From Branchiostoma floridae (taxonomy: Eukaryota > Chordata > Leptocardii > Amphioxiformes > Branchiostomatidae): a DNA stretch of 64,000 nucleotides. This document shows, one piece after another, positions 1 through 64,000 of this stretch. A program made the translations under genes and the position numbers. Positions within the stretch are counted from its first letter, which is position 1. Each line of letters opens with the position of its first letter. The stretch lies in NCBI RefSeq assembly GCF_000003815.2, contig NC_049994.1:4040254-4104253 (forward strand), read 5' to 3'. The notes beneath the pieces are model-generated. The model was not told where the DNA came from and did not search any database. It saw only the letters and a program-made list of their open reading frames with translations.

Positions 1-870
1 TGAAGCCATATTCTAGAGTTAGTCTCTAGTGACCGGGGTAATATTTTACAGAACTGACTAACAACACAATAGCTCTGCTTTGAAACCTGGAAATGAAGGC
101 ACCTTCTACAGCCAGTCTCTAGTAACTAGGTCAAATGTTTACAGAGCTTACGTACAACACAACAGCTCTGCTTTGAAACCTACTTTAGCTTGTTCCATCA
201 TCTAAGAAATGAAGCCATCTTCTACAGCCAGTCTCTTGTGACTGGGGTAATATTTTACAGAGCTGACATAGAACACAATAGCTCTGGTTTGAAACCTGCA
301 AATGAAGGCATATTCTACAGTCAGTCTTTATTGACTGGCCTCTGAGCTTACTTATAAAACGTCTGCTTTGAAACCTCCATAAGCTTGTTCGGACAGCTCA
401 ACAATGAAGGCATCTTCTACAGTTAGTCTCTGGTGACTAGGTTGAAGGTTTATATGGTTGACCTACAACACAGTGGAGTTGAATACAAACCTCCGTTAAC
501 GTTGTCAACTAGTAAAGGTATCTTCCCATGCCCATTCTCTGGTAACTGAGTTAAAGGTTCACAGAGCTGACTTATAACAAAATCGCCCTTCTTTCAAACC
601 TTCGTTAGCTTGTTCCAACAGCTCACCAATGAAGGCATCCTCTACCGTCAGTCTCTGGTGACTGGATTGAGGGTCTATAAGGTTGACATGACTTACAACA
701 CATTGGGGTTGACTACCAAACTCCTTAAACGTATTCCATCAGCTAACCAATGGAGGCATCTTTCACACCCATTCATAGCCTGAAGTCTAGCCAGCCTTGT
801 TGTGCTTATAAACACAACAAGGCTGGACTCAAGGCTAACTCATTCTCTGTTAGCTGAATTAAATGTTTAC
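1..870. repeat. Degenerate tandem repeat, about 95-120 bp units
   Basis: A block reading roughly 'tctacagccagtctctggtg' recurs near 14, 107, 218, 312, 415, 519, 641 and 751. It is followed each time by a variant of 'acagagctgac' and 'tttgaaacct'. Spacing varies from about 93 to 122 bp, so this is an old, diverged minisatellite that probably continues off the left edge. No coding potential is seen. Confidence 0.75.
791..826. repeat. Perfect 14-bp inverted repeat (hairpin)
   Basis: CCAGCCTTGTTGTG at 791-804 is followed after 8 bases by its exact reverse complement at 813-826. It sits at the right end of the degenerate tandem array. It may be a foldback remnant; nothing supports a small-RNA gene. 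Confidence 0.6.
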
Positions 871-2034
871 ACTAACTTTAAAAAAAAACCTCCTTGACTG
901 TGTTCCTGATTCCTACTAGGATTTCGCCTTCATGTTTGGTATAGAGAAACAAAGAGAAAGAGGCTTTACGATAGAGACATTACGATAAAGACATTCCTCC
1001 GGAACTACCAGACCCAGCCTAGCCCTTTTGTATGACAGCTCTGATGATGTAAGTGGCTTCAACTTTACGACTTAAAAAGTTCGAAAACAAATCGCTGATG
1101 TAACATAAGCCAAGTAGTAACGCCACTGAACTTGAAACGCGAACGGGCTTAATGTACAACGCAACGTTAACGACGGAATTATTCCTGATTTTCACAACTT
1201 TAAACAGCACTTTTTTGGTTGACGTTGACACGGGTACATGCTTAGCAAACTGTGTATGTAAAAGTTTGGCGCAACATCGTATTCAACTCTACAGTTCGAT
1301 AGTTTGAATTCGCCCGCAAGTTCCTATAGTCAAAAAGTCAAATAGCTTGAAGCTTCGATGCTAATATGAATTATGAAGGTTAACTAACAATGCTTATTAT
1401 GCCATAAGAAGTTAAAATAAAGTAATCTTAGCTAGAAGGTATGATTTAAGATACAATCCTGAAGGATTCTCGTTAAAATATCAGATTGCCTCCGCCCAAT
1501 TTCAGTAATTGCTTGTAAACACCGCAAGCATGGCTGCAGGTTGCTCGATGACAAAACACCATGGTTATCGGAATAAGCTGAGTCCTCCGATAATTCGGCC
1601 CTCAGGACCAAGTGAACAGACGAGATACCGTCTACAAAGATATCATCTCTTGACCTAAGAGGTCCAGACGAGTCGTAAAGGATGGTTGAAATCCCATTGC
1701 AATCGTTAACTGTGCGAGACGTTTTGATGACTGGCCAAGATGCATGGACTGATGCAATGATCCAATAGCTTGCCACGGATCCTTGGCATTAGAGACAATT
1801 GCAAATTAGTTGAGTGTTTCATATCATAAGAAACACAGAAAATTGTAAGTTCTAAATTGTAAAAGACCAAACGTCGGAATGCCCAAAAAAAAACCATTAC
1901 AACTCTTTCATTAGTTAAAGGGCTAATTACCTCTGTCTTCTTAGTTTAGCTAACTAGGAATGCAAACTGAAACCTAACTCTCTGATTGGTTGACCCACTT
2001 ATTGCCGTTTTTTCATTGATAGAACCGTTAATTG

Positions 2035-2766
2035 TCATTCTCATTTAGCGAAACCTATTCGCCATTCTCTCACTGGTTGAACAGCTAAACATCATTCTCC
2101 AATAGTGATGGTCAGCAGTCAGAATCGATTCTTTTACATCTGATACATAGAAATATGTTTTTAACAATCTATCAAAATACACAGTATTAGATTCTTTATC
2201 ACTTATGTTCCTACACTTTCTCATCGATGGTACCGTTCATTTTCATTCTCATTTAGCGAAAACTATTTGCCATTCTCTCATTGTTTTTTTTTATTGTTTT
2301 TTATCGAACAAACACATTAAGGCAAAATAACAGACGAGTAGCGGCCCACTCAAGTTAAGACAACTTATATCGGTACCGCTATTAAAAGAAAAATAAGACT
2401 AACATGTGATTGACAAGATGCAATAAATCTGTACTAATGGTATACTAAGTATATTGACTGGTGGAAGCGCAAGTCCTGGTACCCCCCCCCCCCCGGAATT
2501 TTGGTAGGTCACGGGAAAAACATGGTTAGAAACGGCCAGTTTGCACAATGAAGTTCTGAGTTGAAGACATAATCAAACAGTTTGTGGAATAGTTGCAAAG
2601 GGAAGTACCAAAAAGTAGTAAATGTTTGATTTCACCATCAGAAAGAGAGAAAATATCTCATTGTTTGAACAGCTAAATGGCATTCTCATAAGGTAGATAA
2701 CTGTTATGGAGAGCAGTCCTAATCAATTCTTTTACATCTGATGCATAGAAATGTATATGTCTCAAT
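2035..2766. mobile_element. Local duplication split by a 3'-truncated retroelement insertion
   Basis: Sequence at about 2035-2160 is repeated at 2222-2286 and again at 2656-2766, so the second copy is interrupted. The interrupting segment (about 2287-2655) is flanked by the 11-bp direct repeat 'tctcattgttt' at 2276-2286 and 2656-2666. It begins with a T-rich run, as expected for the poly(A) end of a retroelement inserted on the minus strand. The insert encodes nothing recognisable. Confidence 0.6.
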
Positions 2767-3329
2767 TAATTAGAATACATAAAATCTAAAATGATATAAT
2801 GACGACAACCATTTTGTGAATCATTTCTGCCTAAGCCTGTTTCCATAAGTAGGGGCACACCAAGCCTTGCAGAAGCGTTAAGGGCACAACATGCCTACTC
2901 GGTGCTTGTAATTGGATTAGAAAATTCGATAATTTGTGTATGCTTGCAGCTGTTCAGTCAAATGGCCTACCCTGGCGCTGTCAGCAAATCGTTATATCGG
3001 AATGGTAATTTGATTGATTGGGTTGTGATGGATATGAACGTTTGACTTTGCAATATTCATCAACGGAAGAATGTATGTTACAGTATGTACGTACATCACG
3101 TATATCAAGTTAAGATAGTACATAATATAAGGGTTTAATTGTAGCTAGCAATCGATGAATGTAAGAGCCGAATTTCCTAAAACATATATTTTCAGAACTG
3201 TAGGGATTGCCTGTCAATTTATTTCAGCTTTAATAAAGCATAAGACGAAGGCCACTTAATTGTAGATTGTAGCTTACATATAACAATTACAAATATATTA
3301 TTTCTAATCATATACGTAAGGTATTTTAC

Positions 3330-3488
3330 TTACTTTGACTATATGACTCGTCTATGTCGCAATATTTTTTTCTGTTATGTTAGATTAGTATACTGTTGTA
3401 TACTGTAAGTTGCAGATAGTTTGCAGTTTGCCATACATTGTACCAGTTACAATCGTTGCGCAATAAATCTGACTTGACTTGACTTGAT
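3330..3488 (+). mobile_element. Putative LINE 3' end with (GACTT)n tail
   Basis: A 'caataaatctgacttgact' sequence ends in short GACTT iterations, resembling the 3' termini of non-LTR retrotransposons with simple-repeat tails. Only the non-coding tail is present. Related minus-oriented tail sequence lies near 8322-8345. Confidence 0.35.
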
Positions 3489-6327
3489 TAGTACAGACAA
3501 GTTCAATTTTCTTCTTCCTTTAGACCATACTATATAGACCAAACCCATCTCAGGCTATAGCTGAGGAAGAAAAAGTCGAACCTATGTATCTTAGAGTAGT
3601 TTAAGGAGGCATGTTCTTATTTAGTATTAGAAGTCATGTATGTCATTTTCCCATTTGTATGCCTATAAAAGTTACCATCCATTACTTGAATTTACTACAA
3701 CGGTTGCTAGACTCCTTGCATGCTCTAGAAGTCTGTCATATTGACCCAAATGCTCTTGTTGTGCCTAATAATGAGGATGAAATATTATCCTGCTAACAAT
3801 GCCTTGCAGTGCAAAATCAGCACCAAGAAACTAGCAATATTGTTTTGCTATGATAGTTGTCAAACAAGGCATTCATCATGTGACAAACGCAAACCCCACA
3901 ATGCACAGCACAATGTAAACATTCTTTATTATACAACCAGATGGCGTAGACCAATTAGAAGTCTCCCTTCATTATTCTCCTTGCTCACTCGGTAGTTTTA
4001 TTCCGTGGTTGTAGCAAATGGCCGAGTATTGTGAGACCATATACATCTCAGAGAGGGCGATTTGCCTTTAGTTATAGCCCTTTAGTTTGACAGGATCCTT
4101 ATAGCTAATCGTCAGAACAGAAGAAACAAGCTGAAACAGCAAAAGGCCATGTCTTAACACTCTTGCAACTTTTGCAGGCATCCATTTTCCGAGACAATCC
4201 TTCTTCATTTGGGGAAATCAAGACGTCAACGGTTTACAGTGAACGTAGATTTCTTTTCTAAATCGATCTGCATTTTGACAGCTAGTAAAGATTTCCTTTC
4301 TGACTTATATAAAAATGTTCTTTCTATACTACGATATGTTGTATAGAATAATTTATATCTTAAAATAGAATACTTTATCTTAAAGTTTTTGACGTCGTTC
4401 TTTATGCCTAATAGTGTATTTGTGAACTGAGTCCAATTTTCAAGGGAATTCAGGCTTTGTAGTAGCAGTTGTCCCAGCAGTGCACACAGAGACAGAAGAC
4501 AAATATCCACACATGACCTAATATCGATCCATACGCATCGTTAGAGAGAACTCCAAAAGGATGACGCCAAACAACATGTGTGAAATATAAATAATGCGCA
4601 AAAATTGGAACCGTCGGTGTAAAAGTTGAACAATCTCCATTGTACCGGACCTTGCACAGGCCCCTTAGCAGCCGGGTAATTTCAAAATAACTCTTTTATC
4701 CCGCCGACAATCAATACGAAATGTTGGAGGTCACCTCACGGTGATTGTACTCTAACGAGATTAGGATCCGCTGGGGATACTCTGCACACGTCTGGGACTG
4801 TCTTCCTGGGAAATTGATACGTATCTGATTTTGGGAGCCGCGAGTTTGATTTCATACGTCGTTCCCAGGGGCCCGACGACGACATTCCGGGAAGAGGTAA
4901 GTCTCGTCCCCAGCGTGGCCTTATATTGTGCCGGGACGCGAGGACTTTATGAACAATACATCAAATATTAGCAATAAAAAATATTGTGTATCGAATAGCA
5001 AGGCAGAAAGTAAAGGAGAGTAAAGTAAATTAATAGGGTTTTTTCCTGACTACAGTAGCGTACGGTAACAATGATTAGAATGGAAGCAAGGGAACGTTTA
5101 ACTTGTTACAGACGAAGCCAAATACTCACCTGTTTATTTGCTTACGATGAATATTATAAAAGGTACTGTTAACAAATCCGCAGTTGAACATTATTTGCGA
5201 TTGACAGCACTTTCACATATCAAAATATTACTCGCATACATATTCAAATATTGCTGTTTAATTGTAGATATTTTATCAAGATGTTTGTGATATTGTTGAA
5301 ATGTCAAATGGTATCTTATCCACATGAAAAAAATGTTGCATCCTGACTTAGCTTACATGCATTTTCGTACTCATTAAAAATTTCACATCTACATTATCTA
5401 TCACAGAAAGTCACTACGACTTCCATATACACACGTTGACTCTAACGATACAATTTAGTAATAATTTACATCAATCAGACGCCTATATATGAATGGAATT
5501 GAGAGTTCTAATGGCTTTAACAATATGCACTAACATAACATAATATCAAATGCTACATTGACAAGTATTTTTCCCGCAATGTCATCCAAGACAAATACAC
5601 AGCGCCGCCTGTCAGAATATTTTTGAACACATATTTGATTTGCTATTCTGTATATATTTCTTTCCGGATTGCGTCAATATTAGAATGTTTTAAGGGCTTA
5701 ACGCTATTGTAATGAAATGGCAAAGGATACAGCTACATGTGGGTATATATGTTTTAGATATGTTTTTTAAAAGCCTATTTGAATGCTACTTAACAGACAG
5801 TTTCGAAGCGGTGATGATTCAGGATAGATAGAAAACTTCAACTAGTCTCCCGATGCCCCCTGTCAGTTTGGTATAAAATTGCACACAGCTACACTAGTTT
5901 TTAGACTTTCATAAGTAATCTCTTATACATTATAAATGCTATCACTCTGTTGTCTAATGTATATCTACCAAGCAAACGTTAACAATCATCACTCTTAATC
6001 TGTTTGCAGAACTGCATGTAGTACAAAGTATTTACACATTGAAATAGGTCGTGCCGACACAGTTTTAACATCAAATCGGCTTAATTTGCTCGCTTCCTGA
6101 CTTGCATATCTAAAAGTAGCTTAAAAGCATATTTGCACTCATTACAAATTACACATAAGCCATTGCATTTGTACAATGTAAGAGGTCTGTTTCTTTACTT
6201 TCGCAATTCAATATCAGCTTGACACTATGAATTTTGTGAAAATTTACTGTACATATGTTATCCAATTCAAGAAGTCAAATATCCTGGACTTTTCTTTAGC
6301 ATCTCAAGCATCTAATAAGAGTCAAAA

Positions 6328-6541
6328 TTACTGTAAATGCATTAAAGTTTGTGGGGATTTACTTTCTCGGAAGCGGGGAAAAATGGAGTGTTCTGGGTGG
6401 TTTTTAGTTCGCGGTAGCGTCATAGACACAGTCACATACTGTAATGGAAACATGTTTGCTGTGGTTTTGAGTTCGCGGTGAATTGGCAACGCGAAAACCG
6501 CGAACATAAAACTACCACGAACATTTCTGCATTTACAGTAA
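6328..6541. mobile_element. Small terminal-inverted-repeat element (MITE-like)
   Basis: TTACTGTAAATGCA at the left end is the reverse complement of TGCATTTACAGTAA at the right end, giving a unit of about 214 bp. Short open frames on both strands inside it are artefacts of this palindromic structure. It lies just downstream of the receptor 1 stop codon. Confidence 0.7.
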
Positions 6542-6632
6542 GTCATAAAATTAAACTCCAAACTTGGAGTGGATGGTGTGAAGGACTATATCAGTTGATA
6601 TTGAGATATCAATGCATAACAGTGCTTGACTG

Positions 6633-6638
6633 TTTATT
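6633..6638 (-). promoter_or_regulatory. Candidate poly(A) signal of receptor 1
   Basis: On the minus strand AATAAA occurs about 28 bases past the receptor 1 stop codon. It would give a very short 3' untranslated region; a downstream alternative cannot be excluded. Confidence 0.4.
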
Positions 6639-6665
6639 TTAGCATTTTTTCCCTTTCAAATTCTG

Positions 6666-7243
6666 TTAGTCAGTTCCGTCACTTAGAATATTTTCCCTTT
6701 GACGAAGTACTAAATCATCTCTTTCCAGAGAGTCAGTTGGGACACTTCCATAAGAATCCTTAACAAGCACCTCCACTTCATCTTCCACAACTACTTCTTC
6801 AACATCTAAATCACCTGATGGAGATGGGGGTCCCAACCACTCGTGCAAATTAGCCCAAAACCTTTCCCTAGCCATAGGTTCAGTCCAGTCCAGATATGTA
6901 CGCAAGGCAATTTTTTCTGGTATCTTACATTCTTCATACTTCACGACAACAACACAGTTTTTCATTTGGTCAAGTTTCCGTTGGTAAGTAAGGACTAATT
7001 CATGCATGCACCATCCACTCTTGATAAAGTTTTTGGACATTACCAGAATCACCTTACGGCTTTGGTAAATGGCATTGGCTATATTATCAAGTATTGGTTT
7101 ACCTAAGATAAAATCACGAATATCGAGACATACACTGTAACCGTTACTTTCCAGATTGCCTAACAGGTCATCTCTAACCCAGGAAGCATCCGCGCTGCTG
7201 TACGAGATGAACACGTCATAGTGGTGACTTTCTTCACTAGATC
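6666..7243 (-). CDS. Receptor 1 exon 15: TIR domain and C-terminal tail
   Basis: The exon begins after a CAG acceptor and encodes [16 protein letters not shown] and the rest of a complete TIR. Box 1 is YDVFISYSS. The box 2/BB loop is [12 protein letters not shown], the alphaC region [14 protein letters not shown], and box 3 contains [10 protein letters not shown]. The pattern matches TLR2-type TIRs (RDFxxGK, NFxxSxWCxxEL, YLxW, FW), but the BB-loop proline usual in TLRs is Leu. An acidic spacer rich in Glu, Asp and Val follows, then the conserved end [21 protein letters not shown] domains normally act as adaptor-recruiting modules; whether this one binds MyD88-type adaptors is not shown. Confidence 0.93.
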
Positions 7244-10200
7244 CTGAATAAAATACACATTATCGCTTCAGTAGAATGTTGTCTTCAGATTGGTATAACC
7301 CAACTAAAAAAGGCAACCATTTTGGTTCTCCAAAATGAGTAACAAAAAAAAATAGATAAATGAAGCAATGTACTCACTTTCCATTTGCTCAATGTTCTTC
7401 AAGGTCACACGCACGTCTCTTTCAAAGACCATCTGATTGATCCATGGGGCAATATACTTAACAAGGAGTATGGTTATCATGACCGCATATATAGAGTTGC
7501 CCACTGTGCAAACAGAAGATAAGAGAGTATTCAACAGTTGCAAGTATACTGTCTAACCGTCACAACGCTTATGGCTAACTTGCTCAGTAGCAAATCAAGG
7601 AGACATTTAACACAAATTATCTACAATGACCTAATTAACAAAATTGAACATGCATCAAGGTTAAGGCAATTGGTGATGAAAATGATTGTGTCAATTCAAG
7701 AATTGGTAGGCTTTGATCCATGATACAGTGTGATGTCGACTGCAGCTGCAGTTGCCATAATGCAATCTTTTAACTGTCTATAATTTAATAATTCCTGAGT
7801 AGTTACTGACGCATGGACACAATGCCTTCTTTTTTCTTTAGTGAACAGCAAGCTGAGAATATGAAGCAACTGCATGTTTGGTGTAGAGAGAGGATCAAAT
7901 ATGAATTTTCAAAGTAAACAGTCATACGACATCCTCAGCAAGATATCTGTGCCTAGTGTTATATTCATGGTTTATTCATACATATACACATACATATACA
8001 TATACATATACATACATGGACATACCAAACATTGCAGCCTGTTATACCTTGCTGTAAAACCGGCTGGATTAAGTTAGTTTTAGCCTTAGAATAACAACCT
8101 TGATATATGCAACATAACATACCTATCAGTAGCAATGAAGCAAAGCTCATCCTTCGAATGGCATCAGCTTGGATACGAATTTTGTCCTTATAGAATTCCT
8201 GATTGTTGGCCAACACTTTATTTCTGTTCAAGAGGTCGTTTACTGCGGAAAGAGAGAACAGTTTAAGTCTTGATGAATTCATGGCACAACAGAAATAGTT
8301 GTTTTTGGAAATCAATGTTGACTTGACTTCGACTTTATTGATGATGAGACAAGTCATTACATGGAACTGCCTGGACAGCTTTGGGCTGGTAGCAGCAGAC
8401 CCAACAAATATGTGGACGAACTTACAAAGACTTCATCACAAGAAACATTACAATATAATACAATGATATAAAAATAACCAATAACTATAAATTTGTTATG
8501 CATCTACAGATATCGAAGAAATTTATCTATGCCATTTATAGCCTGCCTAAAAGATTGGAGTAGGTGGAAGGTATGTATGAGTTGATTTTAGATTTAAGAT
8601 AAATCTAGATTAAGATTAAGAATGTTGCATATCAAGATATTAGGGAAAGCAAGCAATGAGTTGGAAACGCAAAATACAAGCTTATGTATGTGTAGGGTAA
8701 GTAGGATTCTTTAAGATGTCAGATATGTTCCATTTTCAAACAAAACATGTAATTGGTAATGGTTACATGTATGTGTACCAATAAGGATAATATACACAAA
8801 AACAGAAATTCAATTTTGTTACCTTGCTCCGTCAAGTTGTGAGGTTCAATGGAAAAGCTTTCTAGGGCCTCTAACGGAGCATTTGATATTTTACCATCGT
8901 CTTTGGAGCGACACTCATATGTTCCAAAAGCTTCTAGGTTGTCAGCATTCACATTGCACCATAGGAAGGGAACTAGCTGTTTCCCATCCCAGAACCTTTG
9001 ACTAATAAGTGTCGCGAAGTTGTCGTCATCTCTAATCTGAAAAAAATGTACACGGAATGCAGACTAGAACACCTTCATTGTGTTATTCTTTTCTTAATGT
9101 ACATCATTCAGTCCCACATTCAAGCCCACGGTGTCTCTCTCCCTCTCTAAGTATGTTCTAATTATGATAATCGGGCTAATGACCCGCTTTTCTTCAGTGT
9201 GAACGGTGCCATAATTCATGGTAGATTCCTAAAACAGCTTCATAAACGACAAATATAAATGTAAAAGCCAGACAGAGAGCGAGAGAGACAGAGAGAGAGG
9301 GAGAGAGAGAAAGAAAGAAATGGATTATAATAATTATACAATTATAATCTACACGTACCTGTACCCCGTTCCGATACCATGACAATTGTGATACTTCGTC
9401 CGTAGTAGTAAGGATATCTTTAGGAGAGTGACATGGCAGGTACATCAATGTGCCCAGCTTTATCTGCAGTCCTGCATGTGCATAAACATGTATCTTATTG
9501 AGACAGCACACACATGTACACGCACGTGCAATCTCGCTAACCCAAACCAACGGGTGGATTACAAAAAGTAAAAATGGATTCTGTAAGAATTAGGCAATAA
9601 CGGTACAGATTGTATTGAAATCAAACTTACGGTTTAGACCTAGAGGTCTCCAAATTGTACTCGGGGTGATCTGGAATGTGTTATGGAAATAGAGACCCCT
9701 GAAAAACATCAATACAAACATCTTATATATTTATGCCAAAGTTTCCAATCATTTCTGCTGAAGCCGGCCAGAAGGGAAAAGAAACTACGAACAAAATTAA
9801 TGTATATGCAGTAAGACGTTAAGAGGAAAGTACTGATTTCTTTCAAATTGGCACTTGCATTACACATACCTGTCAAAATAAGTTGAGTTTGCAGTAATGT
9901 CTATAGCACTTGGATCTCGGAGACCATCTTTTTCCAGAATGCAGTCGTAAATACCAAAGGAAGTCGGGTCCTTAACCTCAATTTCGAAGATTGCTGTGAC
10001 AATGGCGGCTCCATCATCTTCTACTGGTATGACCTCAACGTCTGGCCTTAAAAGCTGCAATACACAAGTTAATAGTTAATTGGGCGTTGAATTAAAATCT
10101 TGTACGCATTAAAACCAACTAACAGAACACCCGAGTGATCATTCAATTGATGAACATTATGTGATTGCTTACAGCCGACTTTTACAACAAAGAATATATC

Positions 10201-13200
10201 AGGCACAACATATTTTAGTTTCTTTAGTCATATCAAAGATTGCATTGATCATGAATCCATGTTTAGGGCGTGTCTACTTTTGTTGTTATAGACAAAGACG
10301 TCACCGTATCAAAACCATTTGTAGCGACCGCAAAAGTACTTACTTCATTTCCTTGTGATGTAACGACAATTGCATAACGATCCACTTCTCTGTGCTCGAT
10401 AAGAAATGCACAGCCGTGTTTAGTTGTTGTCCTCATCCAAGAGGGAACTTAAAAGAAAAGGTGGAAACAATTCTCTGTTATCTTTGCAAATTCCTCATAC
10501 AATATATGTAGGATCAAGTAGGTACCGGCACGGTGTACTAGTAGTACAAAATTGTTTTTCTTGTTGGACCGGCCCAGAAACCGACTTGGGGGTTCATACT
10601 AGTCAAAAGCTAAATGCTAGTACATTGTATTTGACTTTTGACTGGTATGAACCACCATAGACTTGAAGGAACTTTTTTGATGAACTTAGTTCACCAACAT
10701 TTGCGAAGAAATGCAAATAGTCCTCCTCAAATGACCTTTTATTTTACCAAAGAGATTGATTATGTCGAAGATATTCTTTTCATACAGTACATACATGGAC
10801 CACTTCAGCATGAATGCTTGATATATATCATGACATGTCCAAAATACTTAGTATACATTTTGAACGAGTTATAGCCTCCGTAAATTTGGAGGTATGTACT
10901 TTACATTTAAAACAGTCACTATTGAAAAAAAATTGGTAGTAACTGTATTCATACGTGACTGATGAACCTCTTCAACAATGAAAACTCCTTAAAAGAATAC
11001 TTAGAAAATGACACAGAAACTCTAAATAATTCATGTTTTTCGTTACATGTTTACATGACTCAACAATTTTTTAAACTTAAAATTCAATGGGATTTATGAT
11101 TTTAAGCTCTCACAAAGAAAGTTTCAAATAAAATATCTATTTTGCATATCAATTTACAGCTAAGAAACAAAAACCTCTCCAGCAAGATTTCTGTAGTGTC
11201 ACTGACACCAGTGTCACTGCATGGCTGTCTAAACGTCTGACCGTTTCCAAAATCATATCCAGTCGCTTGAGTAACTGATTTTTTGGCATATATTATTACC
11301 TGGTTGTCTAAACTTCATCGACCTAAAAGTTCATATAATTTGGCCCAAACATGGAAGTAGAGTGAGGCATTTATGTTCAAATGCAGGAAATTTAAAATTA
11401 AGAAGAGTCATGATCAAGAAACATTTAACAAAACATTAAATTACCTTTCCTCCCGCGTCTCTTTCCCCTATAACTTAATCATAATATATAAGATTAAAAG
11501 GAAAATATCTCAGTGTATCAAGATGGACATACCTGTATGTGGCTGCAGGACCGTAGGTGATTCGAATATCAACATGTTGGAAGACTCGGACCATGACTGA
11601 TTCTTACAACCATGATGCGTTGGTCTTATCACGCACTGGTATTCTCCATAGACTTCCAGAGTTCTCTTCAATGAAAAGGATGCCTGCACTGTCCCGTCCG
11701 GGGAGACGGACGTTTCTTTTGAAGCAATCTGAAATAGAAAAAAAATCCACCTTAACCCTTGATTTTCAGACATACATATAGACAGGGCTTTTTTGGCCCA
11801 CTTCCTGTAACTCGATCTGAAATATCATATATGACCACCAAATTCTAAGAGGATGATTTACACGTAAATGTAGAGATCATACAGGAAAACCTGTACTATG
11901 TATTGTACCTTACCAGTGTATATTGTATGTACTATGTATGTACTATGTATCTATGTATGTATGTATGAAAATCTACATTTGTAAGTATACAACACAAATT
12001 TAATAAAGAGTAGCTAGACCTTTTGACTGATCAAGCCAGATCCCTAATTATCATTGATCTTGGAGGCTGTGTAAGGTGGTTGCCTGTCGCAAAATTAGGG
12101 AGCAAAAATTACCACCACGGGGGCAACAGTTGCCACGGTTTTATTAGCCATGTTTAAGACTAGAGATGGCCTTCATCGTGCCGCTTTATACTTTCTCTGG
12201 TATTCTAAACTTTTACTATCAAAACAAGACAGGGGCGTTGACTGTCAATTCTAGTCCACCTTGCTTATCAAATTATTGTACGAAAAATGACTGCTATAAA
12301 CATAACTATTGTTCAATGTCTTCCTCGTTATCTATCCGACCTGTTGTAAGGAAAAGCTGCCCACTTTTTAAATGTCCCAACATGTGTAGGTACATATTGT
12401 ATCATACCTATTTGATGTAGCCAATAATGTAAATCATTTCTCTGTACTGTGTAAATCATTTCAAAAAGTTAAAGCGTACTGCTATAACAAAACATTACCC
12501 TTTCCGGTAATGTTTGTTACCTGCCCTGCAATATATAAAATCAATGGGAAAAAGGAATAAGATGACATTTCATTTTTATGGCTGTGATTAAGAGAGAAAT
12601 TTTCCTGAACAATGTGGTAGGTTTGACTGAAAATTGAGCTGATTGATTTTTTGAACCATAATCGCATATCCTAATGAGAACGAAGCACACAAATGATTTT
12701 ACACTCATTTTGATACTTGGGTACAATGACGTTATGTAATTTTCTTGGGTACACCAAGAACTACAGACAAATATCTCACCTCTTTATGATGATCCTTGCG
12801 AAGAACAACTTCCCATGTTTTCCCAATCGTACCAGTCAGACTAGCTGGCAAGGACCGTTTTTCAAAGAGGCAGGAAACGTGTGCTCCTTCAGCATTTGTA
12901 AAAGCTCTATGCGGTTTTGTCGCATAGGCTGAAACAAAAAAAAGAGTAGGGTATGGGTAGCTTAACGTGTGGCCCAAGGGCTATAGAAATAAAGATGAGC
13001 ACTGACCCGTATGAACCTGATCATAACTTTCTGTTGACTTTAACTTGATATCACTTTTGGAAAACATTATGGAAAAATGTGAAAATACGTGTCTTATATT
13101 AGCGCGATTATAATGAATCTAAATGAAATATACAGATATTTGTTGAGCACATTTACCCTTCATCCTGTAAAATGGTGAGCACTTTTACCCTACATCCTTT

Positions 13201-16200
13201 AAAATGATTTGTAACATTCTCTAGTGACACCCAGAATTTTTTTATAACATTTCAAAATGCACTTAAGCTACGCATCGCAAGAGACACTTTTCCGCTGCCT
13301 ACGGACGACATTCAAAACCCAGGACTGCCAAGTAGCCCCGCCCTAACATACGGCTTTCGAAAATTACATTGTGCATTCTACAGTAGTGCAAGCTTTCATC
13401 TCTGGCAAACATAGTCAATCTTAAAAACGACTGACATGTAAGTAACAAAATGTCAAAATGATAAATACCTTTTGGCTGATATAGCCTGAAAGAAGATCCA
13501 ACATTCCAATTCTCAATCATCGACCCATCTTGACAATCGACAGCCATGGCCAATTGCTTCAGTACGCATTTATACAGATCATAATCCTTAGGGCCATCGA
13601 TGGATATCTTCAACGTTGACTTGAATTTATGACGATCTGTTATAACAGATGTAGTTGATGTAACCTATGAAAATAAAATGTTAAAAAAGGTCCAATCACA
13701 CCGGATTATTGCCTCTTTTAAAATTGGAGGTTATGTTTCAGCACGAGCATTCCTTTATCACTCTATCTGCATTAACATTTTGTATCTACATTTGTATGTG
13801 TGAACAAGGTAACTCGAGAACGTCTGGATGGATGTTCTGATATTTGTTTTGTTGGTAGGTCTTGGGATGTGACCAGGGGTACATAGGCGGCTGCACGACC
13901 ATTATGAAATTCGTTCGAATCTTATGTGATACGCACGAATCACTATGTGACACACAGGATGATGATGATCATGAGCAGTTTTGCTGGTATCAGGAGAAAA
14001 CTGGGGTGAAATGTAACTAAGGTCAAATCTTTCTCAGAGCAAGCAGTCCTTTGAGTTTGAGCAGATCAACACCCTGTTTATTTTGATAGTTATGAAGATG
14101 ACCCTTGTGACTGTATGGTGAAGGAAAAAATTCAAAGATTAGAATTGGAAGCAGTACTTTCCTGAAGTGTGGTTTCAGTGTATTTTAACATGCTTTCATA
14201 TGGAGAGGTCCCAGACTGAGTGTGTAATATCAGCCCTGTAAAACAAGCTTCTGCAGCATTAAATGTTAGTATTTTCTCAACTTACCACCCTGTTGTCCTT
14301 CAACAGCACCATTTCACATAAACCCGTATCACATGGGCAGCAGTCAACGCAGGCAACTTCACATGTCAACGTAGTTTTGCACATATTGGACAGCTTAGGG
14401 TACAAGATCTTAGGTCGACTATAAGGACCTGAAAAACAACATTTGAATATGTTGAAAAAGGAAACAATTTTCAGCTACTGATCAGTTCCACAATCTCATT
14501 CATTTGGCAAATGATTAAAAGCTTCAAATTCATTTTGTATGATTGTTAAGAATTCTAGAGGTTATTAATCCTTATGATTAGAATGAGATCTAGATACTTC
14601 ATAAAAAGAATTAGTTGGTAATTATAACTTATGTTAAAACGTCCTCAAAATGTGTGATTTGGGGTTTTAACTGCATGTATGCATGACGTGCTAGAAAGGA
14701 CTTGCAGTCCAATGTAATTGCATCTTCTATGTACAGTTCATAGACCTAAACAGTTGTAAACAGGGAGCGCTATCTAATTGTGTCAGTTAAAATGAACGTA
14801 ATCACAGCCTATTACCCTTCTTTTAGGTCATAAGATAATTCAAACCAATTCCAGAATCTCTACTCACCTTTGAGTCTGGTTGAATGGATTATCTCTTTGT
14901 ATTTATTGTTGATTACAAGATGACAGTTGTACACACCATAGTCCGAGTGTTCAATGTTGTGTATTGACAAGATAGAGCGGAAGCTCTTGGTCTTCTTGGT
15001 CTCTTGGTCTAACTGTCTTGAGCATAAATGGCGTATGTTGTCTGGAACATTCACAACGTCCTCTGTAATAGTAATGCGACCATCCGACGTGTTTGATACC
15101 TATAGATAAAAAGCCAGTACATATTTTCATGAGCGCATGCAAAGTATGCCACTGCAAGTTAAATGGATTTAGTACTTGATCTGATTTACTAAATTGAACT
15201 GCATGCAAATGTACAATGATTACAATTGTACCGACAAAATCCAACAAAATCACCAAATATTGATCATAGTAGATATGGAAAACTTTGAATTCCAATCATG
15301 ATACAACCTTGGACCCTTTCATCAAATCGTTGTCTTTGAACCACAGAAGTTCCAACCCAACTCCAAGGTCATGGTTCCATCCGTGTGGCTGGGAGTATGG
15401 GTATGCACACCTCAATTCCTGGCTTTGACCAAGGGGCGGGGAGGTGCTTCCAACAGCAACAAAATAAATTGTGCGATCAGAAGACGATCCTGCAAGGTTA
15501 TACAAAGAAAGATAATTATTTCGGGAGCCAATATTTTACATAAAACAACATCAGGCTTTTAGCTATCATATGGTGTGCAATTCCTTGCTGACCGAAACTC
15601 CACAAGGGCATTTTTTTATTAATTTTGAATGTTCCGAATATAGAAATAAACCGATACCCAATGGACTTAAAAACATGAAGTTTTCAAACAAAATATCCAG
15701 GTAACAGGTACGGTGAAAAATCATAAAATGTGGTCATTTTCTTCTGCCTCTACTGCAGATATACTAACATGTTTCGAGCACTTTATTACATGAGCAGAAA
15801 TTCTGTTCCAAAATTTCAGGTCGTAATAAGATTGTGTTTCATGTCATAACACGCCGACCCAAAATACATACTCCTGGTTTAAAATGGACAAAAAATTTCT
15901 ACAAGACCAAACCGACTTTATTTTAGGGATGACATCCGCGTGAGAATTACGTTTTTGCCTGTTCTAAATAAAACAAACGGTGGCCACATGTCACCCCATG
16001 GTATACCTCACAAGGTCAATCAGAATTCTGTTCTTGCCAGTGTATCTGCTCCCCGACGCGTCACATGGCCAGGGCATTTGGCCATAGAGCCCCTGTTCCC
16101 CTCTTTGAACAAGAATGGCTATTAAATAATTCATTGAAACGGCGATGATTATATCTCAAAGGCTTACCGGAAGTGAACATAAAACAAACAAAGCCTAAGC

Positions 16201-16664
16201 TGATGGCCCGGATTCGGCGTGGGTTCGAATTACGGGAGGCAGAAGACTGTTTCTACTCGCCTCTTACACTTGGGTTTCTAAGCCAATGAGCAACAGGCAA
16301 GCTATCGAACTCGGGGATTCGCGGACAAATCTTAGAAAAGAGGTAGAAGTGTAACAGTGGGGTTCAAGTGCCACTAAAGGAGTAGGAGGCGTTGTTGGTC
16401 AGTCCATACTTGGCTTGATCAAGGAGCTTTTATCCTGATAAAAGCTCCTTGGCTTGACTGTGCATATTCGAATCGGCCTAGAGTACACTGGAAAATAGAA
16501 AGGACGGCTAAACTCATTTTCCTTTATTTCTTTATTCAGATACCCTTTAGCCCTATTTAGGGCTAGTCTACCAGGGTTCGGATGAAACGATACAATGAAA
16601 CATTCATAAACAAACGCAAATCTATACACAAATATGCATACATATATACACATATATATATACG

Positions 16665-16732
<68 letters not shown>

Positions 16733-17697
16733 AGATCAAAAGAAACATACACAATCATAAAAAACTATTGACTAGAGAAGACATTGTACATCGCCTTTCT
16801 AAAGCGTGAGATGTTGGGCAGGGATTTGATGTATGGTGGAAGGTCATCATTCCATAGACTGATGTCACGGTAGAGAAAAGTTCGCTTTTTTTTTAGTTTG
16901 TTTTTTGGCTTAGGTAGTTTAAAACTGAAGGAATTGGATAAAAGTGTGTGGGTAGAATGGACAGGAAGGATGGAACTGTAAATGTTCTGAAAAAACATAG
17001 TCAATGTGCTGATGGTGAATCTTTCTCTTACCATGGGACAACCCAAAACCGAATGCATTTGCTTAACAGGTGTTTTTGGCATACTACATGTATACCCCGT
17101 AGAGTCTGCTTTGAGCTAAAATTATAACGTTACTGCATTGTTCAGGGTTAAAGAACGCAGCCCCTGTATGCGTACTTTGCCCTTGGATTTTCACGTGGTA
17201 GGACTTTGTCCAGCTGCTCCACTTTGTCCTATGTAGGACTTTGCCCAGTAGGCTCCAATTGGGCAAAGTCCTGCCGCGTGAAAATACTACCGGGTGCAGA
17301 CGATTACTCCAGCGGCAGAAAGCTTTATCTGCCCCGTAGAGAGGTTACACTAGCTTCGTAGGCCGTCCAAGCCCGTAAGGACTGGATTCCATGTCAGACG
17401 AACAAGAAACCCAGACCAACATCGAGAACTCTTTCGTGTTCCATGTAACATTCGTAAACTTATTTTGATAGAGAATTGCCATCGAAGGCTGGCGATTTGC
17501 CACCACCACCTCCTTAAAAATTAACTGCCAAGCAGGCTAGCTGGTTTGTTACAGCGTAAATGTGACTAGTACCGGTAACATATCTTACCGTCCTTCCCCG
17601 GTGGACAGATGGCCCTTCTTAGGGCTGAGGCTGAGCCGATCCACAGCAGTATAATCGGACAGAGTGCCCGGTACGTCGTACCTGTAATGCCGACCAT
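6666..17697 (-). CDS. Receptor 1: five-Ig, single-pass, TIR-domain receptor
   Basis: Predicted type I membrane receptor of 904 aa, probably a recognition receptor signalling through its cytoplasmic TIR domain. Exons in transcript order: 17589-17697, 15308-15489, 14868-15099, 14286-14428, 13469-13664, 12780-12928, 11533-11728, 10344-10447, 9870-10054, 9631-9698, 9359-9471, 8823-9036, 8123-8242, 7378-7503, 6666-7243. All junctions are GT-AG and phase-compatible; the total is 2715 nt with no internal stop. Domains: signal peptide about 1-25; Ig1 37-174; Ig2 175-287; Ig3 288-402; Ig4 403-499; linker 499-521; Ig5 522-630; stalk to about 660; membrane span about 662-690; TIR from about 721. The Ig C-halves carry D(Y/F)GxYxC-type motifs; Ig1 and Ig5 also keep the core Trp (LLWFKD, LSWYRNG). 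The weakest junction is AAG|GTTGTA at 15308. IL-1R-type receptors usually have three Ig domains, so five is unusual. Ligand unknown. Confidence 0.87.
7378..8242 (-). CDS. Receptor 1 exons 13-14: stalk, membrane span and juxtamembrane helix
   Basis: Exon 13 (8123-8242) encodes a charged stalk ([20 protein letters not shown]) ending in SFASLLLI. Exon 14 (7378-7503) continues [19 protein letters not shown], so one hydrophobic span is built across the intron. The cytoplasmic start, [16 protein letters not shown], is nearly identical in all three paralogues. Joining phases are 1 and 1. A microsatellite of CATA/TATACA units lies in the intron side at about 7977-8016. Confidence 0.85.
7977..8016. 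repeat. (ACATAT)n-type microsatellite
   Basis: Imperfect alternation of 'catata' and 'tacata' within the receptor 1 intron between the stalk and membrane-span exons. No gene function is implied. Confidence 0.7.
9270..9320. repeat. GA-rich microsatellite beside the Ig5 exon
   Basis: Imperfect GAGA and GAAA tract ending about 40 bases from the splice donor of the Ig5 N-half exon (9359-9471). On the minus strand it is a downstream pyrimidine tract within the intron. Confidence 0.65.
10591..10653. repeat. Foldback hairpin, 19-bp arms
   Basis: GGTTCATACTAGTCAAAAG at 10591-10609 pairs with CTTTTGACTGGTATGAACC at 10635-10653 with one mismatch. It lies in the intron between the Ig3 and Ig4 exons of receptor 1 and may be a tiny MITE or its remnant. 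Confidence 0.55.
13880..13965. mobile_element. Fragment related to the 58660-59094 foldback element
   Basis: Contains 'tgtgatacgcacgaatcact' and neighbouring 'attcgttcgaatcttatg' units like those that build the palindrome at 58660-59094. No complete ends are present. It lies in a receptor 1 intron between Ig2 exons. Confidence 0.5.
16420..16451. repeat. Perfect 15-bp inverted repeat with 2-nt loop
   Basis: CAAGGAGCTTTTATC is followed after CT by its exact complement GATAAAAGCTCCTTG. Perfect pairing suggests recent origin or a tip-to-tip element junction. It sits in intron 1 of receptor 1. Confidence 0.65.
16638..16729. repeat. (TA)n microsatellite
   Basis: Nearly pure TA dinucleotides for about 80 bases preceded by imperfect CATATA. 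Short open frames of alternating Ile and Tyr across it are artefacts. Confidence 0.9.
16765..17090 (-). mobile_element. Non-LTR retrotransposon fragment (C-terminal end of ORF2-like protein)
   Basis: A minus-strand frame of about 105 codons contains [20 protein letters not shown] followed by an [16 protein letters not shown]-like end. This is the pattern of the extreme C-terminus of LINE reverse-transcriptase proteins. The catalytic domain is missing, so this is a 5'-truncated dead copy. The adjoining (TA)n tract lies at its 3' side. It sits in intron 1 of receptor 1, on the same strand. Confidence 0.65.
17187..17286. mobile_element. Small foldback element with repeated AGGACTTTG units
   Basis: 'attttcacgtggtaggactttg' at the left pairs imperfectly with 'caaagtcctgccgcgtgaaa' at the right. 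The interior repeats 'aggactttgcccag' and its complement. This MITE-like unit of about 100 bp lies in intron 1 of receptor 1, roughly 300 bases from the first exon. Confidence 0.55.
17589..17697 (-). CDS. Receptor 1 exon 1: signal peptide
   Basis: The frame starts [20 protein letters not shown] and continues [16 protein letters not shown], then splices at G|GTAAG in phase 1. The hydrophobic core followed by small residues (GSASA) is a typical secretory signal, with cleavage expected after ASA. The length of 36 codons plus one base equals that of receptor 2. The CPPGKD end is shared with receptors 2 and 3, which supports this start. Confidence 0.85.
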
Positions 17698-20488
17698 CTT
17701 GTTGACTCCGCTGAACAAATTCCCCAACCGCTCAGATTGGACTAACCTATTTTACGGCAGGTACATACTGCCCTACAAATGTTTTTCATGCATACCCTTC
17801 AGAGCAAACAATAAATCACACACACAAAAAACATTGATATATATTAAAAACACTAATTACCAGACTGCGACACGTTCACTTTACAGCAATGAATATGTTT
17901 TGTAGTATTTATTGTCCTAAATATACATCATCAAATGGGGTGCGCGTGGTAAGAATAGGTCATCGAAACCCTTGACATGTCCCTATTACGTGTGTTTGGC
18001 TAAACTCTCCAAGCAGAGTGAGGAAGATTGTGAGCTTTTCTCATATCTCAATTTTTCTACCCAACGGGTTAAGTACAGGTCGCAACAAGGATTTTTTTTT
18101 TATTGAGATTGCGACAGAGTAATACAGAGGGTAACCCAGATAACAATGTTGATACTGGGTGTCATAAACATTACTGTATCGTAAGGATCAGTAAGTGTCG
18201 GTGTCAGTGTCTCTGTGGGTGAGCGTTTGTATTTCCGGATATTTGCCAGCGCTTATTTTATCAACCACGGGATGGATTGCAAAGAAGAAGATTAGAATTC
18301 GTTGCACGTAAATTGTAAAGGATACAATACACCTACTGTATTTGCCTTCCGATGCTTTATTTAAAGTAATTAAAATCTCGCTATATGCTACCATCAACGA
18401 CTCCATTGTCAAGCATTATCATTATTATATACAATCATTATATTTGCATTAAATATATCTGAGAAGGTTATCTTGCTGATAAATTTCCTCTGTCAAAAGT
18501 ATAAAATCTCTAGGCTTGTAAATAGGTACAGACTTTGGTAATCAGGCCTCAGAAGAAATTTTTCATTGGCACAATAATAAGTATGAATTCATTTTTGTCT
18601 TTTTCCAAATTCAGTCTACTTAAATAAGGCAACAGTAGAAATTCCTCATTGATCATGCTAGTAACGTCCAAATCTACATATCTAAATTTATGTTACAATT
18701 TTAACCCACGTTCATATATTCATTTCTATCCATCTTCCTTTTGAACCGTTTATTTCATGTGTACAATGTTCCTATCATGTAGCTCGATTAAAGTATTATT
18801 TGTTTTCTATGTAATAATGCAAACCAAGTAGTAAGTTACAAAATTCAAATACTTATACGTAGGCCTGAATCCAAGTTATCTGCATGGCAATTTCTTATTC
18901 ATCCGTCTTATTTGTTTTCTTAACCTGTTTCCAAGTACCGAACTAAAACTCCTCTATATATATATAAGGGAAAACTCTAGGGAGCCAAAAGTTATAGTCT
19001 GTGTCTGTTTCATTTCTTTTCGGATCTAAAACCTAACCACAAATAAACCGCGTTACCATAGCTTGTCCAGGAAAGAAAAAAAACTGACGTTCTGCAGCGA
19101 TTATACAGTGAAACAGAATCTAATCATTTCTTCCATAAAATTAGCCGCATACTACATTTCATTACAGGCCAGGCATGCAGTTAAAGAAATTTCTGATTAA
19201 TGATGCTTTACAACTTAAAAAGTTCACTTAATTTTTTCAGTGTGTGTGTGTGTATTTCTCTCTGTGCGTATGTGTGTGTGTGTGTGTGTGCGTGCGTGTG
19301 TGTGTGTGTGTGTGTGTTTTGTTATTCTGCAAGTCAGAAATATCTCACAATGCACCATGCACCTTTCTCACGCGGCGGCCATGATAGACCGAAACCGAGG
19401 CTAATGTGGCAATCAACATACTGTCCATCATAATTAGCAGTTCAACCAATGATAGCATGGCAATTAGGACATCGGCCAATGTGACGACGGCTGCATGTCC
19501 GTGTGCCATCTCTTATTATGTTTTTTTTTTTAGGCATTGCCTCCCAAACGGGTAACTCTTGTAGCTGCCTAGGCCTGCTTGCAAATAAAGGATCTAGTGG
19601 CCCGTTCATCGCACGACACGTCGTACCATTGGTCAGTTCCCCAGACGTTCTTCATCGTTCATATTAAACGATACTCAAAACAATAGTTCATTTCTTTCGT
19701 AAAGTATTGGACTCCCACTGGCATTATAAAATCCTCAAAGGCTAACTGCCTCTGTATGATTGATTGTAAAACTTAGTTTAAATATAGACTGTTCTCTTTT
19801 TTGCTCGTTATTTTCTTCGACCGGTAAGCCCCAAAACGTGTGAATGTCATATGCATGGTGATGTACAACTCTGTACTACAATTAATGTTGACTGTAGGAA
19901 GCAGTAACTGTTTACAAATGGAATGACAATGAAACAGGGGCATGGGACGTCACTATCTCATGTCTGTTTATATCTGTTCATAACTATGGATTACAATATG
20001 AAACATTTCAACCAAAAAATGCATATTAATGTGAATATATTAACAAAGCAATCAATTAATAACCAGATATTAGGCACTATATAGTAACATAATTCTTGTT
20101 TTTTTTAGCCAGTCACCAATAATACCCCACACAAACATTGAACTATTAGATTTGTATTTTGCATACTAGAACCATAACTTTAGTCTTCTACCACTTAAAT
20201 CTGAGCTAAGAAAGGCAAGCAGCTAGCTTAAAAGATCTACACGGACTTTAGCTTTATGTCGGTTTTTAGCTTATTCTATTTACTTGTCCCAATTCTTGTG
20301 TTGAAATAAAGGCATCATTTACTTGTAAGGTTATGTAGCAACACGGACTAACATTTTATGCTAATACAGCACATGTATAACTAAAGCATTAACGTTACAA
20401 TCCAGCATTGTCATTTTGGCCTGTATTGAACATTGGACTTGATGTCACACATTTTACGATAACCATTTTTTCTAAAGCATCCTCGTTT
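17698..20488. other. Intergenic DNA between receptor 1 and the Ig1 chimera
   Basis: It should contain the receptor 1 promoter and the 3' end of the chimera. No convincing TATA box or conserved gene was recognised. It contains a (TG)n microsatellite at about 19233-19318 and a short TA run at 18955-18965. Short open frames here look random. Confidence 0.5.
19233..19318. repeat. (TG)n microsatellite
   Basis: TGTGTG tract interrupted by 'tatttctctctgtgcgta' and CG variants. Its length suggests it is polymorphic. Confidence 0.85.
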
Positions 20489-21285
20489 TCACAGCTCACT
20501 CTCTTCTTCGTTTTCGGTTAACACCTGTTCACCCATCCATACAACGGCCTTTCCCCCCATCGCCCCTATCACACCACCGACAATAGGTACAGGTATCAGT
20601 GCCTGTCCTATGGTACTACCTACAAGAACAGCTGAACCAGTAGCGACGCCCTTCGCAGCATGCCCAGCCAGCTCTAGATTATACTCCGTTTCGGAGATCT
20701 CCCCCTTTTCAAGTTTCTCTTGAGATTCTGATCTGTGATTTACAAAGTTGTATGCTTCCTCTGCCAGGGTTAAGCCTATTCCCACTGGGCCCTGAGTTGT
20801 TATTATGTTTTTAGCGAAAGAAGTTCCGCCTTGGTTTACAATCGTCTTCGTCGTTTCACTCGCAAAAACTGTAGTGCCCTGTACCACAGACGCCCCTATC
20901 CCAGACGTAGCCGCTTCAAGTACAAATTCTACTGCTCCCTCTTTAGCCACTTGTTTGGCACCTTCCCTCGCTGTTTCTTTAATCACAGTCTTACTGCCCT
21001 CTTGCACTACCTTCTTAGCCCCTTCCTTGGCCCCTTCCCTTAAAGTATTCTTCACTGTTTCTTTGAATACAGCTTTAGCGCCCTCCTTAGTCGCTTCACT
21101 ACCTGCAGATTTGGCCCATTGCTCCGAAGCTGCAGACATGAGGTTTTTCATTTGCCCCCTTACGCTATCTACAATTTCATTATCGACTGCTTTTTGCAAT
21201 TTATCAACTACCCACGCACTATACATACCAGCCAAGTACATAAAAGTATGGCCGCTGCCCTCCCTTTCATTTTGTGTTCTTGGAT
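20489..21285 (-). CDS. Terminal exon of the Ig1 chimera: EGAK-repeat and glycine-zipper-like domain
   Basis: The exon starts after TTTACTTTCCAG and completes an Asp codon split with the Ig exon. It encodes about 264 residues. The first 55 or so (MYLAGMYSAWVVDKLQKAVD onward) look helical. Then comes a run of K/E/A-rich repeats (KEGAKAVFKETV, REGAKEGAKKVVQEGSKTV, REGAKQVAKEGAVEF), reminiscent in composition of the 11-residue amphipathic repeats of synucleins and LEA proteins. The end has GHAAKGVATGSAVLVGSTIG, IPVPIVGGVIGAMGGKAVVW and an acidic tail. Small residues every three to four positions suggest a glycine-zipper hairpin. It is a single long intronless exon, unlike the short receptor exons. 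I do not recognise a named family; a pore-forming or membrane-binding role is inference. Confidence 0.8.
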
Positions 21286-21446
21286 CTGGAAAGTAAAGAT
21301 TGGATATATTTAGCACAAGAGATTGTTTCAAATCATCACAGCGTCTAACCACACATTGTGTTTAATGCAAAATACAGGTTAAAAATATGTTAGAGGTTGA
21401 AGTAAAAAAGATAGTTTAGTGTCAGTTTGTACCACAGTGCCCCCCA

Positions 21447-21485
<39 letters not shown>

Positions 21486-24400
21486 CATAAATAATTAAAC
21501 AGCATGTCTTGTGCACATTTATTGCCATAAACTTTAATTTTCGTTTCAGCAAACAGCCCGGCCAGGCCCCGGGAACGAAATGCGACATACGCCAAAACTA
21601 ACAAGGATGATAGGCTATGATAGGTGAATTCGAATTATTTCAAAATCTTACTCACCAATCAGTGTGAAAATGGAGACCAATGCCCCTTGTTCCATCTTTA
21701 ACGTCATATCATCGTTGACGTTGGCGGCTAGCATACAGTGGTACTCATCATAATCGGATTTCTCAACGTTGCGAATGGACAACACAGAAAGGAAGAACGT
21801 GTTTTCGGAACCTTTCACAACGTCGTCGGTAATGGTGACTCGACCGTCCAACGTGTTTGACACCTAGAAACAAGACATCACATAGAATATCTCCATTGTG
21901 GATATACAATAGATTAAAAGTTAAATGTTTTCTTGTAAACGGCGTCAGATTCAAGTGTCCAGCTCTAAAGAAATCCATCCAAGGTCACCGCAATAATTCT
22001 TGAATAATATTTGCATTTAGTTTGAATAACAAAATATCTGACTAATTAACGTTATAGTTATAATTTTTAAGTAGAAAATAAAATTTTGAATGTATTTGAA
22101 TTCATTTTCATTTTTTGAAACATTTTGGCTATTGTCCCTGGGAACTAGGTGCTAATCAGACCTAGTATATCATTTTTCACATTCTGAATATTTTCAAAGC
22201 TTGACGTAATAATGGAAATATGCAGAAAGTTGAGATAACTTTTAATGTCTAAAAATATCCATTATTACAGAAAAATAATTACAACGAAATGAAAGTATTT
22301 GTAAATGATAACTATAACAACCTTCTTCAACTTGGAATGAACTCTACTCGAAAGTACAAAGGCATATTGCATGCCAAAATCTTTATCTGCAAGAAAAATC
22401 CTTATTGTCTGTATTAACTTTGTAAAAGAATGGACATCTATGATCTTACCAGCTCGTTTCCTTTGAACCAGAACAGTTTCAATCCCGCGAAATGGGAGAA
22501 ACGACATGTCATTTCTTGGCTCTGACCAAGAGTCGGTAACAAGGTGCTCTTTGATTCTGTAATGTAATACAAAAGCAATCTTTAATAAAAAGTATGTTGA
22601 TGATTTGTATGACACAGGATGCGATCAGAACGTATATGTCTTATCAAAAAGGGAATTATGGGAGTGCCCACTGGACGCGCGAAGTGTAAGATATTTATAT
22701 TTCAGCCATACATAGTATGGTGAAATATATTGTATTCGTAATGTTTCTTTCTTTCTTTCTTTCTTTCTCCTGTCAAATCTTCAAAGTGATTCATCTCCGC
22801 CGTTCCTGGACCGAATGACCTGAAATTCGGCACAAGGGTAGAGTGGGCCAATACCTTGATGCTTTTTTCTCATTATTTTCATATCTGCCTCTAAAATGAT
22901 TTTATTGAGATTTTTTGGTCAATTTTAGACCAAAACTGTATATTTTGGCCCCTGTACCCTGGTATTACAACCAAATGAGCTGAAATTTGACAGAGATGTG
23001 CCTTGATAATGCCCCCATATAAATTCGATAACACTTTCGGTGTACAGTACAACAAAATGCTTATTTTTGCGATTTTTTGACCAATTTTTGACCAAAAAAG
23101 GACACTCTTGGCCCCTGTACCCTGGTATTACAACCAAATGAGCTGAAATTTGACAGAGATGTGCCTTGATAATGCCCCCATATAAATTCGATAACACTTT
23201 TGGTGTACAGTACAACAAAATGCTTATTTTTGCGATTTTTTGACCAATTTTTGACCAAAAAAGGACACTTTTGGCCCCTGTACCCTGGTATTACAACCAA
23301 ATGAGCTGAAATTTGACAGAGATGTGCCTTGATAATGCCCTAATATAAATTCGATAACACTTTTGGTGTACAGTGCAACAAAATGCTTATTTTTGCGATT
23401 TTTGGCCAACTTTTGACCAAAAAAGGACACTTTTGGCTCCTGTACCCTGGTATTACAATTAAATGACCTGAAATTTGGTATAGATAGGTATTAGATACTT
23501 GGTAACAAGATTCAAGTAAAATTTTTGACATAAACAACTTTAAAATGATTAATTTTGGCACTTTTCTGAGGGGAAATTTGTTTTCTTTTGGCCTCCTGAC
23601 GTGACCTTCCGTGACCCCGCACAGAGACACACCTGTGCGCGTCAGCCGGAGAGTTAATTGAATCAAAGACCTAGCCAATCAGCGAAGGGGAGGCCAAAGG
23701 CTAATTAGTATTCATAAGCGGGGCCTCATGATCCCATATATAGCAGTGTTCCCGCCAGGGGGAGCGAAGCCCGCCTAAGGCTCTCGCATTTTAGACTATT
23801 CAGAAGGCTTTATATTGTATCAGTTCTTAGGGGCATATCTATGATAATCGCAGCAGTCACTTAACTTCTCTTCAGGAGTTTAGCGTAACACTATTTCAGG
23901 TCAAACCGTCAAAGGCAACTAAAACAAACTTTAACGTTACTGAGTTCAACAGTACTTATAACTTGTTATCCGAAGTTGAAACGCTAGCGATGGTATTTTC
24001 GCTGCGCTGTTAGCTCCGTGCGACTGTTGTTGACGGTCTTATAGCGGTATATTTTGCACCCCTGTACCCTGGTATGAGTAACATTTGGTATAGATAGGCA
24101 TAAGATAGTTGGTAAAATGATCCAAGTAAAATTTTTGGCATAAAGTACTGTAAAAGGCTTAATTACAGCACTTTTTTTAGGGGAAATTTGTTTTCTTTCG
24201 TTCTCCATGCCATGACCTTTCGGACGTTCACCCCACAGAGCCGACATCTGTACCTGCGTCTAGCCGGCAGGAAGAGTTACAGTAATTCAATTAATGGTTC
24301 AGCCAATCAGCGAAGAGGAAAGCGAGGGCTAATTAATATTCATAAGCGGGACCACACAATACGTTAACTTGAAGACTCAGGCCGTACAGACTTCTCGCCA

Positions 24401-27400
24401 GGATTTTTTCAAAGCGTCGGACAGGGGTCCGGGGGCCGCCGAATGTCCCTGGCGGGGTCCAGGGGCAGGGCCACTGTGGGGGGGACCCAGGTGGGTGAAG
24501 CCCCCCCGGAAGCTCTTGCATTTTAGACTATTGAGAAGGCTTCTTTTATCAGTTTTTTTAGGGCCATATCTACGATAATCGTAGCAGTCACTTACTTCTC
24601 TTCAGCAGTTTGACTTTAAAATATTTCGGGTCAAAGCTTCAAAGACNNNNNNNNNNNNNNNNNNNNNNNNNNNNNNNNNNNNNNNNNNNNNNNNNNNNNN
24701 NNNNNNNNNNNNNNNNNNNNNNNNNNNNNNNNNNNNNNNNNNNNNNAGCGCTTATTTATAGCGCTAGTATCTTCGCTGCGCCGTTAGCCGCCGTGCGACT
24801 TTGTGACGGTCTGATATCCCTACGTCGCCGCCTCGCTGATATTCCCACGGACATGTTTCAAGACAAATACCCAGCAAAAAACGCTGTTCTGCGTCTAATT
24901 CTATTCTATAAAACATGTGGGACTCAGTGTTACAGTCTAAATATTTTGTAGAAGCACCGCTGTAGGAAAGAAGGTCCAAGCAATGTAAAACATCACGTAG
25001 CATGAAGTTCGCTGTCAACTGGCACACAGCACATGACTGTTTGAAACTCTAAGTCTAATCAACAGCCGTGTTTGATTGATAGCCGGAGGTCCTTTGATGA
25101 AGTCGGCGAAAGGTGCGTTAGTTAGAAAATCTGCGTTTAGTTTTCATACGTAATTATAAGTTAAACAGTGGCGAGAATGATTATTTTCTCATCAATATTT
25201 CTCTTCAGAATTATTTGAACTTAATTGTACATCTAAACAATTGGCTTACCTGTGCAATGTTTATCTGATTAATGATCAGTGTACTGAAACCATGTGTAAC
25301 GTATGGCTCCTAGTCAATAGATCAGCATTTTCTCTATAGTGACCACCTGTCTGTAGTGGCCACATTTCCACCCCCGTTAAACTCCAGCTCCGGCCCGTAC
25401 GGTCCAGCTCCGGCCCGTACGGTCCAGCTCCTGCCCGCACTGATTCCAGCTCCGGCCCGCACGGTCCAGCTCCTGTCCGCACGTCCCAGCTCCGGCCCGC
25501 ACGGTCCAGCTCCGGCCCCGCACGGTCCCTTTTTCACTAAAAAATTGGCCAAAAAAGTTTAAAAGTTGCCCGTTTTAAGAAAATTCCGGGACGACATGCA
25601 AAACTTTTTAGCGCATTCGTTGGTTAACATGTTTGCCCATCCTCTGACCGAATATGACGGCCCAAAACCCGCTGGTTTTTGAGATTACCCCATACCTCCC
25701 GTCGCGCTACCATAAGTCAGGCGCACCTAGGCGTAGAACGCCATGGCCAATGAAAATTTCCGCTTTACGCACAGAAGGAACGCACGATCTTTGATAAATA
25801 CAGATAACATTAATATCATGATGATTTTGTTTACAACTGCAGGAGCAATGTGCAATGAAATAACATTAATTTGTCCCTGCTAACACTTTCATTCATTTTC
25901 TGTTATGTTCAGACTAAGCTGTATATACATGATAGGCTTGATTGCATGACAAGCATTTATCTAGTCCCACATCTATTCAATATGTTTAACAACAATCTGT
26001 AAACAGCAATTGGCATAACCAAAACTAAAACCCCCCTGTTACACAACTTTCTTCAGAATAAACAAATTTTTGGGCATGACCAATACATCTCATTTGTTGC
26101 TCATGTGCTCACCATAAAAGTACAACAACTCTTTCCATTGTATACATGTATATCAGGCATGTTTTAATTTGTAAGCATCTATAGATATGAGGTTATATGC
26201 ATCATCCTGATATTTATATATTGTTGTTAGCATAGACATTTTGTTAGCCACATACAAGTAAATAGTCTCTATCATGGGCATTTTGTTAACCATATATGAG
26301 TAAGTCTCTAGAATGGGCATTTTGTTAGCCATATACAAGTAAGTAGTCTCTAACATGGACATTTTGTTAACCACATACAATTACAAGTAAGTAGTCTCTA
26401 GAATGGGCATTCTGTTAGCCACATGCAAGTAATAGTCTCTATCATAGGCATTTTTGTTAGCCACATAGAAGTCAGTCAGGGGCATGATGAGTGTCGCAAG
26501 AGGAACTGGGTCATGGACCACCGTTTGAAGTTGTGAAAATGGACAGTCATGTTATTAATGTTATCTGTATTTATCAAAGATCGTGCGTTCCTTCTGTGCG
26601 TAAAGCGGAAATTTTCATTGGCCATGGCGTTCTACGCCTAGGCGCGCCTGACTTATGGTATCGCGACGGGAGGTATGGGGTAATCTCAAAAACCAGCGGG
26701 TTTTGGGCCGTCATATTCGGTCAGAGGATGGGCAAACATGTTAACCAACGAATGCGCTAAAAAGTTTTGCATGTTGTCCCGGAATTTTCTTAAAACGGGA
26801 AACTTTTAAACTTTTTTGGCCAATTCTTTAGTGAAAAAGGGACCGTGCGGGGCCGGAGCTGGACCGTGCGGGCCGGAGCTGGGACATGCGGACCGGAGCT
26901 GGACCGTGCGGGCCGGAGCTGGAATCAGTGCGGGCAGGAGCTGGACCGTACGGGCCGGAGCTGGACCGTGCGGGCCGGAGCTGGAGTTTAACGGGGGTGA
27001 TTTCTATCACTGGACTGGAACTTGCGAAAACTGCTGTATTTTCTCCAGAGCAAATGTATGTGTTCCTAGTGCTGTTGTTGTTTGACATAAACTTTGAACA
27101 TTTGAATTGTAAGTAACTTTAAACTGCCAGAGTTTCAGCCCAATAAAACACTCTCAGCGCCAGGGTATGAACAGACTGACCAGACAGACGAAAATAAATC
27201 CTCGAACAAGGTTCAATCGTATCTTCCGGGTCTGGCAGGAAGTTGTTAAACTAAAAGAAGAATAGGCTCGATGGCTGATTGCATACAAAGTAAAACAGTT
27301 TAACAGTTTTACAGCTTGAAGAAAACAAACGCTCCTACAGTACCTGCACCTGCTTGATAATTATTAAATCGTATGCCGTACTTGAATAAAAAAAGTTCAC

Positions 27401-28579
27401 TGCAATAATAAATGTACCCACATTACAAGGAGCTTATACTTTTTTAAACTTACACCTAGTTATCGTACTGAAAATTGTTAATGACATTACATGAAGTCAT
27501 TCAACAGTTTTCAGTCATGATGAAAATTTTCTGAATGGAAGGTGTGATTATTGTCATTTTCTGAAAAATAGAAGCAAGCTCTGTTTTTACCTGGAATCAA
27601 TTCACAATACCAGTCCACTTTGGGGGATAATGTACTGTTAAGAGGATGTTCCATTTTTGCGCAGGGGTGATTTGGAACAGTCCAATGTTGCGTGGGAAGG
27701 GGTATGGCTGAAATATGCTGTATTTGCTCTTAAGCAAATGTCGGCCTTTCTAGTATCTTTCAAATTTTTTCGAACATCTTGTTTATTTGTACTCCGTTGA
27801 TTTTACAAATAAGGTATTTGATTAACATTACATGTGTCCATTTATCACTTCCTGACACTCTCACGATGAAAGTGACTTGCATAAATGCGAAAACTCAGAC
27901 ACACCAAAACAAAACCTCCCCGTTTATCATATATTATTAATAATAGCCTCATCTACTAACCCGATGACCCGGAATTCGAATATCTGTCAACAGTGACTCA
28001 AAGATGATAAACGACCACTTAAAATAACTATACCATCTACTTCCTGTCCCACTTGTGACCTTTGGACTCTGTTACTCTGTATAAGATGTACCTATATATA
28101 GCTTCAACTCATTAGAGATTATGATATAGCATATGGAAATAGCTGCGGAAACACCCAGCCTGCACCGAAAACAATACCTTCGTACACGGAAGTTATAGTG
28201 ACAGACCACAAAGTGTAAGGTAGGCAGAACACCATGTCATGGCTGAACCTACACTCACACCCATTCCAGCCCCCACCTTTCGTTTGAGATTTTGATAAAC
28301 ATTTCAACTATAAATTGTTTCAAACCTACAAATCCCTGGAATTTCTGGTCTTAATCAGAATATAGCTTAGGCTACAAAACAGCCTTACCTTTGTAATAAT
28401 TTGCGTTATGTTTAAGTTTATCTCACTCACTACACTATGTACATTGCAATGACGTAACGTTACATTTGACCAATGTAACGTACATGTGACTTACCAGTAG
28501 GCGTCCGAGCTGTCGTCACCGTGATAGTTGACAGCAAAATAATCGGAAATAAGAGACATAGCTTCATGGTACCCACCAT
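20489..28579 (-). CDS. Ig1-EGAK chimera: signal peptide, one Ig domain, glycine-rich membrane-interacting tail
   Basis: Predicted 398-aa protein from four exons: 28495-28579, 22450-22556, 21656-21863 and 20489-21285 (1197 nt, phases 1, 0, 1, all GT-AG, no internal stop). Exon 1 encodes a signal peptide. Exons 2-3 encode an Ig domain with EMTCRF, LFWFKGNEL and DYDEYHC, clearly homologous to receptor Ig1: the C-half begins VSNTLDGRVTITDD against [14 protein letters not shown] in receptor 1. Exon 4 is unrelated to the receptors and encodes EGAK repeats plus a glycine-rich hydrophobic stretch. There is no TIR. I infer a secreted or membrane-inserting relative of the receptors made by partial duplication and exon gain. 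The 5.9 kb first intron contains mobile elements and an assembly gap, so a missed exon or a different first exon is possible. Confidence 0.75.
21447..21480. repeat. (CA)n microsatellite
   Basis: Pure CA repeats in the intron between the Ig C-half exon and the terminal exon of the chimera. Confidence 0.85.
21656..22556 (-). CDS. Ig1-type domain exons of the chimera
   Basis: Exon 22450-22556 begins after CATTACAG and encodes SKSTLLPTLGQSQEMTCRFS to FWFKGNEL, then G|GTAAGA in phase 0. Exon 21656-21863 begins after TTTCTAG with VSNTLDGRVTITDDVV and carries [20 protein letters not shown]. It ends G|GTGAGT in phase 1. The LGQSQE motif and the VSNT start match Ig1 of receptors 1 and 2, so the domain is an Ig1 paralogue rather than an unrelated Ig domain. 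Confidence 0.85.
22741..22768. repeat. (CTTT)n microsatellite
   Basis: Seven or so CTTT units at the start of the tandem-repeat block in the first intron of the chimera. Confidence 0.8.
22921..23475. repeat. 163-bp tandem repeat, about 3.3 copies
   Basis: The landmark 'cctgtaccctggtattacaa' begins at 22951, 23114, 23277 and 23439, a spacing of 163, 163 and 162 bp. Copies 1-3 are nearly identical and the last diverges. Overlapping minus-strand open frames across it are repeated translations of the same unit, not genes. Confidence 0.9.
23439..24835. repeat. Direct duplication of an approximately 0.6-0.7 kb unit, second copy broken by the gap
   Basis: Two diverged units start with 'cccctgtaccctggtat' at about 23438 and 24058. 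They share in order 'ggtatagatagg', 'ggggaaatttgttttcttt', 'agccaatcagcgaag', 'aatattcataagcggg' or a variant, 'cattttagactatt', 'tctacgataatcg', 'tcacttacttctcttcag' and 'cttcgctgcg'. The first 5' part is also the last unit of the 163-bp array. It is probably a non-autonomous mobile element in tandem. Unit 1 contains CCAAT (23675-23679) and TATATA (23737-23742). Confidence 0.65.
24647..24746. other. Assembly gap (100 N)
   Basis: Exactly 100 N, a conventional placeholder length, so the true size is unknown. It falls inside the second copy of the duplicated unit, consistent with a repeat-induced assembly break. Missing sequence could include an exon of the Ig1 chimera, although the flanking exon phases already fit. 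Confidence 0.98.
25369..26999. mobile_element. Long-inverted-repeat (foldback) transposon with 5-bp target duplication
   Basis: The element runs from CACCCCCGTTAAACTCCAG to its complement CTGGAGTTTAACGGGGGTG. Arms of roughly 430 bp match almost perfectly (25369-25805 against about 26545-26999). 'atttc' flanks both ends (25364-25368 and 27000-27004), a good target-site duplication. Each arm carries about seven copies of a 20-bp unit 'ccagctccggcccgcacggt'. The interior, about 740 bp, is AT-rich with a minisatellite and encodes no transposase, so it is non-autonomous. GC-rich frames in the arms are artefacts of the 20-bp repeat. Confidence 0.88.
26226..26478. repeat. Minisatellite of about 40-50 bp units
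   Basis: Six units of the type 'gggcattttgttagccacat' plus 'acaagtaagtagtctct' lie inside the foldback transposon, next to its right arm. Unit lengths vary by small indels. Confidence 0.8.
28495..28579 (-). CDS. Ig1 chimera exon 1: signal peptide
   Basis: The frame MVGTMKLCLLFPIILLSTIT continues VTTARTPT and ends G|GTAAGT in phase 1. A methionine four codons in (MKLCLL) is an alternative start. The hydrophobic core and the A-R end suit a secretory signal. The CPxGK motif that follows the signal in the three receptors is absent. Phase 1 fits the Ig exon at 22450-22556, but assignment across a 5.9 kb repeat-filled intron is inferred. Confidence 0.7.
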
Positions 28580-30549
28580 GTCGTAGCTGAGGAAAGAATA
28601 CCAACCGAACGAATTCCTCTAGTTTCACTGAACAAGGTGAAAGTAGCAACTGTCCACCCTTTACACTTGTTGCTTTTTTTCTGTTTTTTGTCTTAAACAT
28701 GAAGGACTCGTCAAACTAGACATCGAGTGCAGCTACCGACGAGTAATGGTAAGAAGTAATGATTCGTATTGCGCAAATAAGAAGACTAAATCGCGATAAA
28801 CACGTTGAAAACACTACATCAAACTTGGGTGCGAACAGTAAGTATAACAGCCATTCACGACTTCGGAAATTGACATACCGTGCATTGCTGAATCATTAAC
28901 ATGACTATTTCCGTAACTAACAAACAGTGTTTAGTTTGCCGTCTGCACTCCGTACTTTGAGATTCTATTTGCTTACCTGGTTAAAAGCCTTGGCAATCAA
29001 GTACTTTCATGATAAACATCTTTAAGTTAATAACCCTTTTCAAACGGGCTTTTGAGGCTCGCAACAACTTCAAGGTCACATAACGCCTAAACGGCTTACG
29101 CTAGAGCCACTAAATTTTGTGATTTCTTCTAAACTTTAGTTGACAACAATTTTACAAAGTTTGGAGAATTTTCAATTTTGTCGTGTTGCCATGACAACAA
29201 GATGTTGAGGGCATTTTGACGGAAATTGCTAGTTTCGGTGCTAACAATGCATTTTTTTAGTTTTTCTTGCTACATTTTCTTACATAAATTAAATCTTACG
29301 TTATTTAGTACATCTTTCATTGAATATACATAAATGATGCTAGTTTGATGTGAGAACATTTTCATACGTCTTTGATTTGGGATCCTGTAAATATTTTCTG
29401 ACGGCGTCAAATATGGAATGTCTTTACGTCATTGTAAGGAAATGGGAATAATAATTAAAATGAGCCTGTTCGTAGAAACGGTGCGTTCAAACACGTTTAT
29501 TTCCTTTAATGTTCTTCTGAGTCTACTAACATGCAACCTAACTGACAAATACTTTCGTACCTGCGATGATTCAAGTTATACAAAAAGTCAGTATAATCTA
29601 ACTAAAAGTGAATAAATGTGGAAGATACAAGTAAAACCTAAAAGTAATATGTTATAAATGTTTTCTCATATACATGTATAATGTATTAAGCATGTAATTA
29701 CAGTACAAGTTTTAATCTGTTGAGAGGCCTATAGTATTAACACTTTGTGTAAGAACTGCACCGCCACTTTGAACTTTATTTTATTTATTTATTTTTTTGC
29801 TTTAAGACAACAAATGTCCATAGCAATATCATAAACATAAAATATAACAATCACAATGAAAAAGAAACCATAAGAGTAACAATATTAAAAGTACCATAAT
29901 GACAGACGGAAACAACATGAGAAACAATAATAAAAACAATATATACAACAACAACGCACATAAAGGCAAACAATCACGGAGCCCTCATCAGCTGCTTTTC
30001 TCTAACAACAGTTGCTAACTGGATAAATTTTGCCAATTGTCTGGAGATGTGTAAAGTAGGGCAGTTTATTATTTCAAGGAACTTGTGCGGGTTTGGGTGT
30101 TTGGAATAGTATCGTGGAATATACCTTTTTCTCAGTACATTCAAAAATGGGCATTCTAAAACAAAATGGTATTCGTCTTCTACCAGGTCAAGAGAACACA
30201 ACTATCAAACAGTATTAACATTAAGTCGGCTAGATTGCTTAAAATCCATACGCAATAAAATGCTAATTAAATCATCAAACTAAATAATGATAATGCTAGA
30301 TAAATAATTTCAATCGTTGTCTCTAATTATGAATGTTATTCAGTTGACTTTTAGCATGGCCTAGCTGACATGGTTTTTCTGCAATTTCCATGGATATATC
30401 GAATAAAAACAATTAAATCTACATCCTATGTCAGACTGTATTTATAGTCAGTCGTGCTAGTCAGTATGAAAAGGGTACGGTGGTATATCAACGCTTAACA
30501 GTCTTAAGCTGTTGTGGTTTTTTTTAGAATTTTGAAGATTGAATTTTGA
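28580..30549. other. Intergenic DNA between the Ig1 chimera and receptor 2
   Basis: The chimera promoter should lie just above 28579; no certain element is seen. From about 29360 the sequence matches the 3' flank of receptor 3 (from about 41480), so this part is a duplicated receptor 3' flank. A LINE fragment (29778-30205) interrupts it. Confidence 0.6.
29778..30205 (-). mobile_element. LINE 3' fragment inserted in the receptor 2 3' flank
   Basis: The minus-strand frame 29974-30201 reads SLDLVEDEYHFVLECPFLNV with a following R-rich stretch, the C-terminal Cys-His-type region of LINE proteins. Downstream the minus strand ends in an A/T tail (complement of 'ttttatttatttatttttt'). Comparison with the receptor 3 flank at 41860-41930 shows uninterrupted sequence there ('ccactactaaacagtat'), so this is an insertion after the duplication. 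Confidence 0.7.
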
Positions 30550-31151
30550 TCAGTCAAAACCATTACTGGGAATGTTTTGCCTTTGACGAAGTACAACGTC
30601 ATCTCTTCCTTGCGAGTCAATTGGACCACCCCCATTATTCTGACAAGTTTCAGATTCTTTACTTTCAAGCAACTCCTCACCCCCTAGCTGATCATCTTCT
30701 TCAATATCCATATCGAGTGACGGATTCGGAGGTCCCAACCATTCGTGTAACTTGGCCCAGAATGTCTCCCTAGCCATTGGTTCAGTCCAGTCCAGATATG
30801 TACGCAAAGCTATCTCTCTTGGTATCTTACAGTCTTCATACTTTATCACAACTACACAATTTTCTTTTTGATCAAGCTTCCGTTGGTAAGTAAGAACCAA
30901 CTCATGCATGCACCATCCACTCTTGATGAAATTTTTGGACATGACCAGAATCACCTTGCGGCTTTGGTATATGGCAGTTGCTATGTTAGTAAGTACTGGT
31001 TTACCTACGATAAAATCGCGAGTATCAAGACACACTCTGTAACCATTGCGTTCCAGATTACCCGACAGATCATTTCTAACCCAAGAAGCATCCTTGCTGC
31101 TGTAGGAGATGAACACATCATAGCTTCCTTCCTTCCTTTCTTCAATGGACC
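30550..31151 (-). CDS. Receptor 2 exon 15: TIR domain and tail
   Basis: Encodes [20 protein letters not shown], then the BB loop [29 protein letters not shown] and FWAKLHEWLG. By hand count 112 of 130 TIR positions match receptor 1. Valine occupies the usual BB-loop proline site. The acidic spacer (IEEDDQLGGEELLESKESE) is unlike receptor 1 in sequence, but the final peptide [18 protein letters not shown] is conserved. Confidence 0.92.
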
Positions 31152-34100
31152 CTGAATAGATTATATTCCACATTAAATCACATTGTACTTCATTAACATG
31201 CAGTTAATATATATCGCTAAAGCACTTAACCAGCTGCTGCTGTGCCACTTCTCTTTGAAGCTGTTGTGTTATGACGAAGGGCGGTTATACCGGCTATATG
31301 AAAATTCAGATACAGATACAAAATACGAATGAACATTATTTTTGTGTGTACTATTGCTGATCAAAATGGAAACAAGACTATGTGTAAATCCATATACAAA
31401 GGAATAGGTACCTTCTCCGAGCATATCCATCTGCTGAATGTTATTCAATGTCGTTCTCAGGTCTCTTTCGATGATTTTTCGGTTGACAAACCGGCAGAGC
31501 GATATCATGCCGTTTAACAATATCATAACAAGCATGGTTAGCATCAGTTTCAGATGTTGCTCGGCTACTGTACAGAAATAGAAAAAAATCAATGTCAGAT
31601 AAACGCAATGTAGAAATGTTAGATAAGGAATTGATTGTAATTGCACATGACGGACCGACTCATTCATGCACCAACTCCTGCCATTGCTCAACGTATGTTT
31701 TTATGTAGAATATAAGTGACAGCAATGCATCGGCATACTGTGTGGTAATGTAAGACATTGGCTGTCAGATACACGATCAGTCTAACCTTTAAGTTCTAGA
31801 GAGTTTCAGGCTATACTGGTTTCTTAAAATACAATGTACAAAGCACAAGTACAATCCATATTTCTGTACTCTAGCAAAAGACACGAAAGCTTTGGATTCA
31901 ACTTGAGGAGGGGGTATTTTCAACTTTGACAGGGCTGAAGATGCGAAGATGCAGAACTGATTATGTAACGATGTTACAGTCATTATTAGACAAAATGTTT
32001 AATGTAGAAAGAAAGCCAAACATGTTAATAGACCGTGATGAAAGACAAGTCGGTTTTGTCCTGACATCGATCCCTAGTGATTTACTAGTGATTATACCTA
32101 CTCGATTTCCATTCCTTTGCGTAACCGAGAATCTTGTATATAAGAGCATAATTCTCCTCAATGTGGTCATCATACTGTCTCTTCAAGTCGTGTGCATTGT
32201 CCTGCCAGTTTTTCCAATTGCTGTAGAAAAATAGTGCTATGGAATAAAAAGAAATAAGAAACGTCTAAAGTTATCAATGTTGTGTGATACATAGCAACGT
32301 TAATTATAATACATATTCATGAGTTGAAACAATTCTATACTATATAATAAGCGTAGAGAAACATTATTTCCAATCAGAGATTAAGGTGTGGTGATTTGTT
32401 GCGATACTTCTGTTGTAGGTAGACATCCTTAAGAAATCACGGCCACTACTACCCTTGACCGTAACGTAGCTGACGTAGACGTGGAGTAGCCATGCCATAT
32501 AACAAGAAAGGTTAAGATATTTCGAATAAGAATATCAGTCATTGTACCTTGCTCTTTCCAGTCTTGTGGCTCAATGACAAAGCGTCGCCTGATCTTCAAT
32601 GACTCATTTGGAACCTTATTACCCTTATAACGACAGGTGTAAGTCCCGAAGTCATCCAACTTTTCCATGGTTATATTGCACCAGAGGAAGGAGACTACAG
32701 TATCCAAAACCCTGAATCTTTGCTTTATGAACGTTGCCTTATGGTGGTTGTCGTCTTCAGTAATCTGTGAGAATACATAATAGTACACTGTCATAGCATG
32801 CAACTGTAGACAAGAAATTAAAAAATCTCATACCTACATCAAATATTTCAACTTTTTTTAAAATTTCTTACCGCCATAGCCCTAAACGTTAGTGATCCTC
32901 AACTTCTCTTCCTTAATCAACCCCAGTTATCTCCCTCCTACAAGAGGTAATTTGTCTTAACCACATTCTATAGTCTACACCTCTCTACCCTCAGGAAGGG
33001 GGTGTCGGTCTGATAAGGTGGTATCTCACTGAACTTGCGCTTCCGTCACTGCGGGGTTCGGAGATTAATTTCAGAGCTAAACACCGAATTTTATTACGTC
33101 TTTTAAGTCGTAACGTTACTCTTACATATTACGCAATATCTAAATTATGAGAATCGGCGAAAATAACACAACAGTGACGCAGTGAACGAACCCCGCAAGC
33201 TTGACGCAAGTTCAGTGAGATACCACCTTAATTTAGAGAGATCCACACTTACCCTTTGTCCATTTCGATACCAGGACAGCTCTGCCACATCGGTATCTGC
33301 CACATCGATGTCTTGAACATATTCACAAGGTAAAGAAAAGGTCCAACCTAGCGCAGAGGGGACTCCTACATGTAACATATTTGATATGATATTGTCTGAC
33401 GAACACACAACCTTAAACAATTATTGCTATATTGCCTACAAACGCATTTAATTCTTTATTCGGAAATGTTAGCCTCTACCAGGCTTCGTGGATCGGTGGT
33501 CTAATTGTAGAAATTGGACAAATAGAGTTTATAGCACGCTAAGGGAGTTAGCCGGCCAGAAGAGTACGTTTCCTCACCACAAACGGATGATAGAACACTG
33601 ACCAAATAAGGTATGAACAGTACTAGTGATTAATCAATCATTCAAGCACCAACGTTACCCATTGTACATGTGCCTGACTTAAAAATAGTTGTACTTAAAA
33701 CAAAACTGTACAAGAAACGGAGACTAACGCAAAAAGACTATCGTCTGTGATCACTTCATGATAACTTACGTTTTCGGAATTCAAATTGCCAAGGGAAGAT
33801 GATCTGGAACGTGGTGCTTAGGCGTTCCTCCCTAACAAGTCAAGTACATTACGGAAAAGATATCAAATATTTTGTCTCTCAATAGTTAATTTCTATTTAC
33901 ATTGAATAATTTGTAGCAATATGTAGTTTTCCATACATGATTGAAGAATGTCTTATTTTTGTAGTGGAAGGAAACAATGATAATCACACAAATAGTTATG
34001 TAAATAGTAGGCATCCTTCCATCTTTACAGATGATGGTAGCTCTCTGCATGGAGTTATGGCGGCTGTTTAAAAGTACGTCATCGAAATAATTCAGAAAAG

Positions 34101-37100
34101 GATATATGTGTCACATTTACAAAAAAAATCAGGAAATGATATATGTGTCACATTTACCAAAAAAATTAGGAAATTATATATGTGTCACATTTAACAAATA
34201 TGGTACACATAGACATACCCTTCTGGCAATAGGATTTTAACATCGGAAGCATCTCGAAGAGGGAGGCCATTTTTCTTCAGAAGACAGTCGTAAACACCAT
34301 AAGATGATGCGTTTTTGATGTCTATCTCAAATGTCGCTAAGACTTTGTCAAAGTCTTTATCATCTGAGGGATTGATCTTGACTTTCAACCGAATCACCTG
34401 AAAAACAAAAGTCCAATTTCTCTTTAAATGACGACCATAAGATGATTACTGTTTACATGTGTTATAATTCCATGTATCTATCAAACAATAAATAAAAAGC
34501 ATGTAGGAAATGTCAAACGGATGTACGTAAAGCTGAAAAAGCTCTGCAATACGTTGATACATCAAGAAACTTCGTCATTGGCATCAATTAAGACAAGTAA
34601 CCAAAATGTATTATTCTTCCCGAAGTGACTGGACAGATCAGAGAAGAAATGCACAAATAGGTTTGAAGACGCTGTCTTATGTTTTCAAAATAAAAGAACT
34701 GGTGAAAACCCCTTCCGATATATTTTTAATGACTCATTACCTACATGTACACGTTTTCCGTTCAATCTCACGAAAACTGCATAACGGTCGTCTTTTTCGC
34801 CGTGTTGGACAAGAAAACCACATGTGTGGATGACTGTTGTGTTGACTGGAGTGATGACTGTAAAGGTAGGTGTGTCAAATAAAAATAATAATTACATGCA
34901 TTATGGGGCACTACTGTAACCTGTAAGTATGGCTAACATCATGCAGCATCGGTCTCTTTTTCTAGTATTGTCTAATTTTTACATCATAACCCTGTGCATG
35001 TGTAAATGATGTCTAGTAACAAACTCAAGATTAGAATATCCTTAGTAACCCCACAAGTAGTTGTGCAAAATACTGTCTTAAAAGCAGTTGCAGCACAACC
35101 AGCACCATGCTTGTAACGTCCAAACAGACTATATAGAAGTTTCATCAGTGACTCATCACTAATGATTTTTATCAAAGGATACTTTACAATATATGATTAT
35201 ATATCCTAGCATAAGATTGCAAATCATAAGTAAATGTTATAATATACAATGTTTGAAAAATCACAGTAAACACACCTGAATACGGCTCCAAGTGTACGTA
35301 TGTTTTGTTGTCAAATCTTTTTTCGATGAACCATGACTGATTAATACAAGCACCATGTCTCTGTCGTATCACGCATTGGTACCGCCCGTACACGTCAGAC
35401 GTTGTACTCAGAGAAAAATTGTTCTCAACATAGTATATATGTAGACGGTCCCGAGACGGTAAAGATACATTCCTTGACGCCGCCTGTAGTATAATAAGGC
35501 ACAAGAATGTATTTCAAAAGGAGCATTTTCTCTTGACCAGGGCTAGAATTAACAGTGTGTTTTATTATTCCAAAGGTGCTGCAATCGCTAGTATTACGTC
35601 AAACGCACCTCAGTCTAATAGAGGGTTAATAACCCGCCTCGGTATGTGTATCACAATACCTTGTCATTTGCTTTCACCACGCTGATGTTATTTGGTAGTC
35701 ACAGCAAATGTAGGTTCGTGTAAAAACAAAACAAAGAAAAAGACAACTATAAAACAAAGAAAAGTACTAATGAAAAGAGCCCACTGCATTACGTATACAT
35801 AATGGATGAGTCATTAATTGTAATATTTGAATTCTTGAGATTTTCGGTTCACCACTCGTGGCACTTTTATGGCGTCACGGCGTCATAATAACCCATATAA
35901 AATAAAGAGCCTTGACGTTCGTAGGGCAATCACACAACTCAGAATTGGCTGTCACAAATTAAATATAGAAACCGGAAGATTCCAAAAAATCCCTATTGAC
36001 CAGAGGGTTTGTCCATTCTGTCCAGAGCTAATCGAAGACGAATATCACTTTATGGTTGTATGTCCCAAATATTCCGATATACGCAATTCTCTATACAGAA
36101 GGCTGTCATTTTGTACACAAGGATTTATCCAAATGGACCTGAAGTGCAAATTCAGCTACATAATGACATGTGACAATCCCTGCATGGCAGATATAGGAAA
36201 ATATATCAAAGAAGGTTTTGACATTAGAAATTCCCCAAATGATTGTAAAAGCCTCCAATGATTGTAAGAAACTTATCCCATACTGTACTCCTGTATTAGT
36301 TAGATAAGCCCTAAGTTAAGTTATAGCACTGTAGTTATGTAGATGCCATACTTTGTACCTCGTACAATTGTTGTGCAATAAAGTTATCTATAAAATGGGG
36401 ACTTGGTCAATGTCATCTATCTATATGATAATGGATAGTAATACCTCACCTCTTTTCCATCCTTGGTAAGCTGGACTTCCGAGTTGTTCCATGATGGCAA
36501 CATCCACAAATCACATGAAAACTGAACTTGATCTGCATTCAAACTCCAGGCCGGTTGTCCAACAAAGGCTGAAACGACAAAAGTTCTTTTGATTATTTGT
36601 TGTTCTTTTTTTTTTGTGGTGAATCCAAATGATTGATTTTCAAGTGTAATTACGTTGGCACTGTGGAAAAAACATTACAATCCTTACAACGCTTTTGAAC
36701 TAGTCCTTCTGATTCACCGCAAACTCAATTCGCTCCAAACAGTTAACTATGCTAAACGAGTTATCCTCTTCAGACGTTTTTCACAAAAATGCCCCTTCTA
36801 TCCCAAAACTATTCGCTAGGGGGCCCAGACTTATGGCACTTCTTCCTGAGTTAAAGAGCTATCTAACACCTAAAAATCGTGGCACTTGCTTGTTTAGAAC
36901 GCAAGATAGCAAAACCGAAAGTTGTGCTGTAGTATCAAGAGAAGCCGCTAGGGGGGCCAAAATCTGATCATTTCCAGCTTTTATCACACCCCACCTACAC
37001 ACCAAGTATGAAACCAATCCACCGAGTCGTTCTTGAGATATCTTGTTCACACACACACACGCGCGCAGGGTAAAACGTAACCTCCATGAATATTTCATGG

Positions 37101-39890
37101 AGGTAATAAAAAAAAATGCAAACTGAATTCTTACCTTCTGGACGACCTATGCGTAAAGGCTGACCCGCTTGGAAACTTTCCAGCATTGTCCCGTCTATAC
37201 AGTCAGCCACATGTTGCTTCATCACACAGTGATAATCTCCGAAATCTTCTACATCATCAACGGATATCTTTAATGATGCGTTGAATGCGTAGCCATCTGC
37301 CTTTACTGAAGTGGTTGAAGTCACCTACAGGAAGATTTTTAATAAATCATTTTATTTAACCAATTCGTGAAGAACTGTATTAAAGACGTTTACACACTGT
37401 GTACAGCTGATGTATAAGATTCCATAGTTGTACAACGCAATAAAAGATAATGTTGTGGGAGGAAGTATAGAAGATACATAGAGACGTAACTCTTTTAGAT
37501 GCCACGTAACTATAGCTCTTATAACATATTCATCACCCCTCTTACGTATCCACTATTAGTACGTCCATACATGTAACGATTCAGTAAGATAATAATGTTT
37601 TCACAGCTCACCATCTTGTTGTCCTTCAACAGCATCATTTCACACAAACCCGTATCGCATGGGCAGCAGTCAAAGCAAAATACGAGACATGTCACTGCAG
37701 TTTTGCACTGATTGTCCAGCTTACGGTGCACAACTACAGGCCAATCACGTTCCTCAAGATCTGGAAACAACAATGGAATGATGAGAATAGTTATTTGCAT
37801 AATTTGTATTCGACGATGTTTACATTCACTTAACTTCCAAAGCTACACGTATGAAGTTCCCGTTATTTGCCAGACTATGGATTGTAGAAAATATCAATAC
37901 AATGCACCCATACCGTTTAGAGTTACACTAGTTCATCCACAAAGACACATACACACGTGCACATTCAAACACTACTGAGACATAGCCTTCTTTCCGAAAT
38001 TAAAAACGATGTCCAACCACAGGCTTTACCAAATAAAGCACAATCCATGATCTCTATTCTACTTTGCTTGCCGTATGGTTTCTTAATTGGTTTCTTAAGA
38101 TGTCGATAGACATATCATGTGGATGATTCGTACCGGTCGAACGACTTCACGATCTTGGCATTCCTTTTTGATGTCGTTATTTAATACCTTCAAATTTTAG
38201 ATTTGAACTCACCTCCAAGAGTGAATGTGTCAATAGAGGATATATGTGTCTCTCCTGCCTTTGTCAGTGCGTCACCATCGTAGATAGTAAGGTTACAGGA
38301 GTACACACCATAATCCGACTTATCGGCATTGCGAATGGACAAGATAGATCGGATCAGCAATGTGTTCTTGGGAACCCTACATGAATTGCTGATGTTTGAG
38401 GGAACTTTCACAACGTTCTCAGATATGGTAATCCGACCATCCGATGTGTCTGATACCTATAAAGAGAGCATAAGAATAGGAATATAAGTCGAAAATTTAC
38501 AACATCAAGAAATCCTTGACTAGAATTCCACAACTTCGGACCTTTGCCAAATGATGATGTTAACATATGATAAACTGTTTAAGCGATAATGCAAATGAAT
38601 TCATAATTTGCTTAACAACTACTGACATTTTCCGTACAAGTTACATATTTGTCAATTAAGAATTCAAGGTTTCATTGATGTGCAGAAGGCTATCATAAAA
38701 GTTACTCCGAGGCCCTGCTTTTTGCTTTTCTAATCATTATAAGAGGCACAAGACACCGTGGAGAGGGACTAGAGTAGCCTCTATAGATAAAGAAATTAAA
38801 ACAGTTACATCTTATCTTGATAAAGAAGGCTATCTAGCATTTTCAAATCATTTATGCACATGACCCACCCAAAAGCATAACCTTATTGGCAAAGGTAAAT
38901 AGTGCACGGTCTAGTGCACGACATAAAAGTGAACTGTTACTGTGCTGTCAAAATTCTAAGGATGAATACAAGACCTTAATCAACTATAATTGTGCAAAGA
39001 ATTTAGAGTTTAGCATTCCACATTATTTATGGCCCAATTCTGTTGATAAGCCTTTGCACTTACCCGCTTACTGTCTTTATACCACGCAAACTTCAACTTC
39101 AATCCGATATCAAGTGGATTGAATTCGAAATGACATCTTAAATCCTGGCTCTGGCCAAGAACAACAAGTCTTGGTGACTGCGTGTCTATTGATTTTATAC
39201 GACCAAAGTGCGAGCCTGCAATGTACAAAAAGCAAAATAAACTTCAAAAAGTAAGGTCATGCGACCGCTCTACGTGTCAATTACAGATCGGTACGGAATC
39301 AATACGTATGATCCAAAAATCTGAACTTTGCATCTTCGACTTAGATCTTTGTGGTCACAATGACACTGCGCCCTCTTAATAAGGTGGTATTCTAACGTTG
39401 AACTGGAACGCGGTAATTTGAATCATACATTACCACATATGCAAGACCTATAAAATGTACATGCAGAACGCCAAATATGACCGGCTCTGCTGCTACCTCT
39501 CTACTCGCCATTATGATTCAGCTTTCCCCTTACAGACCTAGGCTGTTAACCCTTGTCCTGCTGTGGATTTACTCACCTTAGCTGGTTAATAAATCAGATC
39601 AGTACAACATAACCTATTCTGTACTGCTGCTGCATATTTACTTCCCCAATTGCGCTTTGCTCCGGTGTGCTGCATTTAAGTGAGAAATGCCATAAACCCA
39701 TAAATATACGAGTACAGGACCAACATTCAGGCAATATATATGTGCATCCCGTATACATACAGGATCAGGAGTTAAACTCACCGGTACCCTCCTTTCCAGA
39801 TGGACAGAATGTCATTCGAGCAGCTGAAGCTACCGTGACAATTGACAAGAGAATGGTGGCAAAGACAACAAAGCACTTCAAATCGGCCAT
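30550..39890 (-). CDS. Receptor 2: five-Ig TIR receptor with an apparent frameshift
   Basis: Same architecture as receptor 1; about 905 aa if the frameshift is an artefact. Exons in transcript order: 39782-39890, 39064-39215, 38213-38456, 37612-37760, 37135-37324, 36450-36567, 35276-35483, 34751-34857, 34219-34397, 33770-33831, 33253-33365, 32548-32764, 32126-32236, 31412-31567, 30550-31151. Fourteen exons are phase-compatible. The Ig3 N-half exon (36450-36567) is 118 nt, one base short, and brings TGA into frame. The stalk donor (CTCG|GTTACG at 32126) is also weak. The membrane span is KLMLTMLVMILLNGMISLC. It could be a recent pseudogene, an allelic null or an assembly error. The intact TIR and Ig exons on both sides argue that any loss is recent. 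Confidence 0.8.
33014..33230. mobile_element. 217-bp MITE flanked by TA
   Basis: TAAGGTGGTATCTCACTGAA at the left is the reverse complement of the right end TTCAGTGAGATACCACCTTA. The arms continue into GAACTTGCGC and GCGTCAAGCTTGCGGGGTTCG-like sequence. It lies in the receptor 2 intron next to the Ig5 N-half exon, whose donor is 23 bases away at 33253. A similar left end occurs at 39379. Confidence 0.8.
34101..34211. repeat. 37-bp tandem repeat, 3 copies
   Basis: 'gatatatgtgtcacattta' or a close variant begins at 34101, 34138 and 34175. It directly abuts the donor side of the Ig4 C-half exon of receptor 2 (34219-34397). Confidence 0.8.
35840..36395 (+). mobile_element. LINE 3' fragment with C-terminal Cys-rich region
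   Basis: The plus-strand frame 35869-36261 (130 codons) has RRAITQLRIGCHKLNIETGR, VCPFCPELIEDEYHFMVVCP and YSDIRNSLYRR. This is the typical C-terminal region of non-LTR retrotransposon proteins. A 3' tail with 'gttgtgcaataaagttatct' follows. It is 5' truncated and lies antisense in the receptor 2 intron between the two Ig3 exons. The protein end differs from the 29778-30205 copy, so it is a different family or an old lineage. Confidence 0.75.
36450..36567 (-). pseudogene. Receptor 2 Ig3 N-half exon with one-base frameshift
   Basis: After the TTTCAG acceptor the phase-1 frame reads AFVGQPAWS and then hits TGA (AGT TGA ATG). Shifting by one base restores NADQVQFSCDLWMLPSW to VQLTKDGKE, which aligns with the Ig3 exons of receptors 1 and 3 (VSCLFEK, VVLRKD) and ends with a good GAG|GTGAGG donor. 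The exon length, 118 nt, is one short of the 2+3n that every paralogue shows. No alternative AG gives the required frame. Confidence 0.75.
36690..37112. mobile_element. Copy of the octamer-type foldback element family
   Basis: Shares 'gagttatcc', 'gctagggggcccagactta', 'gagctatctaacacc' and 'cctccatgaatatttcatgg' with 57180-57560. It lies in the receptor 2 intron between the Ig2 and Ig3 exons. No coding capacity is seen. Confidence 0.6.
39782..39890 (-). CDS. Receptor 2 exon 1: signal peptide
   Basis: The frame from 39890 reads MADLKCFVVFATILLSIVTV then ASAARMTFCPSGKEGT and ends G|GTGAGT in phase 1. This gives 36 codons plus one base, as in receptor 1. An in-frame upstream Met (39908, MIGFVKMADL) is possible but the MADL start matches the paralogues. 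Cleavage is expected after VASA. Confidence 0.85.
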
Positions 39891-42232
39891 CTTGACGAAG
39901 CCGATCATAGCAAATGCCAAGGGGACAAATTCCGCGTTTGTCGGGCAGGTTAAACTTTGTACCACTCATCTGTGTCAGAGTCCAAGCCACTCCCAGTGCT
40001 ATTTGTTCACCTCGGATGTAATGTATTACTTGAGTTTAATCATGTTTCTATTTAACCCCATATGATCCTTAATATAACCATAATCATAGTAATCAACAGG
40101 TTTGAAGTTGTTGAGCGTTTATAAACAAGTGCACAAATGGGTGCAAACGGCAAATTTGACAGCCATGTAAAGTTTGTTTAGTGAGTCATTCAGACCTTTG
40201 TCACCAACCAATTGTTATTAGTGGAAAGCACCGAGGTTCGATTTTTTTATGTAGCATCGGTATGGCAATCACACAAAAGAGAAGGACATTTATGTCTCTA
40301 CCATGCCATTGGCTTGTACCTGACTATAGCTAAATTCGCACTCCTATCTACATGCCTCACTTCCTAAGCCTCCATAGCAGACTCCCGCCGGCATGACGAG
40401 ATTTGTATATTTTTCTTCTACTAGCTGTAAGTTTCTTTTTTCTAGTACAATAGAACTAACACCATGCATTTCATCAGAAAAATAAAACACATTTAAGTCC
40501 ACAAAAGCCTGAATCGTAGAGCCAGCTAACATACCAGCCCCGGGGAGGAAAGCTTCTGACAGTGTAATTTGAAACACATGCTATTAAAGGACTTAAAACC
40601 CGTGCGTCTGATACAGATGCATGGGGGCGGTGTCCATCTCTACTTCTGTAGCCCTTAGGCCACACATTTGTGCAAGACACTACAGTAGGTGGCTTGTCCG
40701 CTGGTAGTGATGTGTGTTTAAGTCCCATATTTTTGTACCATATTTTTTGTCTTCGGTATGATCTGGCTGCAGTGCGACAACCTGGTAACAAAACGATCAC
40801 TCTACAATTGAACTATTACACCGGTCGTGAAAGTCACGTAAAGTGCATTTTTAAGGGCCTAGCATCGGGGCATGGTGAGTATCGAACCCGGGACCTATTT
40901 GTTCAGAGATCTACCAGTTCTTTTCTTTTTTTGGAGCATGCAACAAAAGCACTACAATGGTGCGCCACACCGACTTAATACAGTATTAAAGTAAATCATA
41001 AATTACGGTATTGACTCAAATATAGTATTATAGTATTGGCCCAATTAATTATAGTATAGTACTGGCTCAATCAATTATAATATTGGCTCAACTACAGTTT
41101 TACAGCATTGGCTAAATCATAGTATTAACTTATTAATATTAACAGTACTTGAAATTACGCAAAGGACCATTAAGCTGGCCATTATATCTTTACACGTTTT
41201 ACACTATAATGAAATAATGTATGAACGTTTGAATGTTTGGTTTTCTATCAGCACTTTATACTTTAAGCACTAGCAATTATCAAATACCTTCATTGCACTC
41301 ATTCTAAGCCTGTTCATAAGTAAGGAATTTATATTTCATTGACATATTTTCATTGGAGTAATTTGTCCACACATTCAATATAAAGTAATACGTGAAGGAC
41401 TATAATGTACCTTTATCACTTTCTACTCGGACCTGGACTATCATACTGTGCCCCTTCTCAGAACATTGTTTGAAGACGTCTTTGATTTGGTATCCAGTAA
41501 ATAGTTTTTGACAGCGTCACGAAGGAATGTCTCTATATGCTCTAAGTAATTAAGTAATATTGTTAGGAAAAGGCAAAGATACAAATTAGAAGTAGTTAAA
41601 AAAATCTTTATTTCTTTTCAGGTTCTTCTAAGCCTATTTACAACTTATTTGTAACCCAACTTACATATGCGTTCATACCGTTCAAGCTACATTCAAAAAT
41701 CATTATCTATCTAAAATTTATTGGAGAAATGTGGCATAAACAAGACATTTAAAAGTATAGCCTAATATGATACGAAAAATATGTTATTCTCATATACATG
41801 TATATCTATCAAGCACACTAATAAACTGTTGACATTGCCTCTAGTATTTACACTTTGCGCAAAGGGCTGCACCGCCACTACTAAACAGTATAAACATTAA
41901 GTCAGCTTGATTGCTTGCTTCCTGAATAGAATATGTCCCTCATTAAGAAGGCCTTGCTGACATCCTATGTCAGGCTGGAATCTTTCAACTTATACTTCTA
42001 TGCATATATAGTATTTAGTATTTATTCATTTGCAAATTCATGCCCATAGGCTAATTGCAAGGGTACAGACAGTAAAAAGTAACAAGTGTCTAGATTCTTT
42101 ACAGTATACAGCTATCTTATGATTCTACATACTTACTTATATATAGCCAGTCTTGTTAGTAGGTACATTTTTTTGTATGAACCGACTTGTTGAGGAAGAG
42201 GGAACACTCTCACTCACTCACTAGAATCTTGA
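39891..42232. other. Intergenic DNA between receptors 2 and 3
   Basis: Should hold the receptor 2 promoter and receptor 3 terminator. From about 41480 to 42232 it parallels the receptor 2 3' flank. A tRNA-like B-box fragment on the minus strand ('ggttcgatact' complement near 40885) suggests a SINE remnant. No gene was recognised. Confidence 0.5.
42021..42026 (-). promoter_or_regulatory. Candidate poly(A) signal of receptor 3
   Basis: AATAAA on the minus strand about 210 bases after the receptor 3 stop codon. It is the nearest canonical hexamer noticed. Confidence 0.35.
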
Positions 42233-42813
42233 TCAGTCAGAACCGTTACTGGGAATATTTTGCCTTTGACGAAGTACAACATCATCTCTTTCCAGAGAGT
42301 CAGTTGGGACACCCCCATTAGAATCTTCAATTGCAAGTACCTCCACCTTTTCCTTCTTACGTTCTTCTTCAATACCCTCATCAAGTGGTAGGAATGAAGG
42401 TCCCAGCCACTCGTGCAAATTGGCCCAAAACCTTTCCCTAGCCATAGGTTCAGTCCAGTCCAGATATGTACGCATAGCTAGACCTCTTGGTATCTTACAG
42501 TCATCGTATTTGACGACAACCACACAATTTTCTCTTTGGTCAAGCTTTCGCTGGAAAGTAAGGGCCAGTTCATGCATGCACCATCCACTATTGATAAAGT
42601 TTTTGGACATGACCAAAATCACCTTGCGGCTTTGGTAAATGGCAGTAGCTATGTTAGTAAGTATCGGTTTACCTGCTTGAAAATCACGAGTATCGAGACA
42701 TACTGTGTAACCGTTACTTTCAAGATTGCCTAACAGATCCTCTCTAACCCAAGACCCATCCGAGCTGCTGTACGAGATGAACACGTCATAGTGGTGACTT
42801 CCTTCACTGGATC
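42233..42813 (-). CDS. Receptor 3 exon 15: TIR domain and tail
   Basis: Encodes [22 protein letters not shown] loop [29 protein letters not shown] and [10 protein letters not shown]. By hand count 110 of 130 TIR positions match receptor 1. Alanine replaces the usual BB-loop proline and Gln precedes it. A lysine/glutamate spacer follows ([19 protein letters not shown]), then [18 protein letters not shown]. Confidence 0.93.
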
Positions 42814-45800
42814 CTGGACAAAAGACACAATACATTTTGTTTTGCTAGGTGTAACATAACATCAATCATAGCATGAAAGTTCATCTGTGTTGGCAAATGA
42901 CATTATGGGTAAACTAATCTTTAACTAACCAACACTAAATTAAGTTGGGACTTCTTACCCCACATTTTCAGCTGATTCCGTCAGTCTTGTTTATGGAATG
43001 GACCCGTTTACTGTAGCTTTCGAAACATATAACTTCTGGAGTAGGTATGGGAATTCCATACATGAAATTTATGTAACCTATTAGTAACAAATAAAACGAA
43101 GCAAATGAATAGAAATTAAGCATATTGGGATGCAATGTACTCACTTTCCATTTGCTGTATGTTCTCCAATGTCACACGTATGTCTCTTTCTAAGAACTTC
43201 TCTTTGATCCATGGGCCGGTAGTCACAAAAACTAGGGCTACTAACAGAATCACCACTACCTTGGCGGCCTCTGTGTAAGAGAAAAGAGTATATTCAAACA
43301 AGAATTATACTAACAAGTGCTTCTAAAAAAGCTGTGTCTTGGCTTGTAGTAGGGATATCGTCAGGAAAAAGTACATCGGCGCTTCTCCGGCGCTCATCAA
43401 TAAACATGAGAATTGCAACAAAATAAGCAGAGACAACCAAAACAAGTGCTTTAAAAAAAGCTGGCATTTTGCCAAGGTTTGCGTGTGTGAACGTTTTTTC
43501 TAGTTATTAGAATGTCATATGAATAGAAACAGAGTAACTAAACCTGATATGGTCGCATGGAGAGATTCACAAAATTTGCAAATGAGGCATGTCCAGGAAT
43601 ATGAAATTGATATGTTTAGTGAAACTTTTTGTCATACAGTATGCAATTTGTTCGACATAAAATCAGTTTCTTCTCGTGCAATTATGTGATATTGATGTTG
43701 AAGGGGCATTTTAAGGAAAGTTAGAACGACATATAGGCAGAGACATTACATGTATTATGTATTACATGTCTGTTCATTCATTCAAACATCCCAATTGTGG
43801 AAAAATTCAAAACTATAACAGAAAGTCCCAAATGTTCTGGTCAAAAGACAAAAGTATTGTTAACTACTTCTTTAAGGTATCGGACCGGAGTTTCCTCTAC
43901 GATTTCGGAGGTTGGCGGGCAGCCTCAGGCCGAAGGGCTACAGTTCCGCTAGCGAACGTAGGACGCGAAACTTAATCAATATGGCGGAAAGCCGTTTACT
44001 GCCTCTTTCCGACAAACCTATTCGTACCGTCTGTTGCCTCTTTATTTTGGGTAGAATATGTAGTAAAATCTTGATTTTTGACCCGAAACTATCATTTTTA
44101 ACACTTTTTGGATCGAAGCTGCTTGGAAAAAAACGAATTTTCCCAGGATAACGGCCTACGTGGTAGAGAAGCTAAATGCTTCATGTTTGTGTAAAATGAA
44201 AATAAAAAAATTCCATGTGATAACTTTTTTGCAATCTCCGATGACGTCACTTCTTCGAAATCGCATGAAAAACGCCGCTATTTGGGTCATCAGGCGAAAA
44301 AACCGCATCACCGTTGCAGCGGACTAATACAAAAATGGTTTCGCTGGCCGACCAACTACTCATCGCACAAAAACAATACAGAACAGTACAGGCTTTTCAG
44401 AAAATACGACAAATCTATGCTCAGCTATATCGATCACCAAGCAATAGGGAGCAAAAGTTTGGGAGACAACAGCGCACTTCCGGCCTATTACACCACCCTT
44501 CCGGCAACTCCGGTCAGATTTGAACTCCGACCCGGAACCTTAACTTAATTAATGGATGTAAAAAAAAATAATAAAAAAGAAAGTTGAAAAAAAATTCCAG
44601 TTCACGGAGTCGAACCCGGAGCGTTGGATTGCGACGCGTAAGCTTTACGACTGAGCTACACTGCTTGTTGTAAAATAACATGTTTTAGCAGGTATAGAAT
44701 TGTATGAATCTGTATCTATCGCAAACCTGGCTGCCTTCTCATCGGCAAATTTCTGGTGATTTAAGTATTTAGCAGCTAAACAAGCACATCACAAGAAAGA
44801 GAAATATGTATCCTTTATCTGCATGGTTAACTTTATCTTTAGGAACGGATAGGTTTCATACCTTCAGTGTGAAAAGATGCTAGAAATATACCGAACGTAG
44901 GTCTGGGAAATTTACTTCATTAACATAATTTATGTCAGATGAATCTATGGCACAATAAACATGTTTTTGAAAACATTTTGACACACAATGAATATGCATT
45001 ATTCTTTTAGACAAAATAAATGTCTTTTTAATTTTGTGTAATTTGCGATGTATCTTTACCATAAATATAATGAGTTAAGGTGTTTATTTACTACACTGGA
45101 CCACAAACAGTGACACACGCCTGAAAGAGAGTTTTAAAACTCGGCTGGGATGTACCATTGTCTAACTAAGCATTCAAATTGGGCAAGTAAAGAAGGGCCT
45201 TTGGAAGGGCCTTTGGAAGGTTGAACGTTGAACCATTGATTGGTTGAAGGAAGAAACGGAGCACAGTAAAATGACATCAAATCGAATTTGCATGCATTGT
45301 GACAACACTGGGGATAGGTAAAATGTTATATTTACTTGTGGCAAGGGTATTGCTATCTTGTTAGTCAACTGTGTACATTAATGTAATTCTTCAATAGCGC
45401 ATCGATGAGACGATACACAACAAAAGCTCCACAACGATCTAACATAATGGGCGTATGCATAAAGCTTGAACAATGGTGATATATCGTGTCATATTGGACA
45501 TCTGTTGCCAAGTGCATTCTTGTAACTGGCAAAACTGCTGTTGAAAAAAAGAAACCTTGAAACATGGAATCACTCCCATATCTTGCATTTCAATTTATTT
45601 TTGAAAGTGGGATGTGAAGAATGAGAATACCAAATATGTCAATGACATCAATGAAAGTAAACATTCAAATGACATCCTTAGCAAGTTAACTGTACCTGAT
45701 AAAGCATTGTCGCGCACTCGAATGCCGTCAGCACACATACGAAAGCCGTCCTTACACGTTTTCCTATCGGTTGTTAACTCTTTAAAGAGGTCGTTTGCTG

Positions 45801-48800
45801 AAGAATGAGTAAACGGTTTAAGAGTTCATGACATATTATAAGGCACAGCAGACATCAATGTTGCATATATTAAGATATAACAGAAAGCAATGAATGGGAT
45901 GTAGCGGTAAACAAGAAACCAAGCAATAGGCACTAACAATTTACTAAGATTTTCAATAAAACAGTAGGGTCAGTGGAATCTGTCAGATGCCAAATGTGTT
46001 TCCTTTCAAACAAAACAATTGGTGAGTAATCGTTACCATTATCATTATAAATGATTAATCGATTCACAAAAACATACCTTGCTCAGTCCAGTTGTGAGGG
46101 TCAATTGAAAAGCTTTGTAGGGTCTCTGATGGAGCAGTCGATATTTTGATATCGTCTTTGGAGCGACACTCATATGTTCCGAAAGCTTCCACATTGTCAG
46201 TATTCACTATGCACCAGAGGAAGGAAACTAGCTGTTTCTCATCCCAGAATCTTTGACTAATAAGAGTCGCGTAGTTGTCGTCATCTCTAATCTGAAAACA
46301 AACAAAAAACGTGTACATGGAATGCAGGTTATTTCCGAAAATAAGTTCATCAGGTTGGTAGACCATAAGATATAAGTTGGAGTCTATATATGGAGATATA
46401 TGGAGTCTATACTGGAGTTCTTCTTCTCGCCGCCTTGTGTAGCCGATGTACATGTAGGTAGCACTTTTGCAGTAAGAACACAATCCCAAACAACCCAACA
46501 CCCAACAACCACCCCACCCCCGGGTGCGTCATTTGTTTTCTCTATCTATTACCTTGGCCCCATCCATTTCATTCATCCAAGGCTTTATCTCTAACGTTTG
46601 GGATTGTGTTCTCGCCGCAAAGGCGCCACCACATCGGCTACACATAGCGGCAAGACGCAGAAATCCATGAAATGTCAGCTAAGGTGAAATTAACTGGTTG
46701 TGTAAAAGAAAACTCTTATCTCCCGAGAGAAATTATTGTTGTACACGTACCTGTACCCCGTTCCGATACCACGACAATTGTGACATTTCGTCGGTACTAG
46801 TGAGGACATCTTCAGGAGAGTGACATGGTATGTACAACGATGAGCCTAGCTTCACCTGCTCTCCTGCATGTGCATAAACATGCACAGCACGAAAACAACT
46901 ATTTAAGCAAAGTTTCAGAGATACGTATAAAGCCCTTAAAGGCGGAGAAATATTTCAGAAGATTTTAAGATCTATTAAAGGCATCGGAAACATACATCTG
47001 GCCTTTACGTAAGATTTCAGCGTTTGTAAATGTAACTTAATCTGTCGTGTTTCTTTACGTGAATTTTACATCTATTTTAGTATGCCGAAAAGACAACTTA
47101 AATGTCTTAAAAGTTATGAAAATAATCCGTTTTACTGTTTTACCACTGTGGTTATATTTTCTGTCAAAACTCACAAATACCGTTTCTCTAGATCTGTTAC
47201 AAAATACATGTTTACCAAACTTACCTTGGCTATGTCAAATATAATAAGCCTTTGTCTGGTGTTTGATAAAACATTGCGTCATCTGTTTTAAAAAAGTGGC
47301 AAGATTTACAGTCAAAACTGACAATTGCGTTTTCCGGTACAAAATGTTATGTTAATACCTCAGCAAAGTCAAATACAATACTCTTCTGTGTTGTTTATTC
47401 CGAAAGCAAATGACGTATTCAATCTTTCTGTGCGCAAGGTTTAATTCGGGAAGACAGGGAAGACCTCTTACGTTTGGCTTATATGCGCTACCTTACGTTA
47501 TATGAAATGTTGCGTTTTTTGTTTGAATATACGCCATGTATAATTTATTTCGAACCGCCGTGTACGCAAGGAAGACCTCCCCCGTTAGCTTATATGCTGC
47601 CAAGACGTATATGAAATGTTGCGTTTTTCTGTTGAGCATACGACATGTTTAATCTTTGAATCCGCGCAGTTTAAGTGAACAAGGTGAGACCTTCCCCCTT
47701 TAGCTTATATGTTGCCAAAACGTATTTGAAATTTTGCGTATTTCTGTGGATGGAACATACGACATGTTTAATCTTTAAATCCGCGCAGTTTAAGCGAACT
47801 AGGGGAGACCTCCCCCGTTTAGCTTATATGTTGCCAAAACGTATATGAAATGTTGCGTATTTCTGTTGAACATACGACATGTTTAATCTTTGAATCCGCG
47901 CAGTTTAAGCGAACTAGGGGAGACCTCCCCCGTTTAGCTTATATGTTGCCAAAACGTATATGAAATGTTGCGTATTTCTGTTGAACATGCGACATGTTTA
48001 ATCTTTGAATCTTCGCAGTTTAAGACTTTCAGCGAACTAGGGGAGACCTCCCTCGTTTAGCTTATATGTTGCCAAAACGTATTTGAAATTTTGCGTATTT
48101 CTGTGGATCATACGACATGTTTAATCTTTAAATCCGCGCAGTTTAAGCGAACTAGGGGAGACCTCCCCTGTTTAGCTTATATGTTGCCAAGTCGTATATG
48201 AAATGTTACGTATTTTTGTTGAGCATACGACATGTTTAATCTTTAAATCCGCGCAGTTTAAGCGAACTAGGGGAGACCTCCCCCGTTTAGCTTATATGTT
48301 GCCAAAACGTATATGAAATGTTGCGTATTTCTGTTGAACATACGACATGTTTAATCTTTGAATCTTCGCAGTTTAAGACTTTCAGCGAACTAGGGGAGAC
48401 CTCCCTCGTTTAGCTTATATGTTACCAAGACGTATATGAAATGTTGCGTATTTCTGTCAAACATACGACATGTTTAATCTTTCAATTGAACCCGCGCACT
48501 TTTAAGCGAACTAGGGGAGACCTCCCCCGTTTAGCTTATATGTTGCCAAAACTTATATGAAATGTTGCGTATTTCTGTTGAACGTACATGTTTAATCTTT
48601 GAATCCGCGCACTTTTTAGCGAACACGGGGAGACCTCCCCCGTTTAGCTTATATGTTGCCAGAAAGTATTTGAAATTTTGCGTATTTCTGTGGAACATAC
48701 GACATGTTTAATCTTTCAATTGAATCCGCGCACTTTTAAGCGAACTAGGAGAGACCACCCCCGTTTAGCTTATATGTTGCCAAAACGTATATGAAATGTT

Positions 48801-51709
48801 GCGTAGTTCTGTTGAACATACGACATGTTTAATCTTTGAATCCGCGTAGTTTAAGCGAACGGGGGGCACCAGCCCCGTTTTATTTATTGGCTTATATACC
48901 GTCTAAAAGGTTTTATGAAATGTTGCCTTTTTCTGCTGAACATACGGCATGTTTGAAGCGCAGTTTATGCGAAAAAGAGGAGACCCTTCACTTTTTAATA
49001 TACCGCATATATGTTCTGAACTTCCAGGGTCTAACTTAGGCCGCCTGTTTTTTTTTGTGGCAAGTTGACCCGAGAGCTAAGCGCCGGTAGAAATCCCGAC
49101 TACTACTATTAATATCTCCGCGACTCAACCTCTGCTTGAAGAATACTGATGTAGTAGACATAGCGTTTTGTGTAGTGAGTGGTGTTTTCTCTATGTTTTT
49201 GTTATTATTAAATGGCGAGCATTTCTACAAGTAAATGTACGAATGATGTTTACTTCGTTATCTGCAAGCAAGGGTCAAGAAAGAACAGTCTGGGCAGTGT
49301 CTTCCCGTGTTGCTCGGTTTTGTTTTGGTTATTGTGATATGCATGGGCAGGCTAGATGTAAATTTATTCAGCGTTAATTCGCATGGGGCGCGCCTCCGTC
49401 TGTGGCCGGCATACTATACATACACAGCGGCTGTGTCATGTGATAGGATGTATCCAATGGCAGAAAAGAGTGGGGGTTCAAATTTACCGGCACGGAGCGG
49501 TTATTTTCCAGGCGTTCATCTGAAGAGAAGTATTGAAGAACGTTTGGACCTGTTGTAATCCGCAAGTTGTGGCCGTGACATTGCTTTTACAGCCTAGGAC
49601 CCCCGGTGACGGAATTTGATGCAAAGAGAGGAGGTGGCTATCATTCTGTACAAGTTGATGCTGTTGGAAATCGACACAGAATGGGAAATTACGACCCTTG
49701 TACCATCCGGATTAATAGAAGCCGAGACTGCAAGCTGAACATGTTTCGCGTCCAAATAATCCAAGAGTCCAAGACCATCCAACAACACGAGTCATATCGG
49801 CCACTACTCTAGATCTTACCGGATTCTTTTTCCTGTGGTGGCCAGATTGAACTGTGTGCTCTTTTTAACTTACGCCGAGACGCTTCGTCCGATACTGGAA
49901 ATGTTACTGTGGACTTGGATGCTGCACGGAATTGCACAACCGTTGTGATTGCTTCAACTGCCGACTACATCAGAATAATAGGCCACAAATACCTAGTAGG
50001 CTGTATTTTTTTTTACTTTTCCATGTAATATTTTCTCGTGATTCAATAAAATTTCAAAGTGTCATCCATTGTATTTTCTTGCTTTGAAATGTGCTTATGA
50101 TTATTCTGCTAAAATGGCACTTATTCACACCTTATAATCAACTTAATGCATACGTATATGAGACGTACAGAGGGAACTTTAAACATGTCTTAAGGGTGTT
50201 TTAGTGCGTATATATGACAACTTTTAGCTGCTAAAACGAAAAATATAGACTCTTAATGCACACGTATATGAGACGTAAATAGGCTTTAGATCAAATAAAC
50301 GTGAAGTTTAAACATGTCTTAAGGGCGTTTTAATAAGTATTTATGGCAACTTTAAGCTGCTGAAAAGGCACCTAAACACACGTTATAATCCACTTAATGC
50401 ACACATATATGAGACGTAAATAGGCTTTAGATCAAATAAACGTGAAGTTTAAACATGTCTTAAGGGCGTTTTAATAAGTATTTATGGCGAATTTAAGCTG
50501 CTGAAAAGGCACCTAAACACACGTTATAATCCACTTAATGCACACGTATATGAGACGTAAATAGGCTTTAGATCAAATAAACGTGAAGTTTAAACATGTC
50601 TTAAGGGCGTTTTAATAAGTATTTATGGCAACTTTAAGCTGCTGAAAAGGCACCTAAACACACGTTATAATCCACTTAATGCACACGTATATGAGACGTA
50701 AATAGGCTTTAGATCAAATAAACGTGAAGTTTAAACATGTCTTAAGGGCGTTTTAATAAGTATTTATGGCGAATTTAAGCTGCTGAAAAGGCACCTAAAC
50801 ACACGTTATAATCCACTTAATGCACACGTATATGAGACGTAAATAGGCTTTAGATCAAATAAACGTGAAGTTTAAACATGTCTTAAGGGCGTTTTAATAA
50901 GTATTTATGGCAACTTTAAGCTGCTGAAAAGGCACCTAAACACACGTTATAATCCACTTAATGCACACGTATATAAGACGTATAGAGGCTTTAGATCAAA
51001 TAAACGTGAACTTTAAACAAGTTTTAAGGGGGGTTTAATAATCATTTACGACATCTTTAAGCTGCTGAAAGACAACTGGAAAACCGGAAAATAAGGACTA
51101 ACACGGACCTACGGAAAGACCAATTAAAGGCAATATTTACGTACTCGTATAAGTGGTGTATAGGTCCGTAAAGAAAGAAAATACGTCAACATTACGCATG
51201 GTTTCAGCACGCTTAAATACCGTTTTTCGTGCCGTGATGTATCTTACTTCAACTTTCTTCTACATTACAGTAACTTATTAAAGTTCCCCAAAGTATCACA
51301 ATCTTTGCAGAAACATACTACTCTACAATGTAGCATCGTAACTATTGAGCCAGCACACATATACACGTACATACACACACTCACTTATCCAAACCATTGG
51401 GGCAGATGATAAGCAGTGAAGCTTAGGGGATTGATAAACATACAAATACATTCTGTGAGTAGGAAAACGAATCACGCAATGGTGCAGACTGTATTGAAAT
51501 GAAAACTTACGGTTTGAACGTAGAGGTCTCCAAATTGTACTTGGGGTGATCTGGAACGTGTTATGGAAATAGCTACCACTGGAAAACCAAACATACATCA
51601 TATTTCATATTTTGCTATTCCTGGCTGCTCGGTTGAGGCTATGGAGGATAGGGAGGGATGGAGGAAGAGAGTCATGGCCATCCGTGCAACCAGCACGCCC
51701 GGATGATTG

Positions 51710-51783
<74 letters not shown>

Positions 51784-51784
51784 T

Positions 51785-51838
<54 letters not shown>

Positions 51839-54539
51839 TAGATAGATAGATTCACTCATTCACACCTGAGTAAAGTGAGGAAAGTCGTGTAAAGTGCCTT
51901 TCCCAAGGGCACAAGATCGGTGACACGGCAGGATTCGAACTCAGGACCTCTTGGCTCTGAGCCAAACGCGCTGCCGACTGCGCCACGCTATCTCACATAT
52001 ATCGCATATCACACACATCTCATATTTATGTTTCAATGTTTCGAATCAGTAACTCTGCTGAAGCCGACCTGAAGGCAAAAGAAACTACACGTCAAAGAAA
52101 TGTAGTAAGACATTGGGAGGAAAGTACTGCAGCTTTCTTTCAAATTGACATTAGCATCACACGTACCTGTAAACATAAGACGACTCTGCAGTAATGTCCT
52201 TAGCATTTGGATCTGGGAGACCATCCTTCTCCAGAATGCAGTCGTAAATGCCGAAAGAGGTCGGGTCCTTAACCTCAATTTCAAAGTTAGCTGAGACAAT
52301 GTTGCCTCCATCATCTTCTAATGGTATGCTGTCGACGTCTAACCGCAAAACCTGCAATACTCAAGTTTATTGTTAACTGGACGTGGGACTAAAACCTATC
52401 ATTGTTTATATGCCCCTGTGGCAAACATTGAATTGATACTATAATGATACACGTTACGTGCTTACAACTAACCTACGTTTTAGAGGGCAAACTAAGAATG
52501 ATGTAAACTGTATCTCTGTAATACACTTTGTCTGGCCCTTGCCTCTTCCCTCATGACCTCAATGAAAAGCGGCCTGCAGGCCGATTTTAGCTTTCATTAA
52601 TAGATAAAGGTTCAAACAAACAAATAAACAAACAAACAAACAAACAAAACTAAGCTATCAGCCATAACATTGTCTCCGAAGTCTTACCAAAGATTATGCA
52701 GATCACAAATGCATGCTTAGAGTTTTCTAGACAAAGACCCTATAAAACCATTTCTGGCGACCAACTTACTTGATTTCCATGTAATGCAACGACAATTGCA
52801 TAGCGGTCCACTGGCACTTCTCTACGCTCGACAAAAAATCCACAGGCGTGTTTAACTGTTCTCCATAACCAAGCAGGGACTTAAAAAAATGGAAACGATT
52901 TTATGTTATGTTTGGAAATATGTGAATGCAAAGATTCCTCAACCGACAAAATGACATTTTATTTCAGCGAAGAGATTAGCTTTGTAAAAAAAGTTATAAT
53001 ACTGTACATGCATGGACATTTTCAGCATGAGTGCTTAATATGCATCATGACAAAGATGTCCAGAATACTTAGAACACATTTTAATGAGTATAGTCCCCAA
53101 AAATCGTTTCGAAAACTGAAAATTCCTCAACAATAGCTGCACCAAGAATTGAGAGCATTGCAATTTTTTATGGCTTAACCCTATCTAGACCGGGCTTTTT
53201 GGGGAATCCGATCCTTTTGAACCCCCCCCCCCCTTCGTAATTTCAAAACGGCTTGGGTTACGATCACGAAATTTAATAGGCAAGATGTACTGATAAAGTT
53301 TTATATATTCTGTACTTTTCGTATCATTATGACTTAATATGACGTAATTATGACGTCATAATATATTTTTGGCTAAAACCGTCTAAATGTGGAATTTTAC
53401 CTATACTCAAAGGTATTAAACAAAACGATGACAATAAAGGGTATCTTATAGGTATCTAACTCTACCAAGTCTTTTGTTGCAGATGACGACGACAATGACG
53501 CCTATTTGACGTCAGAAAATGGCGTCATCTGTCCGACGTCTTGGATAGACAAGCTTGAATTTTCTAAAATACGTTTTTTTTCTGCATATAACCCCCAAAC
53601 TCAATTCAAGTAGACTAAAAGGTTCAAGTGATTGTGTTTTGTAGAAAAATAAAAGATTTTGACGGAATTTGCGTAAAAGTAACATGTATTTACCGTTGAT
53701 AATGACATTGTCCGCCATCTTGGATTTTTACACATGACGTCATCAAATTGGCATAAATTATAGATATGTAATTATGAATGTAATCTGAAATTACACAGGA
53801 TGTTGATGATATAGGTAAACAAGTGTGGTCTAGCAATGAAACAATGACATTCAAACTGAAATTAGTAAATTTGGTCAAATATGCCAGTCAGAAACCCGTT
53901 GCCATGGCAACACAAACAATCACAATCTAAATTTTTTCACAGAATAGTTGCAAACAATATTTTAGGAAAAGTCACCGAGTTTCGTAGTCCTAGCTTACTT
54001 CGTTCGGCAGTTATACGACCTCCTTCCCGCCCATGTCTCGATTGGGTTAACAAGGGAAAGAGATAAAGTGCATATGTTCAAAATGCAGGAAAATCAAAAA
54101 GAGCCAAGGAACATTAAAGAAAAATCAATTACAAAAACGTTCATCCCATGTCTCTTTTCACTTTGGAGGAGGGAAATGACATAGTGGATAAGATGGACGT
54201 ACCTATATGTGGCTGCAGGTCCGGACGTACCGGACGTGAGCGGTATGGTATAAGTGCGTTCCCGTAATCTGGCTCTTCAAACCATGACTGCTTCATGCAG
54301 CCATGATGTGTCTGTCTTATCACGCACTCGTATCGTCCATAGACATCCGGAGTTTTCTTCAGGGAAAATGATTCCCACACCGTGTTGTCCGGGGAGAGGG
54401 GCGTTTCTTTAGAAGCAATCTGGAATAGAAAAATCGGCATTAACCTTCGCCTCCCCATCAGCTATTCTCATCAAAAAATCATCATAACAAATATCAGGAA
54501 ATATACGCACACATTAAAAACACATAAAAAAGACACACA

Positions 54540-54592
<53 letters not shown>

Positions 54593-57500
54593 CCTTCATA
54601 TTTCATGGAAGTAATAAAGGAAATAGCATGAGATGGTATCCTTAGCCATTTTATTTCTAAAGCAAATCTATACACGTGATGTCGTACTAGCTACGTACGG
54701 TACTTGGGCACACAAAGAATTGCAGGCAATATCTTACCTCTTTACCATCCTTCCGAAGAACAACTTCCCAAGTTTTCCACTTCGGAACAGTTAGGATTGG
54801 TAGGAACCATTTTTCAAAGAGGCAGGAAAGGTGTGCTTTGCCAGAGGTTATAAAAGCTCTCTGTGGCTTTTTCACATGGGCTGAAAAAGATAAAAGAATA
54901 CTATAGTATGCAAAATCCACGTACACACTAGTGTATTGTAGTAATGTTAGGAATGGATAAGTTAAACGTGTGACCTGTGGACCAAGGGTTATAGAAATGG
55001 AGATGAGCAGCACTCCTATGCATCTGATTAAGGTCTCATTTCCTTACAATATGGGTAATACAAAAGCATGGCATTAGCCACACGCACCAAGGAGCACTTT
55101 CTCGCTGCCAGGGGACGACGCACCACACAAAACACAGAACTGTGTAAGTAGCTCCGCCCTTGCGCGCAACTGCCGAACATTACCTGCTAATTGCTTCAGT
55201 TACAAACAAGCATTCAAAACTTTGACTATTTAAATCACTTGGCCTCACTTGGAATTTCTCACTACTATAAACACACGTTCATGTAGCCGTTTTCTTTTTG
55301 GCTATTTTACTAATTCAAGCTCAATTACTAATTCAAGCACACAAACTACGATGCTCTCGATGAATGTCTTTTAAGTTCAAAATATAGCAGGGAAAATAAT
55401 CACCTAAAATATACAAAAAAACTTAATACAGCCGAAAACATATCACCATCAAATCAAATTAAGCTTAATGAACATTCTACGTTGGTATCCCTTTCAATCC
55501 CTTGAAACATAACGTATGAAAATTGACCAATGCTAATAATAACCTTCTTACCTGTTGGCTGACGTAGATACAACGATATTCCAGCTCTCGAATTCTCGAA
55601 TGTCGACCCATCTACAAAATCAACAACCAACTGCTTCAGCACACAGTCATACCGTCCGAAATCTTCTGGACCATCAATGGAGATCTTCAACGTTGACTTA
55701 AAGGTGTATTTTTTTAATTCAACAGACGTAGATGATGCAACCTATAGAAAACAAAACACGATGTCATTACACCAGATTAGTTAATATCATATCAAGTTAT
55801 CAACTATGTATCCATTGCTTGAAGCACGGTACTGAAACTGAAAGCCAAACTTTCAAAGCAATTGTGTGTGCCTTTTATTACCGTGAGTAATGTTGCCTTT
55901 GTGATCATTATCTGCTATTCATACAACTATCGGTGCTACCATTTCATCAATAAAATACCATCATTAGCATAAGAAATCTTAGCTATCATGAATGAATATG
56001 TACAATTCTCGTACTTTAACTAATGATTCATGTTAGTACTCTAATCGGTCTAACACGTTACCATTTTTCCATCTTTGATCAGCAACATTCTACACGAATC
56101 CGTGTCACATGGGCAGTAAGGATAATGTACTACTAGGCACGTCAGATGCGTTTTACAAGTCTTGGTCAGCCTTCGGTCTACAAGCTTCTCCAAATCCGTG
56201 TCAGGATCTAGAAAACAATGATAATAAGATACTTGTAAACCAATAATGAACATCATCAACTTACTGGATTTCTACGACCTCATACTCTCGCCAAAGTGTT
56301 AAAATTTTTAAGTGACGTATCATAAAATGTTTATCATTGATTACAGAAATGACTTGAATCGTTTGCATATCAGTTGAACATCCTCTCTACCTAAGTAAGT
56401 CAACAACACAAATTAGTTAGTATTAAGGTCACATCATAGCAAAATAATATTCATGAAGCAAATTCCACATGAACTATGTAAATGTAGCCTGGTTTGCATG
56501 AATCATATCTAACTAGAGTTCGGCGACCTCATACCTCCATGAAAATTAAATGCAAATGACTACCATTTACATAATTTATGTATGGCGATGTTCATTATTG
56601 ACTAACGTACACATGTCACAATTATGAAATTCCCAATATTAGTCATTATGTGGATTTGCTATTTCTGTATATATTATGCAAATCAGTTCCTCACTTGCAT
56701 ATTTGGTATCTGCTTATCTCTCACCTATGATAAATTGCATGTGTTACATTTACGTAAGTTCAGCTATTGAAAACAATGGAATTGTACAATTTCCTCATTG
56801 ATTATGCAAATTAAGTCCTCAATTGCATAAAATGTATATCATTATAAACATCTTTGCCTAAGCTACCTGCATGCCAAAAATGATGGCAATCCATCATTCC
56901 TTTCTATAGTTATCCTCTTTGGAGTGTCTTGACACAAACACCCCTGCAGTTCCACAATTACATGTTAGGGGGCTGAAACTTGCCCCACTTTGCCATGACG
57001 TTGAAAGCTATCTACCACCCAAATATCAAAACCATATCATGTCCGGTACAAGAGATACATTGAAAAACTGCTATGATAGAATAAGCTCATTAATTATGCA
57101 AATGTAATCTAATTTTGCATAATTTGTATTTTATCTTGTATAACATTGTCTAAGGTACCTACATACCAAAAATCATGAAAATCCATTGTTTCCTTCTTGA
57201 GTTATCCACTTCAGAAGTTTCTGCCAAAAATGCCCTTGCTATCCCAAAACCAGACGCTAGGAGGCCCAAACTTATGTCACTTATTCCTGAGCACAAGAGC
57301 TATCTAACACCCAAAAATTAGGACCATATCTTGTTCAGAACACGAGATAGCAAAACCGGAAGTGGCGCTGCAGTACCAAGGAAAGTTGCTAGGGGGCCCA
57401 AAATCTAATCACTTCTAGCTTTCGTCACACCCCACCAACACACCAAATATGAAACTAATCCATCCAGCCGTTCTTGAGTTATCTTGTTGACAGACACACA

Positions 57501-60500
57501 CACACACAAACGCAGGGTAAAATATAACCTCCATGACATTTCATGGAGGTAATAACGCTCACCCTCGCTTAACTTCATGCTTACATAAATAGTACATATT
57601 AACTTCATAATGCCGCAACTTCTGACTGTGAAATATTATCAAAAAATTTATTAGTTATGCAAATGAGATCTGAATTTGCATAATCGATATCTACTGATAT
57701 TCCTCACTTCCTCGGTAACATATTTCCATGATTTTGGTCATATCATGGGTGCCGTGGATTTCTTCATTGATTATGATATCAATTATATAAATCACTACTA
57801 AAGCTTTCTACACATCAAAAATCATGATGATCTGTCAATCACTTCTTGAGTTATTCACTTACCAAATATCATTAATATCCATTCATAGCTTCTCGAGATA
57901 TACTGTTAACAGACGAACAAACGAAACATAACCTTTTGGTGAAAGTAATGATCGAAATGCATCAGCATAACACGTAGTGATACATACACATTCAAAAGGG
58001 CATAAAATTTAACTAGTCAATTGGACATAGGAGTTTCAAAATATATTTACAAAAGCTCTAAATATTTCATGGAGGTATAAGGTCTCCGAACTCCTGCTAT
58101 GTGCTTTCCTTGCTATGTTGTATTACCTTACCATCATTTGAATAACAGTATGGATATGTTTGATGAGTATAGATTATCAACAAGCCTTAGGATGGTATCT
58201 TTGAAATCTGACGAATCGACAACAAAGACATTGTAATCATTCCAGAGCTACCCAACATATCTTCCCCATTCCATCTTACTAACAAAACAATACTTGATAT
58301 GACGTTTACAAAACTGAACTGTAATATCCCTACTCACAATAGAGAGTATAGCTGCAAACGGGAAACTCATGAGTCCTTTTTGCCATCTTGGACGTTGAAT
58401 CATTGTCGGGGAAAACGTAACATTTATACCGGCCATGATCAGCCTTCTCAACGTTGCGAATGGACAGGACAGAACTTAAGAGCTTGGCGCCCTGAGATCG
58501 TCGGTATAAATGGCTGACGTTTTCCGGAACTTGGACAACGCGTTCAGAAACGGTGACACGGCCATCCGACGTGTTAGTAATTGGCACCTATAAATATAAT
58601 TTACATTGCATACATTTCAATTACGAATACACTACTGCCAGTTGAATGAAATGCTACTTCAGGGGTGCCTAAGCATTTGCACGAACCCTATGAGATTCGT
58701 ACGAACATTATGTGATACGCACGAATCACTATGCGAAAACGCACGAACCTTATGAAAATCACATGAATCACTATGCGAAAGCGTACGAACGAACTTATAA
58801 AAATCACACGAATCACTATGCGAAAAAGTACGAACCTTATATGTGATTTGCATGAACCTTATGCGAATGACGTAATGTCACGTGACCCGGCAGTGGTCAC
58901 GTGACATGAGGTTCGTGCAAACCGCATAAGGTTCGTGTGTGTCACACAGTGATTCGTGCGAATCACATAAGGTTCGTACGTTTTCGCATAATGATTCCTA
59001 TGATTTTAAAAAGGTTCATGCGTTTTCACATAGTGATTCGTGCGTATCACATGATGTTGGTACGAATCTCAAAGCAAATGCTTAGGCACCCCTGTACTTT
59101 GTCTAGTGAACTGTATCAAAGTAAGATAACAACAAAGTATGAAAAAAATTATGCAAAAAAACATCTCATGAAATTGTTCATGGTTATAAAATACTAGAAA
59201 TTACAATTTTCAAATATGACAAAAAATGCTCCCTGACATAAAGGTTCACCACTTACCTGATTGCCATCTTTGAACCACAAAAGTTTCGACTTGGGAGGAA
59301 GGATGTCATGGAGGGAATGGCATTTCAATTCCTGGCTTTGACCAATGACTGGTACATATTCAACGTTGTGTATCTGATCAGATGGGTGCCCTGCAATGTA
59401 AACATTTTGACAAGTATGTTATCGAACACCCCTATATATATGAATCAGAATGATAGTAACAGCACGGAGGAGCCGAAGATATGATATTCAATCAAAGGTC
59501 AATGAATATGATATCAGTACTTCAGTTCTTATTTCATGTCAACTGATTTATTCATTTATGTATCTATTGGAAATAAAGTTAAAACATTTTCTGCCGTTTA
59601 CCACTTTGAAAACTAGAGTTCCACGACCCCATACCTTTGCAAAATAAATCTATCTTTTACAACTGCTGTATTAATTGTGTTTGTCATTAATTATGCAAAT
59701 ACAGTTCTAATTTGCATATATTATATTACTTGATCATCTCCTACACCAAACAACTGACGTACGCAATCTATGTTAGGAAAGAAGGCTTTTATCGTACTTT
59801 CTGATAATTTATGCTAATGAGGACCTGATTTGTATAATTAATGTTCAATGATGTTCACCTTTATATAACTTCCAAATGCAAAAATGTAAGAAGCTCCTGC
59901 CATTTTATCACAATTTTCTCAATAATTATGCAAATTAAGAACTTATTTTGCATAATATATATCTATTAGTATTCTTATCTTTCTCAAGTACAAAAGTCAC
60001 ATGTTGCAATGACCCTATAATTGAACTAAGCGTGTTAAGATGATTTCTTAATTGATCATGCAAATTAGATCCCAATTTGAATAGTTAATATGTAATTATG
60101 TGAAGCATCACTTAAGTTATCTACACACCCAAAATGATAACAACCCATCAATCCCTTCTTGAGTTATTCTCTTTCAAAGTATGACACTAAACTTGCCTCT
60201 GCAGTTCTTAAACTAGAGTTCCACGAACACATACCTTTGCCAATAAACCAGGTTTGTTATGTAGAATGATGTCTGTAGACATAAATGTGTTACTCATTAT
60301 ATTTTATCTTATATGCCTGGAGTTGGTTCATAACATTTTGCCATTGCTTATACAAATTAGATCCCTATTTACTTACTAATATTAGATTGTATCAAGCATC
60401 ACTTAAGCTGTCAGCATACCAAAAATCATGATGATAGTTTCATCCCTTCTTGACTTATTCTCTCTCAAAGTAGGAAACTAAACCGGCTCCTGCAGTTCAA

Positions 60501-63500
60501 GAAAAGATGTTAGCGGACCCAAACATACACCTCTTACTCTCTGCCATCTTTCTCAGTTACATGTGTGACAAGTTTGAAAGTCCTATAATGGAATGCAGTG
60601 GATTTATCAACTTTCCTCATTAATTATGCAAATTAGCTGTTAATTTGCATAACCAGTATCTCATTATGTAAGTTTTTACTTAGGCTATCTACATACCAAA
60701 AATCATGACGATCCGTTAACACGTTCATATTTCCCATTAATTATGCAAATGAGATCATCATCTGCATAATCAATATGTATTGATATTTCTTTCTTTCTCA
60801 GCTACAAATGTGTCAAGTTTGAAAGTCCTATAAAGGAATGCAGTGGATTTACATACTTTCCTCATTATGCAAATTAGCTGTCGATTTGCATAATTAGAAT
60901 TCCATTATGTAAGTCTTCCCTTTGGCTATCTAGATACCAAAAATCATGACGATCCGTCAACACGTTTACATTTTCTCATTGATTATGCAAATGAGGCCGT
61001 CATTTGCATAATTAATATGCATTGATATTTCTCTCTTTCTCATCTATATATGTGACAAGTTTGAAAGTCCTATCATGAAATGCAGTGGATTTATAAACTT
61101 TCCTCATTAATTATGCAAATGAGTTGCCGATTTGTATAATTAGTATTTCATTATGTACATTGTTACTTGGGCTATCTACATACCAAAAATCATGATGATC
61201 CATCAACACGCTCTCGAGTTATTCTCGTCCAAAGTTTGAAAGGAAATCGGCGACTGCAGCCGCTAGGGGGTCCAAACTTACAGCACTTACTCTCTGTTCC
61301 AAGGGCTATCTACCACTCAAAAATCATGACCACAGCATGTCCAGAACACGAGATATAAAAAATTGAGGTTCTGCTGCAGTACCTTAGCAAGCCGCTAGGG
61401 GGGCCATTATCGAACTTGACCTTCGTTTTCCCGACCCCTATCCACCTACCAAATATCATCGGGATCCATCCAAGGCTTCTCGAGTTATGCTGTTAACACA
61501 CACACAGACAGACAGACAGACTCACAAGCCTAAAACATAACCTTAGCCATTCTGGCAAAGGTAATAAGCCGCTATGGGGCCCAAACCTACACTTCTTATT
61601 CTCAGCCCCACTAGCTATCTACCACTAAAAAATCATGACCACAGCTTGTCCAGAACTCTTGATATTAAACCCGGAAGTTCCGCTGCAGTACCGTAACAAG
61701 CTTCTAGAGGGCCCAAAATCTAATCATTTTCAGGCGTTATCAAGATCTACCTACATACCGAATATCAATACAATCCATTCAGGCATTCTCCAGTTGTGCC
61801 AGTGTTATACATACACACATACAAACGCTACCCAAAATATAACCTTCTTGGCGAAGGTAATGAACTAGATTTTACTCTCTATTTTTGATAGATTGCAATT
61901 GGGAACTGAAGCAGAATAAAATTATTCATGTTAGACGACAACAATGGTGCATGGGCAAAATGCCAAATATTACCTATCATAACTTGTTTAATGTGTCTCT
62001 TATACTTTTTCTCACCAATACGTTTCCTGGTTACCTTTGCCAGAATGGCTAAGGTTATGTTTTAGGCTTGTGAGTCTGTGTGTCTGTGTGTGTGTTAACA
62101 GCATAACTCGAGAAGCCTTCGATGGATCCTGATGATATTTGGTAGGTGGGTAGGGGTCGGGAAAACGAAGGTCAAGTTCGATAATGGGCCCCCTAGCGGC
62201 TTGCTAAGGTACTGCAGCGGAAACTCAATTTTTTATATCTCGTGTTCTGGACATGCTGTGGTCATGATTTTTGAGTGGTAGATAGCCCACGGGGCAGAGA
62301 GTATGTGTGAGTGCTGTGAGTTTGGGCCCCCTAGCGGCTTTTTTGGTACTGCAGGCGCCGGTTTCCTTTCAACCTTTGGACGAGAATAACTCTACAACGT
62401 GTTGACGGATCTTCATGATTTTTGGTATGTAGATAGAATGAGTGTTGACTTACATAATGGGATAGTAATTATGTAAATCAACAGCTAATTTGCATAATTA
62501 ATGAGGAAAGTTTATAAATCCACTGCATTTCATGACAGGACTTTCAAACTTGTCACATATGTAGCTGAGAAGGAGAGAAATGTCAAAGATATCAATTATG
62601 CAAATGATGACCTCATTTGCATAATTAATGAGAAAATATGAACATGTTGACGGATCATCATGTTTTTTGGTATGTAGGTAGTGTAAGTGAAGACCTACAT
62701 AATAAGATACCAATTATGCAAATCAACAGCTAATTTGCATAATTAATGAGGACATTTGATAAATCCACTACATTCCATGACAGGACTTTAAAACTTGTCA
62801 CATATGTAGCTGAGAAAGAGAGAAATGTCAATACATATTTATCATGCAAATTGCGACCTCATTTGCATAATTAATGAGAAAATATGAACGTGTTGATGGA
62901 TTGTTATGATTTTTGGCATGTAAATAGCCTAAGTGAAGACTTATATAATATGATACTTATTATGCAAATTAACAGCTAATTTGCATAATTGATTAGGAAA
63001 AGTTCATAAATCCACTGCATTCCATTATAGTACTTTCAAAGTTGTCACATATGTAACTGAGAAAGAGAGTAAGAGGTGTATTTAAAGACTTTGAAAGAGA
63101 ATAAGTCAAGAATGGATCAAAGGATCATCACGATTTTTAGTATGCTGATAGCTTAAGTAATGCTTGATACAATTTGATATCAATTGATTGTAACTTGGGA
63201 TCTAATTTGCAAAATCAATGCCAAAATTTTATAAACCAACTCCAAGCATATAATTATAGAATGAAATGAGTAACGCATTTGTCTACATACATCATTCTAC
63301 ATAACAAACCTGGTTTATTTGGCAAAGGTATGTGTTCGTGGAACTCTAGTTTTGTACTATCTTTGGGGGCGCTTTTATTAGTACGTACAAGAAGTTGATG
63401 ACAGCTTCTTGGTAAATGTAGTTTTTAATCTAATCGCCTTGACGGGGGAGGGTGTCCCAGTAAACTTGCTAGACGACACCCAGGCTAGACAAACATTCGG

Positions 63501-63882
63501 AATGGTTGAATTCACACAACATATGTACACCCCTCCCACCTAATACAGTTCTGGCATTGCATAATTATGTTCTATCCATGCAAGTCTGGTTGGGCGATAT
63601 CTCGGGGTGGGTATAAATTACCAAAGTCTATCTCGTAATCGGAGTATGAACAGAAGTACAATGCTAATCATGCCAGATAGACTGTATCCAGATAACGGTT
63701 CGGTCATGCAGAGGTACATATTTATCCCCGTGAATGGGAAGTAATACTTGAACAAGACAGTGTTAAATATAAATAAACTTACCGTCCTTCCCAGGTGGAC
63801 AGACAGCCAATAGAGCTGATGTCGCCGTTGCAAGTGACAGTAGTATGGTCAGACACAGACTACAGCTCCTAACAGTGTCCAT
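42233..63882 (-). CDS. Receptor 3: five-Ig, single-pass, TIR-domain receptor
   Basis: Predicted 892 aa. Exons in transcript order: 63783-63882, 59257-59390, 58338-58587, 56062-56207, 55552-55741, 54738-54880, 54203-54419, 52770-52879, 52167-52351, 51511-51578, 46751-46863, 46078-46291, 45696-45797, 43145-43270, 42233-42813 (2679 nt, no internal stop, all phases as in receptor 1). Several exons equal receptor 1 in length (185, 68, 113, 214, 126 nt) and intron ends are alike, so receptors 1 and 3 look like closest relatives. Ig1 has [10 protein letters not shown] and DHGRYKC, Ig2 FGRYDC, Ig3 YGRYEC, Ig4 FGIYDC, Ig5 LSWYRNG and FGTYEC. The span is [18 protein letters not shown]. The gene is stretched to 21.6 kb by introns of 4.6 kb (satellites) and 4.4 kb (inverted repeat), so the exon 1 link is less certain than the rest. 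Confidence 0.86.
43872..44543. mobile_element. 672-bp element bounded by TTAA (piggyBac-like MITE)
   Basis: Left end TTAAGGTATCGGACCGGAG and right end CTCCGACCCGGAACCTTAA are imperfect inverted repeats, each closed by TTAA (43872-43875 and 44540-44543). TTAA is the target duplication of piggyBac-type transposons. There is no transposase. It lies in the receptor 3 intron between stalk and membrane-span exons. Confidence 0.65.
44597..44664 (-). pseudogene. tRNA-like sequence, probably degenerate or SINE head
   Basis: The minus strand has an A-box-like TAGCTCAGTCGTAAAGC and a B-box GGTTCGACTCC at the right spacing. T-stem and acceptor pairs are mismatched, so a functional tRNA is unlikely. It lies in a receptor 3 intron. 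Confidence 0.5.
45696..46863 (-). CDS. Receptor 3 Ig5 and stalk exons
   Basis: Exon 46751-46863 encodes [20 protein letters not shown] to LSWYRNGVQ. Exon 46078-46291 starts [20 protein letters not shown] and carries [11 protein letters not shown]. Exon 45696-45797 gives the stalk [20 protein letters not shown] with two cysteines absent from receptor 1. The Ig5 exons are nearly the same as receptor 1 (8823-9471), unlike the more divergent Ig1 and Ig2. Confidence 0.85.
47450..48990. repeat. Satellite array, about 113-123 bp units, roughly 12-13 copies
   Basis: 'agcttatatgttgcc' recurs at 47702, 47821, 47936, 48059, 48174, 48289, 48412, 48533, 48646 and 48767, with more diverged units at both ends. 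Units share 'gaactaggggagacctcccc', 'gaaatgttgcgtatttctgt' and 'acgacatgtttaatctt'. Lengths fall into classes of about 115 and 121-123 bp because of an 8-bp insertion ('gactttca'). It lies within the 4.6 kb receptor 3 intron. Confidence 0.92.
48991..50089. other. Spacer between two satellite arrays
   Basis: About 1.1 kb of mostly unique, more GC-balanced sequence. Short open frames at 49168-49812 show no recognisable domain. It contains 'catggggcgcgcctccg' and ends in an AT-rich stretch with AATAAA at about 50046. It could be the body of a non-autonomous element whose flanks are the two satellites; no transposase or terminal repeats were recognised. Confidence 0.4.
50090..51065. repeat. 141-bp satellite array with alternating subunit types
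   Basis: 'agacgt' of the shared block 'gagacgtaaataggctttag' occurs at 50271, 50412, 50553, 50694, 50835 and 50976, exactly 141 bp apart. A shorter first unit starts at 50161. The site 'tttatggcaactttaag' alternates with 'tttatggcgaatttaag', so the basic higher-order unit is a 282-bp dimer. Internal copies are almost identical. Confidence 0.93.
51715..51989 (-). mobile_element. tRNA-derived SINE with (GATA)(GA)(TA) tail
   Basis: On the minus strand the head GCGTGGCGCAGTCGGCAGCG is followed by TTTGGCTCAGAGCCAA and the B-box GAGTTCGAATCC. That is a clear tRNA-like promoter. A body with GTGCCCTTGGGAAAGGCAC and TTTCCTCACTTTACTCAGG follows, and the 3' end is a simple tail of GATA, GA and TA repeats (51715-51850). 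It lies in a receptor 3 intron between the linker exon and Ig4. Confidence 0.75.
52880..54202. other. Receptor 3 intron with old repeat remnants
   Basis: Between the Ig4 and Ig3 exons. It contains a C run at about 53221-53232 and several 'gacgtcat' iterations around 53340-53530. The part near 54060-54125 resembles the corresponding receptor 1 intron near 11360-11440. No gene is seen. Confidence 0.5.
54531..54590. repeat. (CA)n microsatellite
   Basis: Long CACACA run in the receptor 3 Ig3 intron. Threonine-histidine frames across it are artefacts. Confidence 0.9.
56513..58100. mobile_element. Terminal-inverted-repeat element of the octamer-rich family
   Basis: Left 'gagttcggcgacctcatacc' plus 'tccatgaaa' is matched by right 'tttcatggaggtataaggtc' plus 'tccgaactc'. 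The interior has repeated ATTATGCAAAT motifs and blocks shared with 36690-37112 and 60211-63352 ('gagctatctaacacc', 'gctagggggcccaaaatcta'). It is non-coding and lies in the intron between Ig1 and Ig2 of receptor 3. A small hairpin 'cctccatgacatttcatgg' sits at 57529-57547. Confidence 0.65.
58660..59094. mobile_element. 435-bp palindromic element with TACTT target duplication
   Basis: Ends CAGGGGTGCCTAAGCATTTG and CAAATGCTTAGGCACCCCTG are exact complements. 'tactt' flanks both sides (58655-58659 and 59095-59099). The whole element is a foldback made of 'cgcacgaatcactatgcg' and 'acgaaccttatg' type units in both orientations, meeting near 'tcacgtgacccggcagtgg' at about 58880. It lies in the receptor 3 intron between the two Ig1 exons. 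Confidence 0.88.
60211..63352. mobile_element. 3.1-kb foldback element, 1.3-kb arms, octamer-rich
   Basis: The left arm (60211-61565) runs from 'aactagagttccacgaacac' to 'cattctggcaaaggtaa'. The right arm (62031-63352) is its diverged reverse complement. The spacer of about 465 bp repeats part of the left arm once more (61566-61862). Arms contain many ATGCAAAT or ATTTGCAT octamers in TTAATTATGCAAAT contexts. A related piece starts at 59612 ('aactagagttccacgacccc'). No transposase is seen. It fills the first intron of receptor 3. Confidence 0.8.
63783..63882 (-). CDS. Receptor 3 exon 1: signal peptide
   Basis: The frame [20 protein letters not shown] continues [13 protein letters not shown] and ends G|GTAAGT in phase 1. 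It has 33 codons plus one base. The CPPGKD ending is identical to receptor 1, which supports assignment despite the 4.4 kb intron to the Ig1 exon at 59257-59390. Confidence 0.8.
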
Positions 63883-64000
63883 GTTGTCGCACTTCAGCGA
63901 CAAAATCATGCGAAACCTTTGATTAACATCCCTCAAGCGATGCGAAACTACAGGCTGTTCTCAAGCCCATACACACCCCTGGACGTTCTATTTATTTCCA

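What the first reader, a model, noticed from the sequence alone, without database searches (positions are those of the whole stretch)
20489..28579. Chimeric gene: receptor Ig1 module fused to a novel EGAK/glycine-zipper-like domain
The first three exons copy the receptor plan (signal exon phase 1, Ig N-half phase 0, Ig C-half phase 1). The next exon is neither Ig nor TIR but a 264-residue K/E/A-repeat plus glycine-rich hydrophobic domain. Phases fit exactly (G|AT gives Asp). Its position inside a receptor array points to exon shuffling or domain capture in a recognition locus. A secreted Ig-guided protein with a membrane-active tail, or a decoy for receptor ligands, would be a new architecture. 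Seen: exons, phases, Ig motifs. Inferred: secretion, membrane activity, immune role.
Basis: partly seen in the sequence, partly recalled or inferred. Interest (0 to 1): 0.9.

Follow-up and report, generated by a model that had tools for sequence, protein, structure and literature searches.

The report
Amphioxus Ig–membrane-tail fusion gene
Inside a tandem array of immune-type receptor genes in an amphioxus-like genome sits a gene model that joins the receptors' first immunoglobulin domain to a membrane-type tail, and that tail is related to lipid-enzyme genes elsewhere in the same genome and to bacterial proteins catalogued as candidate anti-phage defences.

Summary
The four exons are in the sequence as described. 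They splice on paper, with AG/GT at every internal junction, into a 398-residue frame: signal peptide, one Ig domain, a K/E/G/A repeat, a glycine-zipper hairpin. Receptor C downstream has its own predicted signal and Ig1 exons, so this is a gene model of its own. Splicing is untested.

The tail is not a novel domain. Two loci on another chromosome carry the same repeat and hairpin behind an LRAT domain; two more carry the hairpin module. Outside animals, the last ~75 residues match PDC-M09B, a PADLOC candidate anti-phage family (E 2.3e-11). Much of that score is one 15-residue motif, but profile comparison gives E 1.6e-20, and the flank without the motif outscores all 298 scored column shuffles.

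The repeat has a four-residue period. Divergence from the C18 paralogues falls mostly on third codon positions. The tail exon opens with DPR, as receptor D's Ig2 exon does: a weak hint of fusion inside an Ig2 exon.

Best reading: a TIR-less secretory Ig protein whose tail binds or enters membranes. Expression, function and other species could not be tested.

The parts
28495..28579 (-). Exon 1: start codon and signal peptide (MVGTMKLCLLFPIILLSTITVTTARTPT), ends in phase 1; lacks the CPxGK motif of the receptors' signal exons
22450..22556 (-). Exon 2: Ig1 N-half (B-strand Cys, core Trp), ends in phase 0
21656..21863 (-). Exon 3: Ig1 C-half (DYDEYHC), ends in phase 1
20489..21285 (-). Exon 4 (terminal): 264-residue tail after a split Asp codon; begins DPR, like the Ig2 exon of receptor D
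20930..21100 (-). K/E/G/A repeat with 4-residue period, predicted amphipathic helix
   Evidence: moment 0.59 at 90 degrees, 0 of 2000 shuffles reach it; the eight best autocorrelation offsets are all multiples of 4
20513..20734 (-). Glycine-zipper hairpin module (GEIS helix plus GQALIPVPIVGGVIG hairpin) shared with LRAT paralogues and bacterial PDC-M09B-type proteins
24647..24746 (.). 100-base N run inside intron 1 (assembly gap or withheld stretch)
17589..17697 (-). Predicted signal exon of downstream receptor C
   Evidence: best-scoring candidate of a scan for ATG, hydrophobic stretch and phase-1 donor
14867..15439 (-). Ig1 N-half and C-half exons of receptor C (approximate outer bounds)
6666..7259 (-). 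TIR exon of receptor C
30550..31203 (-). TIR exon of upstream receptor B
42233..42844 (-). TIR exon of receptor A

Best explanation
A separate protein-coding gene that arose when a copy of an Ig-TIR receptor's first Ig domain was joined to the tail of an LRAT-repeat-hairpin type gene, with everything from Ig2 to TIR lost. The product would enter the secretory pathway (signal peptide), carry one Ig domain of the receptors' kind, and hold or push itself into a lipid bilayer with an amphipathic period-4 helix and a glycine-zipper hairpin. Most likely it binds what the neighbouring receptors bind, without signalling, as a membrane-tethered decoy or as an Ig-guided membrane-active effector. Shown: the exons, the frame, the paralogies, the tail's relatives. 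Inferred: splicing, secretion, membrane insertion, ligand sharing, immune role.
For: Gene model with correct junctions and phases. Predicted signal exons and matching Ig1 exons of their own in receptors A, B and C. Tail paralogues with LRAT. Codon-position differences 0.27/0.28/0.61 with dN 0.35, dS 2.57 against C18b, and 0.32/0.31/0.59 with dN 0.43, dS 1.56 against C18a. Amphipathic period-4 repeat and a hydrophobic hairpin, highest 19-residue hydropathy 1.69. Module homology with bacterial proteins. No match to six receptor exon queries (Ig2 to TIR) between 17698 and 21660 better than E 0.059, and that one is on the other strand. No TIR match in the gene in the genome-wide TIR search.
Against: No transcript evidence. 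Intron 1 spans an N run. No canonical poly(A) signal within 1500 nt of the stop. dS against the C18 paralogues is near saturation, so the constraint may date partly from before the fusion. The hairpin's hydropathy is only marginal for a transmembrane helix. With the shared motif masked the single window tail scores 7.0 bits on the bacterial profile. The flanking DNA of the tail exon shows no kinship with the receptors' Ig2 exons.
Confidence: 0.45

Rival explanations
1. Alternative isoforms of one transcription unit: the chimera's signal and Ig1 exons are an alternative first cassette for receptor C, and the tail exon is an alternative terminal exon giving a short TIR-less isoform.
For: Same strand. 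Exon 3 ends in phase 1, and receptor C's Ig2 exon (first base 14428) opens in the same phase, so exon 3 could join either.
Against: Receptor C has a predicted signal exon of its own (17697-17589) and its own Ig1 exons.
Confidence: 0.2
2. The terminal exon belongs to a separate gene with its own start, an N-terminally shortened copy of the LRAT-repeat-hairpin genes, and the Ig exons upstream are an orphan or decaying receptor start.
For: The C18 paralogues are encoded in single long open frames of 446 and 653 codons. The tail exon has in-frame Met codons near its start. No canonical poly(A) signal follows it.
Against: A pyrimidine-rich acceptor in the right phase (11 pyrimidines) and a DPR start like receptor D's Ig2 exon. 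Both Ig1 exons are open with the Ig landmarks. A stand-alone version would have lost LRAT.
Confidence: 0.2
3. The locus is a pseudogene or a transient fusion without function.
For: The Ig1 C-half exon of receptor D is broken by a frame disruption, so decay or misassembly occurs in the array. [quoted passage not shown]
Against: All four exons are open. Third-position excess in both tail comparisons.
Confidence: 0.15

Closest known systems
LRAT-repeat-hairpin genes of this genome (C18:791290-792522 and 796721-798571)
   Same: Same K/E/G/A repeat and same glycine-zipper module, 48% and 44% identical over the best matched stretch, coding in one long open frame each
   Different: They have an N-terminal LRAT domain (Pfam E 1.9e-14 and 1.3e-16) and no Ig domain was found in the frames scanned
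PDC-M09B, PADLOC candidate anti-phage family (bacteria)
   Same: The C-terminal module of about 75 residues: PADLOC E 2.3e-11, hhalign E 1.6e-20
   Different: Full-length members read here are about 480-500 aa with a different N-terminal part (HGxIAE motif in 54 of 80 loci); in the one locus scanned the gene follows PDC-M09A. The family is a candidate label only
Ig-TIR receptors of the same array (IL-1R-like plan; that name is recalled)
   Same: Signal exon, Ig1 N-half and C-half exons, phases, Ig1 sequence 44-52% identical to A-D
   Different: No Ig2 and later Ig domains, no TIR, no CPxGK motif in the signal exon
VCBPs, secreted Ig-V plus chitin-binding domain proteins of protochordates (PMC4757023, PMC2632668; search listing and abstract starts)
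   Same: Works-like comparison: a secreted protochordate Ig protein with a non-Ig domain
   Different: [quoted passage not shown] here one Ig domain and a membrane-type tail

Membership tests
Ig-TIR receptor (IL-1R-like) family | Signal peptide plus receptor Ig1 | tested here: met
   the signal peptide was judged by hydropathy, not by a dedicated predictor
Ig-TIR receptor (IL-1R-like) family | Cytoplasmic TIR domain | tested here: not met
   No TIR match in the gene in the genome-wide search that finds the TIR exons of A-D; no TIR or later Ig remnant between 17698 and 21660
LRAT-domain proteins | LRAT domain | tested here: not met
   Pfam LRAT absent from P0007, present in P0001 and P0002
LRAT-repeat-hairpin group of this genome (tail only) | K/E/G/A repeat followed by the glycine-zipper module | tested here: met
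PDC-M09B | C-terminal glycine-zipper module | tested here: met
   Against: three motif-keeping shuffles of the tail also hit PDC-M09B, E 2.3e-5 to 3.5e-7 on the model where the tail has 2.3e-11; on the second model the best shuffle (1.7e-6) is close to the tail (2.3e-7)
PDC-M09B | Full-length match including the N-terminal part | tested here: not met
   Best match covers residues 189-261 of the tail, profile 330-398 of 480
VCBP | Chitin-binding domain | tested here: not met
   None among the four Pfam matches listed for the tail up to E 10; HMMER's filters drop most matches above about 0.1
Expressed spliced gene | Reads across the three junctions | not testable with these tools
   No transcript data held
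Membrane-active protein | Hairpin inserts in a bilayer | not testable with these tools
   Structure prediction switched off; only hydropathy and periodicity computed

The most novel reading that the evidence does not exclude
A glycine-zipper membrane module shared with bacterial candidate anti-phage proteins has been put behind the ligand-binding Ig domain of an animal receptor family, giving a secreted protein in which recognition and membrane attack or anchoring sit on one chain, with no signalling domain: a minimal one-gene 'recognise and act' immune effector in a chordate.
Probability: 0.2. Interest if true: 0.85.

Novelty: new variant of a known kind. Interest (0 to 1): 0.62.

Why it matters
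Lancelets are reported to gain new domain pairs at more than 10 per Myr, with Ig domains spreading almost entirely through 1-1 phase exons (PMC4284660, passages). This locus would be a concrete, testable case inside a receptor array, and it links an animal immune-type locus to a membrane module of bacterial candidate defence proteins. Two searches for a paper on the module, 'LRAT' with 'glycine zipper' and 'PDC-M09', returned none in the held library. If the protein is made, one can ask directly whether a receptor ectodomain was turned into an effector or decoy by a change of tail.

Tried and rejected
Tail as a new domain: rejected, paralogues and bacterial relatives found. Chimera as merely the 5' part of receptor C: C has its own predicted signal exon and Ig1 exons, though isoform sharing stays open. 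T3SS translocon match of the tail (NCBIfam E 4e-8, 32 bits against a cut-off of 540): covers only residues 25-160, the repeat, judged composition-driven. Gas-vesicle and histone-fold Pfam matches of the tail are below their cut-offs; the histone-fold match of the C18b paralogue is over its cut-off (32 against 21.4 bits), but no single stretch passes, and I take it as a product of its repeats. PDB matches: none convincing. Phage records by tblastn: no match at E 0.01. PHROGs: nothing better than E 0.017. Flanking DNA of the tail exon against the Ig2 exons of A, B, C, D: 152, 53, 64 and 217 of 500 shuffles reach the observed score, so no support for the Ig2-exon breakpoint. The first run of the bacterial profile search gave an empty table; repeated. 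Viral contigs: 12 relatives of 91 pattern stretches, not followed up.

Against my reading. With the shared 15-residue motif masked, the window tail scores only 7.0 bits on the bacterial profile, and three relatives 11.4, 11.8 and 17.5; motif-keeping shuffles score a median of about 30 bits, at most 49.8, against 58.3 for the real tail (6000 shuffles). The bacterial loci were picked by a pattern inside that motif, which makes motif-based scores partly circular. In PADLOC the best motif-keeping shuffle (3.5e-7) is not far from the weakest real relative (7e-8). The answers I have are the motif-free test (298 of 300 column shuffles returned a score) and the PADLOC models, which were made independently of my alignment. 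The genome search with Ig1 (9 candidates scored) is insensitive: receptor C's own Ig1 exons appear only at E 1.35 and 4.67, below two C15 rows at 0.69 and 0.74, so it does not show that Ig1 is confined to this array.

Full report
What was checked. The window lies at C16:4040254-4104253 of a 513-Mb genome in 431 contigs. The size fits Branchiostoma floridae, but that name is recalled and comes from no tool. Exon 4 is part of a 290-codon open frame. The junctions are predictions: no transcripts are held. Intron 1 contains a 100-base N run.

It is a gene model of its own. The window holds three Ig-TIR receptors on the same strand. Their TIR exons are at 42233-42844 (A), 30550-31203 (B) and 6666-7259 (C), Pfam TIR E 4.2e-20, 5.8e-21 and 1.5e-20. 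A fourth, D, lies just outside (TIR at C16:4107481; Ig1 C-half at C16:4114488). Receptor C, downstream of the finding, has a predicted signal exon at 17697-17589, the best candidate of a scan, and its own Ig1 exons near 15439 and 15099, so it does not need the chimera's exons. The chimera's Ig1 is 44-52% identical to those of A-D (for D the broken middle was left out). A genome search with the chimera's Ig1 finds rows below E 0.6 only in this array, but it is insensitive: receptor C's own Ig1 appears only at E 1.35 and 4.67, below two C15 rows at 0.69 and 0.74. Ig1-like exons elsewhere are therefore not excluded. Six receptor exon queries (Ig2 to TIR) gave nothing better than E 0.059 between 17698 and 21660.

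What the tail is. Searching the genome with the tail gives itself, then two loci on C18 (E 5.4e-32, 44%; E 1.2e-25, 48%), one on C5 (1.4e-9) and one on C13 (2.9e-9). Of 26 matches up to E 10 the rest are weaker, mostly to the repeat, with two weak module matches at C5:18.84 Mb. The C18 loci are long single open frames with an LRAT domain in front (Pfam E 1.3e-16 and 1.9e-14) and the same repeat and hairpin behind. In the C5 and C13 frames scanned, Pfam recognised no other domain above its cut-off. A second search with the C13 module returned the same five loci up to E 1. The repeat has a period of four residues: hydrophobic moment 0.59 at 90 degrees (80-129 degrees scanned), reached by 0 of 2000 shuffles, and the eight best autocorrelation offsets are all multiples of four. 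The hairpin module has two glycine-rich hydrophobic stretches around an IPVP turn; its hydropathy maximum is 1.69 over 19 residues, a marginal value for a membrane helix.

Relatives outside animals. A scan of prokaryote genomes with the five-member module alignment found 124 relatives among 180 pattern stretches; 80 were kept. Six of the 80 were scanned against PADLOC. Three match PDC-M09B, a candidate anti-phage family, over their full length (E 2.6e-199, 9.6e-249, 5.6e-158), and three more weakly (3.6e-24, 1e-13, 2.9e-14). The window tail itself matches at 2.3e-11 and its LRAT paralogue P0001 at 2.2e-8; the other three confident relatives match at 5.2e-9 to 7e-8. Three shuffles of the last 104 tail residues that keep the 15-residue motif also match, at 2.3e-5, 1.9e-6 and 3.5e-7, so the motif carries much of the score.

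Three tests ask for more than the motif. The real tail scores 58.3 bits on a profile of 54 bacterial modules, against at most 18.8 for 10,000 shuffles of the five amphioxus sequences and at most 49.8 for 6000 motif-keeping shuffles of the tail. Profile against profile gives probability 99.3 and E 1.6e-20 over 70 columns, while an unrelated glycine-rich bacterial segment gives 0.7%. In a rerun with controls the real pair scores 105, against at most 70 for 150 motif-keeping column shuffles; the flank before the motif alone scores 28.6 (E 2.2e-5), against at most 13.4 in the 298 of 300 column shuffles that returned a score. With the motif masked, however, the single window sequence scores only 7.0 bits. 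I take common descent of the module as likely, convergence as not excluded. By crude motif, 54 of 80 bacterial loci are of the M09B type, 3 look HNH-like, 15 are other and 8 are short or truncated: the module sits behind different N-terminal parts.

How the fusion may have formed. The receptors' Ig2 N-half exons begin DPDTDLEK (A), DLEERDWP (B), GPYSRPKI (C) and DPRDVWLR (D); the tail exon begins DPRTQNER. The DPR shared with D would fit a tail that landed inside an Ig2 exon and kept its acceptor and phase. It is three residues, and alignment of the surrounding DNA gave nothing, so this is a hint only. A published suggestion for TRADD-N immune genes of other animals is fusion through integration of reverse-transcribed transcripts (PMC8195603, passages), which would suit the single-frame C18 genes; nothing here tests it.

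Is it under constraint? Against C18b the tail differs at 0.27, 0.28 and 0.61 of first, second and third codon positions (dN 0.35, dS 2.57, 179 codons); against C18a 0.32, 0.31 and 0.59 (dN 0.43, dS 1.56). The two C18 genes against each other give dN 0.20, dS 0.31. The pattern is that of protein constraint, but dS is near saturation and part of the path predates the fusion.

How it most likely works. A signal peptide would take the Ig domain and tail into the secretory pathway. The receptors' Ig1 suggests that it meets the same ligands. The tail would bind or enter a bilayer. It has no TIR and cannot signal as the receptors do. So a tethered decoy, or an Ig-guided membrane-active effector, is the best guess; I cannot choose between them. 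Protochordate VCBPs are a precedent for a secreted Ig protein with a non-Ig domain (PMC4757023, PMC2632668; search listing and abstract starts).

Novelty. New domain pairs are frequent in lancelets, with Ig among the most promiscuous domains (PMC4284660, passages), and 20 of 28 TIR combinations in amphioxus were reported as specific to it (PMC2575513, passages). What is new here is the particular pairing and the link of its tail to PDC-M09B. Two searches for the module, 'LRAT' with 'glycine zipper' and 'PDC-M09', found no paper in the held library. I rate it a new variant of a known kind.

Noticed in passing
L052:226-490 (C16, receptor D Ig1 C-half): The Ig1 C-half exon of receptor D reads into a stop in one frame and continues in another, so it is broken in this assembly or misassembled.
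   Followed up: partly
window 25390-27020: Intron 1 of the chimera holds what looks by eye like a long inverted repeat with GCTCCGGCC units near both ends, a foldback-type element; not run through a repeat tool.
   Followed up: no
G000:C15:17675191-17713384: 15 of the 20 LRAT rows lie in one tandem cluster on C15, apart from the C18 LRAT-repeat-hairpin genes.
   Followed up: no
L037:4277-5876: The C5 relative of the tail module has an open frame upstream (5256-5876) that reminded me, from memory, of TRADD-N type immune adaptor domains; Pfam and PDB searches gave no support.
   Followed up: partly
L039:5184-8308: Two neighbouring C5 frames resemble the tail module distantly (23.2 and 30.2 bits on the bacterial profile); the first begins with what looks by eye like a signal peptide.
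   Followed up: partly
L126:176-5943: In an Enterobacter MAG the PDC-M09B gene sits after a WYL regulator and PDC-M09A and before an 839-aa protein that matches the N-terminal part of PDC-M09B weakly (E 2.3e-6).
   Followed up: partly
window 28495-28579, 17589-17697, 39782-39908, 63783-63909: Signal exons of receptors A, B and C end in a CPxGK motif that the chimera's signal exon lacks, so a possible extra disulfide of the receptors' Ig1 would be missing.
   Followed up: partly
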